Part shown: positions 1-62,346 of the stretch, piece after piece
Layout: each line of letters starts with the position of its first letter
Position numbering within the stretch: position 1 is the stretch's first letter
Assembly (NCBI GenBank): GCA_027488855.1
Contig: JAIYAV010000310.1
Location: 1-62,346 of the forward strand
DNA length: 62,346 nucleotides
Reading direction: 5' to 3'
From: Saprospiraceae bacterium
GTDB lineage: Bacteria > Bacteroidota > Bacteroidia > Chitinophagales > Saprospiraceae
Notes under the pieces: model-generated
Seen by the model: only the letters and a program-made list of their open reading frames with translations
The model's database searches: none
Told to the model about the DNA's origin: nothing
Translations under genes and position numbers: made by a program

Positions 1-29
1 GGGGTAAATAGTTGGGTCAAATTGGCGGC

Positions 30-182
30 AACCACGGCAGTGGTTGAACTCAATTGAGCAAAAAGTTCAACCGCATCCGCGGTTGCGGGACCTTTTGCTA
101 CCAAAATGACCCCGGACGACCGGGGCTATTATGAATTCAACCGCATCCGCGGTTTATCATACCAAAAATTCGGGATGACTCA
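30..182. repeat. CCGCGG-rich palindromic repeat cluster, left of glycosyltransferase
   Basis: Non-coding stretch built of short palindromic units: AACCACGGCAGTGGTTGAA, two copies of TTCAACCGCATCCGCGGTT, and a CCCCGGACGACCGGGG hairpin. It closes with ATTCGGGATGAC, a tail also found at the end of the cluster at 1506-1704 on the other side of the next gene. This looks like a REP/MITE-like intergenic element. No gene is seen in 1-244. Confidence 0.7.
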
Positions 183-244
183 TGTTTGGTGGTTGATTGA
201 ATTTATGAAATTTTGTTGGAATACATAGAACCTAGAGCCCTCTT

Positions 245-1447
245 ATGAACATCCTCCAATTGTGCAAAAAATTCCCCTTTCCACTCAAAGAAGGGGAAGC
301 CATCGCGGTATATTACCTCAGTAGAGGCCTAGTAGAGCAAGGCTGTACGGTAGATTTGCTGACGATGAACACCAGTAAACACCATTATTCGCAATCGGAA
401 TGGCCACAGGAATTTGCCCATTATCGGGAAGTCCAGGCTGTGGATGTAGACAACCATCTCAGCATTGGCGGGGCCTTGAGCAACCTTTTTTCCCGCAGTC
501 CCTACCATGTTTCCCGATTTGATACCCCCGAATTTGCAGCGGCACTCACTGCGTTATTGGAAAAAAATCAGTACGACGCCATCCTGCTCGAAACCCTATA
601 TTTGGCCCCTTACATACCATTGATACGGGCTAAGAGCAAGGCCGTGGTAGTCATGCGCAGCCACAATGTGGAGTTTGCCATTTGGGAACGCGTCACTGCC
701 CATACCCGGTCTGCCCTCAAACGTCGGTATCTGCATTACCTCACCCAAAAACTGCGGCGCTTTGAGATCGAACAATTGAACAACTATGACTTATTGGCAC
801 CCGTTTCCGATTACGACTTGCAGGTATTCAAAGCGCTGGGGTACACGGGCTATCATTTGGTGGCACCCATTGGTCTGGATATAGAAGCGTATGTTGCAAA
901 ACCTTTGGAAAAAAACGAGGCAACTAAACTTGGGTTTATCGGTTCATTAGATTGGATGCCCAATCAGGAAGGGCTGCAATGGTTTTTGCAAAAAGTATGG
1001 CCATTGTTGCAAAGTCGCTTTCCCAGCCTTGTGTTTGACATTGCTGGACGGAATGCCCCACAAGGTTTTTTGCAGGAAAAAATCCCTGGAGTGCAGTTCC
1101 TGGGAGAAGTACCCAACGCTGCAGATTTTGTTGCCGCCCATGCTGTTTCCCTTGCCCCTTTGCGCTCGGGGAGTGGCTTGAAGGTAAAAGTATTGGAAGC
1201 CATGGCTCTGGGACGGGTAGTATTGGGAACATCGATTGCACTGGAAGGAATCCCAGCACAGGACGGTCGCCAAGTGTTACTGGCCAATACGCCAGAAGAT
1301 TTTGTCAGGCAAGTAAGTTTACTGCTGGAAAAACCCGAACTGGGGACGCAATTGGGTGCAGCTGCACGGGATTTGATCCAATCAGCTTTTGATTACCGCG
1401 ATGTGGCTCGTAAAATGATTGCAAGTATCGCAAGAATAGGGGCATAA
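245..1447 (+). CDS. Glycosyltransferase family 4 (GT-B fold)
   Basis: Probable sugar-nucleotide-dependent glycosyltransferase acting at the cytoplasmic face in polysaccharide or glycolipid synthesis; donor and acceptor cannot be read from sequence. The 400 residues show a GT-B layout: the N-terminal half opens MNILQLCKKFPFPLKEGEA and has MRSHNVE near residue 138, and the C-terminal half begins LGFIGSLDWMPN near 228. The nucleotide-binding signature LRSGSGLKVKVLEAMALG lies around 305-325, followed by LEGIPA. No signal peptide or membrane segment is seen. The ATG at 245 is the natural start. The gene stands alone between two homologous palindromic repeat clusters, so its neighbours do not help to define its role. 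Confidence 0.9.
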   Translation: MNILQLCKKFPFPLKEGEAIAVYYLSRGLVEQGCTVDLLTMNTSKHHYSQSEWPQEFAHYREVQAVDVDNHLSIGGALSNLFSRSPYHVSRFDTPEFAAALTALLEKNQYDAILLETLYLAPYIPLIRAKSKAVVVMRSHNVEFAIWERVTAHTRSALKRRYLHYLTQKLRRFEIEQLNNYDLLAPVSDYDLQVFKALGYTGYHLVAPIGLDIEAYVAKPLEKNEATKLGFIGSLDWMPNQEGLQWFLQKVWPLLQSRFPSLVFDIAGRNAPQGFLQEKIPGVQFLGEVPNAADFVAAHAVSLAPLRSGSGLKVKVLEAMALGRVVLGTSIALEGIPAQDGRQVLLANTPEDFVRQVSLLLEKPELGTQLGAAARDLIQSAFDYRDVARKMIASIARIGA

Positions 1448-1505
1448 AAACATGAACCATCCCAAATTTTAGTTAAAGAAAGTAATTAGAATCACGGAGT
1501 GATTC

Positions 1506-1704
1506 AATCTTGCATAGCCGCGGTCGTCCGCGGTAAAATGGGTAGAGGAATGTTTCACAACCGCGGCAGCGGTTGAACAAATTGAGACAAAATTCAACCG
1601 CTACCGCGGTTGCTAAGCCTCCAAAAACCCTTAAGCCCGCGGACGACCGCGGCTATGCAAGATTCAACCGCTGCCGCGGTTAGTGCGTCAAAATTCGGGA
1701 TGAC
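1506..1704. repeat. Nested palindromic repeat cluster, right of glycosyltransferase
   Basis: Positions 1506-1533 and 1637-1664 form a perfect 28-bp inverted repeat, each arm itself containing a CCGCGG-nACGA/TCGTn-CCGCGG palindrome. Between and after them lie three more palindromic units of the type TTCAACCGCTnCCGCGGTT. The cluster ends with AAAATTCGGGATGAC, the same tail as the cluster at 30-182, so the two are members of one repeat family. Nothing protein-coding is seen in 1448-1736. Confidence 0.8.
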
Positions 1705-1736
1705 GAACTGTTTGCCCCACTATATAGCTTAATTGT

Positions 1737-2567
1737 ATGGAAAATAATGTGTTTGAAACTGGGCGCTGGACTAGTTTTTCTTATGCGGATGAAAACGACC
1801 CCTGGTGGAAAAAAAGGTTAATTGAAGCCGTAGAGTTTTCTACTGGCCGAGCTACAATTGAACGTTTGTACAACCGAATTCGCAACCTGGACGTGCCCGC
1901 CAAATCCTTGTGGGGACTAGGTTTGGAACAGCTGCAAATCGACATGTTGTACGACCGGGAAAAACTAATGGGCATGCCCCAAACTGGCCCTTTGGTGTTT
2001 ATCTCCAATCACCCTTTTGGCATTGTTGATGGCCTGATGCTGGCTGCCCTGGTGGCAGAATTGCGGGATGAATTCGTTTTTTTAGTCAACGAAGTCCTTA
2101 CCCGCGACGAGCGTCTTAAACCTTTTTTATTGCCCATCGACTTTAGAGAAACCAAAGAGGCCCTGCGCACCAATCTGAATTCCCGGGAAAAAGCCATCGA
2201 ACGCCTCAAAGCTGGCGAAGCATTGGCCATTTTTCCAGCTGGTGCAGTCTCCACCTCCAAAACCTATTTCGGCCCAGCCGAAGACATGGAGTGGAAAAAC
2301 TTCGTCCTCAAACTGGTACAACAATCTCGTGCTACCGTAGTCCCCTTATACATCGAAGGGCAAAACAGCCGGATGTTTCAAGTGGTCAGCCAATTCAGTA
2401 TGGCCTTGCGTTTGGGGATGCTGTTGTACGAAGCCACCAATAAAATGAAGCGCCAAATTCGGGTGCACATCGGCGATCCGATTGCATACGATGAGTTGGA
2501 ACATTCTTGTACCCGGCCTGAAATGCTGGGGTATTTGCGGAAAAAAGTTGAATCGTTGAAACCATAA
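1737..2567 (+). CDS. Lysophospholipid / glycerolipid acyltransferase (PlsC-like)
   Basis: Probable membrane-associated acyltransferase that adds an acyl chain to a lysolipid or related acceptor. The 276 residues carry the family hallmarks: SNHPFGIVDGL near residue 88, corresponding to the NHPFGG(I/V)(D/E)G variant of the H-x4-D box seen in haemolysin/OlsA-like members, and IFPAGAVST near 164, the substrate-binding FPEG-type block. No clear transmembrane helix is seen. Its TAA stop at 2565-2567 abuts the ATG of serC with no intervening base, so the two are almost surely co-translated. Acyl-acceptor specificity is not determined. Confidence 0.85.
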   Translation: MENNVFETGRWTSFSYADENDPWWKKRLIEAVEFSTGRATIERLYNRIRNLDVPAKSLWGLGLEQLQIDMLYDREKLMGMPQTGPLVFISNHPFGIVDGLMLAALVAELRDEFVFLVNEVLTRDERLKPFLLPIDFRETKEALRTNLNSREKAIERLKAGEALAIFPAGAVSTSKTYFGPAEDMEWKNFVLKLVQQSRATVVPLYIEGQNSRMFQVVSQFSMALRLGMLLYEATNKMKRQIRVHIGDPIAYDELEHSCTRPEMLGYLRKKVESLKP

Positions 2568-3638
2568 ATGAAAAAGCACAATTTCAACCCAGGCCCAGCC
2601 ACCATCCCTCCTTCCGTGCTGGAAGAGGCGGCCCAGGGCTTACTCGAATACCATGGCTCAGGTTTGTCCTTTGCTGAAATGAGCCACCGGGCGCCACAAG
2701 TGATGGCCGTGGTGGAAGAAGCCAGCGCATTGGTCAAAACCCTCTACGGCTTTGGCGACCAATACGAAGTCATCTGGATGCAAGGCGGCGCATCCGCTCA
2801 ATTGGCCATTGCACCAATGAATCTCTTGGATGAAGAACACTCCGTTGCCCTGATCAATACGGGTTATTGGGCTACCAAAGCCATTAAAGCTGCTGGAGAA
2901 ATTGGCCGGGTGGCCGTTTTAGCCAGCTCTGAGCAGAGCCGTTTTGATCACATTCCCAAAAATTGGACCTTACCCGCCGATGCCCAATACCTGCATTTGA
3001 TTTCCAACGAGACCATCGACGGCAACCAATGGCAAGAGTATCCAGATGTGGCCGTGCCCATCGTAGCGGACATGACCTCCGATTTTTTGACCCGCCCTTT
3101 GCCCCTTGAAAAGTTTGGATTGATTTTTGCCAGTGCCCAAAAGAACTTTGGCATAGCTGGGACTACTTGTGTGGTAATCAACAAAGACTGGTTATATGAA
3201 CGCAAAAAGCGGGCGATTCCAACAATATTTGATTATCAAACCCACATCGAAACGCAATCTTTGTACCATACTGCACCAACTTTCCCGATTTACGTGGCTT
3301 GTTTGGCGCTCCGTTGGACATTGGCCCAGGGAGGCCTGGCGGCAATGGCGCAACGCAATGCTGAAAAGGCCGCGCTTTTGTATGGGGAAATTGACGCTAA
3401 CCCATTGTTCGAGGGGAGTGTACAAACCGCCGATCGTTCGCTGATGAATGCTTGTTTCCGCATCACCAAACCAGAATTAGAAGAAGTTTTTTTGAACTTT
3501 ACTGCCCAACACGACGTGGTGGGAATCAAAGGGTTCCCCACAGTGGGTGGCTTTCGGGCCTCGATGTACAATGCTTTGCACTTGGAAAGTGTGCAGGTAT
3601 TGGTAGATTTGATGCGCGATTTCGCCCAGCACCATTGA
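2568..3638 (+). CDS. serC: Phosphoserine aminotransferase
   Basis: PLP enzyme that converts 3-phosphohydroxypyruvate and glutamate to O-phosphoserine and 2-oxoglutarate (serine synthesis; the 4-phosphohydroxythreonine reaction of B6 synthesis is also possible). The N-terminus MKKHNFNPGPATIPPSVL and the run MQGGASAQLA are typical of SerC. The Schiff-base lysine lies in FASAQKNFGIAG about residue 195. The length of 356 residues is normal for the family. The start codon touches the stop codon of the acyltransferase upstream. No serA (phosphoglycerate dehydrogenase) lies in the window. A long inverted repeat begins 7 nt after its stop. Confidence 0.96.
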   Translation: MKKHNFNPGPATIPPSVLEEAAQGLLEYHGSGLSFAEMSHRAPQVMAVVEEASALVKTLYGFGDQYEVIWMQGGASAQLAIAPMNLLDEEHSVALINTGYWATKAIKAAGEIGRVAVLASSEQSRFDHIPKNWTLPADAQYLHLISNETIDGNQWQEYPDVAVPIVADMTSDFLTRPLPLEKFGLIFASAQKNFGIAGTTCVVINKDWLYERKKRAIPTIFDYQTHIETQSLYHTAPTFPIYVACLALRWTLAQGGLAAMAQRNAEKAALLYGEIDANPLFEGSVQTADRSLMNACFRITKPELEEVFLNFTAQHDVVGIKGFPTVGGFRASMYNALHLESVQVLVDLMRDFAQHH

Positions 3639-3644
3639 GTGTTG

Positions 3645-3741
3645 CGCCCTAAGGTGTTCTTAGGTGCCTTAGGTGGTTCATAAAAAAACTTAGACAGTTT
3701 ATATTTGAACCACCTAAGACACCTAAGAACACCTTAGGGCG
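3645..3741. repeat. Long inverted repeat downstream of serC
   Basis: Arms 3645-3680 and 3706-3741 pair at 35 of 36 positions around a 25-nt loop. The loop carries ACTTAGACA (3688-3696), which also occurs in the loops of the elements at 35606, 37441 and 45182. Each arm is made of repeated CCTAAG/CTTAGG units. It could act as a terminator or as an mRNA 3'-end stabiliser for serC; no T-tract follows directly. Confidence 0.85.
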
Positions 3742-3776
3742 GAGTATCTAAAATAGAGCCTGATAATTTTTAAACC

Positions 3777-4931
3777 ATGCTGAGTTGCCAAAAATCCCTC
3801 TTCAGTATTTCCGATGAAATCACTTACCTCAACTGCGCCTACATGTCGCCCCAACTCAAACAAGTGGAGCGCATCGGCCAAGAAATGGTGACTCGAAAAA
3901 GCCAGCCCTGGCTGATCCAACCCGATGATTTTTTCAAACCCGGCGAAGCACTCAAATCTGCCTTCGCCCGCCTGATCAATACCCCAGAAAAAGACCGCAT
4001 CGCCGTGATTCCCTCCGTATCTTATGGTTTGGGAACGGTGGCCCGCAACCTGAACCTGAAACCCGGCCAAAACGTCATCGTCGCCGAAGCACAATTTCCC
4101 AGCAATTATTACGCCTGGAGTCGGGTAGTATCGGAAAGTGGCGCTGAAATGAAAGTGGTCAAAGCGCCCACGGGAAGCCCCCGCAGTACCTTATGGACCG
4201 AGGCCATCCTACAGGCCATTGACGCCAATACTGCGATGGTCGCCCTGGGGAATGTGCACTGGGCGGATGGCACCTTGTACGATTTGAAACACATCCGGGT
4301 TCGTACCGAAGAGGTTGGTGCCCTGCTGGTGATCGATGGAACCCAATCGGTGGGAGCGCTCCCCTTGGATATCAGTGAATTGCGCTTGGATGCCCTGGTA
4401 TGCGGAGGCTACAAGTGGCTCATGGGGCCTTATACACTAGGGGTGGCGTATTACGGCCCGCGTTTTGACAACGGCATCCCTTTGGAAGAAAACTGGATCA
4501 ACCGCCTGAACAGTGAAGATTTTAACGGCCTGATCAATTACCGCGACGAATACAAACCCCAGGCTGGGCGCTACATGATGGGGGAACAAAGCAACTTTGT
4601 ACTTGCCCCCATGTTGACCGCTGCCATAGAACAATTGTTGGAATGGGGAGTGGCGAATGTGCAGGAGTATTGTAAGCGTATTTCCGCCAATGCCATCGAG
4701 GACTTGCGGGAAATGGGCTGCCAAATCGACCCCAATACACACCTTGCGCATCACCTGATCGGGGTGCGGCTACCCGAGGGTATGGACATGCCACGCTTAC
4801 AGGCGGAGTTCAAAAAACGTCGGGTTTTTGTGTCGACCCGGGGAAATGCAATTCGGGTAGCGCCGAATGTGTACAATACGCCGGATGATTTTGAGGTGTT
4901 GTTGGATTGTTTTCGGGAGGTGCGGAGGTAG
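3777..4931 (+). CDS. Class V aminotransferase (cysteine desulfurase-like fold)
   Basis: PLP-dependent fold-type I enzyme of 384 residues. The probable PLP lysine is K213 in CGGYKWLMGP. The preceding VIDGTQSVGALPLD supplies the cofactor-binding aspartate, and HWADGTLYDL lies near residue 171. These features place it in the aminotransferase class V / isopenicillin-N-epimerase-like group. A catalytic cysteine loop typical of IscS/SufS is not obvious, so a sulfur-transfer role is not claimed; substrate unknown. No signal peptide. It follows the serC palindrome after 35 nt and is probably transcribed separately. Confidence 0.85.
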   Translation: MLSCQKSLFSISDEITYLNCAYMSPQLKQVERIGQEMVTRKSQPWLIQPDDFFKPGEALKSAFARLINTPEKDRIAVIPSVSYGLGTVARNLNLKPGQNVIVAEAQFPSNYYAWSRVVSESGAEMKVVKAPTGSPRSTLWTEAILQAIDANTAMVALGNVHWADGTLYDLKHIRVRTEEVGALLVIDGTQSVGALPLDISELRLDALVCGGYKWLMGPYTLGVAYYGPRFDNGIPLEENWINRLNSEDFNGLINYRDEYKPQAGRYMMGEQSNFVLAPMLTAAIEQLLEWGVANVQEYCKRISANAIEDLREMGCQIDPNTHLAHHLIGVRLPEGMDMPRLQAEFKKRRVFVSTRGNAIRVAPNVYNTPDDFEVLLDCFREVRR

Positions 4932-4987
4932 TTGGTTTTTGTGTGACACAATGTTTTTTTGAAAAAAACGAAAGCGGCATTTTTTTA

Positions 4988-5025
4988 GCACAAAGAACAC
5001 AGTGGAGGGCACAAAGGGCACAAAG
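4988..5025. repeat. Short GCACAAAG repeat in the hemE upstream region
   Basis: GCACAAAG occurs three times at 4988, 5009 and 5018 in the spacer between the aminotransferase and hemE. The spacer (4932-5168) is otherwise AT-rich and non-coding. The repeats might be a regulator site or simple sequence drift; no function is assigned. Confidence 0.35.
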
Positions 5026-5168
5026 TTGGACGTTGACGGTGCTTTTTGTTCACAGTATGGTTTATCAATAAAGCAAAATTTACATTTTCCCCACATTTCC
5101 CAAAAAAAACACTCTTCTAACCAAATACCCCCAAAAAATCCCTATCATTGCGGGACACAGCAACAAAC

Positions 5169-6212
5169 ATGACCGAAACAGCCGCAACACTGCAAAACGA
5201 CATCTTCCTACGCGTGGCCAATGGTGAAAGCACCGATCGCCCTCCCATTTGGCTCATGCGGCAAGCTGGCCGGGTATTGCCACAATACCGTGCTTTACGC
5301 GCCCAATTCGCGGGTTTTCGCGAGTTTTTGTTTCATCCAGCTGCCGCCGCCGAGGCTACCATCCAGCCCATTGACGAGTTGGGGGTAGATGCCGCGATCA
5401 TCTTTTCCGACATTTTGGTGGTGCCCGAAGCCATGGGCCTACCTTATGATATGGTGGAAAAACGGGGCCCTCTGTTCCCCAAAACCATCCAAACGGCACA
5501 AGACATCACCGACCTGATTAGCGGTGAAGCCGCCGCCGACAATATGGAGTACGTGTACGAAGCCCTGCGCATCACAAAGCGGGAGTTGAACGGGCGTGTG
5601 CCACTCATCGGTTTTGCCGGAGCACCCTGGACCATTTTCGCCTACATGGTGGAGGGGCAGGGGAGTAAAACTTTTGCCCAAGCCAAAAAGTTTTTGTACC
5701 GCGAACCAGCTTTGTCTCACCTATTGCTGGAGCGCATCACCGATACCACCATTGCTTACCTCAAGCGCAAAATTGCCAATGGGGCTGACTTAATTCAATT
5801 GTTTGATTCCTGGGCGGGTATCCTTAGCCCGGCGCAGTACCAAGAATTTGCGACGCGTTACATCCGCAAAATTTGTGACGCAATTACGGAAGTGCCAGTG
5901 ACTGTATTTTCCAAAGGCGCCTGGTTTGCTCTCGAAGACATTGCTGCCCTCAATTGCCAGGTGATTGGCCTGGACTGGAACATCACGCCACAGGAGGCGC
6001 GGGCCAGGGTAGGGGAGCGTCCAGTGCTGCAAGGTAATTTAGATCCTTGTTTCCTCTATGCCGATCATGACACCATTCGGGCAGGTGCCTTACAAATGGT
6101 GCAGGATTTTGGCCCCAAACACATCGTCAACCTGGGCCACGGATTGTATCCTGACCTCGATCTAGAATCGGTTCGGGTATTTGTAGATACCATCAAAGCT
6201 TATCGATATTGA
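5169..6212 (+). CDS. hemE: Uroporphyrinogen decarboxylase
   Basis: Cytoplasmic haem-biosynthesis enzyme that removes four carboxyl groups from uroporphyrinogen III to give coproporphyrinogen III. Seen: RPPIWLMRQAGRVLPQYR at about 24-41 (substrate-binding arginines), a FSDIL block near 80 with the catalytic aspartate, GFAGAPWTIFAYM near 146, and NLGHGLYPD near 321. The 347 residues fit the family. The open frame extends to a TTG at 5148, but that TTG lies inside TATCATTG, which resembles the Bacteroidota -7 promoter element TAnnTTTG, so the ATG at 5169 is preferred. A half-copy of a stop-codon-linked hairpin family begins directly after its stop. Confidence 0.96.
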   Translation: MTETAATLQNDIFLRVANGESTDRPPIWLMRQAGRVLPQYRALRAQFAGFREFLFHPAAAAEATIQPIDELGVDAAIIFSDILVVPEAMGLPYDMVEKRGPLFPKTIQTAQDITDLISGEAAADNMEYVYEALRITKRELNGRVPLIGFAGAPWTIFAYMVEGQGSKTFAQAKKFLYREPALSHLLLERITDTTIAYLKRKIANGADLIQLFDSWAGILSPAQYQEFATRYIRKICDAITEVPVTVFSKGAWFALEDIAALNCQVIGLDWNITPQEARARVGERPVLQGNLDPCFLYADHDTIRAGALQMVQDFGPKHIVNLGHGLYPDLDLESVRVFVDTIKAYRY

Positions 6213-6234
6213 GTTGAGAAGTTGAGGCTGCCGC
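6213..6234. repeat. Solo half of the ACTTAGACA hairpin family
   Basis: The bases immediately after the hemE stop match the left arm of the element at 35606 (GTTGAGAAGTTGAGGCT, then GCCGC instead of ACCGC). There is no complementary right arm. It looks like a decayed or truncated copy. Confidence 0.45.
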
Positions 6235-6359
6235 CGCGCCTCACACCTCCACACTCACACTGCCACACCCACACCCAATTTTCTGGCTCCCTCCTTTGTA
6301 TACTTTTTGCGTTAATGCACTGTTTTTCTTGAAAGTAACGTGTTAAAAAATGTTCCACC

Positions 6360-6776
6360 ATGAGACAAACACCTTTTCTCTTGTTGGGGGTTGGTCTGCT
6401 TGTTCAGTTTTGTCAAAACCCCAAACAGGCCCCAGAAATCGAAGCAAAAGCCCTTGAACCCGCTGTGGTTAAATTCGCTTGCAGAGGAATTAGTCCGGTA
6501 TTGTGGCTGGTCGACATTTATCCCGATAGCATCGTGTATGAACGAGGAGGAGGAAAAAAACTCGTTTACCTAAAACGGATGGAAGAGCACAAAGGGGACA
6601 CTACTGTTTTTAACACCAAGTTGACTCTTTACGACAAAGAAAGTGAAATGACCATCAAAATCATTGCTGATTCTTGTAGCATTGGCGAAGATGCTCCCAA
6701 GTTCCCGTATACCGCCATCATTGAACGGGACGGAGATGTGCTGAATGGTTGTGCCGCCGGGGTAGCGCCTAAGTAA
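6360..6776 (+). CDS. Small exported protein of unknown function
   Basis: 138 residues. A hydrophobic N-terminus (FLLLGVGLLVQFC) ends at C18, so it may be a lipoprotein, although VQFC is a poor lipobox. The rest has paired cysteines: FACRG near 40 and DSCSIG and LNGCAAG toward the end. The tail FPYTAIIERDG...GC resembles small periplasmic proteins of the COG3650 type, which is a weak resemblance only. It ends 87 nt before the start of the propeller kinase. Function unknown. Confidence 0.7.
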   Translation: MRQTPFLLLGVGLLVQFCQNPKQAPEIEAKALEPAVVKFACRGISPVLWLVDIYPDSIVYERGGGKKLVYLKRMEEHKGDTTVFNTKLTLYDKESEMTIKIIADSCSIGEDAPKFPYTAIIERDGDVLNGCAAGVAPK

Positions 6777-6863
6777 TTTTGTAGCGCTTGTTTGATTTAG
6801 CGTGCGGGTTCCTTGAGTTTACGCTGGATTCACTTTTTAAAAAAGCACTATCTTGGATGCCGC

Positions 6864-9827
6864 ATGTATCGAGCTCTTGTCGCTTTGTGGTTGGTCTTTT
6901 TTGCAATCGAGCCCTTGATTGCCCAGCAGCCTTTTTTCAAAAACTACCAAATCAAGGACGGGTTATTGTCCAATTACATCTACTCGGTTTTTCAAGACAG
7001 TAAGGGCTACATCTGGGTCAGCTCCGACGTTGGCATCAGCCGTTTTGACGGGCAAACTTTTAGCAATTACAACACCGCTCACGGCATGCCCGACAACGAG
7101 GTGTTTTCGATGTACGAGGCCGGTGATGGCCGCCTCTGGTTTGCTACCTTGCGGGGAAAACCTTGCTTTTATTATCGCGACAGTATTTTTAGTGAGAACA
7201 ACCTCCCTTTTCTCAAACGTTGCGACGTACAGGGCATGATCATCAACATCATCGAATTGGAGGATGGCCGCATCGCCTATTGTTCTACCCATAAGGTCTT
7301 GATCATTGATCTATTGCACAAAAAAGTGGAAGAACGATCTTGTGGTGAAGGGATTATTTTGGCCTGGAAAAACCGGAATGGCCAACTAATGGGTGCGGGA
7401 CGCGATTTTGGTCTAATAAAAAAAGATGGAATCCAGCCACAAATGATTCCACCCACCATCATTCAACCCGCCCGTGCGATACCAGTAGGCGACTCAGTGT
7501 TGATCTCCACCGGTCATAAATTATACAACTGTTATCCCCGCAGCGGCCAATTTCAGTATCAAGAATTGCCTACTCCTTTGGATAAAAACAATGAATTCAT
7601 CTATTTGCGGCGAAGTGGAGGACAGCTTTGGTGTGGTACCCGCAGCGGAGTATACTTGTTGGATTATCCTTCTTTGCGGGTCAAACGGTATTTTCTAGCA
7701 GGTCGATCAGTTTCTTCCGTGTTAGAGGATCGGGAAGGAGGACTCTGGTTTTCGACTTTTGAAGAAGGGCTGTTTTACGTGCCAGCCCCCAATATTCAAC
7801 ATTTCACCACCCAGGATGGGCTGATTTTTAACCGCATTACCTGCTTGAGTCAGGACGCCCAACGTCGCCTTTGGATCGGATCGGAAAGCAGTGCTTATTC
7901 GATTTATGATGGGAAAAAGATGCAGTCTCGGCAAATTTTCCCCGAAAACGTCAAAAATAAAAACATCCGCAATATCCGCCACTTTCCCGACGGTACTACC
8001 TTGGTAATTGGTAAGGCCGCCACCTTGTATTTGCGTGGAGGTGTTGAAAAATACCTTTGTCATCGTTCTCTGGATGTCAACATTGATCAGCGGGGAGATT
8101 ATTGGGTAGGAATGACCGGTCTGTACCATTTGGATCAAAAAACGCTCCCTAGTGTATTGGTTTCACAACAAAACTTGCAGCGTTTTGGGTTGGATGATTT
8201 GTACAGCCGGGTAAAAATCAACCGACTGCCCGGCATTCGGGTGGAGCGGATTGTTTTTGATGAAAAAAACCGAAAATGGCTGGCTACACCCAATGGATTG
8301 TTCAGTTTTAAGGGCAAGGAACCCGAAAAACAAATTCTGCCTTATGGCATCAAAGACCTGGATTTTGATGCAAACAATCAAACACTTTGGGTACTGACAG
8401 AGTCAAAAGGCCTGTTTGTGATTCGACATGGCCAACTGATCGACAGCATCGCCATCGCCAACAAACGTGGTGGGGTAATTTGTTGGGATTTGTGTCGGGA
8501 TCAGAACAATGAAATCTGGATTGGCACTGCGGGAGGCTTGTTTCGGGTGATTGGTAAACCGGGTAAACTCAAATTGGTGGATTATTGGGGTGTACTTGGA
8601 CTGGGTTCAGAAAAAATCAATGCCATCGAAGTCACCCAGGATTACATCTACATTGGGAAGGATGATGGCTTGTTGCAAGTACCACGCGAGGTGTTGGCCT
8701 CCCCGTCTCCTCCACCAATAGTCCTTCTTAAATCATTGCGCATCAAAAATGTTGTGCAATCCATCTCCACAAAAAAAGCCATTCCACTCCAATACACCCA
8801 AGGCCCTTTAAGCATTGAATACGAAGGTCTTGCTTACCGCGAATCTCTAAATATCCGTTACCGTTATCGCCTGTTGGGCTTGGATGACAAATGGTACGAA
8901 ACTGCTGTTGAAGCTGTGGAATACGTCAACCTTCAGCCTGGTTATTACACTTTTGAAGTCATGGCACTGAATGGGTCAGGTGTTGCCAGTGTGCGTAGCT
9001 CACAGCTGCGTTTGCGGATCAAACCACCGTTTTGGCGGGAAAACTGGTTTTACGTTTTGTTGACTGCCTTGATTATTTTGGCCATTGTTTGGTACGTGCG
9101 GGCTCGGGAGCAAAAGCTGCGACGCAAATACGAGATTGAAAACCTGCTGATGAAAAGCAGCCGCGAAAACTCTGAACTGCAAAAACGCATCTCAGATTTG
9201 CGCATGTTGGCGCTGCGCCTGCAAATGAATCCCCACTTCATATTCAATGCGCTCAACACCATTAAAGGCTATTACGGCCAGGATAAAGTGGTGGAAGCCA
9301 ATGCATTTATCGGCAAATTTGCGCGGCTCCTGCGTTTGAACCTGGATTATTCAGACAGTTTGATCCCCTTGGAACAGGAGATGGATTTGTTGCGCATTTA
9401 TGTACAACTCTCGCAAATTCGTTATCCCGATAAATTAAAACTGGATATGCAAATTGCTCCCGAGCTGAACCCCGCTGAAATCCTGATTCCTTCCATGTTG
9501 ATTCAGCCCTTTGTCGAAAATGCGGTCATCCACGGGGTGGTACCCAAAAAAGGCAAGGGCATTATTCAGGTGGTATTTTCGGTGCAAAACCAGAATTTAC
9601 TGGTTCGGGTAAAAGACGATGGGGTTGGCCGGGCAGCTTCTGGGCAACACAAACTCCGGGACATGCACAAACCCCTGGCCACTCAAATTACCAATGATCG
9701 CCTGAAACTCTTGGGGCAAACGGAAAAAACACCGATTCAAATTCTCGATTTAGTGGATGAACGAGGCCAAGTTCAGGGTACTGAAGTTATCTTGCTGATT
9801 CCTTTTCAACGCAAAAAAATGTTATGA
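6864..9827 (+). CDS. Two-component propeller sensor histidine kinase (LytS-type)
   Basis: Membrane sensor kinase of 987 residues. Order: signal peptide (MYRALVALWLVFFAIEPLIA), a large periplasmic region of repeated propeller blades (motifs such as DSKGYIWVSS, DGRLWFAT, GGLWFST and RRLWIGS), a Y_Y_Y-type domain (YRYRLLGLDDKWYETA), one membrane helix near 727-746, then a histidine-kinase domain. The kinase domain has MNPHFIFNALNTIK with the phospho-accepting His near 790, and an ATPase N-box (PFVENAVIHG). Unlike the hybrid kinases common in Bacteroides it has no receiver or AraC domain and pairs with the next gene. The frame opens at TTG 6813; the ATG at 6864 gives a proper signal peptide. Its TGA overlaps the next start as ATGA. 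Confidence 0.93.
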   Translation: MYRALVALWLVFFAIEPLIAQQPFFKNYQIKDGLLSNYIYSVFQDSKGYIWVSSDVGISRFDGQTFSNYNTAHGMPDNEVFSMYEAGDGRLWFATLRGKPCFYYRDSIFSENNLPFLKRCDVQGMIINIIELEDGRIAYCSTHKVLIIDLLHKKVEERSCGEGIILAWKNRNGQLMGAGRDFGLIKKDGIQPQMIPPTIIQPARAIPVGDSVLISTGHKLYNCYPRSGQFQYQELPTPLDKNNEFIYLRRSGGQLWCGTRSGVYLLDYPSLRVKRYFLAGRSVSSVLEDREGGLWFSTFEEGLFYVPAPNIQHFTTQDGLIFNRITCLSQDAQRRLWIGSESSAYSIYDGKKMQSRQIFPENVKNKNIRNIRHFPDGTTLVIGKAATLYLRGGVEKYLCHRSLDVNIDQRGDYWVGMTGLYHLDQKTLPSVLVSQQNLQRFGLDDLYSRVKINRLPGIRVERIVFDEKNRKWLATPNGLFSFKGKEPEKQILPYGIKDLDFDANNQTLWVLTESKGLFVIRHGQLIDSIAIANKRGGVICWDLCRDQNNEIWIGTAGGLFRVIGKPGKLKLVDYWGVLGLGSEKINAIEVTQDYIYIGKDDGLLQVPREVLASPSPPPIVLLKSLRIKNVVQSISTKKAIPLQYTQGPLSIEYEGLAYRESLNIRYRYRLLGLDDKWYETAVEAVEYVNLQPGYYTFEVMALNGSGVASVRSSQLRLRIKPPFWRENWFYVLLTALIILAIVWYVRAREQKLRRKYEIENLLMKSSRENSELQKRISDLRMLALRLQMNPHFIFNALNTIKGYYGQDKVVEANAFIGKFARLLRLNLDYSDSLIPLEQEMDLLRIYVQLSQIRYPDKLKLDMQIAPELNPAEILIPSMLIQPFVENAVIHGVVPKKGKGIIQVVFSVQNQNLLVRVKDDGVGRAASGQHKLRDMHKPLATQITNDRLKLLGQTEKTPIQILDLVDERGQVQGTEVILLIPFQRKKML

Positions 9828-10591
9828 TTCGAGCCATTATCATCGACGACGAACCCGCTGCACGGGCTTCCCTGGAGTTGGAAATTCGCCTGCATTGTCC
9901 CGAAATCATCGTGGTGGCTGAAGCCGACTCAGTTCAAGAGGGAATTCGGGTCATCCAAGCTACGGCCCATTTCGATTTGTTGTTTTTGGACATCCAAATG
10001 GCCGATGGTACTGGTTTTGATGTGTTGCAAAATGTGGAGGCCGAACGTTTTAAAACCATTTTTACCACGGCTTACAGCGAATATGCCTTACGCGCCATCA
10101 AGTTTACGCCCCTGGATTATTTGCTCAAACCCATTGACGCCGATGAACTCAAAGCCGCAGTACACAAAGCCCTGCGCCAGCAGCAGTCCGATATCCAGGA
10201 ACAAATTCGCCGCTACCTCAGTCATTTGGCGGCTCCTCAATTGAGTCCACGCGTGTCCTTGGCTACTGCGGAGGGGATTCATTTGTATTTTGTAAAAAAC
10301 ATCGTCCGATGCGCCTCGGATGGGAATTACACCACCGTTTTTTTTGAAGACAAAAGCAAACTGTTGGTGGCCAAAACCTTGAAAGAATTGGAATTGTTGT
10401 TGGCCCCTTACCAGTTTGAACGCATCCACAAATCCCACCTGATCAACCTGGAGCACCTGCGGCGCTACTACAACCGTTTTGCCGGAGAAGTGGAAATGAG
10501 CGACGGAGTACTGTTGCCCGTAGCGCAACGCAAAAAGACCCATTTACTGGAATTGCTCAATCGTTTGAACTCGAATCAATTGGGTGAATAA
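9824..10591 (+). CDS. LytTR-family response regulator
   Basis: Cytoplasmic DNA-binding regulator of 255 residues, partner of the overlapping propeller kinase. The receiver domain shows the acidic pair DDE at 8-10, phospho-acceptor D56 in LLFLDIQM, the conserved T/A in FTTAYSEYA, and K near 106 in LLKPID. A linker leads to a C-terminal LytTR domain (about 150-250) with RIHKSHLINLEHL. The ATGA overlap implies translational coupling. Targets are not visible; the unknown secreted protein downstream (10741) is one candidate. Confidence 0.93.
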   Translation: MIRAIIIDDEPAARASLELEIRLHCPEIIVVAEADSVQEGIRVIQATAHFDLLFLDIQMADGTGFDVLQNVEAERFKTIFTTAYSEYALRAIKFTPLDYLLKPIDADELKAAVHKALRQQQSDIQEQIRRYLSHLAAPQLSPRVSLATAEGIHLYFVKNIVRCASDGNYTTVFFEDKSKLLVAKTLKELELLLAPYQFERIHKSHLINLEHLRRYYNRFAGEVEMSDGVLLPVAQRKKTHLLELLNRLNSNQLGE

Positions 10592-10740
10592 AGCTCCCTT
10601 GACGTAAACTCAGCCAAGACTATCGTTGACCCTGTAGAGCGCTAGAAAATGAATGGAGCATACTATCATTGTGTATCGAATGGCTTTGTGAACAATCAAC
10701 CCTGTAGTCATAAAGCCAATTGTACTCAAAAACCGATTGT

Positions 10741-12021
10741 ATGCGCCAAAGACCTCAACACCTTTTGATTTGGGTGATGCTGATTTATGTAAATGTACCT
10801 TGTGTTGCTCAAATTAATCCCATTAAAACCGCCAAGGATTTGGGCAAGAGCATTCCTGGTAAAAAAGACCCGAGTACCAGCAATACGGGTACCACCACTG
10901 GTCGACCTGCTCCGACTCCATCTACTCCCAGTAGCAGACCTGCATCAACATCTTCCAACACGACCAGTAGCACCAACACGGCTACGCCCTTGGACGCTAC
11001 CGCTGAAAGCAGCCCGGCAAAAAGTTTCATCGCCAGCTTCTGGAAAGCCATCGACAAGCTCAAAGCCGCCTCTGCTGCCCAACAATACCATCTGTATTAC
11101 AGCAATATAACAAGTGCTGAGACCAATTTGCGCAATATCAACATGCGCGATCCCAACTACGATACCAAACCCCTGCAGGCAGAACTGGACAAATACAAAG
11201 CGGAGCAGCAAGGCAACAATAGCCAGAGGGAAACGACTCGTGATATAGCTTCGAACACCATTCGTTTCCTATCCGATTTGTTTGAAAGTGACCAAACTTC
11301 CTATGCCACAAACCTCGATCTTGAACAGGGTATACCCGCACACCAAGAAAAACTTCAGGCTTTCACGGACAAAGTAAACCAGTTTTTGGCATCCAACCCG
11401 GATCAGTCTATCATCAAAAGTAAGGAAGCACTCGCCACTCAGAAAGCCAATTATGTTGCAAAAACGGTGGCAGAATATGAAAAAAGCATCAATGAAAACA
11501 CCTCTAAAGCGGGCTTGACTACCCACCGTGAGTTGGTCGGGATGGAGGTTTATTGGAGTGCCATTGTTAAGGTTTTTCCGAGTTTACCGGCCCCTGTCAC
11601 GGCTCTGCAATCGGTTAAGGCGGCCTTGGCGCGTTTGGGCAGCGAGGCTCAAATGTTGGCCAAGTTCCAAAAGAACGAGACCGAAAAAATGAAAAACACC
11701 AAAATGCCAGTTGCGGCTGCCGTCAATCCAGCCTTGGAGGCAGATTTCAAAAAGGTAATCGCAACCATGGGTTGGAAAGAAAGCGTTGTCAAAATCAACT
11801 TGCTTAATCAGGATTGGACAACCCTCTACCATAGCATTACCGGGAACATCATTGCCCGGACCCAGCAGGCAGCTGTAGCTGCCAAAAAGAATGACGGGAA
11901 TTGTATCCTGTACACCATCACCATTGTGCAGGAATACACGGGAGCGGGGAAGTATGGTGCCTCAAAGCACTATTCGGACGGGGTTCTTGCCGATAAATTT
12001 CTCTGCGAAAACGCCAAATAA
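10741..12021 (+). CDS. Secreted protein of unknown function with Ser/Thr/Pro-rich linker
   Basis: 426 residues. An N-terminal signal peptide (MRQRPQHLLIWVMLIYVNVP, cleavage probably after CVAQ) is followed by a low-complexity Thr/Ser/Pro stretch at roughly 45-95, then a mostly helical, charged body, and a C-terminal piece (YTITIVQEYTGAGKYG) that looks like a small folded domain. The frame opens at TTG 10720; the ATG at 10741 is chosen because it directly starts the signal peptide. No family recognised. It follows the LytTR regulator by about 150 nt and ends before a good intrinsic terminator. Likely periplasmic or surface-exposed. Confidence 0.75.
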   Translation: MRQRPQHLLIWVMLIYVNVPCVAQINPIKTAKDLGKSIPGKKDPSTSNTGTTTGRPAPTPSTPSSRPASTSSNTTSSTNTATPLDATAESSPAKSFIASFWKAIDKLKAASAAQQYHLYYSNITSAETNLRNINMRDPNYDTKPLQAELDKYKAEQQGNNSQRETTRDIASNTIRFLSDLFESDQTSYATNLDLEQGIPAHQEKLQAFTDKVNQFLASNPDQSIIKSKEALATQKANYVAKTVAEYEKSINENTSKAGLTTHRELVGMEVYWSAIVKVFPSLPAPVTALQSVKAALARLGSEAQMLAKFQKNETEKMKNTKMPVAAAVNPALEADFKKVIATMGWKESVVKINLLNQDWTTLYHSITGNIIARTQQAAVAAKKNDGNCILYTITIVQEYTGAGKYGASKHYSDGVLADKFLCENAK

Positions 12022-12091
12022 CTTAGTAGTGTGGCAAAATGAACATTTATTTTTTTATTGCCCATTAGGGACGGGATTTCTCATATACTAG

Positions 12092-12109
12092 ACTGAAAGG
12101 TCGGTCAGT
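12092..12109. other. Short palindrome resembling a TetR-type operator
   Basis: ACTGAAAGGTCGGTCAGT: 5-bp arms ACTGA/TCAGT around 8 nt. The look recalls TetR-family operators, but no tetR gene is in the window, so this is only a note. Confidence 0.2.
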
Positions 12110-12214
12110 AAGTTTTTATTTCCTTCTAAGGTGAAGGAGCACTTCCTATTTCATTTTTTTTCATTCGTAGTTTCAAGGTAGTAGTACATAGAATCTCTGA
12201 ACATTTTGATTGAG

Positions 12215-12241
12215 GGGGCAGTTTACTGCTCCTTTTTTTTT
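12215..12241 (+). terminator. Intrinsic terminator after the 10741 gene
   Basis: Stem GGGGCAG/CTGCTCC (one G-U pair) with a TTTA loop, followed by nine consecutive T. It lies 193 nt after the stop of the secreted-protein gene and directly before the promoter of the aldolase gene. Confidence 0.8.
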
Positions 12242-12255
12242 GCAACAACAAAATC

Positions 12256-12289
12256 TTGGCGCTGGATGTGGGTGATTCTGCTATTTTTG
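12256..12289 (+). promoter_or_regulatory. Bacteroidota-type promoter of the aldolase gene
   Basis: TATTTTTG at 12282-12289 is an exact match to the -7 element TAnnTTTG; a TTG at 12256-12258 sits about 23 nt upstream as a possible -33 element. Transcription would start shortly before the ATG at 12310. This places the TTG at 12256, which opens the frame, inside the promoter, so it is not a start codon. Confidence 0.65.
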
Positions 12290-12309
12290 TAGCCTCATCA
12301 ACAGACACC

Positions 12310-13110
12310 ATGGAAGTACAAAAAAACACGTTTAAAAGCACTGCCTCCAACAGCGAAAAAACCCAATTGGGCTTGTGGAATGGCTTGGTCGATAATTCAG
12401 TAGTAGAAATTCTGGCTGGAGCTGGCTACGACTGGGTACTGGTCGACGGTGAACACGCCCCTTTCGACCTGCAAAGCATTCTGATCCAATTGCAGGCCTC
12501 TGCACGCTACGATGTGCCCATCTTTGTGCGGGTACCCAAAAGTGATCCCATCATCATCAAACAAATCCTCGACCTGGGTGTGCAGAACATCCTGGTTCCC
12601 ATGGTCGATTCGGGGGAAGAAGCCGAACTCATGGTGCAAGCTACCCAGTATCCACCCCGTGGAATCCGGGGGATCGGAACTGCTATGGCCAGAGCGGCGC
12701 ATTGGGCTCAAAATGAGGATTACCTGTTTACGGCAGGCCCCGAAATTTGCATGATTGTACAAGTCGAAAATGTACCCGGGATTCAAAACTTGGACGCGAT
12801 TCTGGCCATAGAAGACCTGGATGGCGTGTTCATTGGCCCTGCGGATTTGGCCGCTTCGATGGGGCATTTGGGCAATTCCAATCATCCTGAGGTGAAAAGC
12901 GCAGTCCTTGATGCTTTGCGACGCATCCGCAAAGCTGGAAAAATTGCGGGTGTAATGACTCTGGACAAACCCACTGCTGACGAGTACATTGCTGCTGGTG
13001 CCAATATGGTGGCCATCGGAATTGATACTTTGCTGCTGATCAAAGCTTGTCGGGATTTGTTGCATAGTTTCCGCCCACAAGATGATTCGACAGCGGGAAC
13101 CAAATATTAA
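12310..13110 (+). CDS. HpcH/HpaI family aldolase (2-keto-3-deoxy sugar acid or related)
   Basis: Class II, divalent-metal-dependent aldolase that cleaves a 2-keto-3-deoxy acid to pyruvate and an aldehyde. Seen in 266 residues: GYDWVLVDGEHAPFD (acid/base His region), IFVRVPKSDP, the Gly/Arg block YPPRGIRGIG, and VQVENVPGIQNLDAI followed by GVFIGPADLAASMG (metal-binding Glu and Asp). The best match in character is the 2-keto-3-deoxy-rhamnonate / 4-hydroxy-2-oxoheptanedioate aldolase group; the substrate is not decided. Given UxuA, GH67 and a FAH enzyme in the same window, sugar-acid breakdown is plausible. Start chosen at ATG 12310 because a promoter element lies upstream. Confidence 0.9.
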   Translation: MEVQKNTFKSTASNSEKTQLGLWNGLVDNSVVEILAGAGYDWVLVDGEHAPFDLQSILIQLQASARYDVPIFVRVPKSDPIIIKQILDLGVQNILVPMVDSGEEAELMVQATQYPPRGIRGIGTAMARAAHWAQNEDYLFTAGPEICMIVQVENVPGIQNLDAILAIEDLDGVFIGPADLAASMGHLGNSNHPEVKSAVLDALRRIRKAGKIAGVMTLDKPTADEYIAAGANMVAIGIDTLLLIKACRDLLHSFRPQDDSTAGTKY

Positions 13111-13135
13111 TGAGCTGTAATAGGTAACAAAAAAT

Positions 13136-13162
13136 CCCCCAACAGTTTTAATCCGTTGGGGG
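13136..13162 (+). terminator. Hairpin between the aldolase and serine hydrolase genes
   Basis: Perfect 8-bp stem CCCCCAAC/GTTGGGGG with an 11-nt loop, 25 nt after the aldolase stop. There is no strong T-tract, so it may be a weak terminator or attenuator. The TTG at 13156, which opens the next frame, lies in its right arm. Confidence 0.6.
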
Positions 13163-13182
13163 ACATCAATTTCCCAAAACCT

Positions 13183-14382
13183 ATGCGTCTCTCCCATATT
13201 CTATTGCTATTGATCTGTTTTGGAGCATTGCCCTCCTGTTATCTCTTGACGGCCTACAAGTACCGCCATTTAAAGTTGGAATCGTTGTCTTCCTTACGTT
13301 CGGTGCCACTTCAAAAGAGCGAAGCGCCCTTTCATTTCAATGAAGCTAGTGCCAATAAAATCCGCTTGAAACGAACCCTGGATTCCATCCTGGCACCTAC
13401 CCATACCTATTCTTTTTTGATCATTCGGAATGATTCCATTTTGTACGAGAATTATTTTGGCAACATCAAACCAGAAACCCAACTGCCCTCTTTTTCAGTG
13501 GCAAAAGCTTTTGTTGCTACTCTAGTGGGCATTGCCCTGGATGAGGGCAAGATCAAAAGCCTGGATGATCCTATCACGACTTATTTGCCGGAGCTAAAAA
13601 AACGCGATCCTAAGCTGGAAAAAGTGACCATCCAACACCTGCTGGACATGCGTAGTGGCATAAAAAGCTTGGAAACCGCCAATAGCCCTTTTAGCAATAT
13701 GATCAAATTGGGTTTCGGCCACAACGTGACCAAAATTGCCCTGAAATCCAAAACGGAAAAAAAGCCTGGTGAAAAAGACTACAAAAACCTGAATACCCAA
13801 TTGTTGGGACTGATAGTTGAAAGGGCAAGCGGGCAAAAACTACAAGACTACCTGCAAGCTAAAATCTGGACTCCCTTACAAATGGAAAGCAACGCGAGCT
13901 GGAATACCGATGCCCGCAAAACCGTTCGGGCCTTTTGTTGCATCAACGCCACTACGCGAGACTTTGCCAAATTGGGTCGCTTGTACTTGTGCCAAGGGCA
14001 ATGGAACGGCCAGCAAATCGTCTCTTCGGATTGGGTAAGGGCCTGCACCGATCCCGCACTAATGGAACAATACAACGGGTACAAAAACCATTGGTGGAGT
14101 CGCCCATCTACCCGCACCTTTCGGGATTCTACCGAAGCCTATACATTTAGCCAATCCACCCCTTACCCCAGCGTAGTAAATGCTCGTCCGGGTCGGGATG
14201 GACGAGGCCGGTTTTATCGGGTAGCTTACCGTTCTTCAGCTTATTATGCAGCGGGTGTGCTCAACCAGTTTGTGTTTGTGCATCCAACCAAACACTTGGT
14301 GATTGTACGTTTGGGGCATAATTGGGGCAATTCCTCCTTTGGGCCGGATGCGTTTTTGTATTGGGTGGGGGATCAGTTGTGA
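13183..14382 (+). CDS. Serine hydrolase, beta-lactamase/class C-like lipoprotein
   Basis: 399-residue hydrolase of the penicillin-binding-protein/esterase superfamily, probably a periplasmic lipoprotein (lipobox ALPSC about residue 19). Active-site signatures: S-x-x-K in SFSVAKAF (S105, K108) and Y-x-N in DYKNLN (Y200). HPTKHLVIV occurs near the C-terminus, in the place of the third motif. The chosen start (ATG 13183) directly precedes the signal peptide; the upstream TTG is inside a hairpin. Substrate unknown: members include esterases, D-aminopeptidases and true beta-lactamases. Two more genes of the superfamily are at 33208 and 45291. Confidence 0.87.
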   Translation: MRLSHILLLLICFGALPSCYLLTAYKYRHLKLESLSSLRSVPLQKSEAPFHFNEASANKIRLKRTLDSILAPTHTYSFLIIRNDSILYENYFGNIKPETQLPSFSVAKAFVATLVGIALDEGKIKSLDDPITTYLPELKKRDPKLEKVTIQHLLDMRSGIKSLETANSPFSNMIKLGFGHNVTKIALKSKTEKKPGEKDYKNLNTQLLGLIVERASGQKLQDYLQAKIWTPLQMESNASWNTDARKTVRAFCCINATTRDFAKLGRLYLCQGQWNGQQIVSSDWVRACTDPALMEQYNGYKNHWWSRPSTRTFRDSTEAYTFSQSTPYPSVVNARPGRDGRGRFYRVAYRSSAYYAAGVLNQFVFVHPTKHLVIVRLGHNWGNSSFGPDAFLYWVGDQL

Positions 14383-14432
14383 TGAGTTGATCTTTTTTGC
14401 CCCACTACTTAGCACTCGAAAATCAGAAGTCT

Positions 14433-14927
14433 TTACTTGATTGGATTCATTGGTGCTGCATTGACATTGACTTCGGTAACCTGCAACGAGGTGATTTTCC
14501 ATCCATTTCCTTTTTTGAGAAGGGTGATGAAATACATGCCCTCTGAGCTATCTCCTTTTTTACCAACAGGAGAATCTTGTTCTACCACATCTTTGGCGCT
14601 CATGGTAACCAAAGCAACCGTAGGTGCCAAAAAATTAACGGATTTGATGTTGTACTGAGTAGAAGTGAACTTAAATCTGGCTTCACCAAAAGCCTGCAAT
14701 GCTTTGAGGATTTCAGCCTTATTCTTCCAGTACATCCCTACCGGGTTGATCAAAGCAGCATTGGGGTCGAAAATGTCATTTTTGCTCGTAAAGGAATAAT
14801 CGTGTGCATTCCAGGCTGTTTCCATGGTTTTGATCACCGCGCGTACGTCAAGTTCGTCTTGAGTACTTTGAGCAAAAGTTGTGCAACTAAGGAAAAGCGA
14901 AAAGGTCAATAGGGCAATGGTTTTCAT
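14433..14927 (-). CDS. Exported SnoaL-like / DUF4440-type protein
   Basis: 164 residues with a clear signal peptide (MKTIALLTFSLFLSCTTFAQ). The rest has the cone-shaped NTF2/SnoaL pattern: an initial helix VRAVIKTMETAWNAHD, then FDPNAALINPVGMYWKNKAEIL, and beta-strands ending GNGWKITSLQ. Such domains bind small molecules or act as isomerases; the ligand here is unknown. An exact -7 element (TACTTTTG on the minus strand, 14962-14969) lies upstream. It is convergent with the serine hydrolase at 13183. Confidence 0.85.
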   Translation of the reverse strand: MKTIALLTFSLFLSCTTFAQSTQDELDVRAVIKTMETAWNAHDYSFTSKNDIFDPNAALINPVGMYWKNKAEILKALQAFGEARFKFTSTQYNIKSVNFLAPTVALVTMSAKDVVEQDSPVGKKGDSSEGMYFITLLKKGNGWKITSLQVTEVNVNAAPMNPIK

Positions 14928-14961
14928 GAAGTTTTGTTTTGGTTAATAAACAATTGCGACA

Positions 14962-14969
14962 CAAAAGTA
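14962..14969 (-). promoter_or_regulatory. -7 promoter element of the SnoaL-like gene
   Basis: On the minus strand the bases read TACTTTTG, an exact TAnnTTTG match, 35 nt ahead of the ATG at 14927. A good -33 element at standard spacing is not evident. Confidence 0.5.
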
Positions 14970-15037
14970 GCGCCCTGTTGAACTCAGGTATAGATCAAAT
15001 GCGACATCTTGGTAGTTGTGGTATAATTGCGCAATTT

Positions 15038-15862
15038 TCAAACTAGAGAAGTGCCCTGCAGCCTCAGAGGTGTTTTTTCTAAATCTTTTTCTAAAAATGA
15101 AGGAGAAGCGTGAGCAAACTCTTTAAAATCCCGGATCATGTGCATCTGATCGGCGTAATGGCAAGCGTAAGCAATTTGAGACCACGACAGCTTGGGATTG
15201 CTTTCGTGCATCACCCAGGCTTTGGAAAAACGGGTTTGTCGGGTATACAACTTGGGCGAAACACCAATCCTTTCCTTAAACTGGCGCTCTAATTGACGCA
15301 CACTGACACAGGCTTCTTTGGCCAATTGGTCAACATTGCTGAATCTTTCTTGGTTGGTTATTTTTGCCAATACCTGCTCTATCGGAAGGGAGGTTTTTAT
15401 CTTTTTGCTTTTGTACAGCAAGTATTTTTGCACAATAGCAATCATTTGATTAAAGTCCAACACATCATTGAGCTGTTCAGTAATTTCATCAATCTCTTTG
15501 CCTAAAATGGAAACTGCATCAAAGGGTTGATTGATCATTTCTGCCATCGGAATGCCAAGTAGGCGGTGCATGCCGCCAGGTTGAAAAAAAACCATGATCA
15601 CCAGCATATTGTAACCCATCGTGAGGTCTACTCGTGACAATTGAGGACCAATCAGCGTAGAATGTGGCTGCTCTTCAATCTTTTGATTGGCATAGTTTCG
15701 ACTAATAATTTTGTCATAAGGATAAAAATAAAGGCAATGTCCAGGTTGAGGAGGGAAAGGAGTGGTTGGCCTGGGTTGGCTAGGGTCCAATTGATACCGC
15801 GCCAGGATGATTTTTTTTACAAAATGCTGAAGGGCTGGAAGAGGGGTAAAATGCAGAACCAT
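15038..15862 (-). CDS. AraC-family transcriptional regulator
   Basis: DNA-binding regulator of 274 residues. The C-terminal domain has the two AraC helix-turn-helices: FSNVDQLAKEACVSVRQLER, and LSWSQIAYACHYADQMHMIR followed by FKEFAHASPSFL. The N-terminal part (HFTPLPALQHFVKKIILA...) resembles the DUF6597/ligand-sensing part of such regulators. The frame extends upstream to 16111, but that would overlap the alpha-glucuronidase; ATG 15862 gives a normal protein start. It lies directly downstream of the GH67 gene on the same strand (109 nt), so control of that gene is plausible but unproven. Confidence 0.9.
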   Translation of the reverse strand: MVLHFTPLPALQHFVKKIILARYQLDPSQPRPTTPFPPQPGHCLYFYPYDKIISRNYANQKIEEQPHSTLIGPQLSRVDLTMGYNMLVIMVFFQPGGMHRLLGIPMAEMINQPFDAVSILGKEIDEITEQLNDVLDFNQMIAIVQKYLLYKSKKIKTSLPIEQVLAKITNQERFSNVDQLAKEACVSVRQLERQFKERIGVSPKLYTRQTRFSKAWVMHESNPKLSWSQIAYACHYADQMHMIRDFKEFAHASPSFLEKDLEKTPLRLQGTSLV

Positions 15863-15971
15863 GTTGAGCGATTTGTAGCTCAAAGTTCCGGATTTTTTTC
15901 GATTGATTGTGGGGGGCTTTTTAGTTTGCGCAGATTTCTTGTGGAAAACTCGTGAAATCTGCGCAAACCTA

Positions 15972-18077
15972 TTATCGATACTGATAAATCTGCACCAACA
16001 GCTTGATCTCATCCAAGGTTCGGGTAGGTGGCGTAAAGGGTGCCGGGATCGGCATTTTGGAGTAGGTCTGAAAATACAACACACAGGCATCTCGCCACCA
16101 CAAGGCTTCACGGTATTGCACCGCCAATCTCCCGGCTACATCCGCATACATTTCAGCATCCATTTTACCCTTCAAGGCTGCCCATTCCTTTTGCATGGTG
16201 GCCACTGCTTCTGCGCCAGTATAGTAGCGGGTACACAATTCATCCCATAGGCTACGGCCCGTGCTGAGTTTTTTGCCCCAAGGAACGTGGTGGTACCACA
16301 ACAGGTAAGGCAGAGGGCAGTTGTCCACCTGGCTCCAGGCTTTGGCGGCATCGGGGTGGTACAAACTCAGGGCATCGCTGCCATTCACCCCACGATCAAA
16401 ACCCAAACCAATGGAATCTGCCCGGTGGTAATAAATCGAAGTCCAATCCGGGCGGGCACTGCGCTCCAACCAGGGCTCTGGCCCGTAATGGATGCTTTGT
16501 CCCATGATGTGGTGTAAGCCCAGCGGGGTGGTAAAATCCACGTACACTTCCCGCGAACGCTCCATGATGTTGCGAATGGTCGTGACCGCCGGAGCGTCCT
16601 GGGTCAAACTCATTTTGATCCACTCTTCAGCGATGCTGGCGCTACTCAATTGATGATCCCAAGCCAGTCGGCCAAAGGCGTACCAATTGGCTTGCGACAT
16701 CAGGTGGCCAGACCAATTGCGGTCGGAACCCGTATTGGCCACTCCCGCCATCACCGTGATGGGGTATTGGTGCAAACTGCCATCGATGACCTTGGCTACA
16801 CTTGACCCAGGCCCTTTGGCATAGGTATCCGCATCCAGGCATTCCTTGAACAAGGGGGCCAGGTAAACCAAATTGGTGGAAAAACCGAGGTATTCCTGGG
16901 TGATTTGGAATTCCATGGCCAGGGGTGTTTTGGGCATGGCACCGAAGAGGGGTGAGAAGGGCTCGCGGGGTTGAAAATCGATCGGGCCGTTTTTGACTTG
17001 TACCACCACGTTGGGCAAAAAATTGCCGTCAAAAGGTTTGAATTCTTCGTAGGCAGCTTTGAAGCGGTCGCCTTTGGGGTCGGCTTTGTAGACAAAGGCA
17101 CGCCAGATGACGATGCCTTTGTAAGGCGCTACGGCCTCGGCCAGCATATTGGCACCGTCGGCATGGGTTCGGCCAAAATCTTGTGGCCCAGGTTCTCCTT
17201 CGGAATTGGCCTTCACCAAAAAACCGCCAAAATCCGGGATGATGCCATAGATTTCCTTGGCTTTATCTACCCACCACTGCCGCACAGCTGGTTCTAGTGG
17301 GTCGGAATTTTTCAACTTGCCCAAGATGCGCGGCGCAGCAAAATTGACCGAAAGGAACACTTTAATTCCATAGGGTTTGAACACATCGGCCAGGGCTTTC
17401 ACCTTGAGCAAATACTCGCGGCTCATAAATCGGGCACTGGCATTGACGTTGTTCACCACTACTGCATTGATGCCAATGGAGGCGTTGGCCCGGGCGTAAT
17501 CGCGGTAACGCGGATCGATGTTTTCCGGCAATTCGTACCATTTCCAGAGGGAGGCACCCGCATAGCCGCGTTCGATGGTGCCATTGGTGTTGTCCCAGTG
17601 GTTGAGCATGCGCAGTTGTACCTTGGGTGTACTGCTACTGGGGATTTTGTCTGGAGAGGTAGCAGTTTGCACTTTGCGGAGCAAGGCAAAAGCCCCGTAC
17701 AAAAGGCCGGAAGGTGTATTGGCGCTGATGCTGATGCGGCCATTTTGGACGGCCAGGGTGTAACCTTCAGTACCCAAACTAGCAATTGGCGTGGCATTGA
17801 GAGTTAAACCAATGCCTCCTGGCACGGCACTAGCTGTATTTTGCAGCCTGATATTTTTGCCCAATAAACCTTGCAAACCGGCCTGCAATTCCTTGGCTGC
17901 GGTTTGTGCGACAGGATCAGCAGAATTATAGGCGATGTATTGAGTATATGGCAGGTATTGGGCCCGAACGTTGGCGTTTTTGAGCAGATCGTATTTCAAC
18001 CAAAGGCGGTAGCCGTCGTCGGCTTTGGCTACAATGCTGGCCAGCAAGAGCAGGAAAAGACAAATTTTGAGTCTCAT
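15972..18077 (-). CDS. aguA: Alpha-glucuronidase, glycoside hydrolase family 67
   Basis: Releases 4-O-methyl-glucuronic acid side chains from glucuronoxylan oligosaccharides. The 701-residue protein starts with a signal peptide (MRLKICLFLLLLASIVAKA) and is therefore periplasmic or exported. GH67-type sequence: DGYRLWLKYDLL at the start, an N-terminal domain ending near 130, then a TIM barrel with RMLNHWDN, FLVKANSEGEPGPQDFGRTH, EFQITQEYLGF and HYGPEPWLERSARPDW. The length is normal for the family. Together with uxuA next to it, this gives a route from xylan side chains to glucuronate catabolism. Xylanase and uronate isomerase genes are not in the window. Confidence 0.95.
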   Translation of the reverse strand: MRLKICLFLLLLASIVAKADDGYRLWLKYDLLKNANVRAQYLPYTQYIAYNSADPVAQTAAKELQAGLQGLLGKNIRLQNTASAVPGGIGLTLNATPIASLGTEGYTLAVQNGRISISANTPSGLLYGAFALLRKVQTATSPDKIPSSSTPKVQLRMLNHWDNTNGTIERGYAGASLWKWYELPENIDPRYRDYARANASIGINAVVVNNVNASARFMSREYLLKVKALADVFKPYGIKVFLSVNFAAPRILGKLKNSDPLEPAVRQWWVDKAKEIYGIIPDFGGFLVKANSEGEPGPQDFGRTHADGANMLAEAVAPYKGIVIWRAFVYKADPKGDRFKAAYEEFKPFDGNFLPNVVVQVKNGPIDFQPREPFSPLFGAMPKTPLAMEFQITQEYLGFSTNLVYLAPLFKECLDADTYAKGPGSSVAKVIDGSLHQYPITVMAGVANTGSDRNWSGHLMSQANWYAFGRLAWDHQLSSASIAEEWIKMSLTQDAPAVTTIRNIMERSREVYVDFTTPLGLHHIMGQSIHYGPEPWLERSARPDWTSIYYHRADSIGLGFDRGVNGSDALSLYHPDAAKAWSQVDNCPLPYLLWYHHVPWGKKLSTGRSLWDELCTRYYTGAEAVATMQKEWAALKGKMDAEMYADVAGRLAVQYREALWWRDACVLYFQTYSKMPIPAPFTPPTRTLDEIKLLVQIYQYR

Positions 18078-18173
18078 GTTTTTGTTTGTTTGTTACAGTT
18101 TAGCAATCCACCTCTACCAGGGATTAATAAGAAGTAATATTGACATTTTTCGCAGCTTCGCTGCTCATGGTTG

Positions 18174-18384
18174 ATTTCACCACGACGTACACGACGATCA
18201 CGACGTTTATGCGCTTCGCGCTTTTTGAGGCTTCGCCTCTTTTTGCTAAAAGCGACGCAATTGGAAAACGGATGAAACGGACTAAACGGATGAGAACGGA
18301 TTTTTTTCCGCCTGCGGCGGATAGAGACGAGCCGAAGGCGAGTCAAAGTCCGTTCTCATCCGTTCAATCCGTTTCATCCGTTTT
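18174..18384. repeat. Large palindromic element (ACGGAT family), copy 1
   Basis: Arms 18265-18300 and 18349-18384 pair at 34 of 36 positions; they consist of repeated AACGGAT units. The apical part (18301-18348) holds two small hairpins, CCGCCtgcGGCGG and GCCgaaGGC. To the left, 18174-18264 holds GCGCTTCGCGC and GAGGCTTCGCCTC hairpins and matches, in reverse complement, the right flank of the copy at 38443. The rest of 18078-18454 holds no gene; small frames here are by-products of the repeat. Confidence 0.85.
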
Positions 18385-18454
18385 GCCATCCTGCCGCTTT
18401 GGTTGAATTAAATCGAGCCGCGAGGCTGTGAACAATTATCATTTTTTTTACCAC

Positions 18455-19639
18455 TCAGACAACTGAGTTTCGAATCCCCATTTCCAGCCCCCGAATTTCT
18501 GCCAAACCCTTCAACCTTCCAATGGCCGAATAACCCGGATACGTTTTTTTACCCAAATCATCCAGCATCTGATGGCCGTGATCGGGGCGGAAGGGGATTT
18601 GAGCATCTTTGTAGCCAGCGGCGGCCCGGCACTTTTCTTCGAGGACAATCGCTTTCACTACGGCATACATGTCCACATCGCCAGTAAGGTGATCGGCTTC
18701 GTGAAAATTCAGTGGATTGTCTTCCCGTTTGGTGGCACGTAGGTGGATGAAGTGGATGCGTTCGGCAAAACGTGAGAACATCATCGGCAGGTCATTATCG
18801 GCACGAACCCCCAAGGAACCCGTGCAAAAAGTAATCCCGTTGGAGCGGACCGGACAGGCGTCCAGCAGTTGTTGCAGGTCGGCAGCGGTACTCACCACCC
18901 GGGGCAAACCCAGTAGTGGCCGGGGCGGATCATCGGGGTGGATGCACAAATTGATGCCACATTCGGCGGCTACTGGCGCAACTTGTTGGATGAAGTAGTA
19001 CAAATTTTGGCGCAATTCGGCGTCACCAATCTGGGCGTAATTGTCCAATAAACCTTGGAAGGTCTCCAGCGTAAATGCTTCTTCAGAGCCTGGTAAACCC
19101 AACAACACTGTCTTTTGTAACTTGTCCTTCTCCCGCGTACTCATGCTGGCAAAATGAGCCACTGCAGCCTTTTGCTCTTCGGGTGTATAATCCTGATCGG
19201 CACCCGGGCGCTTCAAAATGCACAAATCAAATACTGCAAAATCTTGCCAGACAAAGCGTAAGGTTTTTGCACCATTGGGCAATTCATACACCAGATCAGT
19301 GCGCGACCAATCCAATACAGGCATGAAGTTGTAACACACCGTTTGGATGCCAGCAGCAGCCAAGTTCCGCAGTGAGGTTTGATAATTGGCAATGTACTGA
19401 TCGCGGTTGGGCAGCCCCTTTTTGATGTCCTCGTGTACGGGCAAACTCTCTACGACCGACCAGTAGAGTCCTCCCGCTTTTTCGATGATCGCAATCCGTT
19501 CGGCGATGGCTGCTGGCGACCAGATTTCTCCAACTGGAATTTGATGCAAGGCAGTGACCACCCCAGTACAGCCCGCCTGACGGATGTGCGCTAGGCTTAC
19601 CGGATCTTTTGGCCCAAACCAACGCATGGTTTGAATCAT
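18455..19639 (-). CDS. uxuA: Mannonate dehydratase
   Basis: Converts D-mannonate to 2-keto-3-deoxy-D-gluconate in the glucuronate branch of hexuronate breakdown. 394 residues, cytoplasmic, with family features: [18 protein letters not shown] and [15 protein letters not shown] at the start, [16 protein letters not shown] (metal and substrate residues), [21 protein letters not shown], and [12 protein letters not shown] near the C-terminus. Start at ATG 19639 matches the usual family N-terminus. It lies upstream of aguA on the same strand, separated by a large palindrome. Uronate isomerase and fructuronate reductase are not present in the window. Confidence 0.96.
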
Positions 19640-20069
19640 TGTGTAGAATTTGGACTGATTAACAAATTTTTACGTGGACTTTCCGGAGGACCAAGGTAAG
19701 GGCATTTTCCTTTTCCGGGCGGTCAGAAATGAGAAAACATCGCAGGCACCAATAAACGTATCGTGTTGACGTTCATCAATGCCTGTGCGATTTGGAAAAA
19801 TGTTTGTTTATAGTTTATGCAGAATGCTTCGAAAATCCAGATAGACTTTTTCTATCACGGGGCAAATGTCGTAAAAGGATTTTAATTTATGAAATCGATT
19901 TCGTAAAATATTTTGCAGTTTTTTTAGAACGATGCCAATCAATTAGCGGATTTTCGCTGTATGGCCAAATAATACAAGGCTTATTTTTTTAAAAAATGCA
20001 ATCAGATGTATTTTTCTGCTGAAAAGAAAATGGTGCAGGTTTTAGACTCATTTGAAATAATAATCGTTT

Positions 20070-20094
20070 CTATCTTTGCATAGATAAAAACTAT
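20070..20094 (+). promoter_or_regulatory. oxyR promoter with overlapping OxyR-type binding site
   Basis: TATCTTTG at 20071-20078 is an exact -7 element, with TTTG at 20051-20054 as a short-spaced -33 candidate. Overlapping it, ATAGATAAAAACTAT (20080-20094) fits the OxyR half-operator ATAGnTnnnAnCTAT at every fixed position, and an extra CTAT at 20070-20073 precedes it by six bases. This suggests that OxyR binds its own promoter. 19640-20069 otherwise holds no supported gene. Confidence 0.65.
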
Positions 20095-20100
20095 TACCAA

Positions 20101-21081
20101 GTGACACTACAGCAACTAGAATATGTGGTAGCCCTGGACAACCACCGCCGCTTTTCAAGTGCCGCCGAAGAGTGCCATGTAGCGCAACCCTCCTTGAGTG
20201 CGGCTTTGCAAAAACTGGAGGATGAGCTGGGTGTGAAATTGTTCGACCGCAGTCGGCAACCGATCTTGCCCACCGAATTGGGTATTCCCTTTATCCAACA
20301 AGCCCGGCGAGTCTTGCGCGAAGCCGAGGCGCTACGCCTGTTGGTGAGCGACCATTGTGAAACCTTGAGTGGGGAGTTCCGCCTGGGCATTATTCCTACT
20401 TTGGCCCCATATCTTTTGCCGCTGTTTTTAAGGGATTTTTCGGATAGGTATCCTGACATCAAGTTGCACGTCCACGAGCGGACTACCGAAAATTTGTTGG
20501 CTTTGCTCAAAAGGGAACAACTGGATGCGCTGCTGCTGGCTACGCCCACGGATGACGGGTTGTTTGTCAAAGACGCGCTGTTTTACGAAGAGTTTGTGGC
20601 GTATGCTCCGCGAGAAACTTCAATCCTGGAAAAGCGGTATTTGATTACAGAGGACATTGATCCCAACCGTTTGGTGCTCCTGGAGGAAGGACACTGCTTG
20701 CGCAACCAAGTGGTGAACCTCTGCGCATTGCAAAAATCGCAAAGTGGCTGGGGCAATATTGCTTATGAGGCGGGGAGTTTGGAGACCTTGCGGCGGCTGG
20801 TGGAGAATCATTCGGGCATTACCATTCTGCCTCAATTGGCGGTGCTGGACTTGGATGAGGACCAGATGCAGTATGTGCGGTTTTTTCAGGCACCGGCGCC
20901 CGTGCGGGAGATCAGTTTGTTGACGCATCCACATTTTAGCAAGCGGAGGATTTTGGGGGCTTTGAAGGAGTCGATTATGCGGAATTTGCCGCTGTTTTTG
21001 CGGGAGGAGAAGGTACGGCGGGTGATGGAGATCGATGTCCCCTCCCACGGGTCAGTACCCACGACTAAAGTCATGGGTTGA
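20101..21081 (+). CDS. oxyR: Hydrogen peroxide-sensing LysR-type regulator OxyR
   Basis: Redox-sensing transcription factor. 326 residues: N-terminal winged HTH (LEYVVALDNHRRFSSAAEEC, then AQPSLSAALQKLEDELGVKL), then a periplasmic-binding-fold domain. The two redox cysteines of OxyR are both present at the classic numbering and spacing: C199 and C208 in EEGHCLRNQVVNLC. GITILPQLAV, the usual C-terminal-domain block, follows. Start is GTG at 20101, directly after the promoter/operator. The last 14-15 residues (from DVPSHG on) are encoded by a tandem repeat unit (21035-21127) and are probably an add-on to a normal OxyR of about 311 residues. No catalase or dps gene is adjacent. Confidence 0.95.
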   Translation: MTLQQLEYVVALDNHRRFSSAAEECHVAQPSLSAALQKLEDELGVKLFDRSRQPILPTELGIPFIQQARRVLREAEALRLLVSDHCETLSGEFRLGIIPTLAPYLLPLFLRDFSDRYPDIKLHVHERTTENLLALLKREQLDALLLATPTDDGLFVKDALFYEEFVAYAPRETSILEKRYLITEDIDPNRLVLLEEGHCLRNQVVNLCALQKSQSGWGNIAYEAGSLETLRRLVENHSGITILPQLAVLDLDEDQMQYVRFFQAPAPVREISLLTHPHFSKRRILGALKESIMRNLPLFLREEKVRRVMEIDVPSHGSVPTTKVMG

Positions 21082-21127
21082 GGCGGTGTGTCCCCTCCCA
21101 CGGCTAAAGCCATGGGTTGGGGGAGGG
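21035..21127. repeat. Tandem pair of palindromic repeats overlapping the oxyR 3' end
   Basis: TGTCCCCTCCCACGG occurs at 21035-21049 and 21089-21103. Each is followed by a unit of the type CACGrCTAAAGyCATGGGTTG. The second unit can fold through CGGCT/AGCC and CCCTCCC/GGGAGGG. The oxyR stop codon lies between the units. Confidence 0.75.
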
Positions 21128-21242
21128 AGCGCACAAGGGCGACAATGGGAAATGAAGAAAAGGGATATAATTCAGCGGTTTTTTGCCTACTGGGGGCACA
21201 AAAAAGTGTCTGATTTACACAGTAATAGGCGATGAGAAAGGA

Positions 21243-21250
21243 TACCTTTG
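21243..21250 (+). promoter_or_regulatory. -7 promoter element upstream of the zinc-ribbon gene
   Basis: TACCTTTG, an exact TAnnTTTG match, 40 nt ahead of the ATG at 21291. No clear -33 element at normal spacing. Confidence 0.45.
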
Positions 21251-21290
21251 ATCGCCAGAATGTTTTTCACCTAAAACCAAACAAATAGAC

Positions 21291-21584
21291 ATGTCCAAAC
21301 GGATCAAATGCCCCGCTTGCCAGACCTGGAATGAGGATAGGGACTATTGCAGCAACTGCAATGAGTTGCTCAGCCACGAACTACAAATGGAACAAGCGCG
21401 GGAAAAACTGCGCCAGGAGGAACAGCAACGCCCCTTGACTCAATTCAACAATTACCTGAAGCGACTGAAGGAATCGGATGCGCCGATCGACAAGCTGAAA
21501 TTTTCGGTTTTGAACTCGGCTTGGTGGATTTTTTTGATTGGAGTTACTGCTTTGATTGCGTTGGTAGCGCTTGCACCGGGGTAA
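21291..21584 (+). CDS. Small zinc-ribbon membrane protein
   Basis: 97 residues. The N-terminus has two cysteine pairs, CPACQTWNEDRDYCSNC (8-24), typical of a zinc ribbon. A charged helical stretch (EQAREKLRQEEQQRP) follows, and one C-terminal membrane helix (AWWIFLIGVTALIALVAL). No catalytic domain. Probably an inner-membrane anchor or scaffold protein. It precedes the next membrane protein by 10 nt and is likely co-transcribed with it. Function unknown. Confidence 0.75.
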   Translation: MSKRIKCPACQTWNEDRDYCSNCNELLSHELQMEQAREKLRQEEQQRPLTQFNNYLKRLKESDAPIDKLKFSVLNSAWWIFLIGVTALIALVALAPG

Positions 21585-21594
21585 TGAGGCGGGT

Positions 21595-21966
21595 ATGATG
21601 AAGCGTTATCCCTTTTTGTGCTTTCTGTTGGTTTTATATGTGGTGCACCTGGTTTTGAAGTTTGGCCGGGTGCCGGTGCCGATGTTTTTTAGCCATTATT
21701 TTGCGGATTTGTTGTGTATGCCCTTGTTGCTTTCCATTGCAGTGTTGTTCATGCGTTTGGTTAGGGCGGATGCGGGCTTGTATTTGAGTAGGGCGATGAT
21801 TTTTGTCGCTACCTTGTACGTAAGTTTGGTCTTTGAATGCGTACTTCCACTGTTTTTTCAACGTTATACAGCTGATGTTTGGGATGTGGTGATGTATGGA
21901 GTAGGAGGGGGGCTGTTTTGTGTTTTTCAGGAATGGCTTGTGCCAATAAAACCCAATAAACGCTGA
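21595..21966 (+). CDS. Small multi-pass membrane protein
   Basis: 123 residues with about four hydrophobic helices (FLCFLLVLYVVHLVLKF, LLCMPLLLSIAVLFM, MIFVATLYVSLVFECVLPLF, VVMYGVGGGLFCVFQEW). HYFADLLCMPL resembles a small Bacteroidota family sometimes named magnesium-citrate secondary transporter, itself VanZ-like; that name is not proof of function. The frame opens at a TTG at 21571 overlapping the previous gene; ATG 21595 (or 21598) is the likely start. Confidence 0.7.
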   Translation: MMKRYPFLCFLLVLYVVHLVLKFGRVPVPMFFSHYFADLLCMPLLLSIAVLFMRLVRADAGLYLSRAMIFVATLYVSLVFECVLPLFFQRYTADVWDVVMYGVGGGLFCVFQEWLVPIKPNKR

Positions 21967-21993
21967 GTTTTCGCCAACAAATAAACCCTGATT

Positions 21994-22842
21994 ATGCAGA
22001 CAATTACTAAAAGAGCATTCTTATTAATGCTCATATTGCTGAGCTTAAATGCTTGCAAGACTGATCCTAACACCGATGCAGCTCAGAATCCAGGTTCAAC
22101 AGACTCCAGTTTAGTTTCCGTTAAAACTGCTGAATCCACTGAGGATAGCATTATCTACGATGAGGTCTATTTTCCTGATGATACCAACTTCATGGCTAAA
22201 ATCTTGACTACGGGAATTTTTCATGAAGATGAAGTGTGGGCTGGAGCGGACAAATTAAAGTGGTTTGGCTTGTTTTACAATCAATCGAATGTTTATTTGG
22301 CGGAGACCAAAATTACTGCTTCAAGGGTTCATGATGAAATAGTGGATGATTTCGAGGATGACAAAACGGGTTGGGAAATAAAAACCATGAATCAAGATAC
22401 TGCTTATATGTTGATTGCTGGTCTGGATTTTCTAAAAAATAGGAAAATTGAACCACTGGATTTGCCCAAATATCAATTATATCCTGGCGATTCCTTGCAA
22501 TTCAACTATTTAGGCGTTGAATACTGCTTATACGCTGCTGGCAATAAACGGAAGCATGATGAAGATGGGGTTTGGTATGAAGTCTGGAATTATCGACTTT
22601 ACCTTGCGGCCAAGATTAAAGGTCAATGGAAGCATGACTTACTAGTTGCCTGCCCGAGCTTTGATGATGCTATGATTGACCTTATTTTCGCTGGGGATAT
22701 TGACGGCGACGGGTTTCTTGATTTGATTATTGATACCTCAAATCATTACAACGGAATGAACCCAACGCTCTTCCTGTCAAAACCAGCTGAAAAAGGGCAC
22801 CTCATAAAGGCAGTTGGGGAGCATGGTAGTGTTGGATGCTAA
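21994..22842 (+). CDS. Lipoprotein of unknown function with FG-GAP-like tail
   Basis: 282 residues. Signal peptide with lipobox SLNAC at about residue 20, then a Ser/Thr/Asp-rich linker. The body has no recognised domain; near the C-terminus GDIDGDGFLDLIIDTSNHYN resembles a calcium-binding FG-GAP/integrin-like repeat. Base composition is more AT-rich than the neighbours. It follows the membrane protein after 27 nt. Probably outer-membrane anchored. Confidence 0.75.
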   Translation: MQTITKRAFLLMLILLSLNACKTDPNTDAAQNPGSTDSSLVSVKTAESTEDSIIYDEVYFPDDTNFMAKILTTGIFHEDEVWAGADKLKWFGLFYNQSNVYLAETKITASRVHDEIVDDFEDDKTGWEIKTMNQDTAYMLIAGLDFLKNRKIEPLDLPKYQLYPGDSLQFNYLGVEYCLYAAGNKRKHDEDGVWYEVWNYRLYLAAKIKGQWKHDLLVACPSFDDAMIDLIFAGDIDGDGFLDLIIDTSNHYNGMNPTLFLSKPAEKGHLIKAVGEHGSVGC

Positions 22843-22866
22843 TCCCTATCCCGGTTAAATCATCAC

Positions 22867-23268
22867 TCATTGTTCAATATCTCCGTCGTTATTTTTAAAA
22901 AACTTCAGCTTACAGTATTCTAGTTCAAAGGAATGTTTTTCCCCATTCTTTTTGACCACAGTAGCCATCGTACTTCCAGCTTTTTTGGACAACACATCAC
23001 CAACTTCTATGAAGTCATAAGTTTGGTAATCCAGTTTCAGTACGCCTTGAGGATGCAAGTGCTTGCTGCTATAATGCACTCTTTTAAAGTAATACGTACT
23101 AAAATCCACCTTTGCCTGGATGGTGTCCTGAAATGCCTCGGGGAGAAACTCATCTTCGTACCAAAAATCGAATTGCTTTTGCTCAATGTCCCCGTAAAGG
23201 AGATGGTTCCAATCGAAGGCCCAAACAAAAATCAAAAGCATGACCAGCAAAAAGAGGCGAAATTGCAT
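22867..23268 (-). CDS. Hypothetical membrane-anchored or secreted protein
   Basis: 133 residues with an N-terminal hydrophobic stretch (FRLFLLVMLLIFVWAF), serving as an uncleaved anchor or signal peptide. The rest is beta-rich (QAKVDFSTYYFKRVHYSS, GVLKLDYQTYDFIEVGD). No family recognised. It converges on the lipoprotein gene with a 24-nt gap. Moderately AT-rich. Confidence 0.6.
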   Translation of the reverse strand: MQFRLFLLVMLLIFVWAFDWNHLLYGDIEQKQFDFWYEDEFLPEAFQDTIQAKVDFSTYYFKRVHYSSKHLHPQGVLKLDYQTYDFIEVGDVLSKKAGSTMATVVKKNGEKHSFELEYCKLKFFKNNDGDIEQ

Positions 23269-23350
23269 ATTCAGTTTTTGCTCAAAACGATAGTTGATCC
23301 GGATTTAATGTAATTCACTCCATACTACTTGACATTTTTGTTTCTTGGAA

Positions 23351-23513
23351 TCGAAGGACATGAATTGCCTCCAGCTTTAGCTGGTGGATAAGCAGTAAAT
23401 ACTTGTTTTTGGGCTTTAGCCCTCGCGTAAAAATTCAGGTTTGGGCTAAAGCCCGTCTTGAGGGGAATGACCCGATCCACCAGCTAAAGCTGGAGGCAAT
23501 TCATGTCCTTCGA
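23351..23513. repeat. 163-bp nested palindrome (GGCTTTAGCC family)
   Basis: Arms 23351-23389 and 23475-23513 are a perfect 39-bp inverted repeat. Inside it, GGGCTTTAGCCC (23411-23422) and GGGCTAAAGCCC (23443-23454) form further palindromes, as does CCAGCTTTAGCTGG within each arm. The form resembles REP/BIME elements mobilised by RAYT (TnpA-REP) transposases; no such gene is in the window. The rest of 23269-23657 holds no gene. Confidence 0.85.
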
Positions 23514-23657
23514 GCTAAATGCCCAGTAATATGACTTCACTCCCCGGTTCCCACATTCCAGTTTACATCTTCTACACTTCAGTTCACTATTTTTTCAAGA
23601 GACCTCCTCACCCTGCATCTTTGTAGCGTTCAACCCAAGCTCGTTGAACCTACCGCC

Positions 23658-25814
23658 ATGAAAAAGGAATTACTCGGCATCGTTTTTGGTTTGTTTTGCC
23701 TGATGGGACATGCCCAAGGTATCACCATCAAAGGTACCGTAAAAAGCAGCACGGGTGAAAGTATCATCGGTGCCAACATCGTCCTGCTGGGCACTTACGA
23801 TGGCGCTTCTTCCGATCTCGATGGCCAGTTCAGCTTCAGCACGGAGGAAAAAGGTAAACAGATTTTACAAATCACCTACATCGGTTTTGATACCCTGAGC
23901 ATGCCGCTTGAGTTGAATGGTCAAAACCTAGAATTCAACCTCAAACTCAAAGAAACCGTCAACGAACTCAATGCGGTGACCATCGTAGCCGGGGTATTTG
24001 AAGCCAGCGATACCAAAAAAAGCGTCATCCTCAAATCGGTCGACATCGCCCTGACTGCAGGCGCAGTAGCGGACATCACCGGGGCGATGCTGACCTTGCC
24101 GGGCACAGTGCGCAACCAGGAAAGTGGCCAACTACTGGTACGGGGTGGCGCAGCTTACGAAACGCGTACCTTGATCGACGGCCTTTACGTACAAAACGCC
24201 TACAACAGCACCACCGGAAACCTGCCCGCCCGCAATCGTTTTTCGCCCTTCATGTTCAAGGGCATGATGTTCAGTTCGGGAGGCTATTCGGCGGAATACG
24301 GCCAGGCTTTGTCTTCGGCCCTGATCCTCAACAGCAGCGATGTGGCGACCCAAAATACCACCGGGATTCAATTGCTCTCGGTAGGTGGTGGCCTATCGCA
24401 ACAAAAAAGTTGGGCTAAAAGCTCCTTGAGTGTCAGCGGCACCTATACCAACCTCGGCCCCTATTTTAAACTGATCAAGCAAAATTTCGACTGGAAACAA
24501 GCGCCAGAATCGGGCAATGTAGAGCTCAGCTTTAAAACCAAAACCAGCTCAACGGGCATCTTCAAATTTTACGCCAGCGGTTTGAGCAATGGCTTCAACA
24601 TGAATGTGGCGGTAGATGGTGATGAAAAGCAAAAAATGCCCCTCAAACTGAGCGGTGAAAACCTGTACCTCAATACTTCTTACCGTGATGTGGTATTCAA
24701 GGATTGGACACTGTTTGTCGGCAGCGCCTATACCTGGAACCGCGATAAAATTCGCCAAAACTTTCAGCTCAATACCCTGCAACAATCAGCACAAAGCCGC
24801 TTCACCCTGACCAAATCTTTGAGCGAAGCCGTCAAACTCAAATTTGGGGCCGAACACATCTGGAGCGTTTTTGATGAAAATTACACCGATGGTGAAACTT
24901 TCAAAACCTTGCACAACGACAACTACCTGGCTGCTTTTGCTGAAACCGATCTCAAATTCAGTGAAAAATGGTTGGCCAGAGTGGGCATACGCGCAGAACA
25001 ATCGAGTTTGCTGGGGCGTGGCAATGTAGCACCCCGCTTGTCTACTGCCTATATATTGGGCAAAGGTGAACAGTTGGCTTTTTCTTTTGGCCAGTTTTAC
25101 CAAACGCCCGAGCATACCCAAATGCGGCGCAGCACCGCCGTGGGATTTGAACAAGCCGATCATTACATTTTGACCTATCAGAAACAAGTGGAAGGCTACA
25201 TCTTTCGGGTGGAAGGCTATTATAAAAACTACCACAACTTGCTCAAAACGACAGCGGAACTGCCTCAAAACACAGGCTACGGTTATGCCCGAGGCATCGA
25301 CTTGTTTTGGCGAGATTCCAAAAGCATCAAAAATGGCGATTATTACGTCTCGTACAGCTTTTTGGATACGGAGCGCCATTACCGGGATTTCCCAACGCAG
25401 GCTATGCCTTATTTTGCTGCCAAACACAATGTTGCGGTAGTATACAAACATTGGATTCACGAGTTGAATACCATGTTGAGTACCACTTACGCCTTCCAAT
25501 CGGGGCGGCCTTACAACGACCCAAATAGCTCGGTTTTTAACGGCAACCGGACGCCCGTTTTCCAGGACTTGAGTGTGACCTTGTCCTACATTACCAACAT
25601 CAAGGACAATTTCACGGTGGTGTACATCGCGGCCAATAACGTCCCCGGTTTCCGGCAGGTATCGGGTTACCGTTTTGCCAGTACGCCCGATGAGCAGGGG
25701 CGTTTTGCGGGTTCGCCGATTTTGCCCCCGGCCAAACGGTTTATTTTCCTGGGTTTGATCATGACCATTGGGGAAAAATTTGTGAAAAACCAGGGGAACA
25801 ATGATGACCTGTAA
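23658..25814 (+). CDS. TonB-dependent outer-membrane receptor
   Basis: Outer-membrane transporter of 718 residues. Signal peptide (MKKELLGIVFGLFCLMGHAQ), a carboxypeptidase-regulatory-like domain (about 22-105: GTVKSSTGESIIGANIVLLG, YIGFDTLS), plug domain (about 120-230: LLVRGGAAYETRTLIDG, SAEYGQALS) and a beta-barrel (TFAQSGRPYND-like strands; NNVPGFRQVSGYRFA). It is shorter than SusC proteins and has no SusD partner, so it is not a polysaccharide-utilisation receptor; cargo unknown. Near-consensus -7 element CATCTTTG lies at about 23616. It begins a co-oriented block with a TPR-like protein and a LytS/LytTR pair. Confidence 0.9.
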   Translation: MKKELLGIVFGLFCLMGHAQGITIKGTVKSSTGESIIGANIVLLGTYDGASSDLDGQFSFSTEEKGKQILQITYIGFDTLSMPLELNGQNLEFNLKLKETVNELNAVTIVAGVFEASDTKKSVILKSVDIALTAGAVADITGAMLTLPGTVRNQESGQLLVRGGAAYETRTLIDGLYVQNAYNSTTGNLPARNRFSPFMFKGMMFSSGGYSAEYGQALSSALILNSSDVATQNTTGIQLLSVGGGLSQQKSWAKSSLSVSGTYTNLGPYFKLIKQNFDWKQAPESGNVELSFKTKTSSTGIFKFYASGLSNGFNMNVAVDGDEKQKMPLKLSGENLYLNTSYRDVVFKDWTLFVGSAYTWNRDKIRQNFQLNTLQQSAQSRFTLTKSLSEAVKLKFGAEHIWSVFDENYTDGETFKTLHNDNYLAAFAETDLKFSEKWLARVGIRAEQSSLLGRGNVAPRLSTAYILGKGEQLAFSFGQFYQTPEHTQMRRSTAVGFEQADHYILTYQKQVEGYIFRVEGYYKNYHNLLKTTAELPQNTGYGYARGIDLFWRDSKSIKNGDYYVSYSFLDTERHYRDFPTQAMPYFAAKHNVAVVYKHWIHELNTMLSTTYAFQSGRPYNDPNSSVFNGNRTPVFQDLSVTLSYITNIKDNFTVVYIAANNVPGFRQVSGYRFASTPDEQGRFAGSPILPPAKRFIFLGLIMTIGEKFVKNQGNNDDL

Positions 25815-25844
25815 AAATCAATCAACAGAAAAAACCATAACACA

Positions 25845-26495
25845 ATGAAAAATCTCGCAATTTTCCTAATCACCTTCTCCCTCTGCGCCACCAGCCTGAG
25901 CGCCCAAAATGAAAAATTCCAAATGGTCATGGGCAAAGCGCTTGGCCAGATGTCGGCAGCCAATGGGCCTGAAGACCTGAAAAATACCGCCAATACCTTT
26001 TCCCGCATTGCCAGTACCGAAGCAGCCGAGTGGTTGCCCCAATACTACGCGGCACTCACCCACCTTTGGGCCGGGTACAGCATCATGGGCAGCAACATGA
26101 CCGAGGCGCAGGCATTGGCCAAAACGGCCTTGAGTGAAATCCAGGCGGGTCAAAAAATCGCTCCAACCGAATCTGAGCTGGTCGCCCTGGAAGCCTTTGC
26201 CTATCAATTACAACTTCTGGAAGACCCAATGACCAAGGGGGCTGAAATGAGCGGCAAAATCTTCGAGACCCTGGGAAAAGCCGAGTCTTTAAACCCCGCC
26301 AATCCCAGAGTTTATTATCTTCGGGGCAACTTCACCCTCAATATGCCCGAGTTTTTTGGTGGCGGCCCAGCTAAGGCCGCTCCCGATGCACAAAAGGCCG
26401 TAGCTGCATATGCTGCGTTTAAACCTGCTTCGCCTTTTCATCCGAACTGGGGTGCGGAAGAGGCTGGGGAACTGGCGGAAAAAGTGAAAAGATAA
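25845..26495 (+). CDS. Exported TPR-like protein
   Basis: 216 residues with a signal peptide (MKNLAIFLITFSLCATSLSA). The rest is alpha-helical with tetratricopeptide-like pairs (EWLPQYYAALTHLWAGYSIM, LEAFAYQLQLLEDP, LNPANPRVYYLRGNFTLNMP) and a Gly/Ala-rich segment FFGGGPAKAAPDA. It starts 31 nt after the receptor stop and is probably in one transcript with it, which suggests a periplasmic accessory role to that receptor. Molecular function unknown. Confidence 0.8.
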   Translation: MKNLAIFLITFSLCATSLSAQNEKFQMVMGKALGQMSAANGPEDLKNTANTFSRIASTEAAEWLPQYYAALTHLWAGYSIMGSNMTEAQALAKTALSEIQAGQKIAPTESELVALEAFAYQLQLLEDPMTKGAEMSGKIFETLGKAESLNPANPRVYYLRGNFTLNMPEFFGGGPAKAAPDAQKAVAAYAAFKPASPFHPNWGAEEAGELAEKVKR

Positions 26496-26512
26496 AAAAC
26501 GTGAGCGCGGGG

Positions 26513-26668
26513 ATTCCCGAAGGGAATTTATGTTTATAGCAGGTCAAAAGAGGGTGTGTGTATTAATCCTGAAAGGATTGTATGTCGAATAATTTCAACA
26601 TAAAGTCCCTTCAGGACTTTGCACGACCTTTAACCATCTTACCTATAAACATAAAATTCCTTCGGAAT
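26513..26668. repeat. Nested palindrome between TPR-like protein and sensor kinase
   Basis: 26513-26539 and 26643-26668 pair almost fully and each is itself palindromic (CCCGAAGGG, TCCTTCGGA). Inside are AATCCTGAAAGGATT (26565-26579) and AAGTCCCTTCAGGACTT (26603-26619). It separates the receptor/TPR genes from the following kinase and might reduce read-through. Confidence 0.75.
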
Positions 26669-26730
26669 TCGTCGGTAATTACCTGATCATTTGGAGCCTA
26701 ATCCCCTAAATAGCTTAACCTCTCTCAACC

Positions 26731-27756
26731 GTGAAATACCTGAAAGAATTCGTCCTCGTCTTCCTCATCCTTGGCGGCATCCTTAGCGGCCTTGAATTCC
26801 TTTTTGACGATGAAAAAAACCTGTGGAATTTTTTCCGGCAATGGATCATGAATGGTACCGGAAGTGTATTGATGTGGAGTGGAAATTCCTATCTGGCCGA
26901 TGCATTGAGCATTCATTTTCCCTGGACAAAAAACTCCACAACCCGTTTGGTCGTGACCGTTTTGGCTACACTCATTTATACCTTTGTGGCCTGGCTGATT
27001 TTGGTGTGGCTCTCCAGTGTGCTGTACCCCTGGATGCTCACCTGGGACGGACTCCGGCATGAAATCATGAACGGATCATTTTTTGTTACCCTCACCATTA
27101 CGGTACTGATCTCCGCATTTATGCACGGCCGAGGTTTTTTGCTGGCCTGGAAAGAAACGTTGATCGAAGCGGAACAGTTGAAAAAGGAACAAATGGCCGC
27201 CAAGTACGAAGCCCTAAAAAACCAGGTTAACCCTCATTTTTTGTTCAACAACTTCAATGTACTGGCTACTTTGGTGCACAAAGACGCGGACTTGGCTGAG
27301 CGATTCATCAAACAGTTGGCCAACGTGTACCGCTACGTGCTCGATAGCCGGGAAAAGGAAGTGGTGCCGCTGGAAGAAGAGTTGAAACAATTGGAAGCGT
27401 ATGTGTTTTTGATGAAAATCCGCTTTGGGGAGAGTTTGCAAATTGAGATTGACCCGGCATTGAGCCAATTGCAAGGCATCAATCTGGCGCCACTGACCTT
27501 ACAAATGCTGGTCGAAAATGCCTTGAAACACAATGAAGCGTCAAAATCCAACCCCTTAGCGATCGAGGTCGTTTTGGAAAAGGAAGATTATGTGGTAGTT
27601 CGCAACAAATTACAAACCAAATTGAACGTAGGCGAATCAACGGGTGTTGGTTTGGAAAACATCAGTGCGCGCTATAAATTTTTGAGCGACAAACCCGTAC
27701 TCACCCCACCCGAAACCGGTTTTTTTACCGTTAAAATCCCCCTGATCCCCGCATGA
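26731..27756 (+). CDS. LytS-type sensor histidine kinase
   Basis: Inner-membrane kinase of 341 residues with about four N-terminal membrane helices (VLVFLILGGILSGLEFL, VVTVLATLIYTFVAWLILVW, FFVTLTITVLISAF) and no large periplasmic domain. A short coiled coil leads to the His_kinase domain with NQVNPHFLFNNFNVL (phospho-His near 169) and N-box MLVENALKHNE, then GVGLENISARY. Start is GTG at 26731. It overlaps the next gene by ATGA. Signal unknown; the receptor/TPR genes just upstream may be the system it serves. Confidence 0.92.
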   Translation: MKYLKEFVLVFLILGGILSGLEFLFDDEKNLWNFFRQWIMNGTGSVLMWSGNSYLADALSIHFPWTKNSTTRLVVTVLATLIYTFVAWLILVWLSSVLYPWMLTWDGLRHEIMNGSFFVTLTITVLISAFMHGRGFLLAWKETLIEAEQLKKEQMAAKYEALKNQVNPHFLFNNFNVLATLVHKDADLAERFIKQLANVYRYVLDSREKEVVPLEEELKQLEAYVFLMKIRFGESLQIEIDPALSQLQGINLAPLTLQMLVENALKHNEASKSNPLAIEVVLEKEDYVVVRNKLQTKLNVGESTGVGLENISARYKFLSDKPVLTPPETGFFTVKIPLIPA

Positions 27757-28538
27757 GAATCGTGATTGTTGAAGACGAAGAACTGGCCGCCGAAGGATTG
27801 ATCCAGGCTTTGCAGCGCATTGAAAAGGATGTAGAGGTACTGATCGTTTTGGACTCAGTGCGGGAGGCGGTGCGTTGGTTCAGCGAAAATGCCCGGCCTG
27901 ATCTGGCTTTTTTTGACATCCAATTGGCCGATGGTTTGAGCTTTTCCATTTTTGAGCAATGTGCCATTACCTGCCCAATCATTTTTACCACTGCTTACGA
28001 TGCGTACGCGCTGCGTGCCTTTAAGGTCAACAGCATCGACTATTTGTTGAAACCATTTGAGCTGGCTGACCTGCAAAAAGCGCTGGAAAAATGGCGCTTA
28101 TTGAGTGCGGAATCTCCTTCCACCGCACCAATACCCGATGCCGAGTTGATGCGCCTCCTGATGCAACAAATGAGTAGCCAAATCCGGCAACCGACCTACA
28201 AAACCCGCTTTATGGTCAAAATCGGCGACCACCTGCACAGCATCAACAGCCAAGAGATCGACTACCTGTACAGCGAAAACAAAATCGTCTGGTTGCGGCA
28301 TCAAAATGGCCGCAAATACCTCATCGACTATACCCTGGAGCAAGTGGAAGACCTGCTCGATCCCGCTGATTTTTACCGCATCAACCGCAAGTACATCATC
28401 TCGATTGGGGCCATCAAGTCGGTGGCGAGCTATACCAATAGCCGACTGAAGGTGCTGCTAAAAGAGCCGCCGGATCAGGAGGAGGTGTTGATTAGTCGGG
28501 AAAAGGTGGAGGCGTTTAAGGGGTGGTTGGGGAGGTGA
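27753..28538 (+). CDS. LytTR-family response regulator
   Basis: 261 residues. Receiver domain with EDEE at 7-10, phospho-acceptor D55 in LAFFDIQLADG, FTTAYDAYALRAF and K near 103 in LLKPFE; LytTR DNA-binding domain from about 150 (RFMVKIGDHLHSI, RINRKYIISIGAI). Cognate to the overlapping kinase. Likely DNA targets would be imperfect direct repeats; none was identified with confidence. Confidence 0.92.
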   Translation: MRIVIVEDEELAAEGLIQALQRIEKDVEVLIVLDSVREAVRWFSENARPDLAFFDIQLADGLSFSIFEQCAITCPIIFTTAYDAYALRAFKVNSIDYLLKPFELADLQKALEKWRLLSAESPSTAPIPDAELMRLLMQQMSSQIRQPTYKTRFMVKIGDHLHSINSQEIDYLYSENKIVWLRHQNGRKYLIDYTLEQVEDLLDPADFYRINRKYIISIGAIKSVASYTNSRLKVLLKEPPDQEEVLISREKVEAFKGWLGR

Positions 28539-28579
28539 TTTCTGATGGGTTAATTTGCTAATGGATAAGACTAGTTCGT

Positions 28580-30040
28580 TTATTTTTTTGAAGACAAGAT
28601 GTGATTGATTTGTGCTTGTACATCAGGATCAAACGTTTTATGATTTTTTAAAAACTGTAAGATGCCTTCAGCAGCTTCATCAAACCGTTTCAAATAATCA
28701 TTGTAATAGCCGATTATGCCTAATGCACTGAATAGTTTTGATTTTTTGAGGTAGCAGTCCAGTTGTTTTGGATTGGCCATCAATTGAAGCCAATGTTTGT
28801 GATAAAAACCATCAAGGATTATTTTTGCAGACCTCGATATACCCCAGGCATTTTGATAAACTATGACCCAATACTCAAAAGCAGTGATCTCGTCTAAAGT
28901 GAGCGTTTGAATGAGTTCATTTTCTAGTTGGGCTCGTTCAATTGCAGGGATTTCCTTTTGCAGTACGGCAATTTTTTTACTGAGGTAGACAGACCCTTGA
29001 AAATCAATCTCCTGGTCGCGACAATAGCTAGTTAAAATTGCCAATTGTTTTAAAAAACCACAAGGATAATAGGGAATGGCATTGTTGGTTACCATGGAAA
29101 AGTCAAAGTATTCACTTGCGGCACGACTCACTCTATCGGGTGGACAATTGCTCAGTTGGATGAAGGCATCCATGGCTAAAGAATCGTTGTCATGGCTTAA
29201 AAATTGAAACAGGTGTTCCTCTTTTTCCAGCGGTCTTACGTATAATTGGGGATTGACAAATCTGGACTCTTGTTCATTCCAGGTGAATTGCTGGTAATGT
29301 TTTGCAAAGAAAATCAACAAATTAAACCTCGATTTATGGTCGAAATAATAATTAGGTACCCAGGACATTTTTCCATGTACATTTTCTACCCCTATTTCTA
29401 TTCCCGTCAACCAATGTAACAACTGTAGGTAAGGTTGTGGGTAATTAAACTGGTTATCATTCCTGCGATGGGAAAACAACTTTTCTGCGAGTACTAAAAG
29501 TGCTTTGGAATCTTTTTGAGCGATGAGCGCATCCAATTGACTTTGTTTGACCCACTCCAAGTCCATAAGCTCCTCACTTCGATCCACAATTTCCTCTTTC
29601 CGTAGAGTAGAAAGTTCGCGAAGCTCAAACCGGGTTTCCCATTTTTCGAGGGGTTGGAGCATGAAACAGGAGGCTATTGGGGAGAAAAAGAGCTCTTTTC
29701 GATGGACGGCTAAAAAATCAAAAAACTCCTTGCCAGACGTCGAGTCATTGATCATAATTTCAGTATCCAAGAATTGGCAATTTTCCAGGACAATTCTTTT
29801 TGCGACAGCTGCTTCTTTCGTTGGCCATTCCTTTAGATCAATGTATAGAACTATGGTTTTGCCACTATCAAAATAGAGCGCGATTTCAAATAATGCATCT
29901 TTATCGCCCTCTTTTATCCTTTCTTCTAATTCATAAAGTGGGTGATCAAAGTTTTGTCCAGACAAGCACGTCCACGGCGAGATCAAACACAATGTAAATA
30001 GTTGCAGCCAAATTAGATGTTTTGATAATGATGGGCGCAT
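28580..30040 (-). CDS. Hypothetical secreted protein
   Basis: 486 residues with an N-terminal signal peptide (LIWLQLFTLCLISPWTCLSG). The mature part is largely helical with short repeated acidic/aromatic segments (LYELEERIKEGDKDALFEIA, then YFDSGKT), suggesting an alpha-solenoid. No enzymatic motif recognised. AT-rich relative to its neighbours. It is convergent with the response regulator at 28538 and stands alone on the minus strand. Confidence 0.7.
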   Translation of the reverse strand: MRPSLSKHLIWLQLFTLCLISPWTCLSGQNFDHPLYELEERIKEGDKDALFEIALYFDSGKTIVLYIDLKEWPTKEAAVAKRIVLENCQFLDTEIMINDSTSGKEFFDFLAVHRKELFFSPIASCFMLQPLEKWETRFELRELSTLRKEEIVDRSEELMDLEWVKQSQLDALIAQKDSKALLVLAEKLFSHRRNDNQFNYPQPYLQLLHWLTGIEIGVENVHGKMSWVPNYYFDHKSRFNLLIFFAKHYQQFTWNEQESRFVNPQLYVRPLEKEEHLFQFLSHDNDSLAMDAFIQLSNCPPDRVSRAASEYFDFSMVTNNAIPYYPCGFLKQLAILTSYCRDQEIDFQGSVYLSKKIAVLQKEIPAIERAQLENELIQTLTLDEITAFEYWVIVYQNAWGISRSAKIILDGFYHKHWLQLMANPKQLDCYLKKSKLFSALGIIGYYNDYLKRFDEAAEGILQFLKNHKTFDPDVQAQINHILSSKK

Positions 30041-30152
30041 GTTAATAATGGGATACTATTTCCGAAATTGGGCTATTGAACAACGTACTAATAATGCTCG
30101 AAAAATAGAATGGTTACATTTATCTTGTTAATCTATTGGCAATACGTCGATG

Positions 30153-31694
30153 TTACTTTGCTATCTCCCACTCACTCACCCGTTTCGTCTCCGAAGAAAA
30201 ATTAATCCCCATTTCAATTATCTTTTTTCCACCAGCTCGATAGGGAGTTGAATAGCCTTTTTGCTGAATTTGGGTCAGCGCTTCCTTTGCAGATTTATCC
30301 AATTTGAATTCCATAACCCACACACTATCCGGTGTTTCCACCACCGCGTCAATTCGCCCATCGGAAGTTTTGACTTCTGATTGCATAAAAACACCCAGGT
30401 AACGGAAGGCGATGTACAGCACTGCGTGGTAAAATTTCTCAGTTTTTTCAAAATTCAAATCGTAAGCAATCCCGGAAAACAAAGAATTGATCACCGCAAC
30501 CACCGCCTCCGCGTCGCCAGCTAGAAAAGCCATTTTGAGGTCATCTACTGTGGGGAAAGAAGTGATCGGATCTTTTTGCGCAAAACCCGCCAGTAGAAAC
30601 TGATACAAACTACTCCGCACCTCCAAATTAGGATAATCTAAAACATACGAATCAAAAGGCAATTTCTCCCGAATGGTCAAATACCCCGTTTGAAACAAAA
30701 GCACCAGTGGTGTCAGGTTTTCCAGATCATAAGAATCAAGGGTAACGCCATTTACTTTGCTCAATTCCAAACGATAGATATGCGCCTCTTTCAGAATGTC
30801 GATGAGAAATTTTGGGGCACCACTTTTGAACCAAACATTGTCAAAACTACCCCGATCCATAAAATGCAGGATCGAGAAGGGGTTGTACACATAATCTGCA
30901 CCGTTCCAGGTATAACCATTGTACCATTGTTTAATTTCGGCCCAGGCACGGGTCTCATCCATTTTTAAATTGGGTAGTACCTGTTGTAAATAAGGGGTAA
31001 AATAAGTTTTTAACTCTGCTTGAGTGTACCCGGTCATGGTCGCATAACGCGGGTGCATGGTCAAGTCAGTCAAGTTGTTAAGTTGTGAAAAAATGCCTGT
31101 ATGAGAAAATTTGGAAACCCCGGTGATGAACACAAAACGCAGGTAATCATCGGCAGGTTTCAGCACACCAAAAAAGCTTCGCAGCAGGTTGCGATTTTCA
31201 TAAGCCTTGTGGATTACATCTTTGGTCAGATAATCAATGATGGGCTTGTCGTATTCGTCAACGAGCACAACCACTTGATTGATTTTGGAGAGTTTAATGA
31301 TGAGCTCTTCAAAACGAACACCTAAGCCCAATTTTTCTAAATGGATTCCATACGATTCGGCACAAGTATCAACTGCTTGATAAAGCGATTTTTCCAAACC
31401 AATCTCATCGTAACTCATGCTGTTGAACTGCAAATGAATTACCGGGTGCTCAGTGTTCCAGTTCCAGTTTTTTTCAGCGTAAAGACCTGAAAACAAATGC
31501 TCCTGCGCAAGAAAAAGTTCTTTTAAAGTAGTTAATGTCAGTGATTTGCCAAATCGCCGTGGGCGAGACAAAAAATGGTACTTGCCACTATCTGCTAACG
31601 CGCACAAATAGGCTGTTTTGTCTACGTAGAGGTAATCGTTCTCCCGGATTTCTTTAAATGACTGTAAGCCTAGCGGTAACTTCTGCAGTTTCAT
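30153..31694 (-). CDS. AAA-ATPase-like protein with C-terminal PD-(D/E)XK nuclease domain
   Basis: 513 residues in the AAA-ATPase_like/PDDEXK_9 architecture common in Bacteroidota. N-terminal ATPase: degenerate P-loop FLSRPRRFGKSLTL near 40 and Walker B VVLVDEYDKPIID near 145. The C-terminus has a restriction-nuclease-like core: GRIDAVVETPDSVWVMEFKL (D...E-x-K) near 450. The biological role of the family is not established; phage defence or selfish-element functions have been suggested on genomic grounds. The frame opens at GTG 31742, but MKLQKLPLGLQSFKEIR at 31694 is the family start. Confidence 0.88.
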   Translation of the reverse strand: MKLQKLPLGLQSFKEIRENDYLYVDKTAYLCALADSGKYHFLSRPRRFGKSLTLTTLKELFLAQEHLFSGLYAEKNWNWNTEHPVIHLQFNSMSYDEIGLEKSLYQAVDTCAESYGIHLEKLGLGVRFEELIIKLSKINQVVVLVDEYDKPIIDYLTKDVIHKAYENRNLLRSFFGVLKPADDYLRFVFITGVSKFSHTGIFSQLNNLTDLTMHPRYATMTGYTQAELKTYFTPYLQQVLPNLKMDETRAWAEIKQWYNGYTWNGADYVYNPFSILHFMDRGSFDNVWFKSGAPKFLIDILKEAHIYRLELSKVNGVTLDSYDLENLTPLVLLFQTGYLTIREKLPFDSYVLDYPNLEVRSSLYQFLLAGFAQKDPITSFPTVDDLKMAFLAGDAEAVVAVINSLFSGIAYDLNFEKTEKFYHAVLYIAFRYLGVFMQSEVKTSDGRIDAVVETPDSVWVMEFKLDKSAKEALTQIQQKGYSTPYRAGGKKIIEMGINFSSETKRVSEWEIAK

Positions 31695-31781
31695 TCTGGA
31701 TTGATCGTTGCTGATAGTAGCGGTGCAAATACAAAGATACACAACTCTTTTATTACAAAATCATCCAAATTGGTGCATGAT

Positions 31782-32363
31782 TCAACCGGGTTGTGGTTCA
31801 CTAATATTGTTCGATACCGCCTCCAATGCCCGCTCCGCCTGCAAGACATGCCGCCGATGGTGCGCCGTATAAAACCCGAAGGTATCCCCCAATTTCAAAC
31901 GAATCCACTGCGCAATCGAAATGGGAATCCGCACCTGATTCAAGTTCACCGTCCGAGCCGCTTCGATCAATTTCAACATCCGCTCTTGTTGGTCGATGAA
32001 TTGGACCAGGGTTTCCGAGGGGTTCAAAAAAGTGGGTGGTATCGCGTTGGCGGGAGATTTCATTTTGGTTTTGGAATCCGGTTGCATTAGCTTGGTGAAA
32101 TAAGCCCCCAACCAACTACTTTGAAATTCTGCTGCGGGAACACTGCCTGCCTGTTTGGCCTGCTGGATCGCTTTTTCAATGGCGGGCAAATAGTAATTCC
32201 CGTAGGCATTTAAGTGCGCCAGGCATTGCGCTGCACTCCAACGGCCGGGGGCTGGCTCCATATTCAGTTTTTGCGGCGGCATATTTTGCCATTCACTTAC
32301 AGCTTTGTCCAGCATGGTTTCAGTCTGCTGATAAAGGGTATCCAAAAGGTTATTGGCTTGCAT
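31782..32363 (-). CDS. DinB-superfamily metal-dependent protein
   Basis: 193-residue four-helix-bundle protein. The three metal-ligand histidines of DinB/YfiT proteins are evident: one in CLAHLNAYGNYYLPA near 50 and two in YTAHHRRHVLQAERAL near 170. Such proteins bind a divalent metal and often act in thiol (bacillithiol/mycothiol) transfer, but the substrate here is unknown. It lies 78 nt downstream of the Crp-like regulator on the same strand and is probably its operon partner. Confidence 0.85.
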   Translation of the reverse strand: MQANNLLDTLYQQTETMLDKAVSEWQNMPPQKLNMEPAPGRWSAAQCLAHLNAYGNYYLPAIEKAIQQAKQAGSVPAAEFQSSWLGAYFTKLMQPDSKTKMKSPANAIPPTFLNPSETLVQFIDQQERMLKLIEAARTVNLNQVRIPISIAQWIRLKLGDTFGFYTAHHRRHVLQAERALEAVSNNISEPQPG

Positions 32364-32441
32364 GTGTGTTATTTTTCTGCAAACCTACGTGGCTTCAGCT
32401 CCAAAAACCTTGGTAAAAACCAAGATTTGCTAAACATGCGT

Positions 32442-33023
32442 TCAGATCTTGATTTGCCCCAAAAGTTTGCTGAAGTTCGTAGCATCCATGCCCAGGTAAT
32501 TGGCGATGTATTTGTGTGGGACGAGCTGCAAGAGGTGAGGGCTTCGCGCCATGAGAGTCCGAAAGCGCTGCTCGGCGGTGTAGGATTGTAGCTCGATTTG
32601 GCGCACTAACACCCCTTCCAGGGTTTCACTCAGGGCCAAACGAATCAGGCGCTCCAAGAGTGGATGTTTGAGCAAAACGGCATCAAAATCCCGAAAACTC
32701 GCGCGCAAAAATTTACTCGGGGTAAGCGTCTCAAACCAATACCGCGAAGGCCGTTGCAACAAAAAAGAATCGGCAACCCCCGAAAAAGAAGGTGCATAAG
32801 TAAACACCAGCGTTGCCTCACGCCCATCACTCCCAATGGCGTACGCCCGTTGTACCCCATCTTGCACCAGATACAGGTATTTTTCCACCTCACCTTCGGC
32901 GGTGAGGATGGTTTTGCGTTTGGCGCTGTGCTCCTGAAAAATAGCCGCCAGGTCTTCCGCTACTTCTCCGGGAAGCATTGGCCAAATAGACAGTAAATAA
33001 TCGCGTGCATTGGTCGTGAACAT
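32442..33023 (-). CDS. Crp/Fnr-family transcriptional regulator
   Basis: 193 residues. Cyclic-nucleotide-binding-type beta-roll at about 20-120 (RKTILTAEGEVEKYLYLVQD, then GVQRAYAI) and a C-terminal helix-turn-helix near 165-190 (VPHKYIANYLGMDATNFSKL). Fnr-type iron-sulfur cysteines are absent. The C-terminus is short, as in the Bacteroidota Crp-like group that regulates small neighbouring operons. Probably controls itself and the DinB gene downstream. Confidence 0.9.
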   Translation of the reverse strand: MFTTNARDYLLSIWPMLPGEVAEDLAAIFQEHSAKRKTILTAEGEVEKYLYLVQDGVQRAYAIGSDGREATLVFTYAPSFSGVADSFLLQRPSRYWFETLTPSKFLRASFRDFDAVLLKHPLLERLIRLALSETLEGVLVRQIELQSYTAEQRFRTLMARSPHLLQLVPHKYIANYLGMDATNFSKLLGQIKI

Positions 33024-33207
33024 GTCGACGAAGGTAATTTATCTTCTCTAAATTAGTACGGATTTGGAAATGCAACTCCAGTATATTGGTTTTTCCAGAA
33101 ATAAAAACATAAATTTGGCTGAACTATAAACTGGCAAAATTTATGCTTTTTACTTTAAGAAGCGCCATAAGAAACCCCCTGTTTACATAAACTATAAACA
33201 CAAAACA

Positions 33208-34788
33208 ATGGGTTCAACGCGCCGGGCATTTGTAGCTCAAATTGGGCTGACTAGTCTGTACTTTGGCTTGGGAGCTGGTTTTTCCAAAGATTTTTTGCTC
33301 AATACCAATGGCATGCTCCCTCGCAGCACCCCCGCCGCACAAGGAGTTGATGCTGCCCGGATCATCGCTTTTATTGAAGCGATCAACCAAAGCAAACACG
33401 AGTTCCACAGTTTTATGCTCTTGCGCCATGGTCAGGTGATCGCCGAGGGTTGGTGGGCACCTTACGCCCCCGAGTTGCGGCACACCATGTACTCAATGAG
33501 CAAAAGTTTTGCGTCCACGGCAGTCGGATTTGCGGTGATGGAAGGCAAACTCAAGGTTACCGATCCCGTAATGCAGTTTTTCCCAGAATCACTACCCGCC
33601 AGCATCAGCCCGGAACTGCGGCAACTGAGCATCAAAGACCTTTTGACCATGTCGGTTGGTCACGAGACGGATACCTCGCAGGCCATGCGCAAGGAGGAGG
33701 ATTGGGTCAAAGCTTTCCTGGCTTATCCCTTCAAATACCAGCCCGGCACCCAGTTTTTGTACAACAGCGCTGCCACTTATATGTGTAGTGCAATTGTACA
33801 AAAAGTGACGGGGCAAAAAGTCGTCGATTACCTCAAACCCCGCCTATTTGATCCGCTCCAAATCGAAGGTATGGACTGGGAAACCTGCCCCAAAGGCATC
33901 AACGTAGGCGGCTGGGGGCTCAGGGTCAAAACGGAAGATCTGGCGAAATTTGGTCAATTGTTGCTGCAAAAAGGCAACTGGAATGGCCAGCAACTGGTGT
34001 CCAAGGCATGGATTGAAGAAGCCACCAGTTTCAAAATCCAGCAACCCGCCCCTGAAAAACCTACCCGCCCCAATGCGGAGAACGACTGGCTACAAGGCTA
34101 TTGCTATCAGTTTTGGCGCTGCCGCAACAATGCCTACCGGGGCGATGGCGCCAACGGCCAATATACCATTGTGATGCCTGAGCAGGACGCCGTGCTGGTC
34201 ATCACCAGTGAAAGCCCGAACATGCAAGGGCAACTGGACCTGGTTTGGGAGCACATTTTGCCTGCTTTTGACGCCCGCAATGGCGATGTGAGCGCCATCT
34301 CGAACCTGAAGAGCAAAACGGCAGGCTTGGCTTTGTCGCTAGAAAAAAGCAGCATCCCGGCACCTTGGTCGAAGCGTAGTTTTCAGTTGGAACCCAATGA
34401 AATGGGGCTAAAAAGTATTCGACTGGCTTTTTCCAAAACCAAATGCACCCTCGATTTACAGGGTGAAAAGGAAAATTACAGTCTGAGTGCTGGCCTGGGT
34501 GCCTGGAAATTTGGAGAAACCACTTTCCCGGGCAATGACTTGACTGTAAAACCCAGTTCCCGTGCCAGTGGCATTCGGTTGAAAAAAACGGCGATCAGCG
34601 GGCATTGGAAGGACGAAAACACCTTTGTATTGACCCTGCGCTACATCGAAAGCCCACACCATGACTTGTTGACCTTCAATTTTACGGGAGACCAACTCGA
34701 ATTGAGTTTCAACAATAGCCGGACCCGCTTGAGTGCAAACAACAAAGATGTGCGGCCAGTACTGAAAGGTCGGACTGGGTCTATTTGA
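33208..34788 (+). CDS. Serine hydrolase, beta-lactamase-like, with Tat-type signal
   Basis: 526 residues. The start MGSTRRAFVAQIGLTSLYFG has a twin-arginine motif (TRRAFV) before a hydrophobic run, so export in a folded state is likely. Catalytic domain: SMSK (S96-K99), YNS near 186, and GDGANGQ near 310 at the third-motif position. A beta-rich C-terminal region (about 380-520) follows that is not part of the core fold. The substrate is not apparent. A 10-mer AACTATAAAC is repeated at 33122 and 33190 upstream. It is adjacent to the sugar-oxidoreductase cluster, but a palindrome lies between. Confidence 0.87.
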   Translation: MGSTRRAFVAQIGLTSLYFGLGAGFSKDFLLNTNGMLPRSTPAAQGVDAARIIAFIEAINQSKHEFHSFMLLRHGQVIAEGWWAPYAPELRHTMYSMSKSFASTAVGFAVMEGKLKVTDPVMQFFPESLPASISPELRQLSIKDLLTMSVGHETDTSQAMRKEEDWVKAFLAYPFKYQPGTQFLYNSAATYMCSAIVQKVTGQKVVDYLKPRLFDPLQIEGMDWETCPKGINVGGWGLRVKTEDLAKFGQLLLQKGNWNGQQLVSKAWIEEATSFKIQQPAPEKPTRPNAENDWLQGYCYQFWRCRNNAYRGDGANGQYTIVMPEQDAVLVITSESPNMQGQLDLVWEHILPAFDARNGDVSAISNLKSKTAGLALSLEKSSIPAPWSKRSFQLEPNEMGLKSIRLAFSKTKCTLDLQGEKENYSLSAGLGAWKFGETTFPGNDLTVKPSSRASGIRLKKTAISGHWKDENTFVLTLRYIESPHHDLLTFNFTGDQLELSFNNSRTRLSANNKDVRPVLKGRTGSI

Positions 34789-34876
34789 TTTTTTATTTAG
34801 CCACATTACACAGCCTATGAATCAAAGGCTTTCCTTTTGCAAAGGCAACGATTTTTTGATTTGGCTGCGCCAAATG

Positions 34877-35003
34877 TTTTTTAACCGCGACGACGCGACG
34901 GCGCGACGATTCATTTGGCATAGCCAAATGAGCGATGTAAAACGACGTAAAGGTGTGCGAAGCACACATAACGTCGCGCCGTCGCGTCGTCGCGGTTAAA
35001 AAA
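34877..35003. repeat. Nested palindrome, GC-rich (CGCGACG) type
   Basis: 34877-34908 and 34972-35003 are a perfect 32-bp inverted repeat with repeated GCGACG units and terminal TTTTTT/AAAAAA. Inside are ATTTGGCATAGCCAAAT and GTGTGCGAAGCACAC hairpins, and outside right GCAGCGAAGCTGC. On either strand the GC stem followed by T6/T7 could terminate transcription. Nothing coding is supported in 34789-35082. Confidence 0.85.
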
Positions 35004-35082
35004 ACAAGCAGCGAAGCTGCTTCCTGTGTAATGTGCGTTATTGAAGTAACATAAAATCACAACAACGCTACAATACTACTAC

Positions 35083-35604
35083 ATGCAACGACGCAAATCC
35101 ATCAAAAATATCGCGCTATTGGCCGGGGGCCTGATCGTGCTACCGACTTGGGCCAAGGCCTGGTCGCTGGAAACTTTGCCCCCAATGGCCCTGCCGCTGC
35201 CTACGTTGGAAGGCAACACATTGGCACTCATCATCGAAGCCATCATTCCTGAATCGGACACCAAAGGGGCCAAGTCCCTAGGTGTACCCGCTTTCATCAA
35301 TACCATGCTGGCGGACTGTTACGAAAAAAAGGTAGTTGAAAACGTAGAGAAAAGCTTGACTAGGGTGGAAGGTATCGCACAAACTAAATTCCAGCAGGGA
35401 TTTGCTGCCCTTCCTCTTGCCCAAAAACAGGCGCTGCTGCTGGAAATTGAAAAAGGGGAGGACAAGGATTTAAAAGATTTTTACAGCCTCATCAAAAACC
35501 TGACCATTCAGGGCTACACCACTTCTGAGTACGTGATGACGACTTTTCTGAAGTATGAAATGGTGCCAGGGCATTATCATGGTTGTGTACCGGTGAAGAG
35601 TTGA
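35083..35604 (+). CDS. Gluconate 2-dehydrogenase subunit 3 family protein
   Basis: 173-residue small subunit typical of membrane- or periplasm-bound FAD sugar dehydrogenases. It opens MQRRKSIKNIALLAGGLIVL, a twin-arginine-type signal. The mature part has the family block LALIIEAIIPESDTKGAKSLGVP and ends YEMVPGHYHGCVPVKS. In related enzymes this subunit's Tat signal carries the co-folded catalytic subunit out of the cell; the GMC protein downstream has no signal of its own, which fits. An inverted-repeat element starts within two bases of the stop codon. Confidence 0.9.
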   Translation: MQRRKSIKNIALLAGGLIVLPTWAKAWSLETLPPMALPLPTLEGNTLALIIEAIIPESDTKGAKSLGVPAFINTMLADCYEKKVVENVEKSLTRVEGIAQTKFQQGFAALPLAQKQALLLEIEKGEDKDLKDFYSLIKNLTIQGYTTSEYVMTTFLKYEMVPGHYHGCVPVKS

Positions 35605-35605
35605 G

Positions 35606-35735
35606 GAGTTTAGGGGTTGAGAAGTTGAGGCTACCGCAGTAACTTAGACACAGCCTTTGTCAAATCCCCTGTGGCAACCTCAACTTCTCAACCCATCAAC
35701 GCCTAAACTCTCTCAACTTTCTCAACTCCTCAAAT
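35606..35735. repeat. ACTTAGACA-family palindrome, copy 2
   Basis: Fills the gap between the dehydrogenase small subunit and the GMC gene. The left arm starts at 35606; a matching right arm ends at 35710, with a 7-nt bulge, then CTCAACT-type repeats run to 35735. Conserved core: CTACCGCAG 35631-35639, ACTTAGACA 35642-35650, TTGTCA 35657-35662. The right core is diverged (CTGTGGCAA), partly kept as G-U pairs. Confidence 0.8.
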
Positions 35736-35738
35736 AAA

Positions 35739-37439
35739 ATGGCCAATCTCAATATAAACGCCCGCAAAAAGAACACCTACGACGCCATCGTCATCGGTTC
35801 AGGCATCAGTGGTGGCTGGGCTGCCAAAGAATTGTGTGATGGAGGACTCAAAACCCTTGTACTCGAACGAGGGCGTGATGTCAAACACATCGAAGATTAC
35901 CCCACTGCCAATAAACATCCCTGGGAATTTGAACACCGAGGGCAAGTGCCACTGGCGCTTCGAGAAAACTATGGCCGCAGCTTTTTGCGGGAGGAAACCC
36001 TGCATTGGGCCATCAAAGCTGATGAGCAACCCTTTGTGCAGGAAAAACCTTTCACTTGGACGCGTGGCTATCACGTGGGTGGAAAATCCCTGCTTTGGGC
36101 CCGCCAAACCCAGCGCTGGAGCGATTTTGATTTTGAAGGCCCGGCGCGGGATGGCTATGCCATCGACTGGCCGATCCGCTACGCCGATATTGCGCCTTGG
36201 TACAGCCACGTCGAAAAATTTGCAGGCATTTCGGGCAACAAAGACGGTTTACCGCACTTGCCAGATGGCGAGTTTTTGCCTCCCATTGAATTGAATTGTG
36301 TGGAACAACACTTGCAAGGTGTGCTGGCGAAAAACTACACCGATCGGCAATTGATCCAGGGGCGTTGTGCCCACATTACCAGTCCCCAGCCGATTCATTT
36401 GCAGCAAGGCCGGGGCAAGTGTCAGCACCGTAACCTTTGCAATCGTGGGTGCCCCTTTGGCGGCTATTTTAGTGCCAACGCTTCGACTTTGCCCTGGGCG
36501 GCGAAAACCGGAAAAATGACCTTGCGACCCGATTCCGTGGTGCATTCCATCATTTTCGACGAGAAAAAAGGCAAAGCGAGCGGGGTACGGATCATCGACG
36601 CGAATACCAAAGAAATGATCGAGTACTACGCCAAAGTGATCTTTGTGAACGCGGGCGCGGTCAATAGCAACATGATCCTACTCAACTCCATTTCGGAGCG
36701 CTTCCCCACGGGCTTGGGCAATGATAGTGGTGTGTTGGGCAAATATTTCACCTGCCACAACTACCGCGGTAAAGCCAATGCCCAAGTAGAAGGCTTCCTG
36801 GACAAAACAACCTCGGGCAAAAATCCGAGCAATGGCTACATCCCGCGCTTCCGCAACGTTTTGAAGCAGGACACGGACTTCCTCCGTGGCTACTCCATCG
36901 GGATTGGTGCCGGGCGGGGCACGTATTCGAACCGCGATGGCATTGGCGAAGACTTGAAAAACCAACTCCTCCATCCCCAACTCGGAAACTGGGGCGTCAG
37001 CGCCTGGATGCAGGGCGAGTGTGTGCCCATCGAGTCCAATCACCTGCGCCTCCACACCGAACTCAAGGACAAATACGGCATCCCGCAACTGATTACCTCA
37101 GTGGCCTGGACTGACAACGACGACAAGATGGTCAAAGACTTTCAGGAGCAGGTGGAGGAGATGTTCAGCAGAGCGGGTTTCAAAAACATCAGCGCCAATG
37201 ACACCAAGTCGAACCCCGGCTCCGACATCCATGAAATGGGTGGCATAAGGATGGGAGCCGACCCCAAAACGTCCATCCTGAACAAATGGAATCAGGTGCA
37301 CACCTGCAAAAACGTCTTTGTAACCGACGGGGCTTGTATGACCTCTACAGGAACACAAAACCCGTCCTTGACCTATATGGCCATCACGGCTCGTGCTGCG
37401 AATTACGCGGTAGGTGAATTTAAAAAACGCAATTTATGA
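35739..37439 (+). CDS. GMC-family FAD sugar oxidoreductase (catalytic subunit)
   Basis: 566-residue flavoprotein. An N-terminal FAD-binding fold (DAIVIGSGISGGWAAKEL at about 14-31, then LVLERGRD) and a C-terminal GMC oxidoreductase domain: HEMGGIRMGADP near 495 and STGTQNPSLTYMAITARAAN near 540, with the catalytic region Asn and no obvious second His. There are four cysteines in QHRNLCNRGCPFGG. The relatives that pair with subunit 3 oxidise sugars or glycosides, including C-3 oxidation to 3-keto sugars; the exact substrate is inferred only. Export is probably with the Tat-signal small subunit. Confidence 0.9.
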   Translation: MANLNINARKKNTYDAIVIGSGISGGWAAKELCDGGLKTLVLERGRDVKHIEDYPTANKHPWEFEHRGQVPLALRENYGRSFLREETLHWAIKADEQPFVQEKPFTWTRGYHVGGKSLLWARQTQRWSDFDFEGPARDGYAIDWPIRYADIAPWYSHVEKFAGISGNKDGLPHLPDGEFLPPIELNCVEQHLQGVLAKNYTDRQLIQGRCAHITSPQPIHLQQGRGKCQHRNLCNRGCPFGGYFSANASTLPWAAKTGKMTLRPDSVVHSIIFDEKKGKASGVRIIDANTKEMIEYYAKVIFVNAGAVNSNMILLNSISERFPTGLGNDSGVLGKYFTCHNYRGKANAQVEGFLDKTTSGKNPSNGYIPRFRNVLKQDTDFLRGYSIGIGAGRGTYSNRDGIGEDLKNQLLHPQLGNWGVSAWMQGECVPIESNHLRLHTELKDKYGIPQLITSVAWTDNDDKMVKDFQEQVEEMFSRAGFKNISANDTKSNPGSDIHEMGGIRMGADPKTSILNKWNQVHTCKNVFVTDGACMTSTGTQNPSLTYMAITARAANYAVGEFKKRNL

Positions 37440-37440
37440 A

Positions 37441-37566
37441 TAGAGTTGAGGAGTTGAGAGGTTGAGGAGTTGAGGCTACCGCAGCGACTTAGACAAGTAC
37501 ATTGTCATAATCGCTGCGGTAGCCTCAACTCCTCAACTCCTCAGCTTTCTCAACTTTCTCAACCAA
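37441..37566. repeat. ACTTAGACA-family palindrome, copy 3 (best preserved)
   Basis: Starts within two bases of the GMC stop and ends 6 nt before the next ATG. A perfect 27-bp stem joins 37461-37487 and 37511-37537. Core: CTACCGCAG 37476-37484, ACTTAGACA 37487-37495, TTGTCA 37502-37507, CTGCGGTAG 37514-37522. GACAA and TTGTC also pair, extending the hairpin. The outer arms are runs of TTGAGGAG-like units. Confidence 0.9.
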
Positions 37567-37572
37567 TCAATC

Positions 37573-38415
37573 ATGCAAAAATACCTGTTCTTACTGCTCA
37601 CAATCTTGTGCTTCGGCGAAATCCAGGCGCAAAAATCCATCTACGGCTTTCCATTAGGCGTACAGACCTACACCTTCCGCCGCAGTTTTCCGCTCCATGC
37701 CATGAAGGCGCTGGACACCATCAAGTTGTTTGGCTTCACCGAAATTGAAGGGGGTGCTCCACGGGGCATGAGCCCGGAAGACTTCCGCAAAGCTTGTGAC
37801 GACCGGGGCATCAAAATCCCTTCTACAGGCGCGGGTTACGAACAATTGGTGAAAGACCCGATGGAAGTGGTCAAAACCGCCAAAATCCTCGGCGCATCCT
37901 TCGTGATGTGCGCCTGGATTCCGCACAAAGGCAATGACTTCACCATCGTGGAGGCCAAAAAAGCGGTGGAAGACTTCAACAAAGCGGGCAAAGTGCTGAA
38001 AGAAAATGGCATTACGCTATGCTACCACGACCATGGCTACGAATTCCGCCCCTACGAGGATGGTACGCTGATGGACTACATCATCAAAAACACCAATCCT
38101 GAGTATGTTTCCTTTGAAATGGACGTGCTGTGGACCCTGCACGGCGGCGGCGATCCGGTTTCCTTGCTGAAAAAATACAAAGGCCGCTGGAAAATGTTGC
38201 ACTTGAAAGACCTGCGGAAAGGGGTGGTTGGTGACAACACCGGACATACGCCTGCTGAAAATGACGTGGTGCTCGGGACTGGTCAGGCCGATTTTCCGGC
38301 AATCCTTAAAGCGGCGAAAAAAGGCGGTGTGAAACATTGTTTCATCGAGGACGAAAGCAACTATGAAATGATCAATGTGCCGAAGAGTGTGGCGTATTTG
38401 AAGGCATTGAAGTAA
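37573..38415 (+). CDS. Exported sugar phosphate isomerase/epimerase-like TIM barrel protein
   Basis: 280 residues. An N-terminal signal peptide (MQKYLFLLLTILCFGEIQAQ) marks it as periplasmic, unlike cytoplasmic xylose-isomerase-type enzymes. TIM-barrel motifs of the AP-endonuclease-2-like family: GFTEIEGG (first Glu), CYHDHGYEF, YVSFEMDVLW (metal Asp), MLHLKDLRKG (His), and KHCFIEDES (last Glu). In known Bacteroidota systems, such proteins act on 3-keto sugars as epimerases or beta-eliminating lyases after a GMC dehydrogenase, which fits the two genes upstream; the reaction here is inferred. Confidence 0.85.
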   Translation: MQKYLFLLLTILCFGEIQAQKSIYGFPLGVQTYTFRRSFPLHAMKALDTIKLFGFTEIEGGAPRGMSPEDFRKACDDRGIKIPSTGAGYEQLVKDPMEVVKTAKILGASFVMCAWIPHKGNDFTIVEAKKAVEDFNKAGKVLKENGITLCYHDHGYEFRPYEDGTLMDYIIKNTNPEYVSFEMDVLWTLHGGGDPVSLLKKYKGRWKMLHLKDLRKGVVGDNTGHTPAENDVVLGTGQADFPAILKAAKKGGVKHCFIEDESNYEMINVPKSVAYLKALK

Positions 38416-38442
38416 TCATTCACATAACGCCTTCGGCGTAGA

Positions 38443-38665
38443 GCGACAGGATGGCAAAACGGATTAAACGGATGGAACGGATTAGAACGGATTTTATTCC
38501 GCCTACGGCGGTTAAGGACGAGCCGAAGGCGAGTCAAAGTCCGTTCTAATCCGTTCCATCCGTTTAATCCGTTTTGCCATCCTGTCGCTTTTAGCAAAAA
38601 GAGGCGAAGCCTCAAAAAGCGCGGAGTGCGTAAACGTTGTGTACGTCGTAGTTGCAAAATCAAAA
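38443..38665. repeat. Large palindromic element (ACGGAT family), copy 2
   Basis: 38443-38491 and 38540-38588 form a perfect 49-bp inverted repeat of AACGGATT-type units. The apical part (38492-38539) matches that of the copy at 18174 in the same orientation, with hairpins CCGCCtacGGCGG and GCCgaaGGC. The right flank 38589-38665 matches the LEFT flank of copy 1 in reverse complement (GAGGCGAAGCCTC, GTACGTCGT). It lies 28 nt beyond the TIM-barrel stop. Small frames here are not genes. Confidence 0.88.
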
Positions 38666-38721
38666 AAACTTACTGCTGGAATGTATTACCATTTAGCACT
38701 CAAAGCCACCTCTACTATTTT

Positions 38722-39564
38722 TCAACATCCTCCATCTCTGGGGATGGCATAAATCACATTGCCGGAAACAGATAAATTGAAGACCTTATTGTTTACAGAA
38801 GGCAGCATCAGCGTCCAGGTTTTTCCCTTATCTGATGATTTAAAAATGCCGTTAGGATGCCCACAAAAGAAGTCGTTACCAACCTGTACAATGGAGGCAA
38901 TAGAAAGGCTTGCCGGAAGGCCAGCATCAATGGCCTGCCAGGTTTTACCGCCGTCGTAAGATGTGCGCACTCTTCTGGTCTCTGACGTTGTATTGAAAGT
39001 GATGGCCGCAAATCCACCTTTGATGTTTTCCACAGCGATGCCTACACCGCCCTCACTAATCACCGCATCCCAGTTTTCTCCACCATCGGTTGATCGGATT
39101 ATCCCCACCTGGCTGGTTGCCAGAAGTACCCCGTTTGACTCTACGATTTTCATTGCCCAGCCGCCGTTGTGGACTAGTTTCCATGTTTTTCCATTGTTGG
39201 TGGATCTAAAAAGGCCATTGTCGCAACCGATAAAAACGCGGCCTCCGGTAGTTTGTAAAACGGTGCGTACGTCTTTCTCTGGAAAACTGGGGTAGATGGG
39301 CAATTTATCATTGGCAAAGAAATCCTCGCCCTGCGCATTTCCGGGTAGCCCTTCGCTGATGTCCTGCCAGGTTTGTCCGCCATCGGTGGATTTTAAAACG
39401 GTGTTTGCAATTTCCGTCCTAGTGCTATCTGAATTTTGCTGACTAAAACTTACCATTTCCGTCCTGGTGCTATCTGATTGTAGCTGACTAAACGCCTCAT
39501 CACAGACAAAGAGGAATTGGAAAAGGAGCAAAAAAGCAAGGTTATGGATTTTCATGGCCATCAT
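38722..39564 (-). CDS. Secreted BNR/sialidase-type beta-propeller protein
   Basis: 280 residues with a signal peptide (LAFLLLFQFLFVCDEAFS). The mature part is made of BNR/Asp-box blades: STDGGQTWQD, STNNGKTWKL, STDGGENWDA, SYDGGKTWQA, SSDKGKTWTL. Near the N-terminus DSTRTEMVSFSQQN/DSTRTEIAN is a short tandem duplication. No catalytic residues of sialidases are evident, so binding or structural use is likely. A degraded copy of its 3' end lies at 40424-40508. A beta-barrel gene precedes it on the same strand. Confidence 0.85.
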   Translation of the reverse strand: MMAMKIHNLAFLLLFQFLFVCDEAFSQLQSDSTRTEMVSFSQQNSDSTRTEIANTVLKSTDGGQTWQDISEGLPGNAQGEDFFANDKLPIYPSFPEKDVRTVLQTTGGRVFIGCDNGLFRSTNNGKTWKLVHNGGWAMKIVESNGVLLATSQVGIIRSTDGGENWDAVISEGGVGIAVENIKGGFAAITFNTTSETRRVRTSYDGGKTWQAIDAGLPASLSIASIVQVGNDFFCGHPNGIFKSSDKGKTWTLMLPSVNNKVFNLSVSGNVIYAIPRDGGC

Positions 39565-39718
39565 TGGTTTTGTGAAACAATGGGGTAAAGGTAGGGGAGG
39601 GGGATTGTCCTGTAGCTTTTTAGTTGTAAAAGCTTGTAAAGGATATGTAAAAGGTTGGTAGAACTACCGTAAACTTGGTCAATTGCCATGCGGATATACC
39701 CCTACGTGTGTTCGAAGG

Positions 39719-40399
39719 CTAAAAAGAGTAACCCACAACCAACAAGAACATCGTATTCCTGGTGGGGAGTTTTCCCAACGATGATCCATTGACGTCAAAG
39801 ATGGCGTACTCCTCCATTTTTCTAAGCCCGTACTGGTAGCCCGCCTTGGCGTAAAAGTCACCAACATCTCCCCGGAGGTATCCCGAAATACCAAAGTCAT
39901 ACTCCTGCTGGAAGTTGACATCCTCCCGCCAGGGGATGACATCGCCTACTTTTATTTTTTGTGTACCCAAGCTGAAATGGAAGTAGGGCATGGCCTCCAC
40001 GGCGAGGCCTTTCAGCACATTGTACCCTATGCCCCCAGCAAAAGCAAGCTGTTTGAGCTGGTAATCCAAATGATCCGCCTGGATAGCAATGTATTGCCCC
40101 TGATCATCAATGGCAAATACGGTACCTTCTGTGCTGACCGAAAACCGCTTATTGTAAAAATCAAGCTGGAACGGACTGTAAAACCGGGTAGAATAACGGT
40201 AGCTCGATGTTATACCCAAAGCATAGGAAGGCCTAAATGGCGTTCCCGGGACCTCTAACGGGCTGTCCTTGAGTTTATCGGCCCAAAGCATTTTGGTGTA
40301 CGTCGCGCCCCCGTGGGCACCCCACTGCCACGATTGGGCCTGGGATGGGAGGGAACAGATCCATAGAAGGAAGGTAAATAGTGTGATTGTTGGTTTCAT
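39719..40399 (-). CDS. Outer-membrane beta-barrel protein (OmpW/PorT-like size)
   Basis: 226 residues: a signal peptide (MKPTITLFTFLLWICSLPSQAQ) followed by alternating amphipathic strands (SWQWGAHGGATYTKMLW, YALGITSSYRYSTRFYSPFQ, LRGDVGDFYAKAGYQYGLRK) and a terminal aromatic residue (VVGYSF), the C-terminal signature recognised by the BAM machinery. No specific porin family was recognised. It lies between the BNR gene and the BNR remnant. Confidence 0.82.
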   Translation of the reverse strand: MKPTITLFTFLLWICSLPSQAQSWQWGAHGGATYTKMLWADKLKDSPLEVPGTPFRPSYALGITSSYRYSTRFYSPFQLDFYNKRFSVSTEGTVFAIDDQGQYIAIQADHLDYQLKQLAFAGGIGYNVLKGLAVEAMPYFHFSLGTQKIKVGDVIPWREDVNFQQEYDFGISGYLRGDVGDFYAKAGYQYGLRKMEEYAIFDVNGSSLGKLPTRNTMFLLVVGYSF

Positions 40400-40423
40400 G
40401 GGTGGTGGTTAAGCTGAATTTTT

Positions 40424-40508
40424 CAACATCCTATATCTCTGGGTATGGCATAAATCACGTTTCCAAAAACGGATAAATTGGAGACCTTATTGTTTATTGA
40501 AGGCAGCA
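40424..40508 (-). pseudogene. Remnant of a BNR-protein paralogue (3' end only)
   Basis: About 85 bp closely resemble the 3' end of the BNR gene (38724-38808) in the same orientation. Translated on the minus strand it gives PSINNKVSNLSVFGNVIYAI and a further six residues to a stop, against PSVNNKVFNLSVSGNVIYAI in the intact gene. Upstream sequence is lost. It implies an ancestral duplication of BNR genes on both sides of the beta-barrel gene. Confidence 0.8.
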
Positions 40509-40618
40509 ACCAATTTCAAGAAGAGAGGCTCATGGCTCTTGAGCCCAGCAAGTCCTATCTCAACTAACCGAAGACTGAATCCAGTGATTGTTGCTTTTAT
40601 CAGCAAGAACTTTTATTT

Positions 40619-40870
40619 TAACGTGAGTTTTGAATTAATGGAATTGAAAATCAATTCGATAAATTCCAGACGAGGTGTTTTGCTGCCTGGAGGGCAGCTA
40701 TCTTGGTAGATATAAGGTAATCAGGATATTGTGGCGGCTGCCCTGGGGGCAGCTATCTGTAAGATTTTGTCAAAGATAGCTGCCCCCCGGGCAGCCAGGA
40801 ACCATAAACATTCCATTATTTCTACCAAGATAACTGCCCTCCTGGCAGTTTTAATTCAAAACTCACGTTA
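40619..40870. repeat. 252-bp triple-nested palindrome
   Basis: Three concentric inverted repeats: outer 40619-40638 / 40851-40870 (20 of 20), middle 40683-40710 / 40821-40848 (26 of 28), inner 40736-40758 / 40774-40796 (22 of 23). Middle and inner arms share GGGCAGCTATCTT-type sequence, so they are duplicates of one unit. It may be a MITE; no transposase is present. It sits upstream of the DUF2442 gene. 40509-40618 holds no supported gene. Confidence 0.85.
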
Positions 40871-40932
40871 TTTTACAAATTCAGGCAGAGGAAATCGTAG
40901 GGGAAGAGCAGGATAACTTCAAAAAAAGTGGT

Positions 40933-41205
40933 ATGAGTTCTTTAGCTGAATACAAAACCATCATAGCAACCCAAGTGAGCATTGCCGCAGAGCGCTTTTA
41001 TGTCCTGCTTGAAGATGGCCGAGAATTGGGCATTCCTTATGATTGGTACTGGCGGCTTGCCGAAGCCACGCCGGATCAATTGAACAACTGGCGCTTGATT
41101 GCCGGAGGGCAGGGGATTTCCTGGGAAGATTTGGACGAGGATTTGTCGGTGCTGGGGCTGTTGGAGGGGCGGAAGCGTGTGGAGAGGGAGATTGTTTCGG
41201 AGTGA
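40933..41205 (+). CDS. DUF2442 domain protein
   Basis: 90 residues. DUF2442 signature: VLLEDGRELGIPYDWYWRLA, ATPDQLNNWRLIAGGQGISW and DLDEDLSVLGLL. Genes of this family are often found beside DUF4160 genes in toxin-antitoxin-like pairs, which is a genomic association only. No DUF4160 gene is present here. Start ATG 40933; an open frame continues upstream for about 24 codons without a start (40858-40932), possibly a lost partner's 3' end. A nested palindrome lies directly upstream. Confidence 0.88.
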   Translation: MSSLAEYKTIIATQVSIAAERFYVLLEDGRELGIPYDWYWRLAEATPDQLNNWRLIAGGQGISWEDLDEDLSVLGLLEGRKRVEREIVSE

Positions 41206-41268
41206 GGCTGGTCTCTTTTGACCGCGATCATTTTTTTGAACACGCTTTGTTGCACACAGGCTTCTTTT

Positions 41269-41916
41269 TTATTTTATTTTCCCCGATTGTTCGTATCTAA
41301 ATTTTATTTGGTCTTCGTATGCGAGAATATTGTCGCATAATGCTTCCATTTTATCATATCTTGGCGAACCTCGACCAACCAATTTATATGACTTTTTGTT
41401 GCACTTCTTCGCTGCTGGTCTATTCCCTTCCAATAAGAATGCGTATCCGTCCAATACATCTTTATTTACTCGAAAATCTTCTGCTGTCCAAAAATTAAAT
41501 TCATAAATCATTTTTTCCAACTCATTCCACTCGTCTTCATCAATTCTGATTTGATATTCTTTACAGTCTTCCAACCATTCTTTCTTTGAGATGCATTTTA
41601 CGCTTATCGTACAAGCTCCAGCTTTTCGTTCAAATTTTACTGACTTACCGTATCCATGCGAAGAGAAAAATTGTAAATGGTATGCTTCGTGATTCAATCC
41701 TTTGACCGAACTTTCTCCAAATCTTTCAAGCAAAAATTTTTGATATTCACATGCTTGTTTTTTCAATGAAGTATCAGTTGTTTGTTCTACATAAATTTCA
41801 TTCACATATTTTGAGCAGCCTTCTTTTTCTTGGGATTTACTTTGACAGCCAATTGTTAAAATCGACATGAGCATTAGTCCAAAGCAATTCAGCCATTTAT
41901 TTTCTTTATTTTTCAT
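41269..41916 (-). CDS. Hypothetical lipoprotein, AT-rich
   Basis: 215 residues from ATG 41916 (the frame opens 13 codons earlier, overlapping trmH). Signal peptide with lipobox LTIGC at about residue 24. The mature protein has several cysteines (EGCSKY, KQACEY, GACTISVKC, EDCKEY, KKCNKK, ALCDN) and no known domain. The codon usage is visibly AT-rich compared with neighbours, a sign of acquisition. It follows trmH on the same strand; its stop is convergent with DUF2442. Confidence 0.72.
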   Translation of the reverse strand: MKNKENKWLNCFGLMLMSILTIGCQSKSQEKEGCSKYVNEIYVEQTTDTSLKKQACEYQKFLLERFGESSVKGLNHEAYHLQFFSSHGYGKSVKFERKAGACTISVKCISKKEWLEDCKEYQIRIDEDEWNELEKMIYEFNFWTAEDFRVNKDVLDGYAFLLEGNRPAAKKCNKKSYKLVGRGSPRYDKMEALCDNILAYEDQIKFRYEQSGKIK

Positions 41917-41941
41917 CGTGTTTTTTTGCTTGTTTGTAATC

Positions 41942-42703
41942 TCACCCACCCCCATTCCGCATCACCCCACAAATAATTCCCGTCGCCACCCCCGCATTCA
42001 GCGACTCCGCCCCACCATCCGCATGCCTCGGAATCGAAATGGCCCGATCAATCAATGGAATATACTCCTCCCGAATCCCCTTGCCCTCATTGCCAATGAC
42101 CAACAAAGCCGGATGTTGCACCTGTACCGAAAACACATTTTCCCCACTCAGCAGCGCACCATAAGTCGTCAATCCCGGAATTCCCGCTTTGAGTGTAGAC
42201 AGTTCCACGATCGCCGTTTTGATCCGCAAAAAGGAGCCCATCGTGGCCTGGATCACCTTGGGATTGTAGACTTCCACACAATCTGGCGACAAAAACACCT
42301 GTAGAATCCCGAACCAATCCGCGATACGCAAAATGGTGCCCAGGTTGCCCGGATCCTGAATGCCATCCAAGTACAAAGCCAAATCAGAAGAAAAATGCTG
42401 GTTCCAGTCAAATTCGGAGGGCATTTTGACAATAGCCAGCACCTGATTGGGCGTTTGAAGGGTAGAGATTTTTTCCAACTCTGCGGATGTGATGGAAATG
42501 ATTTCTATTTTTCGCCCGGCAAACAAGCCTTGATGGTTTTCCAACCATTCTGGAACCGCCAGGATACACTCCAGCTCCCACTGAGGGAAAGCCACTAATT
42601 CACGCACTATTTTATCACCTTCGGCCAGGAAGCATTGCAGTTCGCTGCGAAACTTCTTCTTTTGCAGTGCCGTAATATATTTAATTTTGTTTTTTGAAAG
42701 CAT
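41942..42703 (-). CDS. TrmH/SpoU-family RNA 2'-O-methyltransferase
   Basis: Transfers a methyl group from S-adenosylmethionine to a ribose 2'-OH of tRNA or rRNA. 253 residues: an N-terminal substrate-binding part (KYITALQKKKFRSELQCFLA) and a SPOUT knot domain with motif 1 LDGIQDPGNLGTILRIADWF near 115, motif 2 LLVIGNEGKGI near 197 and motif 3 SIPRHADGGAESLNAGVA near 223. The exact RNA position is unknown. It starts only 18 bases away from the divergently transcribed TamL-like gene, a neighbourhood common in Bacteroidota. Confidence 0.92.
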   Translation of the reverse strand: MLSKNKIKYITALQKKKFRSELQCFLAEGDKIVRELVAFPQWELECILAVPEWLENHQGLFAGRKIEIISITSAELEKISTLQTPNQVLAIVKMPSEFDWNQHFSSDLALYLDGIQDPGNLGTILRIADWFGILQVFLSPDCVEVYNPKVIQATMGSFLRIKTAIVELSTLKAGIPGLTTYGALLSGENVFSVQVQHPALLVIGNEGKGIREEYIPLIDRAISIPRHADGGAESLNAGVATGIICGVMRNGGG

Positions 42704-42721
42704 AGTGATCCAGTAGAAACC

Positions 42722-45181
42722 ATGTCGAAATCAATGTCGAAATCAAAGTACAACCCGCTGTGGATGAGTTTGGCCCTGGGCCTGTTGCTGAGTAGCTGTA
42801 ATACTACAAAGTTTTTGGATGTTGATCAATTTCTGCTGAAAAAAAACCAGCTGCTGATCCATGAGGAAGAAAATATTGCCAACAAAGGTACACTCACCTA
42901 TGAGATGGAGACTTTGTTCAAACAAAAGCCCAACAGCAACTTGTTCTTTGTGTTTCCCCGGGAATGGTTTTGGTTCAAAACGAATGAACCTGGCGATACC
43001 TCGGGATTTGACCGTTGGCAACGACGGGTATTGAGTGAAGTTCCGGCTATTTTTGACGAAAAACGCTGCAACGAAACGGAAACGGCCATCGAAGATTACC
43101 TCAAAAACAAGGGCTATTTTAATTCAGAAGCGATTTATGAGGAGGTGCTGCGCAAAAAAAAGGCCTGGGTAACTTACCACGTTTACCCTAAAAAACGCAC
43201 CTACGTCGATACGCTTATTTACCAGTCTTCGGATCGTAAGGTCGACTCCATTTTGCAATCCCTCAAGCGCGAAAGCCTGCTCAGAAGTGGTGAACCCCTC
43301 GACAGCCGCCTCTATGACCAAGAAAAAGAACGCATTGCCCTGTACATGCGCAATCAGGGGTACGCCAATTTTTTGTCCAATTACGTAGCCCAATTGACCG
43401 CAGATACCAGCCTCAAAAAGAATGGGGCCTTGGTCACCCTGGAAGTGCTTCCGCCACTGGAAGACAGCGTGCATCAATCGTTTAAAGTGGGAAAAATCGT
43501 GGTTTTTCCGTACTACTCCCCAGAGCAGGAATCGCCTTACCACCCCATGAAAGATACCCTCATCCAGGGGCTCATTTTTAGGAATGAACCGGATAGTAGT
43601 TTGTATTTTAAGAGTGGAGTTTTGTTAGATGCCGTAAAAGCTCGGGTTGGTTTGCCATTTAGGCAGACCGATCTGGAAACAACCCAGCGTGAATTGGCGG
43701 CCAGCGGGGTATTCAAGTTTGTGCGCATCAAACAGCTCCAGAATGCGGAAGACCCCACTTTGTTGGACATCTGGATTTTCTTGACACCCAATCCCAAATT
43801 GGAAATGGGTGCCGACTTTGAGGTGAGCCTTACCAACCGGGCAACCCAACTCCAAAACCTGAACTTGATCGGCTTTTCGCTGCGCCCTTCAGTACGCAAC
43901 CGCAATATTTTTAAAGGTGCCGAAACCCTGGTGACCAGTTTAAGAGCAGGGGTTGAAATCAATCCGCTTGCCTCGAAGGAGCGTTTGTTTAATACCCTGG
44001 ACATCGGGTTTCAAAACGACCTTTACCTGCCCAAATTCAAAGATTACCTGGGCATCTGGAAATTGGTAGATGATGTGACCAATAGCCAGAAAAAGCAACA
44101 ATCGGGTGCTGGTTTGTACAACTTATTGAAAGAAAATGCTTCCAGTAAATTTTCACTGGGCTATAGTTTCACCAAGCTCATTGACTTTTACGACATCAGC
44201 ATTTTTAACATGAACTATAGTTTCGAGTTCAAAAAAAGCAAACAAAGAACTTATTCCATCACCAATTTTGCTGCCGAATACTTTAAATCTAAACTGACGC
44301 CCACGTTTATTGATGTCTTTAAAAACCCATTGTTGATCCGCAGTTTTGACCCGAGGTTTATTGTAAGTATATTGTTTCGAGAAATCAATTATGATTATGT
44401 GGGTAAAACCAATAGTCGGGGTGAAAACATCCAAACCGGAGTCAGTTTTGAAACGGCGGGCAGTGAATTGTCGGCCATCAACGCCATCACCAATGCCATC
44501 ACTGGGAAAAAGGATACCTTCGATATCGACAAAATTGATTTTGCCCAATATGCCCTATTGGAAACTTCATTGAAATACTACCGTCAATTTACGCCCAAAA
44601 CCACCCTGGCCGCCCGCCTGGGTTTTGGCATTGTGCGCCCTTTTGGTACGTCGGATGTGGTGCCTTTCATCAAACAATTTAGCGCCGGAGGGCCCAACAG
44701 CATCCGGGCCTGGCCTGCGCGTGGACTTGGCCCCGGGGGCTTCATCGATACCACTACTTTTCAAAACTCAGGGGCCAACCAAAACCTGTATCTGGTCAAT
44801 ACAGGCGACCTCTGGCTGGAAGGCAACCTGGAATACCGCTTCAACATTTATTGGTTGCTCAACGGGGCTTTCTTTTTGGACGCGGGTAATGTTTGGAACT
44901 TTAAAAGGGATCCCAGCCGCCCAGGATCACCTTTCTTTTTCAACGACCCCGATCGCCCTTCCGAAAATTCTACTTTAGGTGAGTATGATGCTTTTTACAA
45001 ACAAATCGCCATCGGTAGTGGCTTTGGCCTCCGTTTGGACATCCGTTATTTTATCCTGCGCCTCGATTTGGGGATGAAAATCCGCTACCCTTACCGCTGG
45101 GATGGAGAGAATTTTTGGAATCCACCGAGTCGCTGGTTCAAGCGGATGAATTTGAATTTGGGGCTGGGGATGCCGTTTTAA
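42722..45181 (+). CDS. TamL-like BamA/TamA-family outer-membrane lipoprotein
   Basis: 819-residue Omp85 protein thought to assist outer-membrane protein or lipid assembly. N-terminal lipobox LLSSC near residue 26 makes it a lipoprotein, the feature that separates TamL from TamA. POTRA-like repeats (about 90-370: NKGYFNSEAIYEEVLRKKKA, VDSILQSLKRESLLRSGEPL, NQGYANF) precede a 16-strand barrel with the L6 motif-like GPNSIRAWPARGLGPGG near 660, ending in LGLGMPF. The first 12 bases of the gene are tandemly duplicated (MSKS-MSKS), so the true start may be the second ATG (42734). Confidence 0.92.
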   Translation: MSKSMSKSKYNPLWMSLALGLLLSSCNTTKFLDVDQFLLKKNQLLIHEEENIANKGTLTYEMETLFKQKPNSNLFFVFPREWFWFKTNEPGDTSGFDRWQRRVLSEVPAIFDEKRCNETETAIEDYLKNKGYFNSEAIYEEVLRKKKAWVTYHVYPKKRTYVDTLIYQSSDRKVDSILQSLKRESLLRSGEPLDSRLYDQEKERIALYMRNQGYANFLSNYVAQLTADTSLKKNGALVTLEVLPPLEDSVHQSFKVGKIVVFPYYSPEQESPYHPMKDTLIQGLIFRNEPDSSLYFKSGVLLDAVKARVGLPFRQTDLETTQRELAASGVFKFVRIKQLQNAEDPTLLDIWIFLTPNPKLEMGADFEVSLTNRATQLQNLNLIGFSLRPSVRNRNIFKGAETLVTSLRAGVEINPLASKERLFNTLDIGFQNDLYLPKFKDYLGIWKLVDDVTNSQKKQQSGAGLYNLLKENASSKFSLGYSFTKLIDFYDISIFNMNYSFEFKKSKQRTYSITNFAAEYFKSKLTPTFIDVFKNPLLIRSFDPRFIVSILFREINYDYVGKTNSRGENIQTGVSFETAGSELSAINAITNAITGKKDTFDIDKIDFAQYALLETSLKYYRQFTPKTTLAARLGFGIVRPFGTSDVVPFIKQFSAGGPNSIRAWPARGLGPGGFIDTTTFQNSGANQNLYLVNTGDLWLEGNLEYRFNIYWLLNGAFFLDAGNVWNFKRDPSRPGSPFFFNDPDRPSENSTLGEYDAFYKQIAIGSGFGLRLDIRYFILRLDLGMKIRYPYRWDGENFWNPPSRWFKRMNLNLGLGMPF

Positions 45182-45290
45182 TTGAAATGTTGAAGGGTTG
45201 AAAAGTTGAAAAGAAGCTACCGCAGAAACTTAGACAATGGCCTTGTCAAAAACGCTGCGGTAGCTTCTCTTCAACATTTCAACTTTTCAA
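45182..45290. repeat. ACTTAGACA-family palindrome, copy 4
   Basis: Fills the whole gap between the stop of the TamL-like gene and the convergent serine hydrolase. Core: CTACCGCAG 45217-45225, ACTTAGACA 45228-45236, TTGTCA 45243-45248, CTGCGGTAG 45255-45263 (13-bp perfect stem with GAAG/CTTC outside). The outer arms are TTGAAAAG-type units and pair in part. As it serves two converging genes, a bidirectional terminator role is possible. Confidence 0.85.
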
Positions 45291-46712
45291 TTAATTTTCC
45301 ACCATGACCCCCGCAATTTTCCCCCCATTCAATTCCAGCTCAATCATCAAAAGAGAATCGGTAAATTTGAGCGTGAGGCCCTGTTCAGTTGCATTGATCG
45401 TCGCCAGTTCCAGTTTTTTGACATTGCCGCCCAATTTGGTCAAGACCTTCAAGTGTTGTTCCATCGGAAAATCTTCCTTGAAGCCGGGCGCAAAGAGGCT
45501 GTCCATCATGGCCTTAATCTCTTTTTCATCACCAGAGCTGATGCCCCGAATAAAACTTTTGACCAAATCATCGTACTGAGCTTGATCTACTGGCACCGCT
45601 TTGGAGGGATCATTGATGTTCAGCGCGGGTACAAAATCGGGCAAAATACAGGCCCGAGCACATTGGGTGGCCAGTTGATGGTATTCCCGCTTGGTGGCAT
45701 TGGTCAGGAAGATCACGGTCAGGTCTTCATCCACGTAGCGCAGGAAGTCGCAGAAGTAGATGCCATTGCCGCCATTGTGGGCGATCAAGGTCGTTTGGCG
45801 TGGCGTGGGAAAAATCGCCCAACCATAGCCGTAATAACTGCCCGCACCTTCACCTTCTTCGATGTGGCGACCATAATACTTGGCTTTGGCTTCTTTGCTC
45901 AGGATTTTTTCACCCAATAGCGCCTGGTGCCATTTGTACAATTCTTCCACATTGCTCAGGATTCCCCCGTTGGCGCGCAGGTGCCAATACGGCCCATCTT
46001 TGGCCCAGTTTTTTTCATTGATCTTGCCCCAATTGCGTTCGCCGCGGTAGCCGGTAGCCACGTTCGCCGATTTCCAGTCGGGTAAGACGTAACCCGTTTG
46101 AGTCATACCCGCTGGTTTGAAGAGGTATTTGTTCAAGAAGACTTCGTAGGGTTCCTTGGTGACTTGTTCCAGAATGATGCCCAGCAGACTGAAGCCCACG
46201 TTGGAGTATTCATAAGCCTTGCCGGGGCTGGACAACAGGGGTTGGTCCATGGCCAGTTTGACAAATTCTTCACTGGAAGTGCTGGCGTAATCGTCACCAA
46301 TCGCACCCGGAAAACCAGCGCTATGGGTTAGCAGGTGGTGCAGGGTAATGCCTTGTTTATCGGCAGGAACATTCGGGAAATACTTGCTGATGGGGTCTTC
46401 CACTTTGAGTTTGCCCATCATTTCCAGTTTGAGGATGGCCGCCCCGGTGAATTGTTTGGTGACGGAGCCGACGCAGGAGATGGTTTGAGGCGTAAAGGCA
46501 GTTTTGGCCTCGCGGTCACTCAAGCCATACCCTTTTTTGAACACCTGCCCTTTCCAGGACACCAGCACACTACCGCTGAAGTTGTGTTGTTGGTTCAATT
46601 CGCTTAAAAAGTGGTCAATTTTGTCAAAAGCCGGGTTTTGCCCACTCAAATGGAAACAAAATAGGAGGAGTAAGGCGAAAAAATGAAGTTTCATAAAGTT
46701 TGATTTTGTCAT
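45291..46712 (-). CDS. Serine hydrolase, beta-lactamase-like (class C/esterase group)
   Basis: 473 residues. Signal peptide MKLHFFALLLLFCFHLSG begins at the second Met (46694), which may be the true start; the longer start is kept as the limit. Active-site motifs: SVTK about residue 82, YSN about 170 in AYEYSNVGFSLLG, and HNGGNG near 323. The C-terminal domain (about 370-473) is a small beta-rich DUF3471-like extension. Probably periplasmic; substrate unknown. It is divergent from the sensor kinase at 46860. Confidence 0.88.
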   Translation of the reverse strand: MTKSNFMKLHFFALLLLFCFHLSGQNPAFDKIDHFLSELNQQHNFSGSVLVSWKGQVFKKGYGLSDREAKTAFTPQTISCVGSVTKQFTGAAILKLEMMGKLKVEDPISKYFPNVPADKQGITLHHLLTHSAGFPGAIGDDYASTSSEEFVKLAMDQPLLSSPGKAYEYSNVGFSLLGIILEQVTKEPYEVFLNKYLFKPAGMTQTGYVLPDWKSANVATGYRGERNWGKINEKNWAKDGPYWHLRANGGILSNVEELYKWHQALLGEKILSKEAKAKYYGRHIEEGEGAGSYYGYGWAIFPTPRQTTLIAHNGGNGIYFCDFLRYVDEDLTVIFLTNATKREYHQLATQCARACILPDFVPALNINDPSKAVPVDQAQYDDLVKSFIRGISSGDEKEIKAMMDSLFAPGFKEDFPMEQHLKVLTKLGGNVKKLELATINATEQGLTLKFTDSLLMIELELNGGKIAGVMVEN

Positions 46713-46859
46713 GTATTTTTTGATTTCGATTCAAAATTGGCGGCTTTACGGCTGTTTTTCTGAAGCTTTATGTGAAATGCCCTGGCTTTTATGTGAACGG
46801 GAAAGGGAAGTAGGAAAAAAGGGTCAATTTTGTGGAAGCAAATCATCTAAATCTATAAG

Positions 46860-47951
46860 GTGAAAACAAATCAATCGAATTACTGGCTGCTACACCTGGC
46901 TTTTTGGCTGCTCTACATTTTGGTACAGTCGCTGGTGTACATGAATTTTTATGAATTTGAAACCATTAAGGTGGTCAAAGAAACCGGGGAGGAAATTGTG
47001 GAACGTACCACTTTTCCGGCTACCTTTTTGATCTCCATGTGGGTGCAGTTGGTAGAATTACCGGGCAAATTGCTGGCGGTTTACCTGCACTTGTGGATTT
47101 TGTTGGAGGCTTATTTGTTTCGGCAGCGTTTTGGGCCGTACTTCGTGGGGCTGGCCTTGGTGCTCCTGTTTGCCAATTTCATCCAAAGTTTTTTACTGCT
47201 CTTTTTGCCCGTGCCCAGGTTCATGTACGACAACCAAGTGCCGCAATTCATCTCTGCTACCCGCAGTTTGCAATACATCTTCACCTGCATCGCAGTTGTG
47301 GGCGTTACGGGAGCTTTGGAAGTTTTACGGCATTATTATCAGGAGTTGACCCGGCGGCAAGAAGTGGAAAAGCAGCACATCGCTACCGAATTGCAATTGC
47401 TCAAAGCCCAGATTCATCCCCATTTTTTCTTCAATACCTTAAATTCGCTGTACGGGCTGGCGCTGGAAAAATCGGAACATACCCCGGCCAGCATCCTGCG
47501 TTTGTCCGAATTGATGAACTTTGTGCTCTACGAAGCCAAAGCCAAAGATGTACCGCTGCAACGCGAAATGGAGATCATCGAAGATTACATCGCCCTGGAA
47601 AAACTGCGCTACGGCGAACGGGTACAGGTCGCCATCAACAAAACGGGTTCCCTGGCGGAGTGGAGAATCCCCGGCCTACTGCTATTGCCTTTTGTGGAAA
47701 ATGCGTTCAAACATGGAGTGTCGCCTGAAACTGGGCAGGCCTGGTTGAACATCAGCCTACAAGCGGAGCCCAATCAAGTGAAATGGGTGGTGGAAAACAG
47801 CGTGGGCAGTTCCCCCAAGCCCAACCAATCCCCTGGACTGGGGCTGGAAAATGTACGTCGCCGCCTGGAGCTCTTGTACCCTGCGAAGTACCGATTGGAA
47901 ATACTGGAAGAAGAGGACGTTTTTATGGTTGTATTGGAACTCAAACAATGA
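46860..47951 (+). CDS. LytS-type sensor histidine kinase
   Basis: 363 residues with about four membrane helices in the first 170 (LLHLAFWLLYILVQSLVYM, MWVQLVELPGKLLAVYLHLW, FVGLALVLLFANFIQSFLLL, YIFTCIAVVGVTGAL). His_kinase domain with KAQIHPHFFFNTLNSLYG (phospho-His near 187), N-box LPFVENAFKHG, and GLGLENVRRRLELLYP. Start is GTG at 46860. Its stop overlaps the next gene as ATGA. No extracytoplasmic sensor domain, so it likely senses membrane state or a partner. Confidence 0.92.
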   Translation: MKTNQSNYWLLHLAFWLLYILVQSLVYMNFYEFETIKVVKETGEEIVERTTFPATFLISMWVQLVELPGKLLAVYLHLWILLEAYLFRQRFGPYFVGLALVLLFANFIQSFLLLFLPVPRFMYDNQVPQFISATRSLQYIFTCIAVVGVTGALEVLRHYYQELTRRQEVEKQHIATELQLLKAQIHPHFFFNTLNSLYGLALEKSEHTPASILRLSELMNFVLYEAKAKDVPLQREMEIIEDYIALEKLRYGERVQVAINKTGSLAEWRIPGLLLLPFVENAFKHGVSPETGQAWLNISLQAEPNQVKWVVENSVGSSPKPNQSPGLGLENVRRRLELLYPAKYRLEILEEEDVFMVVLELKQ

Positions 47952-48664
47952 AAAAAATTCGCTGTGTAATCGTAGAAGACGAAGCCATCGCGCGGCAGAT
48001 TTTGGACAAATACCTGGCCGAATTGAGTAGCGATTTTGAATTGCTGGCTAGCTTTGACAATCCTGTGCTGGCGCAGGCTTATTTGCGCGAAAATCCGGTC
48101 GATCTCTTGTTCCTGGATATCGAGATGCCTGGTTTGAATGGTTTGTCCCTGTTGCGTTCACTGCCTGCTCCGCCCAAAGTGATCATTACCACCGCTTACC
48201 GGGAATACGCGCTGGAAGGTTACGACCTCAATGCCGTGGATTACCTGCTCAAACCCATTTCTTTTGAACGTTTTCAGGCTGCTTTGTACAAACTTTTTGA
48301 ACTCAATGCCTTTGCTCCCAAAATTGCTCCTATAACTGAAGCTGCACCCGCCTTTTTGTATTTCAAATCGGGCAACAAATGGGTGCAAGTCTTTTTGGAT
48401 GAAATCCTCTACATCGAAGGCCTAAGCAATTATGTCAAAATTGTGGGCAACAAAGGCACCACCGTGGTGTACCAAAAAATGAGCTACCTGGAAGAAAAAT
48501 TGCCCAACAGGCTTTTTTTGCGCATACATAAATCCTACATTGTGGGGCTAAACAAAATCAAAGCTTTGTACAGCAACGAGCTCGAAGTGGATGGAAAATT
48601 GTTGCCCGTAGGGGAGAAGTACCGCCCACTGATCAAAGCGCTGATTGAGCAGCAAAGTATCTGA
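47948..48664 (+). CDS. LytTR-family response regulator
   Basis: 238 residues, cognate to the overlapping kinase. Receiver: EDE at 10-12, D57 in VDLLFLDIEMPGLNG, ITTAYREYALEGY and K near 105 in LLKPIS. LytTR domain from about 135 (FYFKSGN-type strand, DEILYIEGLSNYVKIVGNKG, RIHKSYIVGLNKIKAL). The open frame extends far upstream inside the kinase gene, but the ATG at 47948 gives the standard receiver start. Confidence 0.93.
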   Translation: MKKIRCVIVEDEAIARQILDKYLAELSSDFELLASFDNPVLAQAYLRENPVDLLFLDIEMPGLNGLSLLRSLPAPPKVIITTAYREYALEGYDLNAVDYLLKPISFERFQAALYKLFELNAFAPKIAPITEAAPAFLYFKSGNKWVQVFLDEILYIEGLSNYVKIVGNKGTTVVYQKMSYLEEKLPNRLFLRIHKSYIVGLNKIKALYSNELEVDGKLLPVGEKYRPLIKALIEQQSI

Positions 48665-48679
48665 GTTTTATTCTTATCG

Positions 48680-48694
48680 CCAGCCGCAGGCTGG
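48680..48694 (+). other. Short hairpin between response regulator and FAH gene
   Basis: CCAGCCGCAGGCTGG: perfect 6-bp stem with a three-base loop, 16 nt after the regulator stop. No T-tract. Confidence 0.4.
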
Positions 48695-48719
48695 AAAACT
48701 ATAACACAAACAAAAAAGC

Positions 48720-49562
48720 ATGAGAATTTTCCGCACCACCCAGGGCATCGTCATTGAGTCTGAGGGCCAGTATTTCCTGTCTGCTTCCACCAATTGGGAC
48801 AGCTTCCTCAATCGCGACGACCTGTTCCAGGCCCTCACGAACGAAATCAAATCCTTGCAACCCAACGGCGATTTACAAACCGTATTGCGCAACGAAACGC
48901 TGGCACCCATCGTCAGCCAAGAGGTATGGGCATCGGGCGTGACCTACCTGCGCAGCCGCGAAGCACGGATGGAAGAATCCAAAGACTCGGGTGGCGGCGA
49001 TTTTTACGCCAAAGTCTACGACGCTGAACGGCCAGAGTTGTTTTTCAAAGCCACTGCTGCCCGCACCGTTGGCCCCGGTGCCCAGGTCTTGATTCGCCGC
49101 GACTCCCAATGGAACGTCCCCGAACCAGAACTGACGCTGTGTATGGCTTCCTCGGGAAAAATCATCGGCTACACCATTGGCAACGACATGAGTTCGCGCG
49201 ACATTGAGGGCGAAAACCCCTTGTACTTGCCCCAGGCTAAAAGTTACGATGCATCCGCTGCCCTCGGGCCCGGTGTCCTGGTGATGGAAGAGCCCATCTC
49301 CCCCGAAACGGTGATTTCCATCCAGATCAAACGCGCCGATCAGGTGGTTTTTGAAAACAGCATCCAAATCAATCGCATGAAGCGCCAATTGCCGGAATTG
49401 GCTTCCTGGCTTTTCCGGGAGACTTCCTTCCCACATGGGGTGTTTTTGATGACGGGTACGGGTATTGTGCCGCCGAACGAGTTTACGCTGGCGGTAGGCG
49501 ATGAGGTGAGTATTCGGATTGAGGGAATCGGGGAGTTGGTGAATGTTGTGGGGATGCGGTGA
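48720..49562 (+). CDS. Fumarylacetoacetate hydrolase-family enzyme
   Basis: 280 residues with an N-terminal small domain and the FAH C-terminal fold. Metal-binding acidic residues are in [11 protein letters not shown] (E-x-E) and in a conserved D near 160 in [20 protein letters not shown], followed by [13 protein letters not shown]. Members with this pattern include 2-keto-3-deoxy-pentonate dehydratases (L-arabonate or D-xylonate routes) and ketoacid hydrolases. Given the sugar-acid genes elsewhere in the window (uxuA, aldolase), the dehydratase role is favoured but unproven. It stands alone after the LytTR regulator. Confidence 0.87.
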
Positions 49563-49576
49563 AATAGTTATCTTTG
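49546..49576 (+). promoter_or_regulatory. Orphan Bacteroidota-type promoter
   Basis: TTG at 49546-49548, 20 nt spacer, TATCTTTG at 49569-49576: an exact -7 element at good spacing. It points into 49577-50039, which has no substantial ORF on the plus strand. Confidence 0.5.
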
Positions 49577-49660
49577 ACCTGAGCTCGGAAATTTGTCGCA
49601 AAAAGCTTGTTTATGAATAGAATACAAAATGAAAAGGAACGTAATTCTTTAGGCTGAACC

Positions 49661-49817
49661 GACCAGCGGCACTAGCCGCGAAACGTCATTAGCCGAGGGA
49701 ACGGAGGGTGATTTCAAAGGTGCGTGGCACCGAAACAAAGGAAGTGTTTCGGTGCACCTCAATGCAGATCACTATCGCCCAAATGCTATCGACGATTCGT
49801 GGCTAGCGCTGCCGGTC
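49661..49817 (+). ncRNA. Candidate structured RNA or palindromic element
   Basis: Arms 49661-49687 and 49791-49817 pair at 22 of 27 positions. An inner stem CACCGAAACA (49728-49737) / TGTTTCGGTG (49745-49754) is perfect and has a short loop. It lies about 85 nt after an exact promoter element and within a 477-nt gap free of proper genes. It could be an RNA, or simply another intergenic palindrome like those elsewhere in the window. Confidence 0.35.
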
Positions 49818-49821
49818 TTAT

Positions 49822-49999
49822 GCGCAAAAAAGGTTACAAAATTTTAAAAGGATTCCTGATTTCCAAAGAATCCCTAGGGCCAATGTAGTTGAAATTGCAA
49901 AGCTCGACAGCAATAAAAGCAAGACATTAAACGCGCCGCTTAAGCAATACCCTACTCAGAATAGCTTGATCATTCGGTGGGATGTTCCTAATGGGTTCT
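49822..49999 (+). pseudogene. Possible gene remnant without start codon
   Basis: A frame open from about 49822 to a TAG at 49999 reads ...NVVEIAKLDSNKSKTLNAPL and later NSLIIRWDVPNGF with protein-like composition but no start codon in frame. It may be the tail of a lost gene. No family recognised. Confidence 0.25.
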
Positions 50000-50039
50000 A
50001 GCGGAGATTTTTGGCCGCTTTGGCAATTTTTAGGGAGGA

Positions 50040-51458
50040 TTACAAACGCTTCAAATATTCCATCAAAGCCTTACGCTCCTCTGCATCCAGTATATCCCCA
50101 TAGGTGTGCCCACCATTGCCATAGCCAAGTAGCGTCGTATTGTACGTTTCTTTGTCATTTGCCTTGACCTCTACGCTGTATTTCCAGCCTACCTTGTTCA
50201 GGTCGTAATCCTTGTCATCAAAGCTCCGCTTCCAGAATTTTGGCCGTAACTTACTATCCAGCAAAGTCTCCAAATCGGGCACCGAACCATTGTGCAAATA
50301 CGGTGCCGTAGCCCAAACCCCATCCAAAGGTGGCGCCACATAGCCCCGCGAAGGTTTCGCCTCCGAACGAGGGTTGGATTGTGCGTACCAGCTTTGATTG
50401 TACCAATTGCTGAATGCGATGTTTTCCATAAAGTAGTTGGCATAAGCAGAATCGGTACCCACTTTTTTCAATTCCACTAGCAAGTTGGGATAATTGGCCT
50501 CATCCCCATAGCGCCCATGACAAGCCTGGCAGTTTTGGGCATAAATTCTCCGGCCTTTTGCTGCGGTGGGGGCATCAATATTGCCTGGAAATTTCGGTGC
50601 TTCCAGGTTTTGCAACCAGGCCATCACATCCTTAAAATTCGTATTCATCTGGCGAGCAGTTACCGTATCTTCTACCGCTACGACGGACACCTGCATCAGC
50701 AATTTGGTAAAATCGCCGCGTCCCATGCCGTTGTAATACAGCGCGTATTTCTTTTTGGCCAACCACAATGGCGGTACATCTGAGCCTATCGATATTTTGG
50801 GAATAGGATAAGTAGTCTGCCCATCATTCCAGTTCAAATTTGCCGCTTGGCGATGCGCGACGCTGGCTTGCTCCAGTGCGAAGGCCGGATTGATGCCCCG
50901 AAAGGGTAGTACAATGTACGGTGAGATGGCTTTGCCGCCCCGCATGAAGGGCTCAAAAGCCGCCCATTCCTCCGATTTTTTGCCATACTTGTTGCGGATT
51001 CCCAAGGACACCAGGTTGAACAAAGTACTGGTGTTTTTGGTGAAATCCAGGGTGCTATTGCCCAAGCCAGCAATGAATTGCCCATTCACTTTCCCTGAAT
51101 GGCAAGCAAAACAAGTCAAGCCACTGGCAATTTCTACACCAGCAGCATTGGTGTAGGCATTGAACGCAGGAGGAAGTTGGGCATTTGGCCCTTCTCTTTG
51201 CAGCAAGTTTTCGTTGTCCAGATTTCTTTTGAACGCAGTGTAAGTAGCTAAGGGGATTCCGCCGCCAATAAAATCACCATAACGCAGGTAATCCCAACCT
51301 TTGGCTGGGTCGCCCTCGGTGGTTTGTACGTTTGTCGGTAAAAGAGAGGTGCCAACCGGAATTTCTGGGTCAGTTGAAACGATCCATTCATCTTTGTAAA
51401 AGTTGAACAGCAAAAGTGCCAGAATGGAAAACAAGTAAAGTTGGCGTTTGGTATACAT
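50040..51458 (-). CDS. Dihaem c-type cytochrome
   Basis: 472 residues. N-terminal membrane/signal segment (LYLFSILALLLFNFY). Two CxxCH haem c sites: CFACH near 116 and CQACH near 308. The C-terminus has RGYVAPPLDGVWATAPYLHN, a block shared with cytochrome-c-peroxidase-like and rubber-oxygenase-like (RoxA-type) exported cytochromes. It probably acts as a periplasmic electron-transfer or oxidase component. The frame opens 12 codons earlier; ATG 51458 directly precedes the signal segment and was chosen. No haem-lyase or oxidase genes adjoin it. Confidence 0.88.
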   Translation of the reverse strand: MYTKRQLYLFSILALLLFNFYKDEWIVSTDPEIPVGTSLLPTNVQTTEGDPAKGWDYLRYGDFIGGGIPLATYTAFKRNLDNENLLQREGPNAQLPPAFNAYTNAAGVEIASGLTCFACHSGKVNGQFIAGLGNSTLDFTKNTSTLFNLVSLGIRNKYGKKSEEWAAFEPFMRGGKAISPYIVLPFRGINPAFALEQASVAHRQAANLNWNDGQTTYPIPKISIGSDVPPLWLAKKKYALYYNGMGRGDFTKLLMQVSVVAVEDTVTARQMNTNFKDVMAWLQNLEAPKFPGNIDAPTAAKGRRIYAQNCQACHGRYGDEANYPNLLVELKKVGTDSAYANYFMENIAFSNWYNQSWYAQSNPRSEAKPSRGYVAPPLDGVWATAPYLHNGSVPDLETLLDSKLRPKFWKRSFDDKDYDLNKVGWKYSVEVKANDKETYNTTLLGYGNGGHTYGDILDAEERKALMEYLKRL

Positions 51459-51570
51459 CGGACATAGTTTTGAACTTGTTTCACAACACAGCAATAATCC
51501 CGAATGTTTTTACTTTCTTTAAGCGCATTGTGGAATGTGCTCCATAATGCACAAATTAAAGTCCTTTAGC

Positions 51571-52185
51571 ATGAAACAAATGTACGGCGTCACCATTTTT
51601 TTGTTGATCATCAGTACCTTTGCTTGCAAACGAGACAACAAGCCTACGATCACCATGATAGACGTGAAAAAACTGCCCTTGCGCGGCGCGACCGGATTCA
51701 ATGCCATTGTTGAAGTCCCTGCGGGTACCAACCGCAAATTGGAAATTCAGCCCGATGGGCAATTTGTGGCCGAGCTAGTGGATGGCAAAGCCAGGGTGGT
51801 CAATTTTTTACCCTACCCCGGTAATTACGGCTTCATCCCTTCCACCCATATGGACGAAGCCCGTGGAGGAGATGGGGATGCCTTAGATGTCATCATCATC
51901 GCCGAAACCGTAGCAGTAGGCACTGTACAGGAATTCATTCCCATTGCGGTGTTGAAGATGATCGACGAGGGCGAAAACGACACCAAAATCATCGGGGTAC
52001 CCGCCGATCCAGCTTTGCGGGTCATCCGTGCAACCAATTTTGAGCAATTTTTGTTAGAGTACGACGCAGCCAAACGCATCATCGAAACCTGGTTTGTACA
52101 TTACCAGGGCTATGGAACGGTGCAAGTGCTGGGCTGGGAAGACGAAAAAGCAGCGCTCGCAGAAATTGAAAAATGGGCACTGTAA
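51571..52185 (+). CDS. Family I inorganic pyrophosphatase, predicted lipoprotein
   Basis: Hydrolyses diphosphate to two phosphates. Seen: FNAIVEVPAGTNRKLEI (substrate Lys and Glu), YPGNYGFIP near 80, metal-binding D-x-D-x-x-D in GGDGDALDVI, and LKMIDEGENDTKIIGVP. Atypically, the chain starts MKQMYGVTIFLLIISTFACK, a signal peptide with a lipobox-like STFAC, so it is predicted to be exported and membrane-anchored. The usual active-site Tyr-Lys pair near the C-terminus is Tyr-Gln here (FVHYQGYG). Upstream ATGs at 51535 and 51547 are in frame; the start at 51571 gives the best signal peptide. Confidence 0.85.
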   Translation: MKQMYGVTIFLLIISTFACKRDNKPTITMIDVKKLPLRGATGFNAIVEVPAGTNRKLEIQPDGQFVAELVDGKARVVNFLPYPGNYGFIPSTHMDEARGGDGDALDVIIIAETVAVGTVQEFIPIAVLKMIDEGENDTKIIGVPADPALRVIRATNFEQFLLEYDAAKRIIETWFVHYQGYGTVQVLGWEDEKAALAEIEKWAL

Positions 52186-52234
52186 ATCGCCTGTAAAATG
52201 ACCAAACTCTGGTTCGTAACCCCTGCGTTCAACT

Positions 52235-53506
52235 ATGCTCGATCACTCAAATCACTCGAATTCTCCGCTGATGAACACCTCTGATACCCTGGAGTCGCCC
52301 CAACGTTGTACCATCCAGTCTATGTTTAATCCCTTCAAAACCAAATCTTTTCCTTTTGGGAAAAAAGTTGCTGCCGAAGGGTATGAATGGATGTACACGG
52401 ATCGCATTCAGCAGGTTGAAGCACAGTGGTTGGTTTCGGACAATTTGTATGTGCAGCCCCATTATCTACAGGCGTTGGAAGACGCAAAAACCACGGGCCT
52501 GGACTTTAGATACCTATTGGTGTTTAAAAATGGTCAACCTATTGGGGGCATCACCTTACAACTCCTCACGGTCAGCGCCGCTCACAGCATTCGCTCCTTG
52601 CGTCAAGGTGAAATCAAAGACTTTTGGGATCGACTCAAATTCCTGCTGGCCAGTTGGGGCAAGTACCGCTTCATGATTTGGGGGAACATGTTCCTGACCG
52701 GGCAATTCAATCAATGGTGGAAAGCCCCCGAAGATGAAATTCCGGCTCTGCAAAACGCTACGCTGAAGGTACTGAACTGCCTAGCCCGCCAAGAAAAAAT
52801 CCAAATCCTGATGGCCCGGGATTGTTTTGAGCGGGATCAGCCGCTGGAGAATGCGGGATTCCACGCCATTGATTTTCAGCCCAACATGTGTATGGATTTA
52901 CGCAAGGACTGGAAATCCTTCGATGATTACCTCAACGCGATGAGCTCCAAATACCGCGTGCGGGTACGACGAGCCTTCAAAAAAACGGAAGGAATCATTT
53001 TTAAAGAACTGGATTTGCGGCAAATTGAACTGTTCGCTGATGATTTGAATACCCTGCACCATTCCGTTGTGGAACAGGCAGATTTCAACATGTTGTGGGC
53101 CGGGAAAAACTACTTCGCTCAACTCAAAGAGCAACTAGGTGACGATTTCTGTCTGACAGCTTGTTTTGAAAAAGAGCGTTTATTGGGTTTTTACACCACC
53201 ATCCGCAATGGGAAAGAGTTGGATGCCAATTTTTTAGGCTTTGACCCCCAAGCCAATCGGGAGTACCAGCTGTATTTGGGCATGTTGTACAAAATGGTCG
53301 AGCAAGCCCTTGTTTTGCGCTGCGAAAAGATCTGTTTTGCGCGTACGGCTTTGGAAATCAAAAGTTCGGTAGGCGCTATGGCGCAGAGAACTTACATTTA
53401 TCTCAAACATACCAATCCGCTGCTCAATTACATATTGCCCACCGCCGTTCGTTTTGGGGAGCCAAAAGAAGAGTGGGTGCCACGTCATCCTTTTCGGGAG
53501 GATTAA
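52235..53506 (+). CDS. GNAT-fold acyltransferase-like protein
   Basis: 423 residues with two GNAT-like halves: an N-terminal one (about 70-190, FRYLLVFKNGQPIGGITLQL) and a C-terminal one (about 230-390, RKDWKSFDDYLNAMSSKYRV, FCLTACFEKERLLGFYTTIR, ANFLGFDP). This layout is like the peptidogalycan-biosynthesis/FemAB-like group, which moves aminoacyl or acyl groups, but the substrate is unknown. No signal peptide. The start is uncertain (the first 30-50 residues are poor in family character; Met at about residue 13 or 30 possible). Its TAA stop shares the palindrome TTAA with the convergent next gene. Confidence 0.75.
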   Translation: MLDHSNHSNSPLMNTSDTLESPQRCTIQSMFNPFKTKSFPFGKKVAAEGYEWMYTDRIQQVEAQWLVSDNLYVQPHYLQALEDAKTTGLDFRYLLVFKNGQPIGGITLQLLTVSAAHSIRSLRQGEIKDFWDRLKFLLASWGKYRFMIWGNMFLTGQFNQWWKAPEDEIPALQNATLKVLNCLARQEKIQILMARDCFERDQPLENAGFHAIDFQPNMCMDLRKDWKSFDDYLNAMSSKYRVRVRRAFKKTEGIIFKELDLRQIELFADDLNTLHHSVVEQADFNMLWAGKNYFAQLKEQLGDDFCLTACFEKERLLGFYTTIRNGKELDANFLGFDPQANREYQLYLGMLYKMVEQALVLRCEKICFARTALEIKSSVGAMAQRTYIYLKHTNPLLNYILPTAVRFGEPKEEWVPRHPFRED

Positions 53507-53862
53507 TTTTCGATTTGAATATGAATGGTGTCGCCTGGTTCTCCAGATGGCAAGGTCAGAAATCGGCGCATTTCTGGCAAAGTATCTTCTGGGGACAAGA
53601 CCTGCAAAATCACTGGTGGATTGCGCAGGTCGGCGCGTCTTTGCTCTTCGATGGACACGCCAATCAGGATTGGGCCAACAATGGCGAGCAACAACAAAAA
53701 AAACAGGACGACCTGCGTAGATATGCGCAAGGCCACTTTATTCCAACGTTCATGAGTATCCAGGCGGCGTGATAAACGTCGCCATACACCGGGCCCAGGG
53801 CGTTCTTGCACCTTGGAGGCCTGCTGTCGGAACAACTCGCTGAGATCTCTATTTGGTGTCAT
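53503..53862 (-). CDS. Probable membrane anti-sigma factor
   Basis: 119 residues, one central membrane helix (VVLFFLLLLAIVGPILIGV at about 51-69), a cytoplasmic N-terminus (LSELFRQQASKVQERPGPGV, RRLSRRLD) and a periplasmic tail. Its start overlaps the sigma-factor stop as ATGA, the usual arrangement of ECF sigma/anti-sigma pairs in Bacteroidota. No anti-sigma domain signature could be read from sequence, so the role rests on context and layout. Confidence 0.75.
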   Translation of the reverse strand: MTPNRDLSELFRQQASKVQERPGPGVWRRLSRRLDTHERWNKVALRISTQVVLFFLLLLAIVGPILIGVSIEEQRRADLRNPPVILQVLSPEDTLPEMRRFLTLPSGEPGDTIHIQIEN

Positions 53863-54479
53863 GGCTTGGTAGTTATTTTTACTGGGGCTTCCACTTCTTC
53901 TTCCTCTTCTTCTCCAACGTCAAACAGTTCGATACCCGGGTAGCGAATTTGTTCGAGTAAGGTTTTGAGCCGCTTTTTGGCCAAAATCAATTGTGACTTG
54001 GAGGTATTGATGCTGATGCCCATGATTTGGGCAATTTCGCGGTGCTTGTAGCCTTCCAATACGTACAAGTTGAATACAGTTCGGTAGCCAATGGGAAGGA
54101 TGTCGATGAGGTTCAAAATATCTCTGGCGACCAAGTCCTGTAAGGCGGAGGTCGTAACGGGAATGTCTACTTCGGAAAGTTCCAACATCTGGCTGAAATT
54201 GACCCTTTTGCGCAGCGCCATCAAGGATTCATTGACCACGATGCGGCGAATCCACCCTTCAAAACTGCCTTCTCCTTTGTATTGCTCGATGTTGGTGAGT
54301 ACTTTGAAAAATGCTTCAATCAGTACGTCTTCGGCATCTTCCTGGGTTTTGACATAACGCTTACACACGCCAAACATGTTGGGTGCAAAGCGGTCGTACA
54401 AGGCTTGCTGAGCCCTCCGTTCACGCAGACGACAGGCATTGATGAGATCTTTTTCGCTCACAAAAAGCAATTTAGCCAA
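53859..54479 (-). CDS. ECF-type RNA polymerase sigma factor
   Basis: 206 residues. Region 2 (RAQQALYDRFAPNMFGVCKR, TQEDAEDVLIEAFFKVL) and region 4 (LPIGYRTVFNLYVLEGYKHR, EIAQIMGISINTSKSQLI) are both present. The tail is acidic (EEEEEEVE). The start is TTG at 54479; a GTG six codons later (54461) is a fair alternative since family members begin near SEKDLINAC. Translationally coupled to the membrane protein downstream, which is probably its anti-sigma factor. Confidence 0.9.
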   Translation of the reverse strand: MAKLLFVSEKDLINACRLRERRAQQALYDRFAPNMFGVCKRYVKTQEDAEDVLIEAFFKVLTNIEQYKGEGSFEGWIRRIVVNESLMALRKRVNFSQMLELSEVDIPVTTSALQDLVARDILNLIDILPIGYRTVFNLYVLEGYKHREIAQIMGISINTSKSQLILAKKRLKTLLEQIRYPGIELFDVGEEEEEEVEAPVKITTKP

Positions 54480-54656
54480 GGAAGATAAATAAGAATAACT
54501 ACTTGATGCAATTTACACCGTTTTTTGGCGTGAACAATGCAAAAAAATATTTGCAACTTAAATTTTTATTTTTTAATTTTACAAACAAAAAAATTAAAAA
54601 CCTTGGCCCGTGCGAAGGTTTGTTTTTCTGGTTGGAAAATTTTAAATTTGAGGAAA

Positions 54657-55364
54657 ATGCAGACCATGCAAGTACCTGCAATTAAAAAGCAGAGAGTTTT
54701 CTACCCGGAATCAGATGGTCAACCGATGGCAGAAAACACCTTACAGTACGAATGGATCGTCCTGATCAAACAGGGGCTTGAATCCGTATTTCTGAATCGC
54801 GATGACGTGTTCATTGCGGCTGACTTGTTTTGGTACCCTGTAGAAGGTGAAAATACGATTCGTCTAGCTCCGGATGTAATGGTCGCATTGGGGCGACCCA
54901 AAGGAAAACGGGGTTCTTACCAGCAGTGGAAAGAAGCAGACATTGCGCCACAAGTCGTGTTTGAAATCCTCTCGCCGAGCAATCGCCCACTTGAAATGAG
55001 CCGTAAGCTACAGTTTTATGAACAGTACGGCGTTTTGGAATACTACGTGTATGACCCGGAGCACTTCATTTTCAACGGTTGCGTTCGTAAAGACACCGAA
55101 GGCGCTTTGCTTGATTTAAGCGAATCGGAATTGGGAAATTGGACCAGTCCACTTTTAGGCATCAGCTTCCACTGGGACGGTGAGTCAGAATTAGAGATTA
55201 AAGACCCTCAGGGGAAGCCGTTTCTGGCTTATCAGGAATGGATTGAATTGCACTCAAAAGCGAAGACCATGGAGTTGGAACTCGAAACGCAAAAACGCCA
55301 TGCTGAAATGCTAGCCCAAAAACTCCGAGAACTAGGCATCAACCCTGATGATTTAAACCAGTAA
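54657..55364 (+). CDS. Uma2-family PD-(D/E)XK nuclease-like protein
   Basis: 235 residues from ATG 54657. Core of the Uma2 restriction-endonuclease-like fold: TLQYEWIVLIKQGLE, RLAPDVMVALG (metal Asp) and QVVFEILSPSN (catalytic Glu), then LEMSRKLQFYEQYGVLEYYV. A C-terminal coiled coil follows (TMELELETQKRHAEML). Such genes are abundant in Bacteroidota and cyanobacteria; a physiological role is not settled. The frame opens at 54537, but the added 40 residues are AT-rich junk in the promoter region, and AGGA precedes 54657. Confidence 0.86.
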   Translation: MQTMQVPAIKKQRVFYPESDGQPMAENTLQYEWIVLIKQGLESVFLNRDDVFIAADLFWYPVEGENTIRLAPDVMVALGRPKGKRGSYQQWKEADIAPQVVFEILSPSNRPLEMSRKLQFYEQYGVLEYYVYDPEHFIFNGCVRKDTEGALLDLSESELGNWTSPLLGISFHWDGESELEIKDPQGKPFLAYQEWIELHSKAKTMELELETQKRHAEMLAQKLRELGINPDDLNQ

Positions 55365-55437
55365 TAATTTTCAAAAACGCACCAATTATCCCTGTTTTTG
55401 CCGATATTTGCCCTCCAAAATTGGCAAAAACAAACCA

Positions 55438-56667
55438 ATGGACTACAAAAACGGCCATTTCCTGCTCGGCGGGGCCATTAATCCACTAAAGCTGGTTGAA
55501 AAATACGGTTCACCGCTTTACGTCTACGAAGCAAACATTATTGAGCGGCAATATAATCGCCTCAAAGCTGCTTTCCAGGTAGAAAAACTCAAAATCAGTT
55601 ACGCGTGTAAAGCGCTGACCAATATCTCCATCCTGAAGTACATCAAACAACTGGGCAGTACAGTCGATTGTGTGTCCATTCAGGAAGTTCAAATGGCCAT
55701 GCGGGCGGGTTTCGAACCAGTGAATATCTTGTATACGCCCAGTGGCGTGAGTTTCAGCGAAATTGAAGAAGCCGTCAGTCTGGGGGTACGCATCAATCTG
55801 GACAACATCCCCACCATCGAACGTTTTGGTGAAACCTATCCACACATTCCCATTTGTGTGCGCATCAACCCCCACATCATGGCGGGTGGCAACCTCAAAA
55901 CCTCGGTAGGGCACATCGACTCCAAGTTTGGTATTTCCTACACCCAAATGCCGTTGGTACGTGGAATTCTGGAAAGCAGCGGAATGAAATTGGAGGGCTT
56001 ACACATGCACACGGGTTCGGACATCCTGAATCCTGAAGCATTCCTAGCCGGAGCGGATGTATTGCTCACCCTGGCCAAAGAATTCCCCGATCTGGACTAC
56101 ATCGATTTTGGTAGTGGTTTCAAAGTGCCCTACAAGCCCAACGATTTGGAAACCAACATCGAAGAATTGGGCGAAAAACTGTCTGCCAAATTCAATGCTT
56201 TCTGTGCAGAATACGGCCGCCCATTGACCATGATTTTTGAACCTGGTAAGTTTTTAGTGAGTGAAGCCGGATCGTTTTTGGTGACGGTAAATGTGGTCAA
56301 ACACGGCGAAACGACTGTGTTCGCTGGCGTTGATTCAGGCCTCAACCACCTGATTCGTCCCATGTTTTACGATTCCTACCACCGCATCAGCAACATTTCC
56401 AACCCCGAAGGCAAAAAACAGCCTTACAACGTGGTAGGTTACATCTGCGAAACCGATACTTTTGCCACCAATCGGGAAATCCCGGAGATCGCCATTGGCG
56501 ATGTGTTGTGTTTGCACAATGCGGGTGCCTACTGCTATTCGATGGCTTCCAATTACAATTCGCGCCTTCGCCCGGCTGAAGTTTTGATTCATCAGGGAAA
56601 AGATTTCCTGATTCGGGAACGCGAAACCATCGAAGACTTGTTTAAGCATCAAATTGACGTATTTTAA
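55438..56667 (+). CDS. lysA: Diaminopimelate decarboxylase
   Basis: Last step of lysine synthesis: meso-diaminopimelate to L-lysine plus CO2. 409 residues, fold-type III PLP enzyme: PLP lysine in ISYACKALTN near 56, HMHTGSDIL near 190, the glycine-rich DFGSGFKVPY near 225, EPGKFLVSEAG near 275, CETDTFATNREI near 345 (substrate Cys) and AGAYCYSMASNYN near 365. The ATG at 55438 is chosen; the frame opens at TTG 55408, inside a promoter-like GATATTTG. The gene ends 10 nt before valS and is likely co-transcribed with it. Confidence 0.95.
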   Translation: MDYKNGHFLLGGAINPLKLVEKYGSPLYVYEANIIERQYNRLKAAFQVEKLKISYACKALTNISILKYIKQLGSTVDCVSIQEVQMAMRAGFEPVNILYTPSGVSFSEIEEAVSLGVRINLDNIPTIERFGETYPHIPICVRINPHIMAGGNLKTSVGHIDSKFGISYTQMPLVRGILESSGMKLEGLHMHTGSDILNPEAFLAGADVLLTLAKEFPDLDYIDFGSGFKVPYKPNDLETNIEELGEKLSAKFNAFCAEYGRPLTMIFEPGKFLVSEAGSFLVTVNVVKHGETTVFAGVDSGLNHLIRPMFYDSYHRISNISNPEGKKQPYNVVGYICETDTFATNREIPEIAIGDVLCLHNAGAYCYSMASNYNSRLRPAEVLIHQGKDFLIRERETIEDLFKHQIDVF

Positions 56668-56677
56668 TCCTATAACT

Positions 56678-59419
56678 ATGTCCTTGTCCACACGTTACAC
56701 CCCACAAGAGATTGAAGGCAAGTGGTATCAACACTGGCTCGATCAGCGGTATTTTCATTCCGAACCCGATGACCGTGAGCCCTTTACCGTCGTGATTCCA
56801 CCGCCCAACGTCACCGGGTTGCTGCACATGGGGCATATGCTCAACAATACCATTCAGGACATCCTGATCCGCAAAGCGCGCCTGGATGGCAAAAACGCCT
56901 GTTGGGTGCCCGGTACCGACCACGCTTCCATTGCGACTGAAGCCAAAGTGGTCCAACAACTCCGCGCACAAGGCATTCGTAAAACCGACATTGGCCGCGA
57001 TCAATTCCTCAAACACGCTTTTGAGTGGAAAGACAAATACGGCGGCATCATCCTCGATCAGCTCAAACGCCTCGGTGCCTCTTGCGATTGGGAGCGCACC
57101 CGCTTTACGATGGAAGACAGCCTGTCGGAAGCCGTAATCCGCGTGTTTGTGGATTTGCACAAAAAAGGCCGCATTTACCGGGGCCTGCGCATGACCAACT
57201 GGGATCCTGAGGCAAAAACCGTATTGTCCAACGAAGAGGTGATTTACAGCGAGGAGAACTCCCAATTGTTCCACCTCAATTACCCCTTGGAAGGTGACCC
57301 CAGCCAGGGCATCATCATCGCTACCCAACGCCCCGAGACCATCATGGCCGACGTGGCAGTGGCGGTACACCCGGAAGACGAGCGCTTCAAACACCTGATT
57401 GGCAAGAATGTATTGATTCCGTTGATTGATCGGGCTATTCCGATCATCGCCGATACTTATGTCGATCGTGAATTTGGAACAGGTGCCTTAAAAATCACCC
57501 CCGCGCACGACCAAAATGACCATGAAATCGGGCAACGCTACAACCTGCCCGTGATCGATATCCTCACCGAAGATGCCAAACTCAACGAGCAGGCGCAGAT
57601 CCTGATCGGTGAAGACCGCTTCGTAGCCCGCAAGAAAATCCGCAAAATGCTGGAGGAATCCGGGCATTTGATCAAGTTGGAGGACTACCGTACCAAAATT
57701 GGCCGCTCTGAGCGTACCAATTCGGTAGTTGAACCCCGCTTGACCTTGCAGTGGTTTGTGGACATGAAAAAATTCGCTCACTCGGCCCTGGAAGCGGTAC
57801 GCAGTGGCGAAGTGAAGTTTTATCCAGAGCATTTCTGGAACATGTACAACTCCTGGCTCAACGAAGACAATGTCCGTGACTGGTGTATTTCCCGCCAGTT
57901 GTGGTGGGGGCAGCGGATACCTGCCTGGTATTTGGCCGGAGAAAGAATGGGGGAGGAGAGCCACATTTTTGTAGCCGATACTGCGGATGAGGCCCTGGAG
58001 CAAGCCCGTACAGCTACCGGAAACCCTGCACTGACCATCGCCGACTTGCGGCAAGATGAAGACGTGGTTGATACCTGGTTTTCTTCCTGGCTTTGGCCGA
58101 TTTCGGTATTTGACGGCTTCCAATCGCAGGAAGAGCTGCAATATTACTACCCGACCAGCGTATTGGTAACGGGCTGGGACATCATGTTTTTCTGGGTTGC
58201 GCGCATGATCATGTCGGGTTACGAATGGGCACCTGAATTGATGCCGGAAATCGTGAAGACCAAAGGAGCTATGCCCTTCAAAGGGGTGTATTTCACCGGG
58301 ATGGTACGCGACAACCAGCGCCGTAAAATGAGCAAGTCCCTGGGGAATTCACCCGATGCACTGGCATTGCTGGACAATTACGGTGCCGACGGGGTACGTT
58401 TTGGCATGCTTTCTAGCGCTGCGGCGGGCAACGACATCATTTTTGATGCCCCTTTTGATCCGGTGACCAAAGAAATCCTCAACGAGAGCAAACTCTGCGA
58501 ACAAGGTCGTAACTTTTGTAACAAACTTTGGAATGCCTTGCGCCTCATCCATGGTTGGGAAGTAACGGAAAAAGCTGTTGATGCCGAAACTGCCCAGATC
58601 AATAGCCTGGCTGCCAAATGGATGGAGCAACGCTTCAACCAAACCTTGACGCAACTGGAAGGCATGTACACCGACTACCGCCTTTCCGAAGCGCTGATGA
58701 CCCTTTACAAGTTCATCTGGGATGACTATTGTTCCTGGTACCTTGAAATGATCAAACCCGCCTATGGTGCACCGATCGACCGCCAGACTTTGGAAGAAAG
58801 CATCAATCTGCTTGAGCGCATGATGACTTTGCTGCATCCCTTCATGCCGTTTATTACCGAAGAAATTTGGCACCAATTGCGCGAGCGGGCAGCAGGTGAC
58901 GACTGTGTAATCAGCAAATACCCCCAAGCTACCGCCTTTGATGCTGCTTTTATCGAAAAAATTGAACTGGCCAAAGGAATAGTATCTGGCATCCGCGATG
59001 TACGCAACAACAATGGCTTGAAACAAAAGGAATTGCTCAAAGTATTTGCGCAGGATACCGCTAGCAATCATACTTTGCTTGAATGGGATGGCGTGCTGCC
59101 CATGGTCGTGAAAATGGCCAGCCTGGAAAGCCTGCAAATCACCAGCACCGAAATCAGCAACGGTGTAGCTTTCCTGGTGGGCAACGAAAAATTCTTCGTT
59201 GAACTGGAAATCGCCATCGATGTAGAGGAAGAGCGCAAACGCCTGCAAAAGGAACTGGAATACTACCAGGGCTTTGTGAAGTCGGTCCAAAACAAGCTGA
59301 GCAATGAGAAATTTGTGAGCGGCGCACCAGCGGAGGTCGTGAACAAGGAAAAGCAGAAGTTGGCTGACGGGGAGATGAAGATGAAGAATTTGGCGGAGGA
59401 ATTGGCGAAATTGGGGTAG
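56678..59419 (+). CDS. valS: Valyl-tRNA synthetase
   Basis: Charges tRNA-Val with valine and edits threonine. 913 residues, class I: HIGH motif as HMGH in PNVTGLLHMGHM near 50, CP1 editing domain about 200-340 (ATQRPETIMADVAVAV, TGALKITPAHDQND), KMSKS near 550 in RRKMSKSLGNSPD, anticodon-binding domain (WDDYCSWYLEMIKPAYG, MPFITEEIW), and a C-terminal coiled coil (KRLQKELEYYQGFVKSVQNK) that binds tRNA. The frame opens at a TTG in the lysA tail; ATG 56678 is the normal start. Confidence 0.97.
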   Translation: MSLSTRYTPQEIEGKWYQHWLDQRYFHSEPDDREPFTVVIPPPNVTGLLHMGHMLNNTIQDILIRKARLDGKNACWVPGTDHASIATEAKVVQQLRAQGIRKTDIGRDQFLKHAFEWKDKYGGIILDQLKRLGASCDWERTRFTMEDSLSEAVIRVFVDLHKKGRIYRGLRMTNWDPEAKTVLSNEEVIYSEENSQLFHLNYPLEGDPSQGIIIATQRPETIMADVAVAVHPEDERFKHLIGKNVLIPLIDRAIPIIADTYVDREFGTGALKITPAHDQNDHEIGQRYNLPVIDILTEDAKLNEQAQILIGEDRFVARKKIRKMLEESGHLIKLEDYRTKIGRSERTNSVVEPRLTLQWFVDMKKFAHSALEAVRSGEVKFYPEHFWNMYNSWLNEDNVRDWCISRQLWWGQRIPAWYLAGERMGEESHIFVADTADEALEQARTATGNPALTIADLRQDEDVVDTWFSSWLWPISVFDGFQSQEELQYYYPTSVLVTGWDIMFFWVARMIMSGYEWAPELMPEIVKTKGAMPFKGVYFTGMVRDNQRRKMSKSLGNSPDALALLDNYGADGVRFGMLSSAAAGNDIIFDAPFDPVTKEILNESKLCEQGRNFCNKLWNALRLIHGWEVTEKAVDAETAQINSLAAKWMEQRFNQTLTQLEGMYTDYRLSEALMTLYKFIWDDYCSWYLEMIKPAYGAPIDRQTLEESINLLERMMTLLHPFMPFITEEIWHQLRERAAGDDCVISKYPQATAFDAAFIEKIELAKGIVSGIRDVRNNNGLKQKELLKVFAQDTASNHTLLEWDGVLPMVVKMASLESLQITSTEISNGVAFLVGNEKFFVELEIAIDVEEERKRLQKELEYYQGFVKSVQNKLSNEKFVSGAPAEVVNKEKQKLADGEMKMKNLAEELAKLG

Positions 59420-59431
59420 GGGGACTAAATG

Positions 59432-59461
59432 AAGGGTGGACACTTTCGTATGCCCACCCTT
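59432..59461 (+). terminator. Hairpin between valS and the convergent lipoprotein gene
   Basis: 8-bp stem AAGGGTGG/CCACCCTT with a 14-nt loop, 12 nt after the valS stop. It may serve both converging genes; only a short T run follows on either strand. Confidence 0.6.
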
Positions 59462-59476
59462 TATGTGAATATAGTT

Positions 59477-60616
59477 TTAATAGTCGGCAAACCTATATTT
59501 AGTATCAGGTAAAGTTACCTCTCTTGAGTTTGTTACTGTTCTATCCCAAGGAATTTGCCCTTCTGGGTTTTTAAAATCGCCTTTGTAATTTGACTCAATT
59601 ACCTTGATTTTTGTTAACTTACCATCGGAGTCAAAGTAAGTATCAAGAATTATTCCTGTATGCTTATTCGTAGCCCATTCAAATATCATTCCTGCTCGAA
59701 CATCAGCATCTGTTTTAGTAACTCCTCCTCCGTAAATAAATTGTTTACTTATGGCTGATTTTGTAATTCTATCTTTTGTTTCTTTACATTGCGCCCTTAT
59801 ACCATAGAAACTTAATACATCTTGGTCTTTAGTTTTGTTAGGCGCTTTTGCATTCGGGTTAGCTTTGTAAATAGCTGCCATTTTACTGACAATAGTATTG
59901 AAATCGCTGCCATTCTGATAGGTAGATAGTGTGTTCCATAGATCAGTCCTTGTAGTACTAGAATTCGCTGGGATTTCAGGGTTTTTTACATTTGCCAAAC
60001 GATATGTACGATAGATACCATAGGCATCTGAAAGCTTTTCTCCATCCTTACCAATACAATCAGTAAACCACATATCGTCAGGAGTTGGTGCCAAAGAATA
60101 AGGAGAACTGCCTACAAATGAATTTGCAGTAGATAAAATTTTCAACTGATTGCTTGATAATTTGTATCTGAATTTAGTGCTAGATGAATATCCAGCAGGG
60201 ATTTTAATATTAATTGTTCCTGTTTTGGTAGTAGCATTAGAACTAAAACTCAAAGTGTGGACTCCAATGCCTTCATCTGACACTTTTGTTACATTATCTT
60301 TGTCAATGACGCTTAATTTAAACGTAGTGTTGCCATTTGCATCTGTCTTTTTGGTAGTGGTTCCTGTTAATTTTCCCTTACTAGATGAAGTCAAGGAAAC
60401 GATTACATTTGTATTTGGAGTAGTAACAACTGGAACTTCAAAAGCAACTCCCCAATTAGCAGAGGCAGGAATTTTCACAGACAACGTCGCACCTAATAAT
60501 GCAGATGGTTCGGTTGATCTTGTCGTTTCAGCAACTGTAATAACATCTTGCGGTTTGGTGCATGAAGTAAGAAATAGTATTGCACAAGCAAGTGATGAAG
60601 GGATAATTTTCCTCAT
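59477..60616 (-). CDS. Lipoprotein with Ig-like and papain-like (NlpC/P60- or CHAP-type) domains
   Basis: 379 residues, AT-rich. Signal peptide with lipobox LTSC at C19. Residues about 40-150 look like an invasin/Big_1-type Ig-like domain (STSSSKGKLTGTTTKKT-style strand pattern and a K-T-D-A-N-G-N motif). The C-terminal half has the layout of a cell-wall amidase or endopeptidase of the papain-like fold: Cys277 (IRAQCKETKDR), His319 (NKHTGIIL) 42 residues later, and a polar third residue Asn343 (IESNYKG). Catalysis is inferred from spacing only. Adjacent to an insertion sequence. Confidence 0.75.
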   Translation of the reverse strand: MRKIIPSSLACAILFLTSCTKPQDVITVAETTRSTEPSALLGATLSVKIPASANWGVAFEVPVVTTPNTNVIVSLTSSSKGKLTGTTTKKTDANGNTTFKLSVIDKDNVTKVSDEGIGVHTLSFSSNATTKTGTINIKIPAGYSSSTKFRYKLSSNQLKILSTANSFVGSSPYSLAPTPDDMWFTDCIGKDGEKLSDAYGIYRTYRLANVKNPEIPANSSTTRTDLWNTLSTYQNGSDFNTIVSKMAAIYKANPNAKAPNKTKDQDVLSFYGIRAQCKETKDRITKSAISKQFIYGGGVTKTDADVRAGMIFEWATNKHTGIILDTYFDSDGKLTKIKVIESNYKGDFKNPEGQIPWDRTVTNSREVTLPDTKYRFADY

Positions 60617-60833
60617 TATGCTATTTATTTTTCCACTATACTTTCAAATACTTAGGGGTATTGTGGAGTATTTACCCTAATAATCAATCTCATGCTGCAG
60701 TCATTAGATGATTGTGCGACAAAGATGATTATTAATTAGGTTGTAGCTATTAAGGCAAAATTAAGTTTTGATTGTATCTTTACGGGCGATTATTCATTCT
60801 ACTTTTAGTTAAAAAATTAATTTTTCATGAAAG

Positions 60834-60846
60834 GTAACTATTTAGC
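60834..60846 (+). repeat. Left terminal inverted repeat of the IS66-type element
   Basis: GTAACTATTTAGC; perfect complement of the right terminal repeat. Confidence 0.9.
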
Positions 60847-60910
60847 AGCCGCCTGCGGCGGTTGCTAAAAATGAAAAAAGAAATTATCTTAGGGCATCAA
60901 AAACATTGAG

Positions 60911-62338
60911 TTGGAGCTACCAAACACAGTCGAAGGCTGCCATGTTGTGATCAATCAACTGCTGTTGATTATCGAACACCAACAAAAGCAAATTGACGAA
61001 CTAAAGTCAAGAGTTGTGGAGTTGGAAGCACGGCTGAACCAAAACAGCCGCAACTCAAGCCGCCCTCCCTCAAGTGATGGACTTAAACGCAAAGTGGGCA
61101 TCCCCAAAGAACCAAAGGTAAAAGGAGGTCAGCGGGATCACCAGGGGAAAAACCTTAGTAAAGTAGATAATCCTGATCACACTGTTCGATTGGTGACGCC
61201 CCTATGTAGTTGTGGCCTTGTCCTTGATCCTAAAGATGGTATTATTCTAAAAACTCACCAGGTTTTCGATCTACCCCAACCTAAGTTAGAGGTGACAGAA
61301 TATCAAGTGATCCAACAGGTTTGTTCCTGTGGCTGCATTCATCAAGGCCAAGTACCACAGGGGATCAATGCGGGTGTACAATATGGTCCTGGGGTGCGTG
61401 CCTTGAGCGTACTATTGAATAATTCTTGCCAATTGTCCTTCCAAAAAATTAGTACGCTCTTTGAGGATTTGTTTGGCTATAATCTCAATGAAAGTACAGC
61501 AGTGTCCAACAATAAACTAGCTTATGAAAGCCTGGAATCAGCAGAAAATCAAATTAAAGCATCCCTTGTGGATAGCCCCTTGGTTCACTTTGATGAAACT
61601 GGAATATTGGTATCCACTAAATTAAAATGGCTGCATACTGCTTGCAATACCCTATTCACTTACCTTTTTGTGAGTGCTAAGCGAGGTGGTAAGGCTCATC
61701 AAGAGGCAGCCTCGATCTTGACTGCTTTCAGAGGTTGGGCCGTGCATGATTGTTATGCCACTTATTTTACCTATACCCAATGTCGGCATGCCCTTTGTGT
61801 AGCTCACTTATTGCGTGAACTTCAAGCACAAATTGAACAACAAAAACTTTGGGCAGCTGAACTCAAAGTATTCCTTTTGGACTTGTACCAACGCAGTAAT
61901 AAAGGAAAAGGAACTGTCCCTCAAATCGCTATTGAAAAACAAAATTGGCTGGAAAAGTGCCAAAAAGCCATCCAATTGGAGGAACTTTTACTTCCCAAAA
62001 TAGATTTACCTGATCCTCTTAAAAAGAAAAAGCGAGGACGAAAACCCAGGGGGAAAGCACTTAGCCTCTTGGATCGACTCGTCTTACACAGCGATGCCGT
62101 TTTGGCATTTGCCGAATTTGAATGCGTTCCATTCACCAATAATCAAGCTGAGAGAGATATTCGTCCTGTAAAAACTAAGCAAAAAGTCGCTGGATGCTTT
62201 CGTACAAACGAGGGTGCTGGAATTTATGCTCGAATTCAAGGCTTTATAAGTACCTGTCGTAAGCATCAACTCAATGTTTTCAATGAACTTCGTGCTGCTT
62301 GCAGCACCGAAATATATGTCGCGCCCTTCGGGCGCTAA
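60911..62338 (+). CDS. tnpC: IS66-family transposase (TnpC)
   Basis: 475-residue DDE transposase. N-terminal leucine-rich coiled coil (HQQKQIDELKSRVVELEARL) with SSRPPSSDGLKRK after it, a zinc-binding region with cysteines (LCSCGLVLD, VCSCGCIHQG), the DDE core: D near 228 in VHFDETGI, D near 279 in AVHDCYATYF and E near 413 in NNQAERDIRPVK, and a basic C-terminus. The start is TTG at 60911; no better ATG is in frame. The TAA stop lies inside the right terminal repeat. The IS66 accessory genes tnpA and tnpB are absent, as in the ISBst12 subgroup. It appears intact. Confidence 0.93.
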   Translation: MELPNTVEGCHVVINQLLLIIEHQQKQIDELKSRVVELEARLNQNSRNSSRPPSSDGLKRKVGIPKEPKVKGGQRDHQGKNLSKVDNPDHTVRLVTPLCSCGLVLDPKDGIILKTHQVFDLPQPKLEVTEYQVIQQVCSCGCIHQGQVPQGINAGVQYGPGVRALSVLLNNSCQLSFQKISTLFEDLFGYNLNESTAVSNNKLAYESLESAENQIKASLVDSPLVHFDETGILVSTKLKWLHTACNTLFTYLFVSAKRGGKAHQEAASILTAFRGWAVHDCYATYFTYTQCRHALCVAHLLRELQAQIEQQKLWAAELKVFLLDLYQRSNKGKGTVPQIAIEKQNWLEKCQKAIQLEELLLPKIDLPDPLKKKKRGRKPRGKALSLLDRLVLHSDAVLAFAEFECVPFTNNQAERDIRPVKTKQKVAGCFRTNEGAGIYARIQGFISTCRKHQLNVFNELRAACSTEIYVAPFGR

Positions 62339-62346
62339 ATAGTTAC
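62334..62346 (-). repeat. Right terminal inverted repeat of the IS66-type element
   Basis: GCTAAATAGTTAC; contains the transposase stop codon TAA and ends on the last base of the window. Confidence 0.9.

Follow-up and report, generated by a model that had tools for sequence, protein, structure and literature searches.

Long hairpins standing at the 3′ ends of genes, each with two arms of repeated words around a palindromic core, form a genus-level family of palindromes of the REP/STRR kind in a Saprospiraceae bacterium and three of four genus mates. The family looks undescribed: literature searched by title or abstract yielded no description of the core or of such hairpins in Saprospiraceae. 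In the reading that we put slightly above even chances, these are REP/STRR-type palindromes of gene 3′ ends, kept mirror-perfect by DNA template switching between the arms.

DNA synthesis would switch template between the two arms (the putative cause), copying the changes of one arm into the other, so that the arms stay mirror-perfect. At times, the switch would also invert the sequence lying between the arms. Parts of the element would be replaced as well, with the sequence at a fixed site turning over and the hairpin staying. The hairpin's use to the host, if any, would at most be that of a barrier or stabiliser acting at mRNA 3′ ends in either orientation. The homogenisation of arms and inversion of the spacer, alike here, have been tied to template switching in accounts dealing with yeast genes and RNA genes (PMC8604942, PMC8794818), which describe a mutation process and not an element family. 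Template switching does not account for the anchoring to gene ends.

Hairpins of the Window

The window (the whole 62,346-nt stretch analysed, contig JAIYAV010000310.1) harbors the following elements:

35606..35735, + strand: hairpin A, between two tandem genes (stop 35604, next start 35739)
37441..37566, + strand: hairpin B, between two tandem genes (stop 37439, next start 37573)
45182..45290, + strand: hairpin C, filling a convergent space (stops 45181 and 45291)
3645..3741, + strand: hairpin D, with CCTTAGGTG-type word arms and ACTTAGACA in the loop
6213..6234, + strand: half element E, a (GTTGAGAA) arm and the start of a CTGCCGC stem, without the right arm

The three full copies proposed in the earlier note do share a core and fold into hairpins: the predicted folds of A, B and C reach −50.5, −87.3 and −53.9 kcal/mol (z −9.85, −16.16 and −9.77), and an equally good fold was obtained in 0 of 200 shuffles. 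Their common core is a ~49-nt palindrome, located at 35630–35678 in A, 37475–37523 in B and 45216–45264 in C. The elements are layered: outermost are arms of repeated 7–10-nt words, then comes a CTACCGC(G)AG stem, and innermost a ACTTAGACAA..TTGTCA palindrome. In hairpin A, the right half of the core has diverged, as had been noticed for its last block, and the right tail is long and unpaired; in hairpin C, the paired part starts 8 nt into the element.

The motif ACTTAGACA has four matches in the window, all on the + strand and at the places reported earlier, against a chance expectation of 0.20; four matches were reached in 0 of 100 shuffles. Hairpin D was correctly said to share the loop alone: it is another hairpin, of CCTTAGGTG-type words (−67.5 kcal/mol, z −14.18), carrying the 9-mer only and giving no match to the core model. 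The ACTTAGACA at 3688–3696 in its loop, with unrelated arms around it, may be chance or a trace of the core. The solo half suggested at 6213–6234 indeed has no right arm and is better described as a left arm with the start of a stem; no clear hairpin was found at 6213–6300 (z −1.76; 10 of 200 shuffles as good).

Genes called with a home-made gene finder, from which all gene contexts are taken, end at 3638, 6212, 35604, 37439 and 45181. Thus, the elements start 0–6 nt past a stop codon, within the 0–7 bases from a plus-strand stop given before.

Copy Number and Spread of the Core

A core model built from 27 copies was used for the genome searches. The bacterium's own genome (8.37 Mb) holds at least ~107 distinct core places, as counted by hand among the 150 candidates scored. 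The core is present in 4 of the 40 genomes searched, i.e., its own and those of three of four genus mates, and is absent at E ≤ 0.001 from the genus mate G003 and from 35 genomes of the order outside the genus. The exact inner core pattern, sought in one genome per species, occurs in 69 stretches; two MAGs, titled Saprospiraceae and Chitinophagales, account for 65 of these, and the 4 others are single matches elsewhere, a number within that estimated for chance (about 7). Altogether, 144 copies were gathered, a few of which may be doubles, since G001/G004 probably represent the same genomes as the MAGs JAAFHQ/JAIXOO (in one pair, a flank is 100% identical).

Position Relative to Genes

Two called neighbours were available for 134 of the 144 copies; with 12 long G002 versions set apart, 122 remained. 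In 96 of these 122, the core edge is at most 60 nt from a stop codon, which upholds the proposal that the family is anchored to stop codons and not placed at random. The distance was taken from the core edge, since fold borders (core ±90 nt) and lenient extension ran into coding sequence. Divergent spaces hold 13 of the 122 copies, as compared with 89 among 435 spaces overall (p = 0.0014). Within roomy tandem spaces, the core is nearer the stop in 20 of 24 cases (p = 0.0008); in compact ones, the hairpin takes up nearly the whole gap. None of 47 G000 copies lies inside a called gene (6 at locus edges were not classed). The 12 long G002 copies, with arms about 100 nt long, have no stop within 60 nt of the core edge (0/12); the nearest stop is 65–156 nt away in 11 of them, and one is situated in a divergent space.

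Arms of Repeated Words

The words of the arms are far more widespread in the genus than chance would have it: a 15-mer of two GTTGARRA words, estimated to arise by chance about once per genome, occurs 410, 342, 336, 398 and 128 times in G000, G001, G002, G003 and G004, respectively. Among 150 genomes of the family (three of them of the genus), it is abundant in one other, G118 (65 occurrences), with 5–9 in seven genomes and 0–4 in the rest. GTTGARRA arms in G002 enclose many other fillings, some of them REP-like. In this wider set of palindromes at gene ends, built with word arms, the core represents one filling that can be exchanged for others.

In the core-less G003, 23 of 25 tracts are without an opposite arm by a strict pattern, a few showing shorter partners; 17 of the 25 start at a gene 3′ end, with the GTTGARRA reading on the coding strand of the gene. 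The G003 loci L190–L219 mostly represent solo coding-strand GTTGARRA tracts right past stops, often with AAGAG at the end. In G118, other words are interspersed with these, and the right-hand side lacks complementarity; at L220–L239, gene-end mixed-word tracts (GGGGAATAGG, GTTGAAAAG) are followed by non-complementary ATCTATC/GTCTGGC words. GTTGARRA words carry stop codons in all frames, and other words, e.g., ACGACACG, do not.

The arms of a copy pair better with each other than with arms swapped within the same word class and genome, as tested in 64 of 142 copies belonging to the larger word classes: the observed mean was reached in 21, 0, 2 and 4 of 5000 permutations (classes of n = 17, 9, 23 and 15). 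Hence, the co-change of arms within copies is real. The arms had been described as drifting yet self-complementary; their own match does exceed that between copies, but the drift takes place among short repeated words with few variants.

Inversion and Arm Change at Orthologous Sites

Sixteen ortholog groups with matching flanks were compared side by side, 15 of them clear. The core is inverted in 5 of the 15, with 0, 0, 1, 3 and 4 inner mismatches; random between-genome pairs have a median of 5 inner mismatches, and 0–1 in 8.5% of cases. Three inverted groups keep the variable loop (0–1 mismatch), so that in-place flipping of one and the same copy is most likely there; re-insertion also fits the two pairs with 3 and 4 mismatches. 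The group 8-115 (site A) was not counted as a clear flip (core fit 0.74 unflipped vs. 0.69). Hairpin B itself has orthologues with the core inverted in G002 and near-symmetric in G004.

The arms change in a coupled manner. Pairs 34/43 and 105/108 have identical cores and a changed word length in both arms; in pair 2/77, a base of one arm changed along with the base it pairs with. Homogenised arms along with a spacer inverted in place constitute a published signature of template switching, observed here as unpolarised events. The arms do not change significantly faster than the flanks (p = 0.17). In 16 of 17 ortholog pairs, the core is more alike than the flanks (median identity 0.94 vs. 0.85).

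For these comparisons, 18 of 27 listed ortholog pairs were analysed. Excluded were pairs with one matching flank (27-44, 40-126, 44-142, 47-48, 47-79, 68-115), a pair in which one copy seems to be represented twice (48-79) and two that were redundant in their groups (73-129, 139-140). Pair 67-86 was kept though it stands on one flank, like 40-126 (same orientation); adding the latter makes the inversion count 5 of 16.

Replacement and Nesting of Hairpins

To follow the sites themselves, 31 spaces (window 1–20000 and 33000–47000, and L159) were traced regardless of content, 26 of which had at least one orthologue; hairpins of ≥30 pairs and ≤−40 kcal/mol were called long. In seven spaces with word arms, five of them holding the core, a long hairpin was retained in all 13 orthologue comparisons, as against 0 of 5 for three other long palindromes, the division between the two kinds being made by eye and post hoc. 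Where G000 has no long hairpin, the orthologue has one in 1 of 26 comparisons.

The sequence of the kept hairpins varies. The orthologue of hairpin A has other words and a diverged core in G004, and other arms and loop without the core in G002. Unrelated hairpins stand at site C in G001 (REP-like centre) and G002 (ACGACACGACG arms). The orthologue of hairpin D in G004 has other arms and lacks ACTTAGACA, the place of half element E is taken in G001 by a whole hairpin with a REP-like centre, and at L159:16938 the G002 orthologue has CACAGATT-like words, with the core gone. Judged by eye, words of other length outside the paired part at sites A (G004) and B (G000) look like remnants of older hairpins.

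Nesting is seen in G002, where a 40-bp palindrome (L260), ~58-bp versions (L261, L262) and ~250-bp versions have their outer ends in common. The ~250-bp versions carry the core at the centre, and L261 sits between CACAGATT-like words; in L185, a core-like second stem lies within another stem. Such series suggest that palindromes may grow at their symmetry axis. A broader proposal, which we hold only tentatively and rate as rather less probable than not holding, is that gene-end hairpins are kept genus-wide as structures and not as sequences, with “Russian-doll” growth and with arms, stem and core each replaceable at a fixed site. If this is true, new palindromes land on the axis of old ones, and orthologous gene ends carry unrelated hairpins. 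The presence of unrelated hairpins at corresponding gene ends in related species is a testable question in itself.

RNA or DNA Level

When the arms of a hairpin change in a coupled manner, this is commonly regarded as proving a functional RNA, and the earlier note saw compensatory change as a sign of selection on RNA structure. The data do not bear this out: the core shows no covariation above shuffles, its strand is random, and in-place inversion occurs. Of 80 tandem-gene copies, 40 have the core on the coding strand and 40 on the opposite one, so that the plus-strand orientation noted earlier is true of the window but local. An RNA held by pairing should favour G·U; on the coding strand of 85 tandem copies, an alignment not favouring G·U gave 100 G·U and 99 A·C arm mismatches, an equality that lends no support to RNA selection, though very stable stems may tolerate A·C in addition to G·U, which limits the power of this test. 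In convergent copies, where the strand is arbitrary, 28 G·U and 47 A·C mismatches were found.

Two RNA candidates were rejected. A structured RNA family is not indicated, given the lack of core covariation, fixed strand and G·U excess and of any Rfam match within the window. An intrinsic terminator is not indicated either: none of the 22 calls of a terminator scan over 33000–47000 falls at hairpins A, B or C, although the scan, counting ≤20 pairs, is weak for long stems.

It is still conceivable, if unlikely, that a selected RNA hairpin at mRNA 3′ ends, acting as a barrier, stabiliser or operon spacer, is what matters, with folding counting and sequence and strand being free. The anchoring to stop codons speaks for this, and the persistence of long hairpins at orthologous word-arm spaces (13/13 vs. 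1/26 and 0/5 elsewhere) would also fit selection for the hairpin. It is opposed by the missing G·U excess, by the G003 tracts without an opposite arm (23/25 by the strict pattern, a few with shorter partners) and, as a weak test for long stems, by the missing terminator-like calls. Overall, upkeep of the palindromes at the DNA level is better supported than RNA selection: coupled arm change together with a random strand, equal G·U and A·C and core inversion points to DNA copying. The family is a warning for covariation-based RNA searches. With more than 100 natural copies, orthologues being available for many, it also makes it possible to count events of arm copying and spacer inversion in bacteria.

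Transposases and Mobility

Slightly less likely again than a selected RNA hairpin is an active mobile element, in which a transposase would move core and arms to gene 3′ ends or into older palindromes at their centre; the replacement seen at orthologous sites would then be repeated insertion. Consistent with this are the many dispersed copies in four genomes, the nested G002 palindromes with common outer ends and the core-like stem inside a stem in L185; insertion sequences targeting REPs are also described (PMC1525189). A survey of Y1 transposases speaks against it: the core was found in 0 of 10 loci (three further weak Y1 matches were left out), with flanks of up to ~1.5 kb on each side, shorter in three. 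Neither a target duplication nor a clean filled/empty site of the core was found. RAYT-driven REP elements were rejected as a candidate on the same 0/10 count.

For 5 of these 10 loci the flanks were read, and they carry other repeats, e.g., CTCGGAGAGGTCACACATTTGTAG around L016. The Y1 transposases of L011, L012, L013, L016 and L017, likewise flanked by other repeats, have DHxH and Yxx-NQ-xx-HH-type motifs resembling those of subclass 1.2 as described in PMC6006769.

That the core is a double-strand DNA site for a putative protein, kept by selection with the arms as by-products, is quite improbable: the excess of core over flank identity and the random strand would suit a palindromic site, but the ortholog pairs were found via a core-like pattern, biasing them to kept cores, the core is gone in orthologues of A (G002), C (G001, G002) and L159:16938 (G002) traced without the pattern, and G003 lives without it.

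Relation to Known Repeats

The earlier note knew of no described family with this core, which agrees with the Rfam result; still, the elements look REP/STRR-like. REP/BIME elements with RAYT (TnpA-REP), including GTAG-/CGTC-tagged ones, are, in the descriptions available, likewise extragenic palindromes, numbering about a hundred copies and often lying downstream of coding sequence, and insertions targeting REPs are known (PMC3733652, PMC6006769). In comparison, the hairpins here are much longer (about 110–130 bp), with arms of repeated words, and there is no free GTAG/GYRG tag on a short 20–40-nt stem, GTAG being paired with CTAC inside the long stem.

The STRRs of filamentous cyanobacteria, compared by description only, share the short tandem, hairpin-capable words between genes; one is described near a gene 3′ end, and their function is given as unknown (PMC2670836). 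They differ in their degenerate ~7-bp words (7–10 nt, mostly 8–10, here) and in phylum, and the present family has two inverted arms around a conserved core. The TAACTGA heptamers of Beggiatoaceae, Cyanobacteria and some Bacteroidetes are likewise intergenic tandem words with stops in three frames, some adjoining stop codons as here; as described, their word is another one, they mostly precede start codons in the main genome and a single case is inverted (PMC4679880).

The ~250-bp G002 version is MITE-like, having terminal repeats GACTTGAGG..CCTCAAGTC around the core, with TA at both ends in some (by eye), whereas most copies here are without terminal repeats. Integron attC-like sites were set aside as a candidate: their ends are conserved and their centre varies, which is the opposite of these hairpins.

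Other Repeats in the Window

At 34798–35043, a ~247-bp repeat has no counterpart in the orthologous site of G004 (C382, where the matches are 3 bases apart): a filled/empty site of another intergenic repeat. A large palindrome (71 pairs, −120.9 kcal/mol) occupies 38416–38721 between convergent genes; it has many repeats in G002, and neither G001 nor G002 carries it in the orthologous space. Dispersed repeats with many matching places in genus mates lie at 1–189, 1444–1717, 18122–18456 and 40611–41213, the contig start falling inside the first of these.
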